Shown here: piece by piece, positions 1 to 64,000 of the stretch
How positions within the stretch are numbered: the first letter of the stretch is position 1
Layout: each line of letters begins with the position of its first letter
Assembly: GCF_018320785.1 (NCBI RefSeq)
Contig: NC_054886.1
Location: 10,539,207-10,603,206 of the forward strand
Source: Cheilinus undulatus
Taxonomy: Eukaryota > Chordata > Actinopteri > Labriformes > Labridae
Direction: 5' to 3'
DNA length: 64,000 bases
Program-made: the position numbers and the translations under genes
Notes under the pieces: model-generated
Database searches by the model: none
What the model saw: only the letters and a program-made list of their open reading frames with translations
Told to the model about the DNA's origin: nothing

Positions 1-1590
1 CTGGTCTCTTCAGAGTTTTCTGCAGCTTTAAGAGCAGCTCAGTAAAAACGGGACACTGCAGCTCAGAGAGAGAGAGAGAGAGATAATGAGCGCACGCCGT
101 CAAAGCTCCGGCTGCCTCCCCGTGGGTACCCGCAGCAAAGCATGCTGGGAGGACACACACACACCCCTGCAGCGAGGATGAGGAAACCCCGCTCACTGTT
201 GTTGTTATTGTCAGATGAAAATATCAGTGTTTGTAGTTTGAGAGACGTGCAGCTTTGGAATTTGTAACATAGATTTATGAGCCTGTCTGTCCTTTTTGAG
301 ATAAATATTAGATTATATCTGAGTTGGGAGATTTTTATAGGTTTATAATGAAAATGATTAGGAACAAAAGAGCTCTATTTTCTGCTCCGTTTGAGTCATA
401 CAGTAGTGATAATGATGTTAATATTCTTTCATCAACAAAGGCAGTAAATTTTAGATTTCACTGGGTCTATAAAGAAGACTTAATCCATCATTTCCTTCAT
501 GGAAAGCTTCTTATCCATCTTTAACAGATTATTTCTCTGCTGCTTTTATGTCCATCCCTCCAAAACTTTAATAACCAAACGGTTCAGGCCCATTGATTTA
601 TAATCCATGTTGATATTTACATCCTTATAGTGGGTTTATTTATAGTGTACAGTTTAAACCTTGTTCGTGCTCATGTAAGTGGGCTTTAAACTTAAAATGC
701 ACTATAAATAAGATGAGAACAATGTTTTCCTAAAAGCCGCTGAGTCTCATTAAGCATTCATGACTTTTTATGTTTTTGTGAGTCATTAAACTCAAACAGC
801 CCACATCTCAAAGCAGTTTACAGACTCTAATAACCCCAAGGAGCAGATTTAGCTTCCTCCTTTACTCACTCGTTTTGTAATGAGGCTCAGACTCTTAGAA
901 CGTGTCGGTCACCATGTGTACGAGTGACTTCTGCATCTCTAAGAAGGAGTGTTTGAGCTCCGTCTGAATAATTAAAGATGCTCTTAAGGTGCACATGTCA
1001 GAGTAAATTTAGAGCATTCAAATGCAACAATGACATTAGCATGCACATTCAATAAAGCCTGCTGCAGTAACAGCTCAGATCTGAGGCAGAATTAAACAAC
1101 AGACATGCAGAAAATCCTGTTTAAAAAGTTTTCCTTATAGAATTTGTATTATTTAACACTTTAAAGGTTTTTAACACAGCTGTCTGCTTAATTTTTTAGT
1201 TTCTGATGCTGTTCCGATAGATTTACTACACTTTTGAAAAAAAATTCTTTCAAAGTCTACTGTTGATCTCTGAATCAGCCCATATAGCCAGCTCTTGGTA
1301 GTCTGCAGCGCTGTCAAAAGTAAATGCTTAACTAATCATTGATCTCTCTATTCATTCAGGCCCACATTCTTGGTCAAATGAGTTACCTATACTGTGATAC
1401 AATCACCAGCAGCTACTCTAGCTTCAGTTAAGGCCTAGCACCATGCTGCCCTGATGATCCACTATTAGGATCCGAGTGTACTTTACCCTAGCGGTTGTAG
1501 GGGTTTTGGACTTGTCTGCCTTGAAAAAATGATGGTTAAATCCTGTGGTTGCCATCTTACACGATCCTATGGTAGATAAACGGGATAAAT
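1..1590. other. rtn3 upstream/intron DNA; GC-rich start, otherwise unremarkable
   Basis: The first 200 bases are relatively GC-rich with a short GA repeat (66-83) and a CA run near 150. They could flank or contain an upstream rtn3 exon, but no reticulon-like peptide or clear donor was found. The rest is AT-rich and non-coding. Confidence 0.3.
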
Positions 1591-1591
1591 T

Positions 1592-1960
1592 AAGCCCTTG
1601 GGTGTCCTCTAATTGGACAAAATTTGACAAATTGCCTCTATAATGCCCTCTAAAAACAGAAGGTGCCCTCTAAATAGACAATAATGGACAAATTGCCTCT
1701 TAAGTGTCCTCTTGAGGGAACACTTCTCTCAAGTGGACAAAATTTGGCAAAGTGTCTTCACAAATGCCTTTGAAATAGACAAAAAATGACAAATTTTCTC
1801 CTTATTGCCCTTTAATTAGAGAAATTTTTGTGAAGAGCCCTCTCTAGTGGAAAATATATGACAAACTGTGTCTAGATTACCTTTCAAATGGACAATACAT
1901 GATGAGTTGCCCTCCATGCTTTATTTCCATTGGACAATAAGTGATAAAGTGCTCTTCAGG
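1592..1960. repeat. Degenerate tandem repeat, TGCCCTCTAAxTGGACAA type
   Basis: Roughly 37-45-bp units alternate a GCCCTCT/TCCTCT block with a TGGACAAxxTTTGACAAATT block. About eight or nine diverged copies can be followed by eye. No coding potential is apparent. Confidence 0.65.
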
Positions 1961-3485
1961 GTTGTCAACGCTTGAGCTTCTTGGTATAAAGTTCATTTTC
2001 ACTGACATCCTCCCTTTGTTGAAACAGATGAGGAATTATGAACCATATAACCATTGTTTTTGCTTTGTTTTGCTTTGTTTTTGATCAAAGTTGGCTGGTG
2101 AAAACTGAGGAAGATCAGGGCTAACTGTAGCGAACGGTGCAGACGGTACTAAACTTAATTGTACTGCATGGTGGAAACACACCATAACTTTGGGTCTGAT
2201 TTGCCCTCCTCTTATTTTAAGAGCTTACCATTATCTGTGGTCTATTAGGACTGTGCACACTGCAGCATCCTTTTCCTGCCATGTCTGGGTCTTGTGTATT
2301 TTAGCTTCAAAGCCCTGTGATTTACAACATGTGTGCAAAAACAGCTGAGTTTAACTGATTCTCTGCAGCAGTTAAAAGATCAGCAAATAAGAGGCAAGTG
2401 GAGGTAATTAGTGAATGAAAAGAGGAGCTGCAGATCGCTGAATGTTGTTTAAATGTTGCTGAATTTGTAAACATAATTAGCAGATAAAGAAAAGGCTTGA
2501 ATTCATTTGAATAGAAACTATAGATGGTGTAGATTAGAACTAAAGGGCAAAGTTTACCCGAGAAACTTGATCAAATAGATGCCCAAATTGGAGGGATTAT
2601 AAATCAGTTTGGTGTCATTGCTACACCTGGTGTTGTTTTTGGTGCAGCTGGTCTAAATAAACCCCACCCTCTCTAAGTATTCATGCTGAGACGTTGAATA
2701 CAGTGCAGGTATGTGAATCTGATGGCTCAAATACAAAGAACGACTGATCATGTGTGCAGCTCTGTCCTCATAAAGCATGCTCCTGCAGCCTTCAGATTCT
2801 GCAGTGAGGGGGCTGCATTGCTGTAGAGGCCCGTCTCCTGTCTGAATGCTCGTCCTGTGAGCAGCGCCGCATGTGATAGCCTCTATACCAGCTGGTTATG
2901 TAACACTGGCACGCTTAGACTGCCACTCCTTCCCCCTGCCTGCCTGCGTGGGGAGAAAAAGGGGGTATTTAAAAAAGCCTTGTGTAAGTGGAGGAGAAAC
3001 CACGTGGGCCGATGCCTCGGGGACGTTCAGGCCTCTGTGCTCTGACTGGTTTAATGGGAGCACACGTTATTATATAGAAGCTTCTTTCAGGCACGCAGAG
3101 CAGCTACTGCTTCAGATCTGCTCCTCAGATGTGTAAAAACATGCATTTTAAAGTCTTATTCCTCAGTGAAAATGTCAGTGACTTTTGCAGTGTGATATGC
3201 AAAAGAGACCTTTGTTTTTCTACAAATCTTGAAGAAAACACAGCCAAGTGCTTCTTTGTACCACGACTATTAACTGTATGCTTGTTTCAGATGGGCTGCA
3301 GAAGGAAAATTTAGTTTGGTGTAATATTTTTATGCACTTCATCTTAAAACAAAATATCACACCACTGCCACGTAAGCATCTTGTACATAAGTATATCATT
3401 AGAGGAATGATGGCAGTTTAAAAAGGCTTTCATTGGCATCTTAGAAAATACAGAATAAAAGGTCAGCTTTAGGGTCAAGGTGGCC
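1961..3485. other. Non-coding rtn3 intron/upstream DNA
   Basis: No exon could be supported. The GC-richer stretch at 2750-3060 contains a TATA-like TATTTAAAAAA near 2966, followed by GC-rich DNA with an E-box CACGTG near 3001. It might be an alternative promoter or enhancer, but this is speculative. Confidence 0.3.
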
Positions 3486-3487
3486 GC

Positions 3488-4120
3488 CCTGTAAATATCG
3501 GCCTGTAAAAGCTGTAAATATGAGCTTAAAATATTAGCCTATATCGGCTCTAAATATCAGCCTATATTGGCCTTTATTAGCTGTTAGTATTGGCCTAGAG
3601 CAGCTGTAAATATCAGCCTATATCACATGTAGTATAGGCCTATGTCATTAATAAATATCACCTTTCAGTTAATATGGGCCTATATCACCCGTAATTACCA
3701 ACTATATCAGCTGTAAATATCAGCATATATTAGCTGTAAATATTAGCCTATATCATTTATAAATATCGGCCTTTATCGGCTTAAAATATCAGCCTATATT
3801 GGCTGGAAGTATGTGCCTAAACTAGCTGTAAATATTGGCCTTTATTAGCTGTTAGTACTGGCCTATAACAGCTGTAATTATCAGCCTATATTACATGTAA
3901 AAATGGGCCTATATCAATAAATATCAGCCTTCATCGGCTGTTAATATGAGCCTATGTCATCTGTAATTATCACCTATATTGTCTGTAAATATCACCCTAT
4001 ATCAGCTGTAAATATCGGCCTTTATCATTCTTAAATATTGGCTTATATCACCTGTAACTATTGCCTATATCGGCTGTGATTATTGGCCCATATTAGCTGT
4101 AAATATCAGCCTAGATCAGC
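3488..4120. repeat. Tandem repeat, 23-27-bp GTAAATATCAGCCTATATC unit
   Basis: About 25 diverged copies of a unit reading approximately GTAAATATCAGCCTATATC plus AGCT or GGCT run over 630 bases directly upstream of the first rtn3 domain exon. Confidence 0.85.
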
Positions 4121-4399
4121 GATTTCACCCCAATATCTGCTGTTGATGTTGCCCTCATCATCTGTAGACAGATAAAATGTGTAGTCTGTTGTTTTAACAG
4201 ATGAAATATGTTATAAACGTATTTGGACTTTGCATTAAACACTTATGACATTATGGTCCTGTCGGTATTCTTTGACATAACTGTATTCATCTTTTGATTG
4301 AACATAAAAGCCCATTAGCTGATTTTCAGTATGACCCATGACAAGAAAACTACATGCTGGTATTTTATTCTAACCCGGGTCTCTTCTTCCTCCATGCAG

Positions 4400-4607
4400 T
4401 GAAGGATCTGATACACTGGCGAGACCCCAAGAAGTCGGGCTTGGTGTTCGGCGTCTCCATGCTGCTGCTGTTGTCTCTGGCGGCATTCAGCGTCATCAGT
4501 GTGGCCTCCTACCTGCTGCTCGCTCTGCTCTGTGTCACCATCACCTTCCGCATCTACAAGTCTGTGGTCCAGGCCGTGCAGAAGTCCAGCGAGGGACACC
4601 CCTTCAA
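4400..4607 (+). CDS. rtn3: rtn3 exon: first reticulon-domain exon
   Basis: Acceptor CAG at 4397-4399 and donor GTAAGA at 4608. The 208-bp exon encodes [13 protein letters not shown] followed by the first hydrophobic hairpin and ends in HPF plus two bases of a lysine codon. It begins with two bases of a codon, so the preceding exon must end in phase 1. Length and phase fit reticulon genes. Confidence 0.93.
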
Positions 4608-7600
4608 GTAAGACCAGTTCAGATCCATCTTTCAATACTGGTTTGACCTAGATCTGGACAAAAGCAACTGCTGACACAGAGCATGGACGACCGAACAGAT
4701 CTAAACAATCTCTTTAAAACATAAGGGATTAGACAGTGGTAGACATCGATGTTGGGACAGTCACACTATTTTTCTAAGTGACTGGTTTCCATGTTTAACC
4801 AAATCCAAATGTTTTCCATCAGCACCCTTTAAAACTGTCAAAATATTCAATTCATAAATTCTTTTCAACATCACATGCTTTCAATTGATAAAATATTTCT
4901 TATTTTAGCGAGGGATGGTATCAAAAAGTGCCAAAGCTTTTAAAAAGTACATCTAAGTCACCAGACTGATGTATAGGATTAAAAATGCATCAAAAACAGA
5001 ATCCGAAGTCTAAAGACAGGTGGTGTGCTGGTCTTTGACTGCAGTTTTTGATGATTAAACACAAGAAATAACCTAATATTTGACACCTAGGGCTTCTGTT
5101 TTTATCCTTTCAGCCATGCAGAAATTTATTCACACATATCTTCACTGCTGTAACACAGCTAGATAATCTTTAAGTTTTGTTAAATAAAGTTAAAAAATGA
5201 TAATGTACTTAATAATCTACTTTACTAGTGTGCATGATGCAGTTCTATCATGTAGGAAATTAAAACTATCAGGTCAGAGGATTAGAACATGCCTTCAAGG
5301 GTTTTCCGCGTGTTATACACTGCTCAAAAATGATGACGCCTCAAGCAACATCAGTTCAGAGCTGTCATGTACAGAGATTTCTATTCAATTTTGAGTGCTG
5401 TTACATTCCTCACATCAGTGAAAGGTAAAATGCTGACGAGGTAAAATTGAAAATGTAAAGCCATCACAAAAGAAGAGATTTTAAACCTTAAGGATACAAA
5501 GGGGGATGACTGGCTGTTCAGTGTGGCTAAAGTGGAAGAATTGTCAAACAAAGTTTGGTGCTTTTGGAAAACATTTGAAGAATGGTTATTTTAATGGCCA
5601 AATCATTTAAAAGCAGCTTTTTGAATTAAATGGCTAGGGTTGTCCCGTTCAGCATTTTTGGCCTCCAATCCCGATCTGATTTTTTAATATTAAGTATCTG
5701 CTGATACCGATACTTATAAGTACCTAGATTACAGTTTCAAATGTTACTACTAGATATCTCAAACTTATTCCATTTAACTCGGTACGGCCAATATTGTTGT
5801 AAAAAACATAAAATCACATTTCTGCTCAGAATGGTGAAATAGCTGTTTCATTTTAATTATCTGGCAAAAAATAAATTTACATATTCCCTTAACTCAGTGT
5901 TTAGTATTCAATCAGACAATCAAAATCCACTTAAAGTGGTCAGCTGAATGACCTGAGCAGTCAAAAAAGTGAACTCAAATAACCTCAGATTCACTTATAC
6001 CCCTTTCCCGCTGGCCGAAAAACCCATTTAAACCTGCTAACAGTCGGCTCCTGTCGGCAGTGGGAAAGGCTCTAATCAGCATTCAGACCCGCATTGACTG
6101 ACCCTGCAATGGACACGGGTTTTTATCGGCCCGCCTCTGATCAGCTCCAGTGGGAACGTCACACCCGGGTGAACGCGGGATGACTTTGGCGTAACGTGCC
6201 TACATTTGTATTAATACAAGTAATACATTTATATTACTTGCTTGTTATGATCTCATAGATCCTTTTTGTTGTTGTTGTTGTTGCACAGAAACATCATTCT
6301 GTCTGCTGCGCATTTAAGCCTGATGTACAGGAGGAGGCAGGAGTTTTAAGGCAGAAGTTTAGCAGCACAGCAGCACAGTTTAATGGCACATAGAAACACA
6401 AAAATGCCCATGTCATAATGAATGAGAAAAATCATTTTTCCACGGACAGATTTAGCTCATTCAGCCTGTTAAAATCTCATGGATTAGCTCATAGAGCGCT
6501 GTGCGTCCTGTCCGTGCGCAGCTGGGAAGAGAGATCCTTTTCAAACGATATAAACTATTAAGCTTTCATTTATTTATTTATTGCATTTTTTGCCTCTTGG
6601 AAATAATCACATCAATCCTCTTTTTTTTTTAACACACAAAAACTTCAGCCCGTCAGCTGCTGGAGGAGACAGACTAGGCAGAGGTTTCCAACGCTGCAGT
6701 GCAGTTTAACAGCACATATAAACACAAAAAAGCTTTTCTGGCTCACTCTTGTCATAATGAAGATATCTGCTGAAAGCTATTATTTTTTTGTGAAGAAGTC
6801 AAGCTTCTACAGCCTTGGATTTCTCATGGATTATCACATGAAGCGCAGCGCCTCCTGCGTACTAACGCAGCTGGAGAATGAGAGACTTTTCTAAAAGGTT
6901 GTTTCTATTTCCTCTATCATATGTCTGCTCCTTGGAAATGACTATATTCTTTTTTTAGTTTTCACCCTTAAATCTCATTCTGAAAACTCTGCTGTCTCCT
7001 CCATCAAATGTTAGGCTGGATGACAGCTGATGGAGGAGACAGGAGTTTGGCAGGCTGAAGTTTCTGTTTTATATCATTAAAAAGATCAATGTTTGTCTAA
7101 TATTTCCCAGAAGCAGATAGATGTGAAAAATTGAAATAGAAACATTGTTTAGAAAAGGTTCTCCTTAACTTTATTTGGCTGCGCTCATAAGTAGAAAGCA
7201 CTTCGCTTTGCTGGATAATCCATGAGAAGTTCAAGGATGTAGGAGCTGAATATGTCAGTAGAACATTAATTATTCTCAGTGGATATCTTTGTTATAGAAA
7301 GACTGAGCTAGAAAAACATTTCAGTGTCTATATGTGCAGTGAAATTACGCTGCCGTGCTGCAATGGGCGTATATAGCCTTTCAAAACGATATTTATACTT
7401 CCCTTTTCACATTTCTCTGCTTGCTGCGTACTTAAACCCGCTCTCTTTGACTTAACAGGCTGAACTGGTGGCGACTCCATCAGACGGCTTCATTCGAGCT
7501 GCAGCACTCAGTTCAGACTGCTGCGACTCATTCTAGAACCGTCTTGCGTCGCGAATCTTTGGTCTGAACTGGACTTTAACTGTGTTTCGGGGCGCTGATG

Positions 7601-10600
7601 ATGATGTCTCCAACGTGATGACATCAGCTTGATGCATCAGAGGAAAAAAAAACAGCCACGCAGCTCACGTGCTGGTGATCAGACCTGGGTCTGCTGGCAA
7701 TGGGAAAGGAGTCACTTGCCGATTGTTAGCGGGTTTACCCGCATTCAAAAAACTTGCTTTTACATGCTAGTTTTAGTGGGAAAGCGGTACTAGAGGTGAT
7801 GTAACAGAGTCCAAACTCCATTTTAAAGGGGTGTAAACAGTTTAACTTGAACAGGATCAAAAACATATGAATCATAAAGATTCAAAACAACAATCTTTAT
7901 TAAAATGTAGCAGCTTAATCTGAGATGTAAACCAAAACATTAACACTGGAATAAAACCCAAATACAAGGCACTCTTGTAATTACAGTGCAATTTCTAAAG
8001 TGCAACTGGAGCTGCTACATCACTCCCCCTCCCCTCATTTTTATTTCTCAGAGACTCAGCAGTGACATGGGGTAAACATCTGAGCTCCAAATGTCTGTAG
8101 TGAAGCTAACAGCAGTGAAGTTGCTTTTCTCTAGTATGCTACCACATACTTTGTTGTATAGCTCCGGTAAAGCAGTTTCAGTAACGTAATGCTGAGACGG
8201 CAGGGCATAGCATGGGTCCAAATTCTCCACCATGGAGAAGGGCAGGTTGTCCAAAGTGATGAATTCGACCACTTTTTCTCTTATCTTTTTTTGCCTTATC
8301 GCTCCCACGAGGGTACTTGTCTTTCCTCTTAAAGTCCAGAGTGTGTATCTTCGGTGAAGCTGCCTGTTGCTCTTGTAAAGTCACCGTATTCCGCTGCATG
8401 TTTTGATTGGAGATGATGGAACAAATTTGTAGTGTTAAACGCAGCTCTGCTGCTACCACCTCTTGAAATGGTCGTGTTACAGACGCTGCAAGTCATTGGA
8501 CTGTTTTCGCTATCAAGTTTCAAGTTTTTCCACGTCTCTGACGTTTTTAACACTTGAAAGCTAATTTTGCTACCGCTGCTTTGTTGTTACTGGCGCGTTT
8601 ATGGCCTGTTGTAAATTGTGCTCCATTTACGGCAACTGACGTAAATGATCAGCTGGGCTGATCGGATCAAGTTGCAGATCCCCGATCAATTAAAACTGCT
8701 TAGTATCAGCCCCAATCCGATCATGTGATCAGGATCGGGACATCCCTGAATGTGGCCATTAAAATAATGGCTTCTTAAGTTTTCCACTTTTTATTCTGGT
8801 GTAACCTGAGGATCTTGAGGTTTTTGAAGTCGATATTTTCCTTTTAAGTATAAACTGTTTAGTAATTGAATGTAGTACAGAGCAATCCCTCTGGTAGTAT
8901 AGATTGGACTTTGGTGCTTGAGCATGCTTTGACATGTTAAGGATTGCAGATTGCATCCTTGGAAGTTCTTTTAATGCCCAGTTCAGTCAGGACACAAGAT
9001 TTTCGTTCATGAAGTAGTTATTAATTTGCAGTTACTTCTGTTGTTTATATTTTGTGGTGTGGCTGTTCTGGGATCCCCCTGCCTTTCCTGTGCCTACAAG
9101 GAAAATCTGAGGCCGGGAGAGAAGTAGCAGAGCAGAGCAGGCATCGATGACACTGATTAAGTCAGAAAAGGAGTGAAAGAGGAGCTGGGGTGGAGGAGAT
9201 TTGCAAAAAGCAGCTTGCAGATGGAGCGGCAAAGAGTAACCAGGCTAGTCCAGTTTAAATATGGCAGCATCAGAGCTTCAGCTGGCCGTCAGCTTATAAA
9301 GGCTTACGTTAGATCAGCTGATCTCAGTTACATGGCGGAGCTTGATTCCATGGCCTGCCTAAATGAACGCTATATGCTCAATTTTTTTCCAGTGTATGGA
9401 TATTTTTGTAAGGGTTGTCAGAAGGGATGCACAATATTATCATCATGATACTGCTATCAGCAGATAATTGCTTAAAAAGAGAATTGTCTGTATTGACAAC
9501 TATCAACATCTCTGCCACTTTACTGCTCATATATCAACAGCACATCAGCTAAACAGAGTTTGGAAATCCAGCGTTGTGTGTCCTTTGTTGCTATCATAAA
9601 GGAATTTTAAACTTGCTGTAAAATATACAAGTCATTCTTCTGTGCATTCATCAAAACCTGCAGAAAAACTCCTTCACACTGTCTAAATTAAAGAAAAATC
9701 ATCTGCAACATTCCTGTACTGTAATAAAGCTGATGTTTTGGGTGATTCAGACAGCATTTTTTTCCTCTTCTCTATGTATGTAAGTTACACATTGAACCTA
9801 AACCTCTTCCAATTTGAATGAACTCATCAGACTGTAACAGCAGCCACTGATGAAAAAATTAAGTCTTTATGTAGGGAGTGTCTGTGAAACCTCTGCTGAA
9901 ACAGTAAAAGCTCTGTAGGTATGTTAGCGATGTTCCTCAATGCTTCGTGCTGCACATTTGGATGATTTACACGTGCTTCTGCAAACACTGCAGAACAAAA
10001 CATTCAGACATGAGCGGATTAATTATCCAAACCTGCTGTGTTTTATTGCATGAGGATCATACATTTTTGATCCTGATAATGGCCACGCACTGAGGCGTGT
10101 CACTGCCTTTCTTTGCCGAGGAGAGTAGGAAAATTTAAATGCACTCAAGTTTCATACCACTATGTCTTTGAATACTGTATTTATTCACTGAATGTATTTG
10201 CAAATTTCTGCAGTGATTGCAAAGAATCGCAGCACAGGCTGTTATAATTCCAGATTTTACTCCTACTGCATAAGAAATAAGCTTCTTTAGAATATGAGCA
10301 GAATATAATGTGCTGTAACTGTCTTCCCAACCCTAAGTTTAAGAAATCCTAGCGTATGACCTTGTTTACATTGGAGAAAAGATCTGAATCCAGACCTATG
10401 TTGTTGGTTGTGCACAGAAGGCTGCAGTCATTGCTGTTACCTCGACACCACAGACGTATTTGAAGATAATTCTTCATTTTCCACATAGTTTAAATAACCC
10501 AGCTGCTTGTAATGCCAGTGTTAGAGGCCAGACGTGACGTTTCCTGATATAACCTTGGTAAAACATTTTCTCTAAATAAAATCAGAGCAGAGAAATGCTT

Positions 10601-13600
10601 CAGAGTTCAACACCAGGCTGCTCCTCTTCAAACTAAACTCCTCATTAAAAAAGAAAGAAATAACAGGAGTGTCAGCTAAATGTAAATATATCTGCACAGT
10701 GGTTGAGTCAGTCCTTCCTAATGTCTCATGTTTAGAGCTTCAGTGTTTGAGGAAGAGTAGAGTATTTCCTTTATTGATTACTTTAAATAAATGTACCAGT
10801 GTTGGTGTCAGAGGAAAGATTATCAGCCTTTAGATTCTTAAATATGACAATTTTCCTTTTCTTTTTTCCTGTGAGGACAGAATCTATGATGTCATGATAA
10901 TGTTGTCGTAATTGGGCTGTAAGGAAACTGACAGACATTCAGGTTTGGGACTGGCCCTCCTCAGCTGTGATTTATTAATATCAATGCACAAGTTTTGGAT
11001 CAGTAGCGTTGATGCTAGCATCCCGACTAATGGTTACCTCATTTTGGAGCTGAAAAGTTTGTTAAACTGTTATTGGGTTCTGCTGTTAGAATTTTTTGCC
11101 AATTTATGTTGCCACTTTGAAAAGCAACTTGCCAATTTGCATCCATGTTTTACACCTTTTTATGCTCTTTTTAAACAATTTTTGACCCTGTTTTTCCCCT
11201 TTTTTTTAATCGATTCTTGACACTTTTACTTCTCTCATTTTGCCACTTTTTTGCCTATTTTTACTGCCTTTTTGCCCACCATAACCCATTTTTGCCACTT
11301 GTTTTGCCCATTTTAACCAATTTCTGCCCCTTTTTGCAAATGTATGCCACATTTTTGCCCCTTATAACCCATTTTTGCCACTTTTGCCTGTTTCTTTCCA
11401 CTTAAAATCCCTTTTGGCAACTTTATGCCCCTTTAAACCCATTTTTGTCCGTGTATTTACATCAGATGTGTGCAAGAAAGTTGAGTGACACTGTACCAAA
11501 ACAATCATTCCTAATGTGAAAACATCCCTAAACTAATTTTATTCTCCTCTTCTCCCTCCTCCTCCTCCTCCTCCTCCTCCTCTTCCTCTGCAGATCACTG
11601 ATAGAAAAGGATGTCAGCATCCCTCCTGAGACTTTCCGGAAGCACGTGGACTGCAGTCTGACCTACATCAACCGAGCCCTGAAGCAGATGAGCCGTCTCT
11701 TCCTGGTCGAGGACCTCGTCGACTCTCTGAAGGTGAGCGGCTCCAGCCTTCATCAGGGCCATCATCATCCTTACTTTATATCAGTTATTTATCCTGATAT
11801 CTGAATTCATTAATCAGATCTCTGTCCTATAAAGACTGATGTCTCTGTAACTCTGATTGGTGCAGCACAAAGGGGAAATCAGTGAAACTGTACCTCAGAT
11901 CTGATTTCTCTGATCCATAAAAAAACAAATAAATGTTTTTATTATAAATCCAGAGTAGTCTTTTAAACACCAACTAACGATCAGGTCATGAAACATCCGC
12001 CTCACTATAATCTAAAGATAAAAAGTCCAGAAAAAACTTTTCTTGATTTAAACTGTCAGTGTAAATCCAACTTTTATTTTAGACCTCAGTGGTGGCTCTA
12101 GATTTTTACCACTGCATCTCTACCCTCTGATTTTAATGCAGATATCCCCAAACATCCCATAATACTTCATTTACAGAATCAATAAAGACATTAATCAATA
12201 GAGGACAGGCCTAGCTCTTCAGATTCTGCACTGGTGTTATAAACTCTCTTCAGTTTTACATTACACATCAGAGTCAATCGTAATGAGAGCTGTGTCCTAG
12301 AAGTTCTTCCTTTTCTGCTCAGTCATCTCACAAACAAAAAACCAGGACGCTCCCTCTGCAGCCCATTTTAATACCTGAGGTCCAAAACAACATGAGATGA
12401 TGAGAAAGAACCTAAAAACACAGATTATTTAGGTTCAGAAAAACACTGAATCATTGGAAATACCAAAAGAAGTCAGATGATATGCTTAAAAAGTCTTTCA
12501 CAGACTTACTGGTTTATTCTAGATGATTAAAACTCAAATGTTCTCAACTTTTCTCCAAAGCCCACTGATGGGCAGTTGAGACAGTGTGCTCTCATTAGGC
12601 AATTACGTAACAGAAATTGCAGAAACAGATCTTTACAGTGTATAAATTGCTCAAAAATGTCACTTGTTGCCAATTCCATCCACTTCTCCAAATGTTGCCA
12701 ATTTATTTGTTCAATTTAGACTGGTTGCAGAAGTTTAACTGTAATTGGTGATCATTTAAAATGATGAATGTTGCCACCTAGCTCCTCACCAATAGGCAAA
12801 ATTGGGAAATGTGGGTGGATCCACATTTCCCAAATAGTATGGAGCAAGCTGCGAACATTGATTGTTTTAAATGATCAAAATTTGCTAACAAATCCCTACA
12901 AACATTCAAGATTGTAAAAACATGTTGCCAACTGCCTCACTCTTCCAAATATTGTCAAAGTATTTGAACAGTTTAGTCCACTTGTAAGATGAGAATGATC
13001 TTTGCTGATTAAAAAAAAGATAATTGTTGCATACGAGTTCTGATCTGATCAGGAGCAAACGAAACCTATGCTACTAAAAGTCAAACACAGCTGCTTTATG
13101 TTACCAGTGTAGATATGCAATGTAGACAGCAGAAGGTGAGCACAGGGCAAGTTGGCCACATTTATTGTTTTTTAAATTAAAAAAATTACCAGAAAAGTTC
13201 TGCAGACATTTTAAAGTGCACAAGTATGTTGCATTGCCAACTTAGTGTTATCTTTTTCTTTCTGTCAAAATCTGACTAAAGATCATGAGGCTTCTGTTTT
13301 TTTTTTTCATATCTATGATCATGAGAATAATGGACATTGTGAAACACATGGTATTCAAGAGGATAGAACATTTTTTGACAACCTCCATTTTTAATAGTTG
13401 CCCATTTTTTGCACAGTTTAGATATTGGGTTCAGTTTTTTACATTAAAAAACAAAAGACTGACGTGGGATATTTAGGACGTTATCTTAGTTGACAGGGTA
13501 TCAAAGAGATTAAAATACAGTTTGATTTTTACTAGAATCATATCGTTTATTATTCTGGTTTGTGACAACCATTTTTTTTTTTTTTTTTTTTGGTTTTTTG

Positions 13601-16600
13601 GGGGGGTTTTTTGCAGAGAGAAACTACAGATGCATAAGTACTACTCCATATGGCCCAGCCCTAGTACTAATTTGTATCTGTAGTGTTCCCTCCCTATAAC
13701 TGGTGTAACAGATCAGACAGGATGAACAGACCAGGGTTGTTCCATCAGCCTCACTGAGCAGATCAGCAGGGTGTGATTGTTCTTAAAGCCACTTTTGTTT
13801 CTCTCTATAAACTCTCTCTGTTGTAAAAAACAAGGGAGGCATGACCTGAGAGATTTAAGACTACATAAACCATCTAACAACCCTTATCCCCGAGTAAATC
13901 CTGAAATCACTGTCGTGTTTTTAACAACACATCACCTTTAAAGTCAGAACTTGAATCTCTGCTCAGATTCCCTGATATCATTATAGTTTCTACTGCTGGA
14001 AACGCCCTTGTACCCTGCAAGTTTTTTTTTTTCTTTTCATAATAAAGGTCTTTTGACATAATAAGTGGGGACTCCTATTAAAATAAAAATAAAAGATGGA
14101 AGAGATGTAAATATTCAAACAAAAATTGCATCTTTACAACATGATAACCTGTTTTTTTAAGAGTATTTTTATGGCATAACTAAAGGTTAAATTTCCACCC
14201 ATTTTCCAAATGTTGCCAACATATTTGTTCAATTTAGACATTGTGTAGGAGTTTACATGTAGCAAGTTGGGAACATTTGTTGATGTAAATAAACAGAAAT
14301 TGCATACAAGCTTCTGCACAGTGTCTAAATATCACAAATAAGTTGCTCCAGTTTCAACCACTACCAGCAGGCAAGGTGTAAGCAAGTTGGCAACATTTTT
14401 TGTTTTATAACTATCAAAAATCCAAGACAAATTATTGAACAGAGTTTAGATTACATAACACAAATCCTTTCATGCCAGTTGCAACCACATTTCTAAATGT
14501 TCCTGATGTAACCTATTTGTACAATTTAGTCCATTTGCAGCACTTGATTGCTGATATTTGAAAATGATAAGGGTTGCCAACAAGCTCTTCACCAGAAAAA
14601 TTAGGGAATTGGGGACAGATCTGGTGAGGAGCAAGCAACACCTTTGCCTCTTGCCAATTCCACACATTTTAAAATATGTTGCCAACCTGTTTGTGCAATT
14701 TAGATATTGTGTATGACTTTGACATGGTGCAAACTGGCAACATTTGTCAGTTTCAGTGAACAGAAATTGCAGGCAAACTTCAGCAGTGTCTAAATTGCAC
14801 AAATAAGTCACTTCTTGCCCGTTTCAACCTCTTGACCAAATGTTGCCAAAGTTTTTGTGCAATTTAGACTTTTTGCTGCATTTTACCTGGGAATGTTGAT
14901 ATTTTAGAATGATTTATGTTGTCAACTAGCTCCTCACCAGTTGGCAAAACTGGGAAATGTTGATTGATGTGGTGAGGAGCATGCAAAACTCTTGGTTCTT
15001 GCCGGTTCCACTTATTTTTCCATATATATTTCCATCATAGTTGTTTAGTTTAGATATTGCAAAGGAATTTGACATGAAGCAAGTTGGGAACATTTGTTGA
15101 TTTGACTTATTAAAATTTGCCAAAAAGCTCCTGTGGGCATTTGAAATTGCATAAATGTGCTGCTCCTTGCAAGTGCCATAAGCTTTCTCCTAAGTTGCCA
15201 ACAAACTAGTGCATTTTAGACAATGCTCCCACTATTCTGGGTTTAAGTCTAAGGATCATGGATATGCAGAAACTGCAGACACTGTATGCAGTGTCTAAAC
15301 TGCAAAGTCATCCCTTGTGAGTTCCACTCACTTTGAAGTATTTATGAAATTTAGATAATTTACAGCAGATTGTTGATCATTAAAAACAATGAATGTTGCC
15401 AACTAGCTCCCCTATATGACGGTTAAAGGAACATCTTTTTTCTTCTGGTTCTTTTGAAGTTAAAACCATCTTAAAGATGCAAATGATGCCTGAGAAATGA
15501 TGCATAAAAGATCAAATCAATGTCATTTTTAAAAAAGCAGTGAACACTTTAACATTTTTTAGCTGTACACTCAAGTATCTGACAGAACTATGATAAACAC
15601 CCCAGTGCTGCTGTTATTTCTGACATTTGCACCAAACTGATAGAAAAAAGGCGGGGCTCAGTAGGTTTCTACATCATAAACTCTACATAAAAGGTAGAAC
15701 GTTACCGCCTCGAACTGACTTTACCATTCAGAGACCACTCCCATCCTCTCCTGCACTTGCACTGCTTTGGCTCCGAGAGCTCTGGCTTTAGTAACGCCGG
15801 TGCCGAAGCCAACGGCCCGAACAGGTAGTGCTCAGGACCACCATGGTCTGCCACCACTGCTTCAGGGCACTGGAGGGGAAAAATCCTCTGAGGCAGCAGT
15901 GCTGCGGGACTCTGTGTCCCTCTCTGGCAAGGGGAGTCACTGTCACTTCCGCCTCATCCGGAAAATCCCGTCCTCTCTAAACCCTCCCCCCTCCTCCTCG
16001 CAGTACCAAACTGACCACTTTCTGTGCCTTTTTGAAATCCTGAAGTGGGCAGAGTTAGCTCTGAGCTGGGGGTTCACTTAGACTTTAAGTTGAGTATCTT
16101 TGATGCTCTTTGGCGCTCTCTATCAGTCACGTTTGTATCTCTGTGTTTCTCCAGCTGGCTGTGGTCATGTGGCTGTTGACCTACGTGGGTGCCGTCTTCA
16201 ACGGAATCACCATCCTCATCCTCGGTGAGCATTGTGGGAACAAACACTCACAAAAACACCCGTTATAATTCTGTGAAAGCCTTTATATCCACAAACAGGG
16301 GCCTGTGGGCTAGGTTGGGCCCCCACAGACCTTTACCATAATTTTAGATAAATAACAGGATGTCAGGATTTTCATAATTGTTGACACAGTGTCAAACATG
16401 TATTAATGTTTGATTTTTGTTTGAGACAAAACATCAAATCAAAGTTTAAATATCTGATATCACGATGATCCTCTTCCTAACTCGTGGTTTGTGTTCGTCC
16501 TCCAGCCGACATCCTTCTGTTTGCCGTTCCTCCAATCTACGAGAAGAACAAGGTGAGTGGTGAATAAATCTGGATGCTGATATCAGCAGCAGTGATCTCA

Positions 16601-17881
16601 CTGGATGACCACAGTCTTCATCACACACTGAAGTCTTTCTGAGGCGTGTTGTTGTCGCCCAGCTGCTGAGAACATGAAGTCATCACGCTGTCAGGGAACA
16701 TGTTTGTTTATACCCCGGCTGATACAGAAAGAAGATCAGGATTATAATCTTTAGACCGTTTGGGTGTTTGAAGCCAGGTTTTATTTAGTGATTATTCTGT
16801 ATTTGGAGTCACTCCTGATTTTACTGCTTATTGAGGCCGGCTGCACACAAGACAATTTAAGAGACTCCAATCTAACATTATCCTGTTGTGCTGACCCCCT
16901 CTTGCAAAATGTCTTTAAAACAGATTTCAATATGCAGTGACTGTTACCATCTAAAAAGACAAATGTTATTGGTTGTTTGCAGTCATGTGATCCCACTGAT
17001 AGGGGACAGTTGGATGGGGGGCCGGAAAGTCCATTAAAGCTCTAGGTGGCACTGCACGCTGCAGTTATCATCAGAACATTTCTACATCCATCCCTACACT
17101 TTACAAAAAGTGATTTTTACCACAGGTTAACTGATTTACCTGGAGAGGAGGTGATCCAGATCAGTAAGGACTTAGTCCTGCAGACCTTCTGACACAGGTC
17201 TAGATAGATGAAGGGAGACCAGAGTCTAGAGGAGTCTAAGACTGAGCTAAGAAGCTAAGTAATTTGGTCATAAACATGCCTTTAATGGAAACACTGATAC
17301 ACTATTAAGATAATAAATCATGTGGGGTTAGACTGGAAAGACAACTGGGGGCCCATGTAAAAGGCAAGGATGGAATGTTTTATAGAAATAAAAGGATGAC
17401 ATCATCTTCAAGGGAAGTGGATTGTGTTATTGACATTAAAGGATGACATCATCTTCAAAGGCTTCTCATAACCTGTGTATTGGAAAATTGCAGAGTGGTC
17501 GATAGCAAGTTAAATTCATCTTGTTGTAAATCCTAAGATTGAACAGGGCTTTATACACGTCCATTTAAGATCAGCTCTCCTCTTTTGCCAAAACTCTAAA
17601 GCATTTAAGAGTAATGCTTTGCTGGTTTTAGGTATCAAATCTTGCATAAAATCCTGACTTCCTGTTTTCTTCTTGCAGACTCAGATTGATCAGTACATTG
17701 ACCTGGCACGTACTCAAGTCAACACCACAATTGCCAAGTAAGAGCATCTTTAAGTCATTAATTTAATCGTCTTAAGCTGTAGATTTTATCCTAGATTCCT
17801 AATATTTTATCTATTTTGTTTTTGTCCCTCAGGTTGCAAGAGAAACTCCCCGGCGCCATGAAACGCAGCAAAACTGAATGA
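4400..17881 (+). CDS. rtn3: Reticulon-3, reticulon-homology domain (six exons; 5' exons not visible)
   Basis: Join of 4400-4607, 11594-11732, 16155-16224, 16506-16552, 17679-17737 and 17833-17881; all junctions are AG/GT and the frame stays open for about 190 codons to a TGA at 17879. Reticulons are ER proteins that bend tubule membranes through two long hydrophobic hairpins. Both are visible: the first starts after WRDPKKSG, the second spans [19 protein letters not shown] to the PPIYEK segment. [22 protein letters not shown] and [11 protein letters not shown] are closer to RTN3 than to RTN1, RTN2 or RTN4 as I know them, and neighbouring zfta supports this. The first exon lacks one base of a codon, so at least one upstream exon is missing. 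The C-terminus ends KRSKTE; the dilysine-type KKxx ending common in reticulons is weakened. Family confidence is very high, paralogue high. Confidence 0.93.
4608..5634. other. rtn3 intron, no feature seen
   Basis: AT-rich intronic DNA after the first domain exon. Short open frames here have no recognisable similarity and no splice support. Confidence 0.4.
5998..7789. mobile_element. Nested inverted-repeat element with internal fold-back copies
   Basis: The ends are TACCCCTTTCCCGCT and, reverse-complemented, TACCGCTTTCCCACT: a 15-bp imperfect terminal inverted repeat. Inside, a segment at about 6361-6550 recurs at about 6690-6900, and part of it reappears inverted near 7195-7240 (the TCTCATGGATTATC motif). 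No transposase is visible. No target duplication could be recognised. Possibly a non-autonomous hAT-like element. Confidence 0.6.
8048..8553 (-). pseudogene. hAT (ZBED-like) transposase fragment, frameshifted
   Basis: Reading from 8553 downward, a BED-type zinc finger (WKNLKLD, CSVC, then HHLQSKH) is followed after frameshifts by a stretch with LPFSMVEN and FTTDIWSS, both typical of hAT/ZBED transposases. It then stops, and the catalytic and dimerisation regions are absent. It lies inside the hAT relic and is not a host gene. Confidence 0.8.
8749..11007. other. rtn3 intron, no gene seen
   Basis: Ordinary AT-rich intronic sequence. The open frames at 9173-9448 and nearby lack codon bias, splice context or recognisable motifs. 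Confidence 0.4.
11008..11455 (+). repeat. Dispersed repeat copy with TTTTTGCCACTTTT minisatellite
   Basis: The head (GCTAGCATCC, GAGCTGAAAAG, AAACTGTTATTGGGTTCTG) matches 62985-63055 closely. It runs into an array of TTTTGCCACTTTTAACCCA-like units. Related minisatellite blocks occur at 23.9-25.0 kb and 28.2-28.3 kb. Confidence 0.8.
11540..11590 (+). repeat. CTC/TCC microsatellite at splice acceptor
   Basis: About ten CTC trinucleotides form the polypyrimidine tract immediately before the rtn3 acceptor at 11593. Confidence 0.85.
11594..11732 (+). CDS. rtn3: rtn3 exon: inter-hairpin loop
   Basis: Acceptor CAG at 11591-11593 follows a strong polypyrimidine tract (CTC repeats); donor GTGAGC at 11733. 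It completes a lysine codon and encodes [17 protein letters not shown] through [13 protein letters not shown], the hydrophilic 66-residue-type loop between the hairpins. Confidence 0.92.
11733..12599. other. rtn3 intron, no feature seen
   Basis: Non-coding intronic DNA without recognised repeats. Confidence 0.4.
12600..13040. repeat. Left block of diverged long tandem repeat (rtn3 intron)
   Basis: Units contain CCAAATGTTGCCAA, GCAATTTAGAC, AACAGAAATTGC and GCTCCTCACC. The same ordered motifs recur at 14190-15415. The unit here carries a 15-base palindromic pair around GGGAAATGTGGGTGGATCCA (12805-12835). Confidence 0.7.
13041..14189. other. Spacer between repeat blocks in rtn3 intron
   Basis: AT-rich DNA with a poly-T/poly-G run at 13571-13612. 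No gene or recognised element. Confidence 0.4.
14190..15415. repeat. Right block of about 345-bp tandem repeat with hairpin arms
   Basis: The anchor GCTC(C/T)TCACC recurs at 14584 and 14929 (345 bases apart). Each is followed about 40 bases later by its inverse GGTGAGGAGC (14623-14632 and 14971-14980), so every unit can form a hairpin. The shared motifs TTGCCAAC and GCAATTTAGA recur throughout. Confidence 0.75.
15416..16154. other. rtn3 intron segment with a GC-rich island
   Basis: From about 15640 to 16060 base composition shifts from AT-rich to GC-rich, with CpG dinucleotides, a TATA-like TACATAAAAGG at 15685 and a short open frame starting at 15842 that begins [10 protein letters not shown]. 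It could be a retroelement fragment or an intronic regulatory element. I do not recognise it. Confidence 0.35.
16155..16224 (+). CDS. rtn3: rtn3 exon: second hairpin, first half
   Basis: Acceptor CCAG ending at 16154, donor GTGAGC at 16225. The 70-bp exon encodes [20 protein letters not shown] and LIL, leaving one base for the next alanine codon. Confidence 0.92.
16506..16552 (+). CDS. rtn3: rtn3 exon: second hairpin, second half
   Basis: Acceptor CCAG ending at 16505, donor GTGAGT at 16553. The 47-bp exon encodes (A)[15 protein letters not shown] and finishes in frame. Confidence 0.92.
16553..17678. other. rtn3 intron with two copies of a dispersed 52-bp unit
   Basis: The first half shows nothing recognisable. 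At 17363-17465 the sequence carries GGCAAGGATGGAATGTTT and two GGATGACATCATCTTCAA blocks. These are the reverse complement of the tandem unit at 54.78-55.5 kb. Confidence 0.6.
17679..17737 (+). CDS. rtn3: rtn3 exon: C-terminal amphipathic segment
   Basis: Acceptor TTGCAG ending at 17678, donor GTAAGA at 17738. It encodes [19 protein letters not shown] plus two bases of lysine, the conserved segment after the second hairpin. Confidence 0.92.
17833..17881 (+). CDS. rtn3: rtn3 last coding exon
   Basis: Acceptor CCTCAG ending at 17832. It encodes (K)[15 protein letters not shown] and a TGA at 17879-17881. The downstream DNA is the 3' untranslated region. Confidence 0.92.
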
Positions 17882-18479
17882 TCCGCCGTCATTACAAAAA
17901 CCTCCACATCACCATCATCCTCATCTTCATCACCATCTTAAACCCCACCCCCATCCCCTCCAGACCCCTGCCCCTAAGTCTAACTCACCCACCACCCCCC
18001 CCCACCCCACCCTCCCCCCCACTGAACCCTGCTAGGTAGAAATCTGAGCTACTCGATATTCAATGTAAAACTACTGCGCAGCTTAACTCGCATTAAAGCA
18101 TTCAAAGAAGAACTGTGCCTGTGCAGACAGGAGAGGAAGTGATGTTACGCCGCCTCGCTGGGCGGAGCCACAGGGAGATGGAGGCAGGGTTGAGTGAACT
18201 AGACTGAATCTATGACCTGGTTTTAGTCGTGAGCGGCGAGCTCAGGGGGTGATGGTGATTAAAAAAAGCAAATGTCTGTATTAACCTCATTTCCCTGAAG
18301 GTAACACGGTGATTCCACCACCTGTCAGGTGTTACTGCGGCTTGTCTTCTCACTCTGCCGCTCTCATTTGGAGCAGTTCGGGTTCGGCCTGTAGTGGAGT
18401 TTGTTTCCAGGCACTTCCTCTGTATGTACGTTTCTGCAATGCACTGAATTTTAATTTTTTACACCCGTGAGCAGGTTGA

Positions 18480-18485
18480 AATAAA
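18480..18485 (+). terminator. Polyadenylation signal, proximal (rtn3)
   Basis: AATAAA about 600 bases after the rtn3 stop codon, followed within 40 bases by a GT-rich stretch. Best candidate for the short transcript end. Confidence 0.55.
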
Positions 18486-18589
18486 AGGATTGGAAACACT
18501 GAGCCAGCTGTGATAATTTGGTCTAGTTCACCCTCTTTCGATCAGATGATTTTTTTTTTCTTTTTCTTGTGTAAATACACTACAAGGCG

Positions 18590-18590
<1 letters not shown>

Positions 18591-18648
<58 letters not shown>

Positions 18649-18659
18649 GCTCTCTCTCT
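18591..18659 (+). repeat. CT dinucleotide microsatellite
   Basis: A nearly pure CT run at 18591-18645 is interrupted by TTTTG and resumes to 18659. It lies just downstream of the proximal rtn3 polyadenylation signal. Confidence 0.95.
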
Positions 18660-21121
18660 GCTGTATGGAAACACGTTAGCCTCGCTTTTTATATGGACAG
18701 GACGTTTCCCTCACCTTCCTGCTTATTGGCGACGCTCCTTTTGTTGCACCTGTTGAAGCCACAAAGTGTTGAGGTCTCACATGATTCACGTGTACATTTT
18801 TTATTCTTCTCATCACTTCTCTTCTTCCTGTTATGGATATTAATCATAGGACGGCTGCTTGGACTCCCTTCTTAGCTTGACAACAGCATTGTAACAGTCG
18901 TGTTTGAGTGTCATTTCATAGTTTTATGTTTTAAACCAGGTCTCTCTAAGGCCTCTGGACGGATAAGAAGACGTGTGCTCTCTGATGGGTTAAAAACTCT
19001 GAAATAATCCCTAAATGTCCTCTCAGATCATTGAGCGTAAATCTACAGAGTCTTAAGTTTGCCAAGAGGACGGGAATATTATTTAACAAGTATTTGGAGC
19101 CTTAAAGATGCAGTGAGAGCTCATGAAACAGTTTGTAAATGAAGCAGAGATTTACAAAACTATTTAAATTTGCAGTGAGAATGTTGAATTGGCAGCATGA
19201 TGAAATGAAAATATAAAATATGCCAAGTATGCCAAGTATTAAAGCAAGGTATTTGTTTCCATGCATTTTAAGAGCTAAGTCAAAAAAACAAATGAAGATG
19301 TTTTTTTTTTTTTTTTAATTCAAAGGAATGTAGTAAAATGGATTCAAGCAGAATATTTTTTTACTTATAGCTGTGAAAAACTCAAGTAAAATGCATAAAT
19401 TAAAAATAAACCTGCAAATTCACTGCTAGTGCAAGGCAGAATTTCCTTTTTGGTATTTTAAGAACAGACAAGGTCTCTATTTGACTATTTTATTTTATGA
19501 ATGACACTTCTAATCAAATTATGCTGGGACATCTAAGTGGACGCAAATTTTTGACAAATATTTAAAAATTCCAGCATTTTAAATTGAAATGTTCAGTAAG
19601 AAAGAGTAAAAACGTTTGGTATATAAAAAAGCTTTTTTTTTTTTTTTGTTACAATGCATACCAAAAAAATCATTTAAAGGAAATGAATCAGATTTTTCTA
19701 GTTTCTGCAAGAAATATGGTAAAAAATGATCAAATGTTTCCAATTATTTTTGCTTTATTTGCAGATAAAGCCTTAAAAAGATGAGTTAAAAATAGCAAAA
19801 ATAAGAATAAACTGCATATCCATCTTTAGTGCAAGGTAAAATTTACTATTAGTATTTTAAGACCAGAACATGCTGAAGTCCTTCTATTTTTTACAATACA
19901 GAAATCTAAAGGCACCTTTATCAAGAAAATCTTGGAATTTAATGCAAAAAAAATACAAATCATTTTATTTTAAAGCATGGCATTTACTTCTCCTCATGGC
20001 AGTGTCATATAGTGGCCCGTTTTCTGGTTGTATTTTTGTCTTTGAGTTGAACATTGCCATCTTGTGGTCGGGGGTTAAAACAAAAAATATTAACAAGTGA
20101 TACTTAGGCTTTTTGTATCAAACCTACAAACAAAAATTGCAAAATCAGACAAATATTAATGCAATGCTTGAGTTGATTTTTTTTCTGACATCCTCACTAA
20201 TTCTAGAATGATTTAAGGCCTTAAAATAGAAAGAGATAATGAAAAAGGTAAATGTTAAAGCAGCCAAGATGGACCAGAAACAGCAGAAAAAAATGATAAA
20301 TTGAAGACATTTTATAATTCTGCTTTTAACAGTTGTAAAATGTTTGATTTTTTTTGGCACACTTGAGACTCCAGGGTGACTGTAGAAGACGTTTTGGTGA
20401 TCTTTGAAGTTGTTTTAACACATTTAGAGAGCGTGTTTTTACGTAGAGAGCGTCGCTGTTGAATCTGGAGTCAATTATTTTGGCGTGTTTCTGATCCTAG
20501 AGCTCAGTTTTTGTTTCTTTGACTGCCATGAAGTGCATGTCATAGTGTAAGCTGGAAACAGACTCTCACCCTTTATAATATAATAATAATGATAGGCTGT
20601 ATCATATTCTTGACCCTAACTTTTTGATTATTAATGATTATTACTTGTGATTGTTTCATCAGTGTTTTTGAACTCGCTAAAAGAAAAACCATAGTCATAT
20701 GTTAGCTTGAATGCTACGTCTCCATTTTGTTTAAGGGATGAATTTATAGAAGGAAGTGAAACGATGAAAATGTTGGTGTTGCTGTTTTGTTTTTGTTTTT
20801 TTAAGTTTGCATGGAGTAAATGTCCCACAGCGAACATTAAAAATCATCCTTCTCTGATCTCTACATGCAGTAAAACTTTAAACTCCTAAAATCTGCCTGA
20901 ATGTTTTCTCTGGTGGAACATTCCTCCGCTGTTTGTGCTTGATATTTTTATCTTTAAATCAAACTGACAAGTAAAATATGCAACATTTCTCTTCATTAGC
21001 CCTAAACATTGTTATTATGCATCCTGTTTATTTATTTGAATGTGGAAAAGATGCATAATGTAGCTTTAAAAGTTTGTTTTCATCTAAAAATCTTCATGCA
21101 AAATACTTGAGTTTATGTAGA

Positions 21122-22318
21122 CACATTTCCACCAAAAGAACCAGGAACAATTCCCTGACACACAAAGCAACTTTGTATTTGATTGTTGAATTACCAGAGT
21201 ACTGTGAACTTTTTGTTCCAGGAACTACTTTTTAGACCTGTGTTGGCATCAACTTGCTTTGTAAAAATCTGAAGTACATAACCTAAAAAAAACTAGAACA
21301 AAAATTGCGGTTCCTGGTAGCATATTTTTGAAAAAGTTGCTCAATTAAAACTATGCAGGTACTCAAAGTGATTTTGTTCCAGGAACTACTGTTTTGGCAG
21401 TTTAACGATCTTGAAGAAATGCAGATTAATTCCCAGATGTAGAAAAAGCTACTTTTACAAAAGAATACTGGATATATTTCAGATAACCCAGAAATGTTGG
21501 TGGTTCCCAGCAGCATATTTATGGTTGCAGACACTAGGCATGGTTTTATATGCAAGTACGAGTCTAATTTCCAAAAACTTTCATTCTAGGAGTTATTTTT
21601 TAGCAATTTAAAGCATTGTTTTTGCCTTGCAAAAATCCGCAAAACTTCTCGACTAAGTTCCACAAAATTTTTGTAATTTTGAGGGACTATGCATCAATGG
21701 CACAGAGGCAAAAATGCATTTCCAAAACATATTGCACGTGCAATTTTTAAATGGTTCTTCTTTGCAAAAAACATTTGCAAGACTGTAACCAATACAGAAA
21801 ATATATTCGCACTGGAAACCTGAGCCACAAAGTTCCAGAACTTTTACCCCTTTGCGAAGAAGGGACTTTATAAACAGCAAAATAATGTCTCTAAGGTTCC
21901 TGGTACCTATGGAAAGTTCTTGCAGTGGAAATGTGGTCTGTGTTGTGTATTTTTCTTTGCATGATGGTCATACTAAGCAAATTACTTGAAAAAGCTGAGG
22001 ACTCTGGTTCTAGTTGTTGGATTTAAGACATTTTTCAAGGTTCTTGGTACCTTGGGAAAGTTCTTGCAGTGGAAATGTGGCCTTCATAAAAAATGTCTTG
22101 ATAGTATGGTCACAAAGCAAATCACACAAAAAAGCTGAGGACTCTGGTTGTATTTGGTGGAGATTTCTCATGAATCTTGGTACCTAGAGAAAGTTCTTGC
22201 TGTGGAAACATGGCTTTTGAAGTAATATCACAACAATAGAAACATTTGGGATTCTTGTTCTTCATTTTGGATTTCTTAAGGTTCCTGGTCCTTAGGGAAA
22301 GTTCTTGCAGTGAAAACG
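21122..22318. mobile_element. Fold-back DNA element with repeated right end
   Basis: The left end CACATTTCCACCAAAAGAAC pairs with the right-end motif GTTCTTGCAGTGGAAATGTG at 21916-21935. The right-end motif, preceded by GGTTCCTGGTACC, then recurs near 22044-22079, 22175-22212 and 22280-22318. GTTCCAGGAACTACT also repeats internally (21219 and 21378). The terminal sequence resembles small hAT-like elements of fish. No transposase is present. Confidence 0.65.
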
Positions 22319-22937
22319 CATCTTTTGTTATAATTGTTTTCTGTATATAAGGGATAAGGCAAGCACAGCACCATAAAAACACAAGAGATTCTTGTTTTAT
22401 TTGAAGGATTTTGTAGATTTCTTCCATGACTATGACAAATGGAGATGGAAAGAGAATCCTCTGTTAAAACATTACATTTACAGTTTAAAATCAAATTTTT
22501 GGGGACTATTTTTTCTGTGGAAAGTAGTTCCAGGAGTGAATAAAAACTACGGATATAACCAGGCTGTCTATCTTTTTCCCAGCGTTGGGATCAATAGATC
22601 ACAGATCGATCTTTCTCTCTTACTTTGGAGTGTAAAATCTAAAATCCCGTCATGTGTCGTCCTCTCAGCATGTTTCTCTCCTGCATTCGTCCTCGCTGTG
22701 TCTCCATGTTTCCCGCTCTGAGAGTGTGTGACACGAGTGTTTTTGACCTTTTTGGTTTTTGTCTCTCTGCTATGGTAGACGTCGTTCACTAACATCAGCT
22801 CTGTTTTGTATTAGCTACCACTTTGGTTCCTTTTTATTTTTATTTTTGAAGCTTTGGGGAAAAAGTGTTGCAGAAAAAAGAAGAAAACCTTAAAAAATAA
22901 AAGTATGTGGTCTCTGTACTGATGTCAAAGTGAAATT

Positions 22938-22943
22938 AATAAA
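22938..22943 (+). terminator. Polyadenylation signal, distal (rtn3)
   Basis: AATAAA preceded by another AATAAA-like hexamer near 22897. It could end an extended rtn3 3'UTR; there is no direct evidence which signal is used. Confidence 0.4.
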
Positions 22944-23289
22944 AACACCTCAAAGGACTTCAATGACTCCTGGCTTCTCTTATTTCCCAGCATGCATTGG
23001 TGCAGTATGAGCAGAGGATAAAGTAAAATAGATGAGCTGAGATGAGGATGATGTTTGTTTGGGTGGGATGAGGATTTAAAAAAGCATCTACATGAATAAA
23101 ACATGAAAAGTCTGTTTGAGATGAAGCTGTTTGGGTGGATGGAGGATTTTAGTTTCTATTTTTAGACGAAGTGAGAACGGTCACATGCAGAAGGTGTGAG
23201 GTCTTTATATAACACAATAAAAACTTCATGGATTTAAATATTTAATAAAGGTTTATAAATTTAACAGCCTTAGAATTAATGAATATTAA
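22944..23289. other. Intergenic DNA, nothing seen
   Basis: Short AT-rich interval after the distal rtn3 polyadenylation signal. No gene or repeat recognised. Confidence 0.4.
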
Positions 23290-25020
23290 ACTAAGTCTTT
23301 GTTCCACTACTGCAATCCCCAAAGGTTGAAAATGGAAGAACATCGGGTGAAAAATGTTCAATAATGTTCTGAATGTGACCCTATCCCTTGCCTCTGAGGG
23401 CCCCTGCCCTTTGAAACAGAGTTAGACCAAAATCTTCACTGAAAGATCAGGAAAATGTCGCCTGGTAAGGTAAGTCTCAGTTTCTACCTACAAGTTCAAA
23501 TGGTGGTCAAAATTTACTCAACAGGAACACCAGCCAGACCAAGGCCGCTCATAAGAGGGAATAATGGTGAGAACCTTCTGGCACAAGGCCGATCTGGGGG
23601 CTCATGAAGGTCCGCAAAATCATGACCCATTGTAAAGTTAATCTATGATAACCATATTTTATATTTATCCCATAACCACTCTAATCAAAGCAACAAAAAT
23701 TTATTTTAGTATTGATTCTGTAGTACAATATCCCTTTTTTCAAAATTTAACTTATTTTCTTAGAACAGAATTTATTTTCAGTGATGTTAATGTGGATGGG
23801 CACACTGCACTTAAACGATAGGAAAGTAATGTTAGATTTTATAGACAGGCCATGATGTGCACAAACTTCAGGATGACAAAAAATAGAGTAGAAGAAACTG
23901 AGTCAACTTTAATTAAAAAACATATGGTGGAAAGTAGTGAAAAATTAGGCAAAACATAGCAAACATTGCCATTAAGTGGCAAAAATGGTTGAAATCTGGC
24001 AGAAATAGGTTAGAAGTGGCAAAAAGCAACAAAAGTTAGTTCAAAGTGGCAAAAGTGATAGAAATTAGCTATAGGCAGAAAGAAATGGGTCAGAAGTGGC
24101 AAGAATGTTATAATAATGATATTTTTATAATATGCCAAAGATAAGGCAAAAATTGTCAAAGTGATACAAATGGGATTAAAGATGTAGTGACAAAAAAATT
24201 GGCAAACATGGGTGTAAAGGGGCAAAAATGTTTAAAGTCTATGAGAAATTGGATAAAAATGTCAAAAACTGGGCAAAAAGCAGCAAAGATAAGTTTAAAC
24301 TAGCAAAATAGTGGTAGAGATGTACTGAATGGAAAAATAAAAATGGATAAACGTGGTGAAAATGATCGTGAGTTGCAAAAAAATGGTCCAAAAACAGTAA
24401 AAATGGGTGTAAAGTGGCAAAAAGGATTGGCAAAAATTGGACAAAAGTGCCAAAAGTAGTGGCAAACATGGGTGTAAAGGGACAAAAAGGATTTAAATCC
24501 TGCAGAAATGGGTTGAAAGTGGCAGAAATTTGGCAAAAAGCAACAAAAAATGGGTTAAAAGCTGCAAAATGTCATGAAAATGGGCTAAAAGAAAGAAAAA
24601 AAAACAAAACAAAAAGGGGGGGGGCATGTGCCAAAAAGAAGTGACAAAAATGGCATCAAAGTGGAAAAAATGGGCTTTAGTGACTTAACAGTGGCAAACA
24701 TGGGTGTAAAGAGGGGAAATTGAAATCCAGCAAAAATTGGTTTGAAGTGGTAGAAATAAGTTAAAACTGAAAAAATGGGATAAAAGTTGCAAAATTAAGC
24801 TAAAAATAGCGAAAATAGACATGAAGTGGCAAAAATTGAATAAAGTGGTTAAAAAAATGGGTCTAAGTGACCAAACATTGACAAAAGCCCGTGTTAAGTA
24901 GCAAAACAATAGCATTAAAGGGCAAAAAATATTTTAAAAAATGTGATTAAAAGTGGCAAAAATGGGATAAAGTTGCCAGAAAGAAGGGGCAAAATGGGGG
25001 AAAAAATGACCAAATTGGGG
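23290..25020 (-). repeat. Dispersed repeat copy (inverted) with long GGCAAAAATGG minisatellite
   Basis: Between about 23930 and 25000 the plus strand is an array of AGTGGCAAAAATGGGTTAAA-like units, the complement of the 11.2-kb and 63.3-kb arrays. The adjacent 23600-23820 segment (GTCCGCAAAATCATGACCCA and following) is the reverse complement of 63540-63750. This shows that array and tail belong to one element family. Confidence 0.8.
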
Positions 25021-26260
25021 CTGAGCTGAGAAAGCCTATGATGGAGGTGAAGTGGCCTTCCAGGCTTGCAGAACAGAAAACACCAGAGCCAGTCCAGCAT
25101 TAACGTTAAACAAGCTAGCACCATCCATAAACCCAACCAACCAACCTAGGACACCACAGAAGGCAGACTGGAGAGGACCAGTTATAATGCTTTTAGTCAA
25201 CATTGGCCAGTCTTAGGAATAACATGATGGTGTAGAAACAATGTTTAAATGGTCAGGAACAGGAATTTATGCACACTGAACCTGCCTAAGAATTGGATGA
25301 CTTGTGCCTCCTAAAAACAGCAATACCCGAAAAAATAGTTTACATCGCTGAGTGCTTTGGTAGCTGCCGTATGATTGGCTGATTGGATGTCAACATGAAT
25401 AACCAGGTATACCTAATGAAATGGCCCTGGAGCACTCAAACTGATATTTTCTTCGTTAATATTGTATGTCAGCCTTTTTTATGACTGGAGCTACTCTGTC
25501 TTGAAATAACTTTAAGGCTTTCCAAATATCCGTAAAGAGCACAGACTAGATCAAGTGTATTATTGATATATATTTGGTAATATATTACTGTGGATTTATG
25601 ATGGCATTCAGAAACCAAGAGAGATGACGCTGTATTACTTAGGTCCATACTGTACATTAACAATCTGAACTCATGGTCCCTAGACCGGCCTGAATGCAAA
25701 AGGGAAAGATGGAATGTTTCCTTATCTTCGCTGGCATTCTCCTCAAAGGCAAGGATGGAATGTTTCCTAAGCTTAAATAACCTGACACGCCAGATGGATG
25801 TGTTTAACACATCCATCTGGTAAAGCTTTAATAGGAAACATTTGAGAAAAGGCAGAGGCTCTGAAAAAAACTCGGGAGTGTGATTGGATGAACATTCTGT
25901 CTGTCACATCTCTACAGGCCAATAACAGCAAAAAAAAACACTTGACGTAGCAGCTATTGAGCTGCACGTGCGCAGCTACGGGGAATAATTCTTTAAACGA
26001 AGAATTGTTGTCAAGTTCTGATAAAACTTACGCTTTAGCAGCATCCACGCCAAGCTCCTCTGCCATAGTTGTACTGGCCTCTTGCTGCTGCTTCTTTACG
26101 TCATGACTCTGCCGTGCCTGAAAGTACTGCCCCTCGTGGCCAATTGGTCCTGTCACTTTCTAACCAGGCCCAAACAGTTCAGATGGAAGCTTAACAAGAT
26201 GGATTCGCCAGTGAAAAACAAGGAAATGGGTGTATCCATCTGCTTTGCAAGGTTAAAGCC
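25021..26260. other. Intergenic DNA with isolated minisatellite units
   Basis: Mostly unremarkable. One or two diverged copies of the 45-bp unit found just downstream occur at about 25690-25775 (GGCAAGGATGGAATGTTT at 25748). Confidence 0.5.
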
Positions 26261-26264
26261 AAAG

Positions 26265-26712
26265 AGATTCTCCTCAAAGGCAAGGATGGAATGTTTCCTA
26301 TGTTTCAATGGCATTATCCTCAAATGCAAGGATGGAATGTTTCTTAAGCTCAAAGGGATTCTCCTCAAAGCAAGGGTGAAATGTTTCCTAAGTTTCAATG
26401 GCATTCTCACCAAATGCAAGGATGGAATGTTTCCTAAGCTTCAATGGCATTCTCCTCAAGGGCAAGGATGGAATGTTTCCTAAGCTTCAATGGCATTATC
26501 CTCAAAGGCAAGGATGGAATGTTTCCTAAGCTTCGATGGCATTATCCTCAAATGCATGGGTGAAATGTGTCCTATTCTTCAATGGCAATATCCTCAAAGG
26601 CAAGGATGGAATGTTTCCTAAGCTTCAATGGCATTACCTTCAAAAGCAAGGATGAAAAGTTTCCTAAGCTTCAATGGCATTATCCTCAAAGGCAAGGATG
26701 GAATGTTCATGA
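26265..26712 (+). repeat. 45-bp tandem repeat, about ten copies
   Basis: The unit reads approximately GGCAAGGATGGAATGTTTCC followed by TAAGCTTCAATGGCATTATCCTCAA. Periods are 44-47 bases. Exact copies of the 18-base core start at 26279, 26461, 26507 and 26599; others differ at one to four positions. Confidence 0.93.
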
Positions 26713-27769
26713 AGCAAGGGCTGTTGGGGGCTCTTTCCCTCCATTTTTTACTAAAAGTAGACCATTGAAAAGGTGACAGGGACAGTCAACATAAGGAAAA
26801 GATTGTTAGTATATTTGATATGAAATATGCTGAGTGTTTTTGTAACTCGTTAGCCACAAGCTAAGAGCCCAGTGGTGCCTCTTTAACAGCTTTTCTTCCT
26901 CATTTTGACATGAACACGCTTTAAAGCACGCCGTACTGACAAATCTTATGGTTAGATTGAAATGACAATTTATTACCACTGAAATGGAAGAAAGTTTGTT
27001 GATTTTCTTTGGCATGCTCTCTTTAAAATTCCGGATTAAGATGAATCTATCAAACCAAAGTCAAAATAAAGATGAACAGACATGATGGTGGGTTGAATAT
27101 TTTTATTCGAAGATCATTGAGGAGAAAGAACACGTCTCACATGTTCAGATGTATAGGTGAACAAAGGTGAAGAAGAAAAAAAAACACAAAACCACCTCAT
27201 ATAAACACTCAAAAGTCTCATACATTTCTCTGAATCTTCATTTAAATACTTGCTGTCAGCTGATCTGAGTTTATTCTTCAACTAAAGGAAGTGTCTGCTG
27301 TCACCAGATTTTGATTCTGATTGTAATATGAAAAGATGTAACTGAGAAAATCCTGTTACCAAACCACAGTGTGTTAGAGAAACCAAAAGAAGATGTAAAA
27401 GACTAGAACATACAGGAAGTGTGGTATTTCCTGGTATTCAAAAATATTTTCAAGTCATAAAAGCTGTTATTCTTGGATTCAACCTTAAACAATGATTTCC
27501 AATTAAGAGACTTTTTCAAACCATTATAGCTGTTTTTTGTTTTTTTCAAATAAAGTCCGTCATGTCTGAAAGACAAAAAGTTTTTTGTAAATAAAGCTAT
27601 TAGAGGCCTAAAATTGGCAGTTTCCTGCCAATATAAAATCTTTTCTTGGCTCATTTTCTCTATTTTAACTGAGCCTTGGGTTTGTTTATTTTACCTCATG
27701 GTGAGCTCAGAATATCATATATTTTCTCCTCAGGCTGTTTTCCTCTCAGACATGTCACCTGCAAACGTA
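26713..27769. other. Intergenic or distal zfta 3' DNA
   Basis: No coding exon. A minus-strand polyadenylation hexamer (TTTATT on the plus strand) at about 27101 could end a very long zfta 3'UTR, but nothing else supports it. Confidence 0.3.
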
Positions 27770-28690
27770 TAACTGCCCATAAATGTAATAAACCTCAAGC
27801 ATAATACAAATCTGTAGTTTTTAATGTAAAAATCCCACAAACATAATAAATCTCCCACAAATGTAATAACACATGCCGACTGCAAACAAAATAACTATTA
27901 CATTTGCATTTAGAACAATCATGGGATTGGGAAAATTTACTCTGTCAAAGTTAATTTTTTTTATTCGCCATGAAACAAAGTTTTTTTTCCAGTCTTAAAA
28001 TACTCGTAGGGCCATGAAGAAAAGGAGAGGGTTGATATCAATTTAAGAAAATTCTGCAAAATCCATGGGGGAAGAAGGGGTTCATCTGATCCAAAAAGAA
28101 GTCATTTTACAGTTTATAGAGGGCTAAAAAAACAGAACTATCTCTGCACATGAACAAATCTCTCTCCCTATTAAAAAGAAGTGGCAAATATAGGATAAAA
28201 ATGGTAAGAGAAGTTGCAAAAATGGGCTTAAGTAAAAAAAAGGGCCAAAAAAAAGGGTGAAAAGTGGCAACAAATATTAAAAGTGGCAAAAAAGATTGGC
28301 AAAAATGTGCCCACATATGTAATAAACCTCAAGCATGATACTTATTTGCAGTTTTTGATGTAATAATCCCACAAGCATAATAGCAGTCCTACTGGAACCT
28401 TAATAACTATTACATTTGCAGTGATTTATTATATTAATGGGATGGTAAAAATTTACTGTCCCTCAAAATTGTATTTACTTGGAGTGTTAAAACATTCGTA
28501 GAGCCATGAATCTTAGCAAAAACAATGTGAACAAGAAAAAATGAAGGTTGATATCAATTTTGGACAAATCTACAAAATTCAAGAGGTTCTTCTTGAGTTA
28601 CACCCTCAGAGGGGGATCACCTGAGCCAAATAGAAGTAATTTTACAGTTCATAGAGAGCTGATAAAAACAGAACTCTCTATTAAAGCAAG
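27770..28690. repeat. Direct duplication of about 400 bp split by a minisatellite
   Basis: 27775-28170 and 28315-28690 share the ordered blocks ATGTAATAAACCTCAAGCAT, CTATTACATTTGCA, GGTTGATATCAATTT and TTTTACAGTTxATAGAG. Between them (28180-28310) lies a short array of AGTGGCAAAAATGG units belonging to the dispersed repeat family. Confidence 0.75.
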
Positions 28691-30009
28691 TGCCTTGAAC
28701 ATACAGGCTATACACTTCATAAGACAAAAAAATTAATTTTGAGTGGACATGGATTTTAAGTTATTTCAAAACGATAAAACTGTCAGGGTGAACAGTTCTT
28801 TGTATGTTATTTATAGTTTCCTCAGGGCGCTGTTTTACAACATTTCATTTAATCCACTCTGCTAAGATTCATGGCTTTACCAGTGCTTCAAGACTGAAAA
28901 AAATGACTTCCTGTTTCATGGCGAACAAAAAAATTGCCATTACTACATTTTCTGACATGACTGACTTGAACCCACTGGCAGTTTAAAAAAAGCTACAACA
29001 AACAAACAATGACCACACACATTTAGTCTTTATCTTCATATTACATTTGTGGGAAATACTAAGCCAGAGATTTTTACTTTCTCATAAACATAATAAATCC
29101 TGAAAATTCAATAATCATCACTTTTGTGAGAGTTTCATTACATTTGGACGATTATTACATTTAAAACTGTTGATTTAAATGATGTTTGTGGTTTATTACA
29201 TTTGTGGCAAGCTTTTACATTTTTAGGTCTAAAAAATGTTTGACTGTTTGAAAACAGAATACAAATAAAATACAATAAAAATTCAATTTGACACTTGTTA
29301 CACTAAGGCCTTGTTTGAATGTTAAGACTTTAACCTAAAAAATAAGACTGAACAGGAAAAATATCACTTCTTTCCCAAAATTATTTATCAAAATTTTATC
29401 GGGTTCTTTCCCCAGAGTTGATCCTGTATTTTTAGGCTTCTTATTCCTTGAAAATAATCAATTTTAAACATTTGATTTTGAAAAAAATAATAAACTTATT
29501 ATGGTTTCATGAGTCTTCATGTTTTATTCAAACCTTCAGTTAAACTGATGAAATACTGCTACAAACCCTGGATTTTTAATTTTTACATTAAATAAATTTT
29601 AGTTTTCATTATTTCTGTCAGAATGTTAAGAAAATGTAAAAAATACTAGGGATGTGCATTTCAAGGGACATTATTATAAGAAATTAACAGGCAATTATTC
29701 CAAGAAAATGCAGAAATATAAGGTAGAATTTGTCATCGCCCAGTTTAACAACATAAGATTTTATTGTGAAATGCCAACACAAACTTTTCTCACGTTATGA
29801 ATTTAACCAAGACAAATAAATTTGAATAAACCCTGTCTCAAGCAAAAACAATACTTTACTTTATAATTTTAATTAAATTAATCCATTCTGACTAAAATAA
29901 AATTTAAAAAATCCTCAAATACAACCTTGTTCTTCTTGTCAAAGGATTATTGGGATTTTTTTTTTTTTTTTTTTTTTTGAGGCCCTATCACTCTGCCGTA
30001 GTTCTGACA
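28691..30009. other. Intergenic DNA, AT-rich
   Basis: Part of 28850-28950 (CTTCCTGTTTCATGGCGAAC) resembles the tandem repeat at 60.6-61.9 kb. The remainder shows no recognised feature; a poly-T run precedes the next minisatellite (29957-29978). Confidence 0.4.
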
Positions 30010-30014
30010 TCACC

Positions 30015-30520
30015 TCTTAGAGCAGGGGGGATCTCCAGGTGGATCTTCAGGCAGCTAGATCTTCAGGTAGGTAGGTCTCCAAGTAGATCTTCAGATAGAT
30101 CGTCATGTGGATCTCTAGTTGGATGTCCTAGTTGGTGGATCTTCATGTGGATCTTCAGGTTGGTTGATCTCCATGTGGATCCTCTAGTTGGTGGATCTCC
30201 AGGTTGGTGGATCTTCATAAAGATCTTCAGGTAGGTGGATCTCCAGGTGGATCTTCTGGTCGATCTCCAGGTGGATATTCTAGCTGGTGGATCTCCAGGT
30301 TGGTGAATCTTCATGTGGATCTTTAGGTTGTCAGATCTCCAGGTGTATCTTTTAAGTGGTAGATCTTTAGGTACATAGATCTCCAGGTGGATTTCCAGGT
30401 GGATCTTCTAGTTGGTGGATCTCCAGTTTGGTGGATGCTCATAAGGATCTTCTAGTTGGTGGATCTCCAGGTTGATGGATCTTTATGTGGGTCTTTAGGT
30501 TGGTGGATCTCCACGTGTAT
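30015..30520 (+). repeat. Minisatellite, GGTGGATCTCCAGGT unit
   Basis: Variable 12-16-bp units such as GGTGGATCTCCAGGT and GGATCTTCAGGTAG repeat about 30 times. The minus-strand translation (KIHQPGDPP repeats) is an artefact of periodicity, not a gene. Confidence 0.92.
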
Positions 30521-31669
30521 CTTGATGGAGTTGTTGTCAATGAAAGCAGAATCCCTGAGTTTCATTTCCCCAGTGAAGAAGAAGTGACAGTTTATGGCAG
30601 ATTTTTCTTTCTCACGTTGCTCTAAGTTCTTTTTTTTTTTTAACTTATTTTGTTGCACAAACTTTGAACATTAATGTAAGCAGTACCAAAAACATTTCTT
30701 AAAGTCCAGCAAGAAAAAACGTCTTTGCTGAAAAAGGTGGACTTCATTACAAAGGAGTTCATAGAAACCCGGGTGCATAAAAGTGCTTTTATAAAGTAAA
30801 AATATTCTGAATTATTTACAGTTTTTGTGCAGTTCTTGTTGAGTGGCGTGTGATGAAGCGGGCCGGTGAGTTCACTGACAGAGAGATAACATATCTCAGT
30901 TAACGGAGGACGTTTTTCCCGCCCTCCTCGGCTGTAGACGGATCATTAAATAAACCGGAGAGGCGTCAAACTGCATGCTGCATTCATTGTCTTCAGCTTT
31001 AACACCAGTCTCATTCAGACCAACGCTGTGGTCAGGACATTTAGGGGACAAAGTGCTTTGTTGTCTTCAGACACGCCATCGCTAAGCTAACAGAGCTAAC
31101 GGAGCTAACAAAACTTGGCCTCCGTTTCTAACTTCCTGAGAGCGTTAAGATTTTAGTCCCCTGACCCCCCCATATGGACCTGAAAATAAAAATAAAAGCC
31201 CAAACACTCTGGAAGTTTTAACCCTTAAAGCCCAAATGTCAGCATCTTAATGTGTGTCCTGTCATCAAAAAACAAACTTAAAAACTAATTTTTTTCCTGT
31301 TTTTCTTCAACATTCTGTTGTTTTGTGTTCATTTGTCTTCATGCTAAGCTAACCAGTACTGTTAACATACATAGGAAAATGCTAACAAGGTAGCAACATT
31401 CCTCAGGGAAGCTAGCTAGCCTTCTGACTGCCAATTAACACATTTGCTTCCTGAACGCAATGTTAAGTCTAATTTACATTTTTCCTTTTCAACACCGTTC
31501 CTTAATTTTTCAATAACTGTCAGAATGTAAAGAAACTGTAAGTAAACATTAAAATAAAAGATTAGATGAAAATCTGCTGATGCAATCTCGTGTAACATAC
31601 AAAGTGGAAAAGTTAAAAAAAATGCTTCGTTATTCTACAATATACCAACAGAAGAGGAATAGGGACAAA
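30521..31669. other. Intergenic or zfta 3'UTR DNA
   Basis: Moderately GC-rich around 30850-31150. No open frame with support. It could be transcribed 3'UTR of zfta; this cannot be decided from sequence. Confidence 0.3.
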
Positions 31670-31671
31670 TT

Positions 31672-33020
31672 CTGAGTTTAAAGTCAGCTTTAAGATTTTT
31701 ATTCAGAATTCGAATTTTAATCTCATAATTTTGACTTTAATCCCAGAATTTATACCAAATTCCCCGAATAATGATTTTAATCTCAGAATTCTGACTTTAA
31801 TCTCAGAATTAAGACCATAATCACATGATTCTGACTTTAATCTCAGAATTTAGACTATAATCACATAATTCTGACTTTAATCTCAGAATTTAGACCATAA
31901 TCACATAATTCTGACTTTAATCTCAGAATTTAGACCATTATAACTGAATAATCACTTTAATGTCAGAATTCAGATTTAATCCCAGAATTTAGACCATAAT
32001 CACATAATTCTGACTTTAATCTCAGAATTTAGACCATAATCACATAATTCTGACTTTAATCCCAGAATTTAGACCATAATCACATAATTCTGACTTTAAT
32101 CCCAGAATTTAGACCATAATCACATAATTCTGACTTTAATCTTGGAATTTAGACAATAATAACTGAATAATCACTTTAATGTCAAAATTCTGACTTTAAT
32201 CCCAGAATTTAGACCGTAATCACACAATTCTGACTTTAATCTCAGAATTTAGACCAAAATCACTAAATAATGACTTTAATCTCAGAATTCTGACTTTAAT
32301 CTCAGAATTTAGACTATAATTCCCGAATTATAATTTTAATCTCAGAATTCAGATTTAATCTCAGAATTCTGACTTTAATCTCAGAATTCTGACTTTCTTC
32401 TCAGAATTCTGATTTTAATCTCAGAATTCTTAATTTAATATCAGAATTCTGCCTTTAATCCCAGAACACTGATTTCAATCCCAGAATACTGACTTTAATC
32501 TCAGAATTCTGACTTTAATCTCAGAATTTAGACTATAATTCCCGAATTATAATTTTAATCTCAGAATTCAGATTTAATCTCAGAATTCTGACTTTAATCT
32601 CAGAATTCTGACTTTCTTCTCAGAATTCTGATTTTAATCTCAGAATTCTTAATTTAATATCAGAATTCTGCCTTTAATCCCAGAACACTGATTTCAATCC
32701 CAGAATACTGACTTTAATCTCAGAATTCTGACTATAATCTTAGAAACTGGATTTTAATCTGAGAACCCCAATTTTAATCCCATTATTCTGATTTTCTTCT
32801 CAAAATACTAGCTCTTATCCCAGAATCCAGATTTTAATTTCAGAATTCAGACTATAATTTTAGAATTTTGACTTTGATTTCAGTATTTTGAATTTAAAGT
32901 TAGAATTCTGAGATCAATCAGAATTCTGACAAACTGAAAATTCTGATTAATGTCATTAATTTGTCTTTATATTCAGTATTCTGACTTTAATCTCAGAATT
33001 CAGATTTTAATCTCAGAATT
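31672..33020. repeat. Large minisatellite, TTCTGACTTTAATCTCAGAA unit, with higher-order duplication
   Basis: A 20-21-bp unit close to TTCTGACTTTAATCTCAGAA alternates with TTTAGACCATAATCACATAA, giving a 41-42-bp period on the left side. On the right, a 219-bp block (from about 32311) is repeated almost exactly from 32530. Confidence 0.95.
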
Positions 33021-33855
33021 TGGAGGGGATTTTTTAATTTGAAAAATAACCTGGGGTCTATGAAAAATTTCAGCGGCCTTCATCTTTACCGTACCAAACA
33101 TAGAATTTTATCCAACATGTGACTGTTTTGATCTTAACTCTTGAGCTTCATTTTTATTAAACTTTAAATTTGTTTGAAGAAAAGCAAATTTCCCCAAATA
33201 AAGGCTGTGATAAATTTAGAATTGTGAAAGTTTATTAAAGTGATTGATCATTGATCATTCCTATTGGATTCTTTTCCTCTGCCTTTCTATGACAGTTTTT
33301 TTCATCTTTTTATCAGGCTCAGTTTAAATTTCTTTCCTAGATCACACCTCTAGATTCATTTCAGAGCTGATGTGGTTTTAAAATGTTCTATTAAATTGTA
33401 GATCTTCCTGTTTCCCTGATAAGAGGGTATGTGTCCATTGAGTGTTTGGACTTTGATTTTTAAGGCCTGATGTTTTAAGATTTGTCCTTTTTCGTGGCTG
33501 AGTAAAGGCCTTTACACCAGGTGTGTTTTTTCCTGCAATTAATTCACATATATTATTTTAGCCTATATTTTAGACTCAAAATCTATCTCTGAATTATTCA
33601 TTCTTCATTTTCCCAGCAGTTTATTTGTGTTTCCTTTGGCATATTCTCGTGGTTAAATCTGAATGTTCCTAATCATGTTCATATTCACTCCTGTGTTTTA
33701 GCGGTTTATAAACCCAGAAATAATCGAGGGTTACGAGGTGGTTTAAGAGGTTAAAGACCCTGTTTGTTAAAGTGTAAATTTCCCTTTAGTTTAGGGTGGG
33801 GGGGTCTGATCTGTGCAGGCAGGGGCGCGTGACGAGCGGCAGATTGAAGCCCTTT
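33021..33855 (-). other. zfta 3' flank/3'UTR
   Basis: Directly downstream of the zfta stop codon on the minus strand. A minus-strand AATAAA lies at 33620-33625, about 230 bases after the stop, and is the nearest candidate for transcript end. Confidence 0.45.
33620..33625 (-). terminator. Polyadenylation signal candidate (zfta)
   Basis: The plus-strand TTTATT reads AATAAA on the minus strand about 230 bases beyond the zfta stop. Longer 3'UTRs are possible. Confidence 0.35.
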
Positions 33856-40143
<6,288 letters not shown>

Positions 40144-40862
40144 GGCACCATGTCCCCGTCACATCGCACGGCTCCGAGAGACACGGCGGGCCCGTGCTCT
40201 CCGATGTCCCCCCGCACGGAGCCCAGTGAACTTTTCATACAATCCCGCAGGAATCACGCAGTCCCGCCGCTCCGAGCTGCTGTTTGCGGATCATCGCAGG
40301 CCTCCTCTCTCTCGTTATTTTAAGGCTCCTGCTTGTCTTCAGGGTGTGGAGCCGGACTAGGGGCCCCTGGGGCTCCTTAAGGGGCTCCTGGGTAAATTTA
40401 AAGAGACAGTAGCAGCGTCAACAACGCTCACGCACCGGGGGGCGGGGTGCTGTGATGGTGGTGGTGGGGGGGTTGGCGGCGTTAATACTGATAAGCTGCT
40501 GTTACTAATACTGTTGTTCAGTGAATCATGTGATGATCAGGCTCACCGCCCGGCAACGGAGAGGTTAAAACCACGAGGCGGGTCTAAATATGGGCCCCAA
40601 CACACCACCGCTCTGTGTGCTGTGACGGGGAGCCTTTTATCAGGACTGAGAGGTCTAAAACGCTTAGAAATATGAAGGGACTAGAAATACGGGCTTTGAA
40701 ACACACTAGAATAACCGGTACATGTACACACAACAATATAATGGAATTATTTTACAACCAACACTAAAGAGTGCTGATATAAGTCACCATGTTGCCCAGT
40801 GAATGCCCATAAATGCTGTTTGATTTATTTACTAATAAAATAAACATTTATTGAAAATATGG

Positions 40863-41463
40863 CAGTGGCAATAAAAAGTATTGACCCCCCTCAGATGTAT
40901 TATCATTTTACTGATTTTATAGATCAGTCATGGTCAATACTAACCTATTTGGCTTTGACTTCTTAAATATTCACCCCCTTCAAAGTGACTGACCTAATTC
41001 AACAGAGGTGCTAGTAGTCTCACAGTTAGTGAAATGAGGATCACCTGAGTGCAGTGAATGTGTCTCAAGTGATTGTAGTTTAAAGACCCCCATGTCTGGA
41101 AGGTCCAGTCACTAGTTAATCAGTATTCCAAGCTACCATTACACCATGAAGACAAAGAACACTCACCCTACAACAGCTGCTGGTCTGACTCTTCACCAGT
41201 CAAAGCTTTATGGGAGAGCTGCAAAGAGAAAGCCACTGTTTGAAGAAATCTCATTAAATCTGGACTGGAGTTCACCAAAAGCCATGAGTGGGACTCCATG
41301 GTCAAGAGGAAGAAGGTTCTTTAGTCTGCTGAGACCAAAATGGAGTTTTTTGGCCATCAGACAAGGCAGCAAACACCGCACATCACCACAATCACACCAT
41401 CCTCACTGTGAAGGAGTGGTGGCAGCATCATGTTGTGGGGGTGCTTCTAGGAAGAGTGAGTAA
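40863..41463 (+). mobile_element. Tc1/mariner-like transposon relic, internally deleted
   Basis: The left end CAGTGGCAATAAAAAGTATT is followed by the Tc1-type leader (CTGGAAGGTCCAGTC, ACACCATGAAGACAAAGAAC). The sequence then jumps to the middle of the transposase gene (CACCAGTCAAAGCTTTATGG, KRKPLF, GGCCATCAGAC) and stops at GTGGGGGTGCTTCT. Frame is broken, the right end is missing and the DNA-binding region is deleted, so it is a dead copy. Confidence 0.85.
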
Positions 41464-41578
41464 GAGCATTTTTTGCTGCAGTAGCTAGCTACAACATTTT
41501 TAGTTCTGTTTTAGTGAACAAAATTTAAAGCAAATAGTTAAATAGTTCATGGTTCCTCATCTGTTTTACGGTGTAATC

Positions 41579-41998
41579 TTGGGCGTAGCACAGGGGGGAA
41601 AAAGGGTACTTATTACCCTTGAGAGGCCTGCAATGACAACTGTATTTTAATTTTTTTTTTTCTAAGTAATTAGTGTCATTATTGAATCAAAAGCGATTAA
41701 ATGAATCGGTCAACAGACTCAAATTTGTGTCAAATAGAGTAAACCACAATACCAGGGGGGCCTGCTCCTCCCTTGAAAATATCCAAATGGTGTAGTCTAG
41801 TGCTGCAAAAGGATAAGAGTAAATTCAATTTAACCATAGTAATAATATTGCTCATAAATGGGGAAATTGTTGTTAAAAAATACATTAAAATGCAGAGATA
41901 TTCGTAAAAATGACACATTTGTTGCTTGGCTAATTGGTTAAGGGGGGTCCTGTGTAATATTCTTTCCAGGGGCCCTAAATCCCTAGCTACACCCCTGG
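41579..41998. mobile_element. 420-bp hAT-type MITE with perfect 8-bp target duplication
   Basis: Flanked on both sides by GTGTAATC (41571-41578 and 41999-42006). The ends TTGGGCGTAGCACAGGG and, reverse-complemented, CCAGGGGTGTAGCTAGGG form an imperfect inverted repeat. An eight-base duplication with these ends is characteristic of hAT elements. No coding capacity. Confidence 0.85.
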
Positions 41999-42006
41999 GT
42001 GTAATC

Positions 42007-42489
42007 ATAACAAAATGTTAAATGATAATCAGGTTTTGTAACTAGTTCATGTTAAATGCTTGACAACTTGTTGCCCCACCACATACAGGTGCCCTAGTCT
42101 AAACCTTGGCTCATTATCCATTTTTTATTTGCCCGCTGCAAATGTTAAAGATAATATGAAATATGGCCCACAAGAACATGAAGCTTGTGTTGTACTCCAT
42201 TTTTTCATCAGTACACGGTGCTTATAATTTTATAAACAAACATTTTGACAAGAAAATTTTATTGACAAATTCATTTTCATGACTAGATTTATAAAGTTGA
42301 CAACTAAAATTATTATGACGTCTGGGTTTATAGTGCCCTGATGAATAAAGACAAAAGCATTCTGGTGGTAAACATCAGTGTGAATGGCGTTCATTTTCTC
42401 CTCTATCTGCTCCCTCTCAAGCTCTGATCTCCAAATCAAATCGCTCTAAAATCCTCATCACCAATACTCCTATAAAGTTGTCAGCTTCC
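42007..42489. other. Intergenic DNA, nothing seen
   Basis: AT-rich interval between two repeats. No exon or recognised element. Confidence 0.4.
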
Positions 42490-42499
42490 TGTAGTTACC

Positions 42500-42742
42500 T
42501 CTGCCAAGGAGGTTATGTGATTGCCAGGGGTTGTTAGTTTGTTAGCAACATAACTCAAAAAGTCATGGGTGGATTTTGATGAAGTTTTCAGGAAATGTCA
42601 GAAAAGGCATAAGGAAGAACTGACTGGATTTGGGGAGTGATCCGGATCACCGTCTGGATCCAAGGATTTTTAAAGGATTCTGTACTACTGGGAGATAGGG
42701 CTAATGGCGGAGGTCTGCGCTCTCTGAGTGCTTTTCTGGTTA
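42500..42742 (+). repeat. Interspersed element, CTCTGCCAAGGAGGTTATG type
   Basis: Starts CTCTGCCAAGGAGGTTATG and ends near GGCGGAGGTCTGCGCTCTC, with GATCCGGATCACCGTCTGGA inside. This combination belongs to a short repeat I have seen dispersed in many fish and some invertebrate genomes. I cannot assign its class with certainty. Confidence 0.6.
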
Positions 42743-43995
42743 TGTTTTGTGTCTTAATGTGGAGATGAGCTGTCGGCATCTTTCCCCTCTGTTGTACAGA
42801 GCACCGTTCTCATCTTGACCAGGGGTGGAGCCAGTGGGCCCCTGATTGGCCACCTCAGTACCCCCATTATCCTGATATTTTCCTGCACCTGGCTTATAAC
42901 AGAGGACTCCTTCTCCTTGGGAATCAGGATTTCCACTGCTCTACACCAGGCTCTTTGGATAGATTGTTTCATCCAAACTAAGAAAACTTATGGTTAACTG
43001 ACACAGAAATCTAAGGACATAAGGCGCACTTTTACTAACCCTGTAGGAGACTCTGTTGATGCCTTTGCCTGCACTTTCTTTCAGCTTGGTGGCCTAACAT
43101 CCATCCTAAACTCTATCTCTCCAAGTGGTGGTAACTTACAGGAAGGCCTATTCCTCTCTGGATTCACATCATGCAGATGTGAGTCTGACCTTCAGAGACC
43201 TGGTTTAGCACATTTTGAGTTAGAGCGGCATGTGGAAGTACATTTTAAAAGTCTGGTTTTAATCAGACAAACACAATAATTGGACTATTTCTAACTTCAT
43301 GTAAATGTATCAAGTGTCAAGTGACATTACTGTTGATACAGACTTTAAGATGCTAAAGAATTGACTGCACATGCTGTATTATAAGAAATTATATGTTTCA
43401 TGAAGTATTGATAACTAGAAAATATTATTTCTAAGGTTAATATGTCAGGATGCTACATTTTTTAGCCTGTAAACAGCAATTTTCATTTAGCATCAAGCTA
43501 ACTGACTCAGATCTACATATTGTTCTTTCTGTGAGTAATAAGTATAATTCCCAGTGATGTTGGAGTCGTAATTTTCCTTGAAATGATAATACTTATGCCT
43601 GCATTGACTGCCTTGTATTGTATTTAATTGGCATATTTATGCCATTTAACTTCAAACATTGAAAAAAATATTTCTAGGGTTATTATAATTATCGGACAGC
43701 TTTTTAATTCCAAACATAAGAGCTCTCCTCAGCTTGTTTTTGAATGTCTTGTGTTATCTATCAGTGTAACAGACTGCTTTGCCTCTGTACCGAACTAAAA
43801 AGCACAGAATGAGGTCATGAGTAGAAACAGCCAATAAATCAATGAGCCTTTGCTCAGCTGCTCCACAGTCTCCATTTAACTTCAGCTCCATATTAACAAT
43901 GAATCCTTCATCAGTTTGTCCTTGTGTTTGTTTATGAGTGACTTCACATTAATTATTATGATGCATTATTTGAATAGGTTTAAAGGAGAGGGCTG
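42743..43995. other. Intergenic DNA, nothing firm
   Basis: No coding exon could be supported. The 42815-42997 open frame has no recognisable motif. Confidence 0.35.
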
Positions 43996-46033
43996 TTACG
44001 GTGGCCCAAAGAGTCCACTGCAAAAACATTTCACTAAACACTGAAAATGTGTTATGGTGGCCCTGAGAGTCAACAGCAAAAAAAACTTTTCACTAAGCAC
44101 AGAAAACCTTCTCACTAAATGCAAAAAACAAAAAACAAACAAACAAACAAAAAAAAATCACACAAAAAAACTTCACTTAAAACACTTCATGAAATGAGAA
44201 AACACTAAGTTTTTGTAGTTGACCCTCAGGGCCACCATTTTGAAGATTTATGTTAAATTTTTGTTACAAAAAAGGTTTTTGAATTCCACAAAAAAGAAAA
44301 TCTTTTCTTTAAGTTTTATGGAATGTTCTCAAGTTTCATTAATTGTTTTCAAGTTTTATTAAATGTTTTTAAGTTTCTTCAATGTTTTCGAGCTTTATTA
44401 AATGTTTTTCAGTTTCATTCAAGGTGTTTGAGTTTCAATCAAAATTTTTGAGCTTTACTCAGTGTTTTTGAGGTTCATTTGAATTTTTAAAGTTTCATTT
44501 GAAATGTTTTAATTTTATTTATTTTTCAAGGTTTATAATGTGTTTTCAGTTATTATTATTAAATGTTATTAGTCTCATTAAATGTTTTTGTGTTTCATTA
44601 AAAGCTTTTAAATTACATTAAATTTGTCTGAGTTTCATTAAATGCCTTAATTTCAGACCTCAGGGGACAGCAGGGTGGGAAGAAGGATGGGTGGGATTGA
44701 AGTAGGGTAGGGTGGGTTGTTGTGGGATCAGGGTAGGGAAAATTAAAATGCTGTAACTACCCCAAAGCAGCAGCTGCTCTGTGTTTAAGAACACTTTTAA
44801 GTGTGATGTGTGCTGCAAACACAATGTATGATAATGTGTTCAATTTAAAACTCAGTAAAAACTGCTGGACAAAAAAATGCCTTAATTTCATCGTTTTTTC
44901 AAGTTTCAGTAAAAAGTTTTTGAGTTTCATGAAATGCTCTTGAGTTTCATTAAATATCTCTGGGTTGCATGCAGTGTTTGGAGTTTCTTATCGGTGTTTT
45001 TTGAGTTTAAATAAATAATTTAAATTTCATTTAATGGTTTTGAGTTTCTAGGAAAATTTTCTAAGTTATTCCAATACATTTGAGTTTCATTAATAGTTTT
45101 TGAGTGTCATTAAATATTTTGAACTTCTTTCAAATTTTTAAATTACATTGAATGTTGATGAGTTTCTCTCTCTTTTTTTGAGTTTCATGAACCGTTTGAG
45201 TTTTCTTTATTCATTCCATTTAATGTTTTGAGTTCATACTTAAATATTTGTCAGATTTATGAAATACTCTTGTATTTCATTCAATTTTTTAAATTTTTTT
45301 TTTAAATGTTTTTGAGTTTCATTAAATGGTTTTGAGTTTCTTAAATATTTTTGTGTTTCATTAAATATGTGTTTCAAGATGTCTTATAATAAACATAAAT
45401 GTTCTTACAATTTACTTAATATTTCTATGTTTCATGCTTTGTAGTGAATTAAGTGTTTTCGTATATTTTCCAGTCAGAAAAATATGTGTATCTCTCATGA
45501 AATGCCTTCGTAGTTTATATAATGTTTTTTGCTTGAAGGTTTATTTTTGAATTAAAAAATATTATATTATAAAATATTATTATATTATAATATTATATGT
45601 TCAATGCAATTTTTTATGATTCATATACATTTTGGTCATCTCACAGCTTATTTTTACCACCACTGTGATAAATATGATGCATACACCTATCATATTTTTT
45701 ATCATATTGTGTATTTGCAACATTTATTTTTATATTTCACACAATGTTTGTAGGTTTCTCAAGTTTTGCAGTTGTATTTCTTTTTGTTTGTTTGTTTGTT
45801 TGTTGAATGTTTATTAATTCTATATGTTTTGTATTTAACAAAATGGCCTACAAATTTGTTTGACTTGTTTTTTGTATGTGTGATTCAACAGATGTTTTTG
45901 CTTTCCACAAATTGTTCTTGCATTTTAATCACATAATTCTGTGTCTCATGTTTTATGAATTGTTTTTAGGCTTCGTGAAATATTTTTTCATTTGTAGAAT
46001 ATTTTTGCAAATGACCCTCAGGGCCACCATAGA
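43996..46033. mobile_element. Nested inverted-repeat elements with ends GGTGGCCCTGAGGGTC, carrying a minisatellite
   Basis: Two left ends (GGTGGCCCAAAGAGTCCACT at 44000 and GGTGGCCCTGAGAGTCAACA at 44056) face two right ends reading GACCCTCAGGGCCACCAT at 44221-44238 and 46013-46030. The simplest reading is a small element (44054-44238) within or beside a larger one ending at 46030. Between the right ends lies a long array of GAGTTTCATTAAATGTTTTT units (about 44300-45370). No transposase was recognised. Confidence 0.75.
44300..45370 (+). repeat. Minisatellite, GAGTTTCATTAAATGTTTTT unit
   Basis: Roughly 20-27-bp units with the core AGTTTCATTAAATG repeat some 35 times with substantial divergence. 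A non-repetitive stretch at about 44640-44860 interrupts them. Located inside the inverted-repeat element. Confidence 0.85.
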
Positions 46034-46034
46034 T

Positions 46035-46229
46035 TGTTCTACTGTCTCCGTGTCCACAGTCGGGCGCGCGCAGCGAGCTTCCAGGTCCCACATCCTGGTA
46101 CTTTAGAGCGTTGTCAAGGCAGCCTGAGCTCGGCAGGCAGGCGGAAAGTGGTTGCAGTGTCCTGGCACTAAATCTGTCCTAAAACGTTCACACAAACTGT
46201 CCCGGAAAGTTAGACTGTGTAACCGAAAG
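46035..46229 (+). promoter_or_regulatory. Probable promoter and non-coding exon 1 of the spindoc-like gene
   Basis: A short GC-rich stretch (GGGCGCGCGCAGCGAGC near 46063) ends in a good donor, CGAAAG/GTAACG, at 46229/46230. The next exon starts at 48615 with 5'UTR sequence, so this is the best candidate for exon 1. It abuts the right end of the transposon cluster directly. Transcription start is not defined by sequence alone. Confidence 0.5.
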
Positions 46230-48614
46230 GTAACGGGTTTGCATGTTTTTCTTGCGCATGTTTCTTAACGTGCTGTTTGCGGGCTAATATGCGGGTTTGG
46301 CTGTTTTTGTGTAGACTCAGACAGTCCGTGAATGTGGACAGGAGGAGGAAGAGCTTGTCCATTGTGCAGCGCAGAGACACAACGCTTTCTGATCGATCTG
46401 AGCTCCATGTTCTCTCTTTTCTGTCACATTTCCGTCTTTAATGGTACTTTCTTCCTCCGTGTGCTTGTCTATCCTCGCTTCCAGTCAAACAGAGAGAATA
46501 AAGGATAAAAATGGCTCTCGACAGATATAATTTGTGATAGAAAGGGACAGCTTTAAAGGGACAGTGTCACTCCGCTTCCTTCCTGCTTCCTGGAGCTTTG
46601 TAGCCTACTTACACGACGTGTTCATACACCACACATGCTACAGAAACGTCCAAATATTCAACATTAAGGCTCCTAAAGGTTTCTTTTTTGTATATAAACC
46701 TAACAGGAAGGTGTCACACGTGGAGATAGGAGTGTAGTGACTGAGCAGATGGGCGGTTAGAGCTCGCATTGTCTTCATTTGCATTTAATCAAATGAAACA
46801 GGCGTCAATGGGCATGCAAACGTGTTTTAGTGGCCCTAATAATTATGTTTTCTCTGTGTTAGGGGAAGAAAACTTAAGGATAGCACATTTTAAACTAATG
46901 TTGAACAAATGAGCTGTCAAAGTGTGAATTTATCCTGCACATGACCGCAAATGAGATCTTAAACGCCACAGCATGGAGGAATATTAAATGTAGCCTACAT
47001 ATGTAGCGTTGAGGCATTGAAATGTCTACATTTATTGGAAAATGACTAACCTTTGCTATGTATTTTTATTTGAGTACTTAAAATGCCTCCAATAGTTGTC
47101 AAAGCTAGCTAATTTTTACCGTCATAACAGGACAGGTCTTGTCAAGACCAAGCAGCAACCTCCATGGTTGAAAAGCCAATGCAGCATGCAAAACTGCTTC
47201 TAAAGGACTCACTGATAGACTTTTTAGTAAATAAATCATGTCGGACAGTGGTTAGATTGGAATGACAATTCAAGACAACCGTTTACGAGGATGTTGTAAA
47301 GTATCGTTCACAGACAAGCAGGCTCTAAGGGCTGGCTCTTATTTATGGAAGACTGGAGCTGGCTCTTATTGAGAGTGAATTTCTCCTTTTCTTTCCTGTT
47401 TCTGCTGGTGTTTTAAAGACATAAACTGGGCAGAACCGTACCAAATGAAGAGCCATTTTGAAGCTGAAGACTGGCTGTTTTTACTCAGTATTCTATCATA
47501 TACACACATCATCTCAGTCGACTTCCAAGCCCGATAACTCTAACTCAGTTTCTTTTACAGACTTCACTTTTGCTTTAAAAGGCAGAGAAATTATTCAGCT
47601 GTTTATACTGGATTCACTTTTTTTGCCATGTGTTACAGATTTTTTATCATTAGTATTGTAGTTTGATTTTTCACTCTCAGACTTTTACAATGTGTGTGTA
47701 TGTGATAGAATGTTGGGACTTTCTCTTTTTGCAGAACTTGAGGGCATTTTAATGGCTTGTTGATTTTGGACTCAGATTTTTTCTAGTTAAGTAGATTTTC
47801 TCTGTCAAACCATTCTCCTCGGTTGATTCCATTTGTTCGTGAAACAGCCTCTCTCTGGTTTCCTTCTGTGGGGTATGAAACTTTCTCTGCATGCTTTAAA
47901 CATGTGTCTGCTCTTGGAATTTTTGTTAAACTAACCAATAAGGAACAGGTAGAGAATGGACCAATCATGTTGGATTTACCCATTTTTGCTGTGCTGTTTT
48001 CCATTTGCTTTGATTTCACTAAGAGAGTCCCAACATTCTATCATGTACTCACACATTGTTAAAGTCTGAGAGCCAAAAATCATCAAACTTAAACAGTAAT
48101 CATTAAACGTGTAAAAGATGACAAAAAAGTGAATCCAGCATAAATAGCTGAATAATTTGTCTACTTTTTAAAGCATTAGAAGTCTGTGTAAGGAACTGAG
48201 TTTGAGTTGTAGGGCTTGAAAATTGACAATGATGATGATGTGTGTATGTGATAGAATGTTGGGACTCTCCTGGAGAACAGCACAGCAACAATGGGCAGAG
48301 CTAACATGATTGGTTCATCACCTTCCTGTTTCCTATTGGTTGGTTCACAAAAACATTCGGAGAGCAGAAATATATTTGAAGCCCACAGAGAAAGTTTTGT
48401 ACACCACAAAGACACCACAGAGCAGCAGTTTCACAAGCAGGCAGAAACAACCTGTATAAGAGGATAATAGTTTCATGTTTGGCCTTCAGAAAAAGCTTTT
48501 ACTGTCAGCTTTGAACTTATTTTTTAAAGTGGATGCATTTGATATTGACTTGGCTGTTTTCAAACATTTTTATTCTTACTATGATCCAACTAAAATATAT
48601 TCTGTCTCCTACAG
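46230..48614 (+). other. Intron 1 of the spindoc-like gene (inferred)
   Basis: Contains no supported exon. Its 3' third holds a complex inverted repeat (47485-48440). Confidence 0.45.
47485..48440. repeat. Complex inverted repeat (A-gap-B-A'-B')
   Basis: 47485-47720 is the reverse complement of about 48026-48265, and 47810-48025 is the reverse complement of about 48266-48440. Anchors: GATAGAATGTTGGGACT at 47704-47720 and 48250-48266, its inverse at 48026-48042; CCAATCATGT at 47961 and its inverse at 48304-48313. Two copies of one element in opposite orientation, partly deleted, would explain it. Confidence 0.8.
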
Positions 48615-51600
48615 GACTCCTGCCCACAGATGTGATGTCTGACAGACCCTGCACCTGCTCATCAGAGCAAAAACTACAACAGCTTTGGCATCTTAAGGAA
48701 GGACAGCATGTGAGCTAAGAGACGAGAATATTCTAGACTGAGAGGGATGAGACGGGACGAGAAAACCAGAACCGTTGGATGAGAACTAATGGGCTGTCTG
48801 AGCTGGAGACAGCATGCCAACTGCAAAAGGTAAAGGTGGTTCAACGTCCCACCGCTACCGACCAGCCTCGGAGTACGACGATGCCACGCTCGCCCAGAAG
48901 AGAGAATACTGGAGGACAAAGAAGCGGGAGCAGAGGGCTCGATTATCGGAGCGGAGAAGAAGGCCAACGCAAGTTGAAAAGCTCATCCATCCAAACTGCT
49001 CCGGCTCCTTTCTCGCTATCTCTTCTTTGGATGAATCATGTGGAAACACAGCAGAGGCCGGCTCGGTTCGAGCTACCGACGGCCCAAAGGAGAAGTGGCT
49101 CCAGACAATGGATCTCAACAAGGCCTCTCCTCAGGTTCCAGTTTCATATTCAGTCTCAGTAAGAGCCGCTGGGGGCGACACCACCACAGTGAAATGCCCG
49201 CCAGCAAGGGGAGCTGGGATCCGAGTTGTTACCTCACCCACAGCCGGTGTAACCCAGCTGAACACTTCCTCAGTGCCTCCATCCAGAGTGACCAGAATCA
49301 CCAACGGCAGCTCCACAAAAACCTGTCAGCCATGTGTGTCTATGCAGGGAGCATTCGTCCCCAAAACACAAACCAAGGCACAAGTTGAGTCCCGCATTCA
49401 ACCCAAACCCTCACCGTTAAATGTGACTACAGGTCGGACTTTAGCTCCATGTCCTTTGATGACGAATACAAAACCTCTAAGAGGAACGAACAGTGCCTTG
49501 GTCACCTCACAGAGGGCTAAAGGTGTTTTCAACACCAGACAAACTTCCTCTGAGACAGAAGAGGAGAAAGCAGCCAAACGAAGAGAGAACTGGCGGATCA
49601 AGAAGAGGGAGCAGCGAGCAAAGGTGGCAGCTCGGTTGGCCAAAGCTAGAGAGAGGACACCGTGCACCGAGGTGACGTTACAGCGGCAAACAGCACAAAA
49701 AACACAACCTGTGGGCGCCACAGGCCTTCAGTATGTCCAAACCCGGACGCTCTCGAGAAGAGTTGTCCCAAATCAGAGTCATGCTCACATCAGTGCACCT
49801 TTGACATCTGTAAAAAAAGAAAATAATAAACTGCAAAGTGGTGCAGAGAGTTTAACCACAATAAACCTGCAAGGAGATCAGGTAAAAGTCCATAATCCAC
49901 CAGTGATTGAACCTGAAGGAATCCCTGCAAGAAAGTTTCCGAGTCATGTGCATCTTTTTAATGTTTCTCGAGGGATTGCTCGATGTAAAACACCCCGACA
50001 GAGATTCAATGACGCCCAAAAGACTTTCATGATTCAAAGAAACATAAGATGCAAATCCCCGATGCTTGCTTCTTTCTTGGGTACCAGAAATATCCCCAAG
50101 ATAGACCCCAATGATACACCAGAGCAGATCATCGCCAAACGGAGAGAGTACTGGCGGATTAAGAAACGTGAGCAGCGAGCAAAGCTGTCGATGGAAATGA
50201 AGGCTCGTCTGAAGGAAAAGGACTGCGTCATGAGAAGAGTCAAACGCTACCAGAAGATCCTAGAAGACATGAGACGGGCAAGAGCCCAAGCAGCAGGAGG
50301 AAATACCATGACCGACGCTTCGGAGACCATCGGAGGGTTCATTAAGGAGGACGGGACAGTGACCATCAACATTCCAACAAATCACAGCACGGCGGACGCA
50401 CGCAAACAGCAAGAGCAACTTCTAGTTACTAAACCCGTCCTGAAACCTCAGAATCAAACAGAGACCAAACGGAGAGTTATTGCACCCATCCGTGTGAATC
50501 CACCTCAAGTAAGAGTTTCTTTTCCTCTCTCTGGAGTCAACAAAACTCAAAGACTGATGTCAGTCAGACCAAGGACTGAAAGCACAAGTGTTCCAATCCA
50601 GACAGCAGGCCAGCTCAAACTCACTCATCCTCAGATTCCTAAAAATGCTGGAGGATCGAAAGCCGGGTCGAATCTTGGCGGATGTGTCATGAAAATGGCA
50701 GTGACGTCCCTCTCTGCTGCCTGTCAGGATCCGGAGCTGACAGAAGAGGAGAGGATGGCGAAGAAGAGGGAGTACTGGAGGGTAAAGAAGAGGGAGCAGC
50801 GAGCAGCTCGGGCGGCCCGACTGAAGCAAGGACTCCTACAAGCCAGGGCCTTACAGAGGAGGAAGATCCAGAAGCAGGTAAACCCAGAACCACCAAACAG
50901 AAGCCTAATGAGCAAAACAGAAGAACCTCTCCCTGGCAACAGCATCCCCAGTACACCAAATTTAAGTGGGATAAAACAAGAGGCAGCAGTTGACCTAAAT
51001 TCCCAACCAGAACAAGCCATCTGTCCAGACATCAAACCCCCATCCTCCCCATCGCCCCCTCCAGCGCCGCAGCAAGAGCCTGACCCAGCTCTGATTGCAG
51101 ACAGCCAGGCGACCACACTGCTCGCCGTAGCATCTATGAAGAAACTCCTTGAAGAGTCTCTGAGCTCAGTGACAGAGTGTAAAAGGGAACAGAGTGAAGT
51201 TAAAGTAGAGGGTGAGGATGAGGAGTCAGAGACTAAGTCCAATCTGACCTTTTTAGAGAAGGATCTAGTGGCTCCAATTTCTGCTGATCTGACCCTAGAA
51301 ATCAAAAGCTGGCAGTCCAGTACGGATGTGTTGGTCCAAGCACAATCCCCCAGTCTTAATCTGAAAAACTCACCTCAAACAAGCGAGACTTCACCACCAA
51401 ATCCTGTTCCAAATTCAACCTGTGAGAGCTCATCCCAAACCCTTTCAAACTTCATTGTAAACCCATCAATGGACGCCTCCAACATTCCTTCCTCGCCCCG
51501 CAGAACTCAAAGAATCTGCACCAAAAAGGTTGTCCATCAGAATTGTTGTTCTCCAGAGCCACCGAAGCTTCACCACCTCCCTTTAAATCAACCAGAGCAA

Positions 51601-51816
51601 CAAACATGTGCAGTACCAGAATCGAATCAAAACAACAACGTACGGACAACGCAGAGGACCCGCGATGTGGTGACAGCTTACGGCGGTCTGAGCAGCCTCC
51701 AGAGGAAGAGGGAGTACTGGAAGCTGATGAAGAGGCAGCAGAGAGCTCGGTTGAAGGCCAGGCAGAAGGACAGAGCAGGAGAGTCCAGCAGTCGGATTCC
51801 CCAGAGGAACAAAGAG
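48615..51816 (+). CDS. Spindoc-like large exon (5'UTR plus residues 1-1001)
   Basis: Acceptor CTACAG ends at 48614, donor GTAATG at 51817. The first 199 bases are untranslated; coding starts at 48814 and covers 1001 whole codons with five of the six basic motifs. A coding exon of 3 kb with no stop cannot be chance. Confidence 0.9.
48779..49162 (+). other. Overlapping upstream open frame in the spindoc-like mRNA
   Basis: An ATG at 48775-48781 region opens a 127-codon frame in a different phase that overlaps the main start at 48814 by about 350 bases. Its start context is weak (T at -3). It may only reduce initiation at the main start, if it does anything. Confidence 0.3.
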
Positions 51817-54800
51817 GTAATGAGGTGCACAGGAATAATAAGAATACTATCATTTTAATTAAAAAAGGAGGGATACTTAGTAAAAGAAAGAGAAATCTTG
51901 TGTTATCAACAGGAAATGAATCAGTTTTGTAGTGTGTAAATAACTAACAACTACTACATATTTACCACTGAGGTAGCATTGTTATGCACTGATTTATGGA
52001 GATCAGAGAAAAGACACTGCAGAGAATGTTCTGGTGCGTTAAAAATGGGAATGGTTGTATTTTTATACAACTCTGAATTTCAAAATATGAGCTTTCTTGG
52101 TTGAACGTTGAAGCAGGCATATACTATATCTCTGAATGAGGGATTAATAGTATTTCTCACTTTTCAATTGAATGGATGCAAAATAAAGCTCAATGAGAAT
52201 TGGGACCAGTGGAAGACGGAATATATAGTTGTGTTGGTGTTTTTTTGCATTAGAACTTGCTTTAACCCTTAATTGGTGTTGAAGGAATTATGAAACTCAA
52301 GGTGTTTGTGACCAAAAATGGCAGCATACATATAAAATAATAAACATAATATTCATTAATATTTTTCCAGCTTCTTCTGCATTAGTTTTTTAATCAAGAT
52401 CAGACCTGGTCATAAATATCAAATATTCAATAAATTCCAGAAATTTAACCCTGTAAATGCCAGTTTAAGTTCAAAACCCCCTGATATTTAATATGTAAAA
52501 AACACTCACAATAAAAGAAACATTTTCATGAACTACACAAATATGTAGTTACCTTGAAGGGGATTTTTGCAGCCTTTAATATGTAATAATGAATAACAAC
52601 TTAGATTTTTATACTTTTTTTTTTACATTTTGAGATTGTAATAAATTGTTACACAATAGTGTAAGTCGACAAAATAGATGCCATTCAAGCATAGCAGTAA
52701 AAATAAATGTATTTTTAAATTCACTTCTTTCACATTTAGTTTTTTTTAATCATGATCAGACCTAATCATAAATATCAGATATAAACAAATGCCCCCCAGT
52801 TGTTATTAAAAAAAATCCAACAAAAAATGAAATATTTTTTATCATGCTACATGCAAATTTAATTTCCTTGAAGGGAATTTTCACATCCTTGAATATGCTA
52901 ATAATGAGCAGCAACTTTGGTTTTATGCATTATTACTTTCTAAAAATTTAAGATTAACATATTTTTTTTACTCTTAGGGTGTTACGGCTAAAAATTGATG
53001 CCATACATGAAAAAGAACTAATGAATTACAAACTCTCCACTTTTTTGCAATTATTTTCTTAATCAAGATCAGATCTGATCATACATATCAAATACTGATT
53101 ATTTTTTTCTGGAATTTAACCCTTTAAATGTTAGTTTAGTGCAAAGAGGAAAGGGTTTTGTGACAGAAAAAACAAAAGGAGGTATTTTTATCATACTACT
53201 TGCAAATCTAATTTTCTTGAAGGGGACCTTGAATATGCTAGTAATAAGAAACAACTTTGATTTTATGCAAATAAAAAGATTTTAATAAATTGTTATAACA
53301 GTACCTACACAAAGTAAGGAAATAAGCATTCAATTTCCCCTTATGCCAAACATGGTAAATATCTGATATTTGGTGACAAACAGGGAAAACGAACTTTGAA
53401 GCAATGACTCCAGAATTAAAGCCTAATATCATAAATGCATTTTTACTGTCATGGCTGGAGGATCAAAAATTGTGGTTTTAATTGTTTTTTCAATGAGACA
53501 TTTTTGGTCACCAACAGCCTGAAGGGATACAAAAAGTCAACAGAGATTATCATTGACCTGTTACAGGTTCTGATAGAAAAATTTTAAAAATATATTTTGA
53601 AGAAGAACATACCCTCCAAAATTTCTGTTGTTGGCATTAACAAAGTCAAAACAATAAAAACAAAAGAAAAAAGAAAATGACAGAAAAAGACACAAAAAGG
53701 CCTCAACACCCTAAACTCTGAATATCTGTGCAGGTTTCACTCTCAGATTACTCTCTCACTGGTGTAAGAAAATGATTCTGCCTATGACCTTATTGATCAT
53801 GTGTTCATGTTTCCTTGGTCCAGGCTCCAGGTGCGGTCATCGTCAACTCCTTTAAAGGTCTAAATCCTCCTGGTAAACCTGCTGCCGCTTCCCTGACTGC
53901 AGTGAGCAATATCCCTGCGGTCCTGGTGGTCAGCCCTGTGGTGTGTAATTCTGAGCGCTCACCAGACACACTGCAGGTCAAACTACCCGTTAACAGAGCG
54001 TCATGTTCTGAGCAGAGACCCCTCAGACCCTCGCCGATCAGCCCGGAGGATGACAAACAAACCAGAGAGTGGATCTGCAGGAGCACAGATGTGGACTCGT
54101 CGCCCACCCTCCCCACCCTCAAGCCCCCTGAAAACCCACTCACCAGCATCAACCTGCAGCCCATCGAACCCCCTCCTCAGACACCAGTGCCGACCCTCAG
54201 CCCCATAAAAATCCCCTCGGCACACCTCCAGACCCCCCCACAGATGACAAACAAGCTGTCCCCCATCAGTACCTTGGTACCTCCGAAGCCGATCCCTGGG
54301 GAGTCTGATGAGGATTTCCTGAGGAGGAAGAGGGAGTACTGGAGGATCAAGAAGAAGGAGCAGAGGGCCAGGAAGGCCATCATAGAGAAACGAGACCCTT
54401 TCACATCCAGATCCAGATCAACCAACAGCTGGAGACCTATCCTACCTGCCCAGGAGCTGAACACACAGGTGAGACAGAAGTACTGATGATCAAAAAATCA
54501 TGTTTGTTATGGTGTCAAGCCTTTAGGATTATAAGGTTCATTTTAGAGGCTTTTAGTTCATAGATATGTTCAGTTAACAGTATTTCAAGCTGCAATTTCC
54601 AGGAATCACAGAACTGTCTGCAAGGTTGTGCCTCGAAGATTAGGTTTTCATGGAGGAGGGACTGTTGAAAATGGCCTGTGTGGTGCAAGCTAGCCTGTTC
54701 ATCCCACTCTTCCAAAAAAATCCAACATTGATCTACTATTTAGCAAAAATGTACCCAAAATCCCCAGCTTCATAAACATTCCGTCCTCTGCCTTTAAGGA

Positions 54801-57648
54801 TGACACCATCATTTAAAGCTTATAAAAACTTTCTTTCCTATGAAGATGATATGATCATTTAAAGCTTATAAAGCAGTCCACCCTTGCCTTTGAAGATCAT
54901 GTCCTCCTGTTAAGTTTATAAAACATTCCAGCCTTGCCTACAAAGATGACATCATCATTTAAAGATCATAGAACATTCCATCCTTGCTGTTGAAGATGAT
55001 GCCATCCTTAAAGCTTATTAAACATTCTGTCCGTGCTTATGTAGATGAAATCATCATTTAAAGCTCATAAAACATTCCATTCTTGCATTTAAAGATGACA
55101 TCATTCCTTAAAATTTTATAAACATTCCATTCATGCCTTTGATGATGATGTCATCCTCGAAAGCTTATAAAACATATTATTCTTGCCTTTGAAAATAACA
55201 CGATCCTTTAAAAGTGTGTAAAAGCATTCCTTCCTTGCCTGTGAAGATCATGATGTCATTCTGTAAATCTTAAAAATATTCCATCCCTGCCTGTGAAGAT
55301 GGCGCTGTCCCTTAATGCTTTCAATACACATTCCATCTTTCCCAATGAAGATGTTGTCATCATTCAAAGTTTTTTAAAACATTCAATTCTTGCCTTTGAA
55401 GCTGGCATAATCCATTAAAGCTTATAAAGCATTCCACCCTTGCCTGTGAAGATCATGTCATCCTGTTAAGCTTACAAAACATTCCATCCTAACCCTTGAA
55501 GATGACATCATACTTTACCTGCTTTTAAAATTTTTATGCTGCAGGTTACTCACATCATTCTGGAGTCAGTTCCTGTGCAAAGCAGGAAGGCCACTTTAAA
55601 CAGTTTTTCTCCTTTATTATGTGAAATTCAAGTTATAAAAGTAATGTGTTTGGAAGTATCGACATGTCAGATCAGCAACAATCCAAAATTGTGTATCTCT
55701 TATGTATTCACATTTTATCTCTGTATCACTCAAATAATCAGGATTGCCATCTTGTTACTGTTTAAAACATTCCTTCCTTGCTCAGTGACAGCCAGCACTG
55801 GAAGTCAAAACCTGAATTCATGTTTCTAAGAGGCACAAAATGTAACATTTTTTCCACATTTTTATCAAACATTTTTACTTTTGTTCTGTTATAGGACTCC
55901 AGTGAATGGGTGAACCCCGAGGAGACCCAACATCTACTGAGGTGAGGTTGTATTTTAAATTTAGTCCTTCTTTCTTCATGATTTTGGATAATGCTAAATG
56001 GAACTGTTGCTTCTCTGATACAGCACGTCTGTTGAAGCTGATGCTTCATCTTTCTCATACCCAAACTTCACAGCACCTATAGAAGGTAAAACAATAGCTT
56101 TATCACCTAAAATGTCTGATATTTTTTGGGCAAATTGAGAACATAATTCTCTCCTCAGATGAGTCTGAGTTGGCATTCATGGACTACGAGAGCAGCGTAG
56201 AGGACATCCCGGTGTCGGATACTGTATGGAGGAACAGATACCTGATGGACTATGACCCTCTCAACCAGCTGTTGGTCTGTATGGTCTGTGGGGAGCAGCA
56301 GTACTCCCACTGTGTGGAGGGGGTGAGAGCTCACATTGACGAGGCCCACCCCGACACCCTGAACCTGGACCCTGCCGAGCACCAGAGGATCCTGGAGGCG
56401 TGGGATGAACAAGTGTCCCAACGTGAACGCTTCTTCACCAGCCAGCTGCAGAGGAACAGCGAGGCCACAACAGGTACATGATGACTGCTACGAAGAGATG
56501 TCTGGGGCTGTTCCATTCTGCATTAACAATGTGTTTTACAGGGCGCCATTTTGGAGGCTGTGGTCCTCGGTGCACTGGTTGCAAAATATATACAGTATAT
56601 ATACTGAAATATTTCCTCTTTCTCCTCAGCTGTTCAATCTAAGTAAACAAAACAAAAACAAATGTGTATAACAAGTGACTTAATGTTTACTGGAAACTCA
56701 TAGATAAATTCAAGCAAAGAAGTGAACTGTTCGTTAAAAACAAAATAAAACTGAAGAATTAAAGCCACAATTGATAATAAAGGATGCATGCACCCCAGGC
56801 CCCCTAATCGGATGTCAAAAACTTAGCACATTTTACATAGTATATGAAACTGTACTGCTCCATAAATCAAGGTTGCAGTATGACTAAGGAATATGCTAAT
56901 ATATAGAAGTGATCAGGGCCGGACTGATCTTTATGGTGTAAAATTCAAAGAAGATGGGACATATCATGTTAAGAATTGTTACTGGCTTTTTACAGTAGGG
57001 GGTGTCAAAATTAACATTTAAATGTGTAGAGGGGCAGACCTTGATCATACATGTGAAATTTGAAATAAATCGGATGTTTCACATACAAGTTACTACAACT
57101 TCTTGTTAAATGGCGAGACATCAAAATGCTTGCCAAAGCCACCAAGGTGTCCTTTAATGACATCTGTCAGTGTAATGGATATATATTGCGACACTATTCC
57201 AAATCTATGCTTGAATAAATTGCCAAATTGTATCCCTTCCTGTTGCCAGTAGGAGACGCTCTGGTTTCATGACCTACGTATCCTTGTGCCTTTTAGTGCA
57301 TGAAATAGTGCGGTTACATTATGAGGGAATATGGAAGGTTTGGCATTGTATTTTTCATTTTCCATTAAGTTCCAGAAGATCTCAGGTGATGAGTAATGCA
57401 AAAGTAATGTAACTAGTAGTGTAACTAGTTACTGTCAGTAACCAAGTAATGTAACTTATTACCTTTTTTAGAAAGTAGCTAGAAATGAGTAATGGATTAA
57501 CTACCCCAACACTGGTGATAGATATCTTAACACTAAAGCTGGAAACACATCATCTTTGGTTAAACTAGTTCATGTCTGATGGTTGAGACTGTATTTGAAC
57601 CTTCTTTTCTTCTTTTTTGTTTATTTTGCAGAGACCCACAACAGCTGA
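48814..57648 (+). CDS. SPINDOC-like nuclear protein with six KREYWRxKKREQRA motifs and a CMVC zinc module
   Basis: Join of 48814-51816, 53824-54468, 55895-55941, 56024-56085, 56159-56473 and 57632-57648: 4089 bases, 1362 residues, all junctions AG/GT and in frame, TGA stop. Basic motifs lie at residues 29-42, 256-269, 443-456, 651-664, 965-978 and 1170-1183, mostly about 200 residues apart in disordered serine/proline-rich sequence. SUMO-type sites IKQE (720-723) and VKVE (796-799) are present. The C-terminal module has C1293, C1296, H1311, H1316 and continues ILEAWDEQV. This module, position after zfta and orientation suggest an orthologue or relative of SPINDOC, which binds spindlin-1 and represses chromatin reading. 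Human SPINDOC is far shorter, so the large N-terminal part may be lineage-specific or the orthology wrong. Start chosen for its A at -3. Confidence 0.85.
51817..53823 (+). other. Spindoc-like intron 2 with about 330-bp tandem repeat
   Basis: Between about 52350 and 53290 three copies share the ordered blocks AATCAAGATCAGACCT, ATAAATATCA, CCTTGAAGGGGA and ATATGCTAATAATGA. Spacings between copies are about 310-355 bases. No exon is seen. Confidence 0.7.
53824..54468 (+). CDS. Spindoc-like exon 3 (sixth basic motif)
   Basis: Acceptor GGTCCAG ends at 53823, donor GTGAGA at 54469. 215 whole codons; proline-rich sequence, then FLRRKREYWRIKKKEQRARK near the end (residues 1167-1186). Confidence 0.9.
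54469..55894 (+). other. Spindoc-like intron 3
   Basis: Dominated by the minisatellite at 54775-55515. No exon can be supported, although a short open frame exists at 55536-55829. Confidence 0.5.
54775..55515 (+). repeat. 52-bp tandem repeat, about 14 copies
   Basis: The unit reads approximately AACATTCCATCCTTGCCTTT, GAAGATGACATCATCATTTA and AAGCTTATAA. The same unit, reversed, occurs once or twice in rtn3 (17363-17465), and its GGCAAGGATGGAATGTTT core is shared with the 26.3-kb array. Confidence 0.93.
55895..55941 (+). CDS. Spindoc-like exon 4
   Basis: Acceptor TATAG ends at 55894, donor GTGAGG at 55942. Encodes DSSEWVNPEETQHLL plus two bases of a serine codon. Short but both sites and phase fit. 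Confidence 0.75.
56024..56085 (+). CDS. Spindoc-like exon 5
   Basis: Acceptor ATACAG ends at 56023, donor GTAAAA at 56086. Encodes (S)TSVEADASSFSYPNFTAPIE and the first base of an aspartate codon. Confidence 0.78.
56159..56473 (+). CDS. Spindoc-like exon 6 (CMVC zinc module)
   Basis: Acceptor CCTCAG ends at 56158, donor GTACAT at 56474; both flanking introns are phase 1. It encodes VWRNRYLMDYDPLNQLLVCM, then VCGEQQ, RAHIDEAH and ILEAWDEQV, matching the ZFTA modules position for position. Confidence 0.92.
56474..57631 (+). other. Spindoc-like last intron with transposon end
   Basis: 57390-57515 carries AGTAATGTAACTAG repeats and ends TAACTACCCCAACACTGGT. The complement of that end (CCAGTGTTGGGGTAGTTA) is a common terminal sequence of fish hAT elements. 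The rest shows no exon. Confidence 0.5.
57390..57515 (-). mobile_element. Truncated hAT-type transposon end
   Basis: Read on the minus strand it begins CCAGTGTTGGGGTAGTTA and continues with GTAAC/GTTAC repeats, as at the termini of abundant fish hAT elements. Only one end is visible. Confidence 0.6.
57632..57648 (+). CDS. Spindoc-like last coding exon
   Basis: Acceptor TTTTGCAG ends at 57631. Completes a glutamate codon and adds THNS before TGA (57646-57648). If this exon were skipped, read-through into the previous intron would add only glycine and threonine. Confidence 0.7.
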
Positions 57649-58590
57649 ACATCAGGAGACAATGTAAGAGCAACCTTAAGACCACAGACCAGGAGACAAA
57701 CCACAGGCTTTATTTGTCTTATTTATTCTTTCCTTATTTAATTTATAATGGACTAGGTGACATTTAATAAAAGAGAATGCTGTATGGGGAACAGTCACCC
57801 CAAAGAGCTGCTTTACCTCATTATCTTACCCGGGCTGTTACGTGCATTCACAAAAGACATCATTGACTCTAACATGACTGATGTTATCTTAACTAAGTAT
57901 TTTATTTCAAAAAATTTAAAGTCCAACAAGCCTAAAAGCTTTAAAGCTCAGCCAGTTAAACAAAAAATATCATGGTTTCACTAATAAAGAGGGTGTACCA
58001 GGCAGTTTAACATCCCTGATTTAGTTTCTGGGCTGTGATTTAAAGCTTTGTTTTTTTTGGCTGTTACTGTCTTGTTTTTTCCCTTATTTGCTTGAAAGAG
58101 TGGAACTTTTGAGGAACCAAGGGTTAAATTAAGACCTAGAGCTGCTTGCATCAGCCTGATAAGAGAAGATAAGACCTTTTAAAAACTTTATAGCCATTTT
58201 TTGTGACCGAGTTGTCTGGATCTGTATAAAGTTTTCTTGCTCTGCTGGTACGTTGCATTCAGGTCTGCACTGCAAATACTTGCAACTATGAGTTTGATTT
58301 TTGGTCCGTTGAATTTATTATAAGCCATGTTCATGATGTTCAAGTCTTACTAAACCTTTTTTTTCAATGTATAAAACACAAAAATGAAGGGCTGAATTGC
58401 TTTAACTTACAAAACTATCTGCTGGTTGGGCAATTACTTGTAAACTTTTGACCAAACTGGTAGATATTTCACCTTCCCTCAACATTCTAGGTATTATTTT
58501 TCACTTTCTATACCTCTGTGCTGCTGATAACCAAAACCGGGGACAGTATGTCTTTTGTTTTAAAAGTAATTACATGAATGGTGGCTCACT
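57649..58590 (+). other. Spindoc-like 3'UTR
   Basis: Follows the stop codon with no intron signal. AATAAA at 57766-57771 is 118 bases after the stop; longer forms to about 60.3 kb are possible because another AATAAA occurs near 59668. Confidence 0.5.
57766..57771 (+). terminator. Polyadenylation signal candidate (spindoc-like)
   Basis: AATAAA 118 bases after the stop codon. It is the nearest but not the only candidate. Confidence 0.45.
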
Positions 58591-58593
58591 TCA

Positions 58594-59570
58594 CTGTTAG
58601 CTTTAGCTAAAGCTAACATAGCTCTGTAGCTGCATAGTTAACATTACTGCGTAACACATTAGACAGGGTAGCTAAATGAGCTTTAGCTAATGCTAACTAA
58701 GTTAAAGAAAGCCACTTCATCATTATCATCATCATCATCATCTTTATTAGCAGACATAGAAGTCAATTAAAAAAAAAAACAGCAAATACATTAAAAAACA
58801 GGATTAAAAACAATATTTAAAAAAAAATCAATGGACAAACAAAATACCTCCCTATTTATAAGACACCCATACCAGTGTCTCCACAAGGATGACTGGTATC
58901 ACAACACTATGACTGGGATTAGTCAATACCACTGTTCACTTAACTACTTTTTACATGGGTCTAGCTTTAGAAAACAAAGCACAATCTAACCTGGCTAACG
59001 TAGCTTCATTTGCTTTAGTTTTAGTTATGTTACGTAAGTAACTTACATTGAAAACAGCTTTGTTAGATTAGCCTCAGCTATGTAGATACATTACCTATAT
59101 GGCTAATGTAGCCTTTTTTGGCTTTAATGCAGCTACATGACTTTGTTAGCTTTAGCCTAACTTACATAGCTTATAATCTACTTAGCTGATGTAGCTTTGT
59201 TAGCTTTAGATTTAGCCATGTCGCTATGGTATCTACGTTGTTAATGTATTTTGTTAGCCTTAGATTTAGTTAGTAGCTATGTTATCTATAAGCTAACTTG
59301 GCTTTGTTGGCTTTAGATTTAGCCACATAGTTATGTTATCTACTCAGCAAACATAGTTGTGTTAGCTTTAGGAATAGCTACGTTAGCTTCATATCTGTGG
59401 TTAGTTACAGATCTATTCTACATAGGAAATGTTGCTTTGTTAGCTTAAGATTTGGTTATGTTAGCTATGTTGGTTCATTAATTACAAAGCTTTGTTAGCT
59501 TTAGATGTAGCTATGTAGCCACATTATCTACATTGCTTTGTTAGCTTTAGATTTAGCTACATATTAACAG
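58594..59570 (+). repeat. Minisatellite, GTTAGCTTTAGATTTAGCTA unit
   Basis: Diverged units built from TTTGTTAGCTTTAGATTTAG and TAGCTATGTTATCTAC repeat over nearly 1 kb, with a non-repetitive insert around 58700-58970 that contains an ATC run (58723-58741). Confidence 0.85.
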
Positions 59571-60599
59571 CTGCTCCATTTTTTAACACTGGGAGCTGGA
59601 GATTCATCTGAACGTAGTTTTAGACCTGCAGGCATTTCAGGCCTTGTTTTTAACTCTATGTACCTTGCAATAAAATGTCAGTTAAGACCGTTCTCATGAA
59701 TGTGGCCTATAATAAGTGTTATGAGTAGTCTTTGACTGAAAATGGCAGTTCAAGTTTTTGTGGTGTGAGACCATTGTCGGCTGTTTATATCTCCTGAAGT
59801 ATCTCTTTGCATGAACTTTTCCAGGTTTTTATAAATGCTTCTGTTTCTGCACTGTGCTGTTTCTGAAACCCCAAAACCTTACAGATATCAGACTTTTTCT
59901 ACGTTTTTTACTCAAACGTTCCCTGCAGGTTGTAACCGTTTATGAACCTCCTGCACTGTAAATACTGACGTGGTTATGATGAGATGCCAAATGTTTCTTT
60001 GACTGTGCTGTTTCTCACTTTATTTATTATTTATTGACCTGCTCTTCTTATTATGATAATGATTATGATGATGTTCACATGTAGATAGTTTCATGTTAGT
60101 TCATCCTTGAGTATCGAGGATCCAGACCAGGATTTCCTGCATGACAAGAAGAGGAAAAAAATTATCAGCCGAGTATCAGAGATAAACTCCTGGATGCATT
60201 CCTGTGGTTTTTTGTACCTTTTTTTAAAATACAAATGAGATGCTCAAAAAATGTCATGATTGAGCACAAAGCTGTGGAGAATGTAACTCTGACATGTTTA
60301 CTGGTTTAAAGGGAATGTTTCGATGCCTTTTCACTAATTAAACTTTTCTACCTTTGACCTTCATCTCTGCTCCTTAGAAACATGGTGAATATCTTGAAGT
60401 CACCAATTGTGCACTTCCGTTTTTGGCTGGTTATCTCCTGTTTCAGTCATTTGGTCCATTTAAAAGAAAAAAACTAGGGCTCTAAACAGCCATTGAACTT
60501 TTCCGAGGCCACATCTGTTTAGTTTTATCAGCTGATTTATATTTAGGAAGGACCTTTAGAACCCCAAACCAGACTTTGCATAGGTTTGGGTTCATTTTG
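59571..60599. other. Possible distal 3'UTR or intergenic DNA
   Basis: Unique-looking, moderately AT-rich sequence with an AATAAA near 59668 and no open frame of note. It may belong to an extended spindoc-like 3'UTR. Confidence 0.35.
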
Positions 60600-61925
60600 T
60601 CGGAATAAATGATCCCAGAATGAGGCCCAAAAATCTTAAGTTTTGCCATTATTGCCACCAAAAATACAAAATAGCCAACTTCCTGTTGATTTGGGGATAT
60701 AGGTCCAAAAGGCTTTTTGTAGGTCCTATCATCATATGTATCATCACCAAATTTTGTAACCCTAGGTTTAATGTCCTGCTGGGGCTACATTTTTTTCACA
60801 TTACATTGAGAGGCATGAGCACTACAAATTTCATACTTCAAGAAACTGTAATGTTGATTCGCGGATATGAGACCAAGAGACTTTTTGTAGGTCCTATCAT
60901 CACATGTTAACCAAATTTCATATCCCTAAGTTGAATGTGCTGATGAGGCTTAATTTCCTAAATATTATACTGGGCAATATTGAGCTACTTAGCTAAGGCC
61001 ACTGAAAAAACTCGTATGAAAATTCTAATTTATCCACCTGGTTTACATCTTTCAAAAGTCATGACAGTACAAGAGTTTAAAGCACCTCAAAAGACTACTT
61101 TCTGTTTCATGGTGAACATGGCATTGCCATTTTCTTTTTATATCTCATTGAGGGCACAAGAACTACAAATTTGAAATTCCAAGTAAATGTAATGTTGACT
61201 AAGGGGGTCCAAGAGAATTTTTGTGGGTCCCATCACCATACAAGTCAACCAAATTTCATAACCCTTGGATGAATGGGCTGCTGGGGCTGAACTAACTGTT
61301 ATGTTGTATGTCATAGGGGACAACACTGAGCTCTTTAGCTATGCTCACTGAATAACCCACTACTAAAGAGTTTAAATCACCTTAACCAAAATTCACAACA
61401 ATACAGGTATTTTAAGCACTTAAAAAAACTACTTCCTGTTTCACAGTAAACACTGCATTGCCATTTTCTTTTTTATACATCTCATTGAGCCACATAAGAT
61501 AAACAAACTTCATAGTTCCAAGATAATTAAATGTTGATTTGACGATATGGGTCCAAGAGACTTTGTAGCTCCTATCATCATAAGTCTACCAAATTTCATA
61601 GCCCTAGGGTGAATGGGCTGCTGGGGCTCAATTTCTTATATTTTATAGGGGCAATGCTGAGCTATTCAGCCATGGCCACTAAAAAAAACCCATATAAAAT
61701 TCTTCTTTGCAGTTTACATCTACCAAAATCAATGATAGTACAAGTGTTTGAAGCACTTCAAAAGACTACTTCCTGTTTCATGGCAAACAGCACTTTTCCA
61801 TGTTCTTTTTGTAGATCTCATTGTGCTGCACAAGCTCAACAAATTTCATACTTCCACATAAAATTACCTGCATGGGGAATTTCAAGGGGAAGGACACTGA
61901 ACCATATCACAAACATCTTCTGAGA
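60600..61925 (+). repeat. About 340-bp tandem repeat, 3.5-4 copies
   Basis: The anchor CCAAATTTCATA starts at 60911, 61249 and 61589 (338 and 340 bases apart), with an extra half-unit on the left (60747). Each unit also carries GGTCCTATCATCA, CTGCTGGGGCT and ACTTCCTGTTTCATGG. It resembles satellite-like repeats dispersed in percomorph fish. Confidence 0.9.
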
Positions 61926-62318
61926 AACCACCACATTTTCAATTGTCATGGTGCTAAAAGGACCATTCCCTGAGCCTTTAAGGGGCCCAGCCATGACTTT
62001 GGTCAGGCCTGCAGCCCCATACTAAAATTTGTGCAAGAAGTCAGGGTTCGCTGATGCTGCAGAAAACATTCACCACAAGTGAGCTGCCTGGTTTGGTGAC
62101 ATTCACATCACACAAACGATGTGGGGTGAACCCTGCACGCAAAGACACAAAGACTTTGTTGGATGAAATTTATTTGATCTCTCACTACCTTTACATCCTC
62201 ATGTTCTTCTGTTTTATAATTGAATGACTCATCTCCTTGGTAACACATTTACATTTACACATATACAGTATATACTTCTAAATAGTCTGATGATGACCCC
62301 CCATAGTCTTCCTGCTGT
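61926..62318 (-). other. 3' flank and 3'UTR of the minus-strand gene at the right end
   Basis: Contains the AATAAA of the minus-strand gene (62169-62174). No other feature. Confidence 0.5.
62169..62174 (-). terminator. Polyadenylation signal of the right-end minus-strand gene
   Basis: TTTATT on the plus strand, AATAAA on the minus strand, 145 bases beyond the stop codon at 62319. A normal spacing for a short 3'UTR. Confidence 0.6.
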
Positions 62319-62599
62319 TCAATGACTCCTCCTTCTCCTCGGCTCCTCCTCCTCCATGACCTCCCCTTCCTCTTCACTCCGTCTCTCCTCTCTTGAGGTC
62401 TCCTGTTCCTCTCTCTGCTTCTTTTTGGGCCCCTTGTCTTCTGCAGCCTGTAGCTCTCTGGGTCCAGCCTCGAGGCGGAACAGCGTAGGGACCTGACCCA
62501 GGATGGGGTTAGTCTGCTGGAGTCCAGAGATCCACTGGTTCAGGGTGGACTGGTCGCCCTGACCACTCATACACATGGCGTAGACTGGACCCTCGTCCA
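62319..62599 (-). CDS. Last coding exon of an unrecognised gene
   Basis: Read on the minus strand, an acceptor TTTTTATAG ends at 62600 and the exon opens with two bases of a codon. It encodes [20 protein letters not shown] and [20 protein letters not shown], then a highly charged tail ([14 protein letters not shown], then [15 protein letters not shown]) and a TGA stop. The first 50 residues look like a folded, conserved domain end; the tail is disordered and acidic/basic. GC content and codon use differ from the flanking repeats, which supports a real exon. I do not recognise the family. Upstream exons must lie to the right of 62600, possibly beyond the window. Confidence 0.72.
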
Positions 62600-62984
62600 C
62601 TATAAAAATAAAACACAACAATTATAAAAAGTTTAACACTCCTGAGTCTGGGGACTTTTTTTTGGGGACCCTTTTAACTTTTGATACATGGAAATGCTAA
62701 AAATTGCATGCTGTACCGTACCAAACTGAACCAGACCACTCAGTGGAAATGACTTAACTATTTTTAACCTCAGAACAACTCCCTCAGAGCAGACCTACTG
62801 CATGAATCATGAGACATGCTGCCCAGGTCAATGGGTCAAGTTTCTTAAACTGAGAAGTCTTTTATAAAGTAAACCGCAATTTTCTTTAAATTAATGTTTT
62901 TCGACATAATGAGGGAGAAAAGCTGTTCAAAAGTGGAGCTGTATTACACAGTAATACGGTGCAGGGATGCTAACACCAGTAGCA
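62600..62984. other. Intron of the minus-strand gene, nothing seen
   Basis: No further exon of the terminal gene could be recognised here. Confidence 0.35.
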
Positions 62985-64000
62985 CTGGTGTTAGCATCCT
63001 GGCTAACAGTTCCCTCATTTTTGAGCTGAAAAGAGTATCAAACTGTTACTGGGTTCTGAAGTTGGGATTATTTATTCGTGCTACTTTTTTTTTTAAAGAT
63101 TTTATTTTTGGCCTTTTTGCGATAGGACAGTGGATAGAGTTGGAAACAGGGAAGAGAACGGGGAGAGACATGCAGGAAATGGTGCCACGGGCCGGATTCG
63201 AACCCGGGTATGTGAACCCATGTATATGACATGCGCCTTAACCACTCGACTACCGGCGCGCCTTATTTGTGCTACTTTTTAACACCTTTCTCACCCATTT
63301 TTGCCACTTTGTACCAGTTTTGCTGCTTCTTCCCCTTTTTTTCCTCTTGTTGCCACTTTTAACTCATTTTTGTTGCCGTTTATCCATTATGCCACTTCTC
63401 TCTACTAATTTAAACCCATTTTCGGCCTTTTTGCCACTTTTAACTTTTTTTTTTTGGGCCAATTTTTGCCACCTCTCTCTACAACTCTAAGTGGATTTGC
63501 CACTACTCTCTGCTACTTTAACCCCATTTCCTAATTGTTTAGTCCAGTTTGCCCATCCACATTGTTAACAATAAAAAGCTAATTCTGTTCTAAGAAAAGA
63601 GGTTGACATTTTTGAAAAAGCTTTATTATACTACCATATTAATATTTTGCTTTTGCTTTGATAAGAGTGGTTATTATTGAGGTTAAATATTAAACATTGT
63701 TATCACAGATTAACTTTACAATGGACCATGATTTTGCGGACCTCAGTGAGCTGCCAGTTTGGCTCAGCCCCTGAGAGCTCTCCCCTTTATCTCCCTTGCA
63801 GATAGCACTGATGTAAAGAACAAACTTAGTGCTGGATACTGTTGGTTCATCCATCATATCCACGTCCCTCCTTCTGTGTCATGCCCTGTCCCTTCAGATC
63901 CCCATCTCTGACAATTTCTGTAAATTTCAGGATAGCATAAAAACAATGTGGAACCAGGAAACAGGCTTTATAGATTTCTTACATTCCTCCACATCAAAGT
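62985..64000 (+). repeat. Dispersed repeat copy with TTTTTGCCACTTTT array, running off the window
   Basis: The head (GTTAGCATCC, GAGCTGAAAAG, AACTGTTACTGGGTTCTG) matches the 11.0-kb copy. The minisatellite at 63281-63540 and the tail at 63540-63750 match the inverted copy at 23.6-25.0 kb. A SINE has inserted at 63090-63262. Confidence 0.8.
63090..63262 (-). mobile_element. tRNA-derived SINE with 18-bp target duplication
   Basis: On the minus strand it begins with a tRNA-like head: TAGTCGAGTGGTTAAGGCG (box A) and GGGTTCGAATCC (box B, complement at 63194-63205). It then has a TCTCTCCCC/CCCTGTTTCC body and ends in A-rich sequence. The duplicated flanks at 63072-63089 and 63263-63280 match at 17 of 18 positions (TTATTyGTGCTACTTTTT). 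This identifies LINE-type retroposition. It is not a functional tRNA gene. Confidence 0.92.

Follow-up and report, generated by a model that had tools for sequence, protein, structure and literature searches.

What kind of protein carries six widely spaced copies of a short basic motif at this locus of Cheilinus undulatus, to which family does it belong, and what might the copies do? We examined the gene within the window, that is, the whole 64 kb stretch of DNA analysed, starting from a reading made from the sequence alone, which had described a 1362-residue SPINDOC-like protein.

Gene structure and identity

The gene lies on the forward strand (48814-57648) and comprises six coding exons with GT-AG splicing that yield exactly 1362 residues. 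Exon 1 (48814..51816; residues 1-1001) is an open frame preceded by an in-frame stop at 48799 and closed by a GT donor, and contains motif copies 1-5. Exon 2 (53824..54468; residues 1002-1216), delimited by an AG acceptor and a GT donor in phase 0, contains copy 6. Exons 3 (55895..55941) and 4 (56024..56085) are supported by agreement of the spliced product with P0001, exon 5 (56159..56473), which holds a Spin-doc finger, by splicing and a Pfam match, and exon 6 (57632..57648), with the stop codon, by splicing. The spliced product is 100% identical over its full length to the predicted protein si:dkey-28a3.2 of C. undulatus (P0001); the gene is teleost si:dkey-28a3.2. The length given by the sequence-only reading is confirmed, whereas the span it proposed, 48814..54468, has the correct start and first two exons but ends at exon 2. 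Neither the gene name nor the motif words had a match in the literature searched.

Six copies of an undescribed module

The six 14-residue copies, all on the forward strand, stand exactly where they had been placed, with spacings of 187-314 residues. Spliced translation and copy comparison gave copy 1 (KREYWRTKKREQRA, residue 29; 48898..48939), copy 2 (RRENWRIKKREQRA, residue 256; 49579..49620), in which N replaces Y, copy 3 (RREYWRIKKREQRA, residue 443; 50140..50181), copy 4 (KREYWRVKKREQRA, residue 651; 50764..50805) and copy 6 (KREYWRIKKKEQRA, residue 1170; 54328..54369), while copy 5 (KREYWKLMKRQQRA, residue 965; 51706..51747) ranks first for conservation among all 1349 14-residue windows of the protein. 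Scanning the whole 64 kb in six frames with short motif words recovered these six copies only; two extra single-word matches (8588 and 56688) fall in frames interrupted by stops. The pattern R-E-x-W-x3-K-x2-Q-R-A matches the protein six times and 20000 shuffles of it not once. Every core carries a net charge of +5, within a protein of +63 and pI 9.8, and the unit exceeds 14 residues: acidic positions lead into it from -8 to -4, and conservation extends to about +21.

Searches for a known family agreed with the earlier statement that no named domain fits. None of 15 motif windows matched Pfam at E 10, a setting in which HMMER filters drop most weak matches, and no PDB chain matched the motif profile (15 windows) at E 10. 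NCBIfam, a prokaryote library, returned nothing for P0001 and P0143, and sequence searches of the PDB with the C-terminal part, the copy-3 helix, the whole protein, two linker islands and the A1 profile gave chance-level matches or none. The predicted basic helix present in six copies is a previously undescribed module.

Conservation and selection

Across 93 teleost proteins, mean conservation is 0.963 in motif columns and 0.706 elsewhere. When the 1349 windows are ranked by conservation, copies 2-6 all come among the first 42, and copy 1 comes 116th. Among the window's own copies (15 pairs), synonymous divergence is 0.38-1.02 per site against 0.06-0.22 for non-synonymous sites. Both comparisons uphold the proposal that the motif is under selection.

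The near-invariance claimed for its residues holds for most of them. In profile matches across homologues (1013, less P0170 and one that scored below 8 bits or was cut), W5, K9, Q12, R13 and A14 are kept in at least 1009 of 1011 copies and E3, beside basic residues, is also nearly invariant, whereas Y4 is kept in only 834, mainly because copy 2 varies there: its commonest residue at that position reaches 0.52 in the 93 teleost proteins. The outcome that the sequence-only reading had set against itself, loss of the Y-W-R and E-Q-R-A positions in other fish, was not found, the exceptions being Y, mostly in copy 2, and copy 6 in the carp Labeo, which has lost E and Y.

Individual copies also retain their identity. 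When 19 proteins were compared (P0120 included, P0172 left out for having five of six strict matches), the nearest neighbour was the same copy in another protein for 114/114 windows with flanks and for 108/114 with the 14-residue core alone. Copy identity thus persists throughout the sampled spiny-rayed fishes, and most copies retain theirs in a carp as well. The linkers do differ between copies, as had been reported, but they contain islands, for example residues 496-520, 756-788 and 1098-1114, that species share. Island 496-520 (GNTMTDASETIGGFIKEDGTVTINI; 50299..50373, +) has a peak 15-residue mean conservation of 0.95 and no helix predicted by AlphaFold; island 756-788 (51079..51177, +) peaks at 0.99 and has a predicted helix at 758-783 (TTLLAVASMKKLLEES).

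Predicted helices in a disordered chain

AlphaFold places the five copies modelled here in separate helices of 27-59 residues within a mostly disordered chain, all encoded on the forward strand: residues 23-49 around copy 1 (48880..48960), 249-281 around copy 2 (49558..49656), 436-494 around copy 3, the longest (50119..50295), 644-687 around copy 4 (50743..50874) and 961-988 around copy 5 (51694..51777). By 10-residue blocks, pLDDT is 78-93 at the copies and below 50 in most linker blocks, and three copies of an Albula protein likewise fall in separate helices. Together with the +5 cores, these models bear out, as a prediction, the proposed basic helices on a flexible chain. Conservation showed no significant bias towards one side of the helix (p 0.14 and 0.40). 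For copy 3, a bZIP-like basic region plus coiled coil was considered by inspection only.

Relationship to SPINDOC and ZFTA

Pfam recognizes a single known domain in the protein, a Spin-doc zinc finger near the C terminus (residues 1275-1336; 56224..56409, +; PF18658, E 3.1e-24, 84.9 bits against a cut-off of 27.3), followed by 26 residues. Elsewhere in the window, two forward-strand open frames (4342-4608 and 11532-11801, together 4342..11801; PF02453, E 1.2e-15 and 1.3e-8) are parts of a reticulon gene, which we take to be RTN3; four reverse-strand open frames (33859..38525), each with a Spin-doc finger in Pfam, are ZFTA (C11orf95)-like; and a further reverse-strand frame (62322..62621) encodes an ECSIT C-terminal domain (PF14784, E 3.7e-16). 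The order is reticulon (+), ZFTA-like (-), motif gene (+), strands that presumably agree with those of human RTN3, C11orf95 and SPINDOC. One source gives the human order as RTN3-C11orf95-SPINDOC-MARK2-RCOR2 and also refers to zebrafish chromosome 7 (PMC8319724). The motif gene occupies the place of SPINDOC in this order, although the fourth neighbour is ECSIT and not MARK2. Since the order of reticulon, ZFTA-like gene and motif gene matches the human one as described there, the motif gene probably corresponds by position to mammalian SPINDOC, extended by a long stretch with six helices. The earlier label, SPINDOC-like, is sustained by both finger and gene order; the gene-order link is new.

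With mammalian SPINDOC (C11orf84) the fish protein shares a single Spin-doc finger and the place after reticulon and ZFTA, but the architecture differs. In human SPINDOC, the finger precedes the Spindlin-binding segment, whereas in the fish protein it sits at the C-terminal end, with only 26 residues after it and about 1200 residues with six helices ahead of it; human SPINDOC is not known to have such a region ahead of its finger. The human segment is assigned to residues 251-293 or 256-281 (PMC8568969, PMC10400593), the latter for binding to Tudor-3 of Spindlin. No PDB chain of that peptide was matched by P0001 or by island 496-520, a 26-residue peptide making for a weak search. In mouse, haploid spermatids require Spindoc for their development (PMC8442334).

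A ZFTA-like gene adjoins the motif gene and shares Spin-doc fingers with it, but has four against one, with a finger-to-finger identity of 34-36%. The motif gene was accordingly rejected as a ZFTA orthologue: it has one finger, and the four-finger gene is its neighbour. Its finger helix has a net charge of -2, against +5, +3, +1 and -1 in the four ZFTA-like fingers. Compared with a provisional sequence of the human SPINDOC finger, it is identical at 25/64 positions and the ZFTA-like fingers at 20/64, 22/64, 27/64 and 21/66, which makes it no closer than one of the latter.

Possible mechanism and alternatives

We give about even weight to the reading that the protein is a SPINDOC counterpart whose six helices would bind chromatin multivalently while its finger recruits a partner. 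Each helix, with +5 over 14 residues, would fold on or bind a negatively charged surface, whether DNA, RNA or nucleosome; the chain could therefore grip chromatin avidly, through as many as six contacts, and might bridge nucleosomes. The finger, its helix being acidic, would recruit a protein partner instead of reading DNA as the first finger of ZFTA does (PMC12431856), a role that may be comparable, by analogy, to that of SPINDOC residues 115-165, which bind PARP1 (PMC8568969).

The conserved W, Q, E and A of each core exceed electrostatic needs and fit a protein-docking helix equally well. The helices might therefore be docking sites for one protein partner, such as an acidic-faced chromatin protein, Spindlin, PARP1 or a histone chaperone, on a six-site scaffold that needs no nucleic acid contact. 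We consider this the less probable reading, yet a substantial one: W5, Q12, A14 and E3 are nearly invariant beside basic residues, each copy has flanks of its own that are retained from protein to protein, as expected of partner-tuned sites, and SPINDOC itself is described as an adaptor docking to Spindlin1 and PARP1 (PMC8568969). One may argue, on the other hand, that uniform +5 cores and a pI of 9.8 are more easily explained by a nucleic-acid or nucleosome surface. That surface could be RNA, which arginine-rich helices bind, and basic helices are predicted here within a disordered chain; the accompanying Spin-doc finger, of a family known for chromatin work (PMC12431856, PMC8568969), speaks against RNA, a reading we hold to be unlikely although the present observations fit RNA and DNA alike.

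Clusters of K and R could also mean that the copies are only nuclear localization signals or carrier-binding sites, and in FMBP-1 and ZNF821 nuclear localization depends partly on the STPR (PMC4821344); one or two signals would suffice for this, however, and six kept copies with invariant W and Q demand more, so we regard this as improbable. That the motif is itself an STPR repeat appears scarcely credible. The earlier reading had noted a loose likeness, and the motif is a basic repeat in a probably nuclear protein; STPR segments also turn helix-rich upon DNA binding (PMC4821344), a likeness of mode only. STPR, however, consists of tandem 23-residue repeats without long linkers and with a Glu4-Arg9 bridge (PMC4821344), whereas the copies here are single helices 187-314 residues apart. 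On this comparison, of architecture and not of sequences, kinship was rejected.

Should the chromatin-binding reading be correct, the presence of six chromatin-type helices in a fish counterpart would show an ancestral or teleost role more directly bound to chromatin, and a family now filed as uncharacterized would gain a name and a testable module, its variants in copy number and spacing offering a natural series for avidity on nucleosome arrays. More tentatively, and with clearly less confidence, teleost SPINDOC might be a chromatin-bridging chain, roughly 800-1600 residues long, whose helical modules, as many as six, would read nucleosome or DNA through W-K-Q-R, chromatin binding having moved from finger to helix array, and the mammalian protein being a short Spindlin/PARP1 adaptor.

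Taxonomic range

Homologues were drawn from three sets: 120 of 296 matches (scoring limited to 7984 candidates of about 749-2383 residues), 50 listed from a second set (scoring limited to 7996 candidates, each about 251-798 residues long) and 83 listed from a third (594 candidates of about 308-980 residues). Many of those listed have no species name. Among the matches listed, the named carriers are, as we judge from their names, teleosts, one of them mislabelled; since only part of the matches is listed and many are unnamed, there may be carriers among gars, sturgeons, sharks and tetrapods. The mislabelled entry, P0120, filed under 'Lampetra planeri', was rejected as evidence that the family is ancient. 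Its identity to tuna is 60%, and to the wrasse exon 56%, where three carps reach only 32-37%; being closer to the wrasse than those carps are, it is a mislabelled or contaminating fish, and we therefore claim no lamprey or tetrapod range. The Holothuria leucospilota protein HOLleu_01941 (P0170) contains one KEYWREKKREQRARMS stretch that scores 33 bits against the motif profile, with a database E-value of 1.2; it has neither a Spin-doc finger nor any other Pfam domain scoring above the cut-off, and the likeness may be due to chance. Among the matches listed, homologues are filed as uncharacterized or as mucin-5AC, proteoglycan 4 or serine/arginine repetitive matrix protein.

The gene and its motif copies

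The six-exon gene si:dkey-28a3.2 (48814-57648, + strand) of the wrasse Cheilinus undulatus encodes a protein that is already in the database. The sequence-only reading was exact both in its gene model (six exons, GT-AG borders, 1362-residue product) and in placing six copies of a 14-residue basic motif at residues 29, 256, 443, 651, 965 and 1170 of the spliced product, and its observation is sound. Copies 1-5 fall in coding exon 1 and copy 6 in coding exon 2, and a six-frame scan with the motif words returned no seventh copy in the window. A frame of 127 residues (48779-49162, +) starts at an ATG 35 bases 5' of the main one; it overlaps the main start and copy 1 in a different reading frame and could lower main-frame translation.

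That reading had found no named domain for the motif; likewise, sequence and profile searches gave no match in Pfam or PDB, and neither six words drawn from the motif nor the gene name occurred in the 5.39 million papers searched. Overall, the motif is a real, selected helical module, apparently undescribed so far, in an uncharacterised, known-family gene at the SPINDOC locus. The range of carriers rests on the matches listed, among which the named carriers are teleosts except for a mislabelled Lampetra entry, ferret-titled records and a sea cucumber protein (E 1.2); carriers in other vertebrates are possible. The Lampetra entry was rejected as a lamprey carrier, its record being mislabelled, and the ferret title stands, among the matches listed, on two tilapia records.

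Selection and age of the array

Column conservation, DNA differences between copies and residue counts across 1011 copies agree that, as proposed earlier and judged by sequence comparison, the motif is under selection. Across 93 aligned proteins (the 89 of 120 listed matches with at least 1300 residues, plus P0172, P0192, P0173 and P0178), mean conservation was 0.963 in motif columns versus 0.706 in all others; copies 1-6 ranked 116, 42, 20, 30, 1 and 11 among 1349 windows, copy 5 thus being the protein's most conserved 14-residue stretch. Between the window's own copies (15 pairs), synonymous differences of 0.38-1.02 and non-synonymous differences of 0.06-0.22 were obtained, values that are rough because each copy spans 42 bases. 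In 219 of the 220 retrieved proteins (sea cucumber P0170 excluded), W5 and K9 were kept in 1011/1011 copies, Q12 and R13 in 1010, A14 in 1009, E3 in 957, R6 in 837, Y4 in 834 and E11 in 805, counts that lean towards pattern-favoured residues because the windows used to train the profile had been selected with a pattern that required W5 and Q12 and permitted few letters at most other places; A14 was free in that pattern.

Copy identity was assessed in 20 hand-picked proteins, 19 of which, including the mislabelled P0120, had six strict matches. In these 19, the nearest neighbour in other proteins was the same copy for all 114 windows with flanks and for 108/114 with the core alone. The carp Labeo rohita has six copies: copies 1-4 are closest to the same-rank Cheilinus copy, copy 5 ties between copies 5 and 6 (0.52), and copy 6, which has lost E and Y, ties between copies 2 and 6 (0.55). 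The gene model of the elopomorph Albula, possibly incomplete, holds three. Because of this matching across fishes and the Labeo rohita and Albula copies, the array most likely predates the carp/spiny-rayed split, a dating that stops short of placing six copies at the teleost root. In the Pimephales protein P0171, three near-identical tandem units surround copy 3, reflecting either recent duplication or an assembly fault.

Locus identity

The sole known domain of the protein is a Spin-doc finger (residues 1275-1336). Upstream, each of four minus-strand open frames holds a single Spin-doc finger, in which the likeness to ZFTA (C11orf95) consists, and farther upstream lie two plus-strand reticulon frames; we take the strands of human RTN3, C11orf95 and SPINDOC to agree with this arrangement. 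One report places the block RTN3-C11orf95-SPINDOC-MARK2-RCOR2 at human 11q13.1 and its zebrafish counterpart on chromosome 7 (PMC8319724). MARK2 follows SPINDOC in human, whereas ECSIT follows si:dkey-28a3.2 in the wrasse. The agreement in gene order and strands makes si:dkey-28a3.2 the probable positional counterpart of SPINDOC, the finger not being decisive. The Austrofundulus protein P0220, a predicted terminal uridylyltransferase 4, carries copy 6 and a Spin-doc finger at its C-terminus and is probably a gene-model fusion.

Predicted structure and proposed mechanism

AlphaFold, given exon 1 (copies 1-5) with 40 sequences, returned a model of low overall confidence, as its mean pLDDT was 50.5 (703/1001 residues <50). 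Around copies 1-5 it predicted the helices 23-49, 249-281, 436-494, 644-687 and 961-988; in the blocks at the copies, pLDDT was 78-93. Two further helices were predicted at 394-411 and 758-783. Outside the copies, the best-conserved parts of the 93-protein alignment include TTLLAVASMKKLLEES, the stretch around helix 758-783, and the island 496-520. The Albula model (30 sequences, mean pLDDT 55.1) likewise sets its three copies in predicted helices (23-69, 209-250 and 460-498).

Each motif helix has a net charge of +5. Widely spaced on a predicted disordered chain and with W, K, Q, R and A in common, such helices would fit multivalent binding to a negative surface that recurs; the likeliest such surface is chromatin, because the finger's relatives ZFTA and SPINDOC work on chromatin. 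ZFTA's first finger is reported to bind DNA (PMC12431856), and the histone reader Spindlin1 and PARP1 are SPINDOC partners (PMC8568969, PMC7878818, PMC10400593). Finger-helix charge is +5, +3, +1 and -1 in the window's ZFTA-like fingers versus -2 in the si:dkey-28a3.2 protein, as also in Albula and Pimephales; for this reason the finger is proposed to serve protein contact, while the helices would bind chromatin. The main rival is that the helices themselves are protein-docking sites. Multivalent chromatin binding by the predicted helices is a reasoned guess.

Repeats and possible mobile-element traces

Just 5' of the first coding exon, nested inverted repeats (47490-48408; arms of 24-83 nt, 70-96% complementary) are perhaps a palindromic mobile-element remnant. 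Minisatellites lie at 26267-26707 (period 46) and, in the intron after copy 6, at 54769-55511 (period 50); by eye, their units appear to be mutual reverse complements. On the minus strand, frame 8332-8586 encodes a BED zinc finger (PF02892, E 8.9e-7) and the neighbouring frame, 8051-8380, lacks a Pfam match; the two (8051-8586) are, at a guess, a transposon remnant. Long tandem arrays occupy 31703-33020, 44311-44644 and 44902-45368 (periods of about 20) and 60824-61864 (period of about 337).
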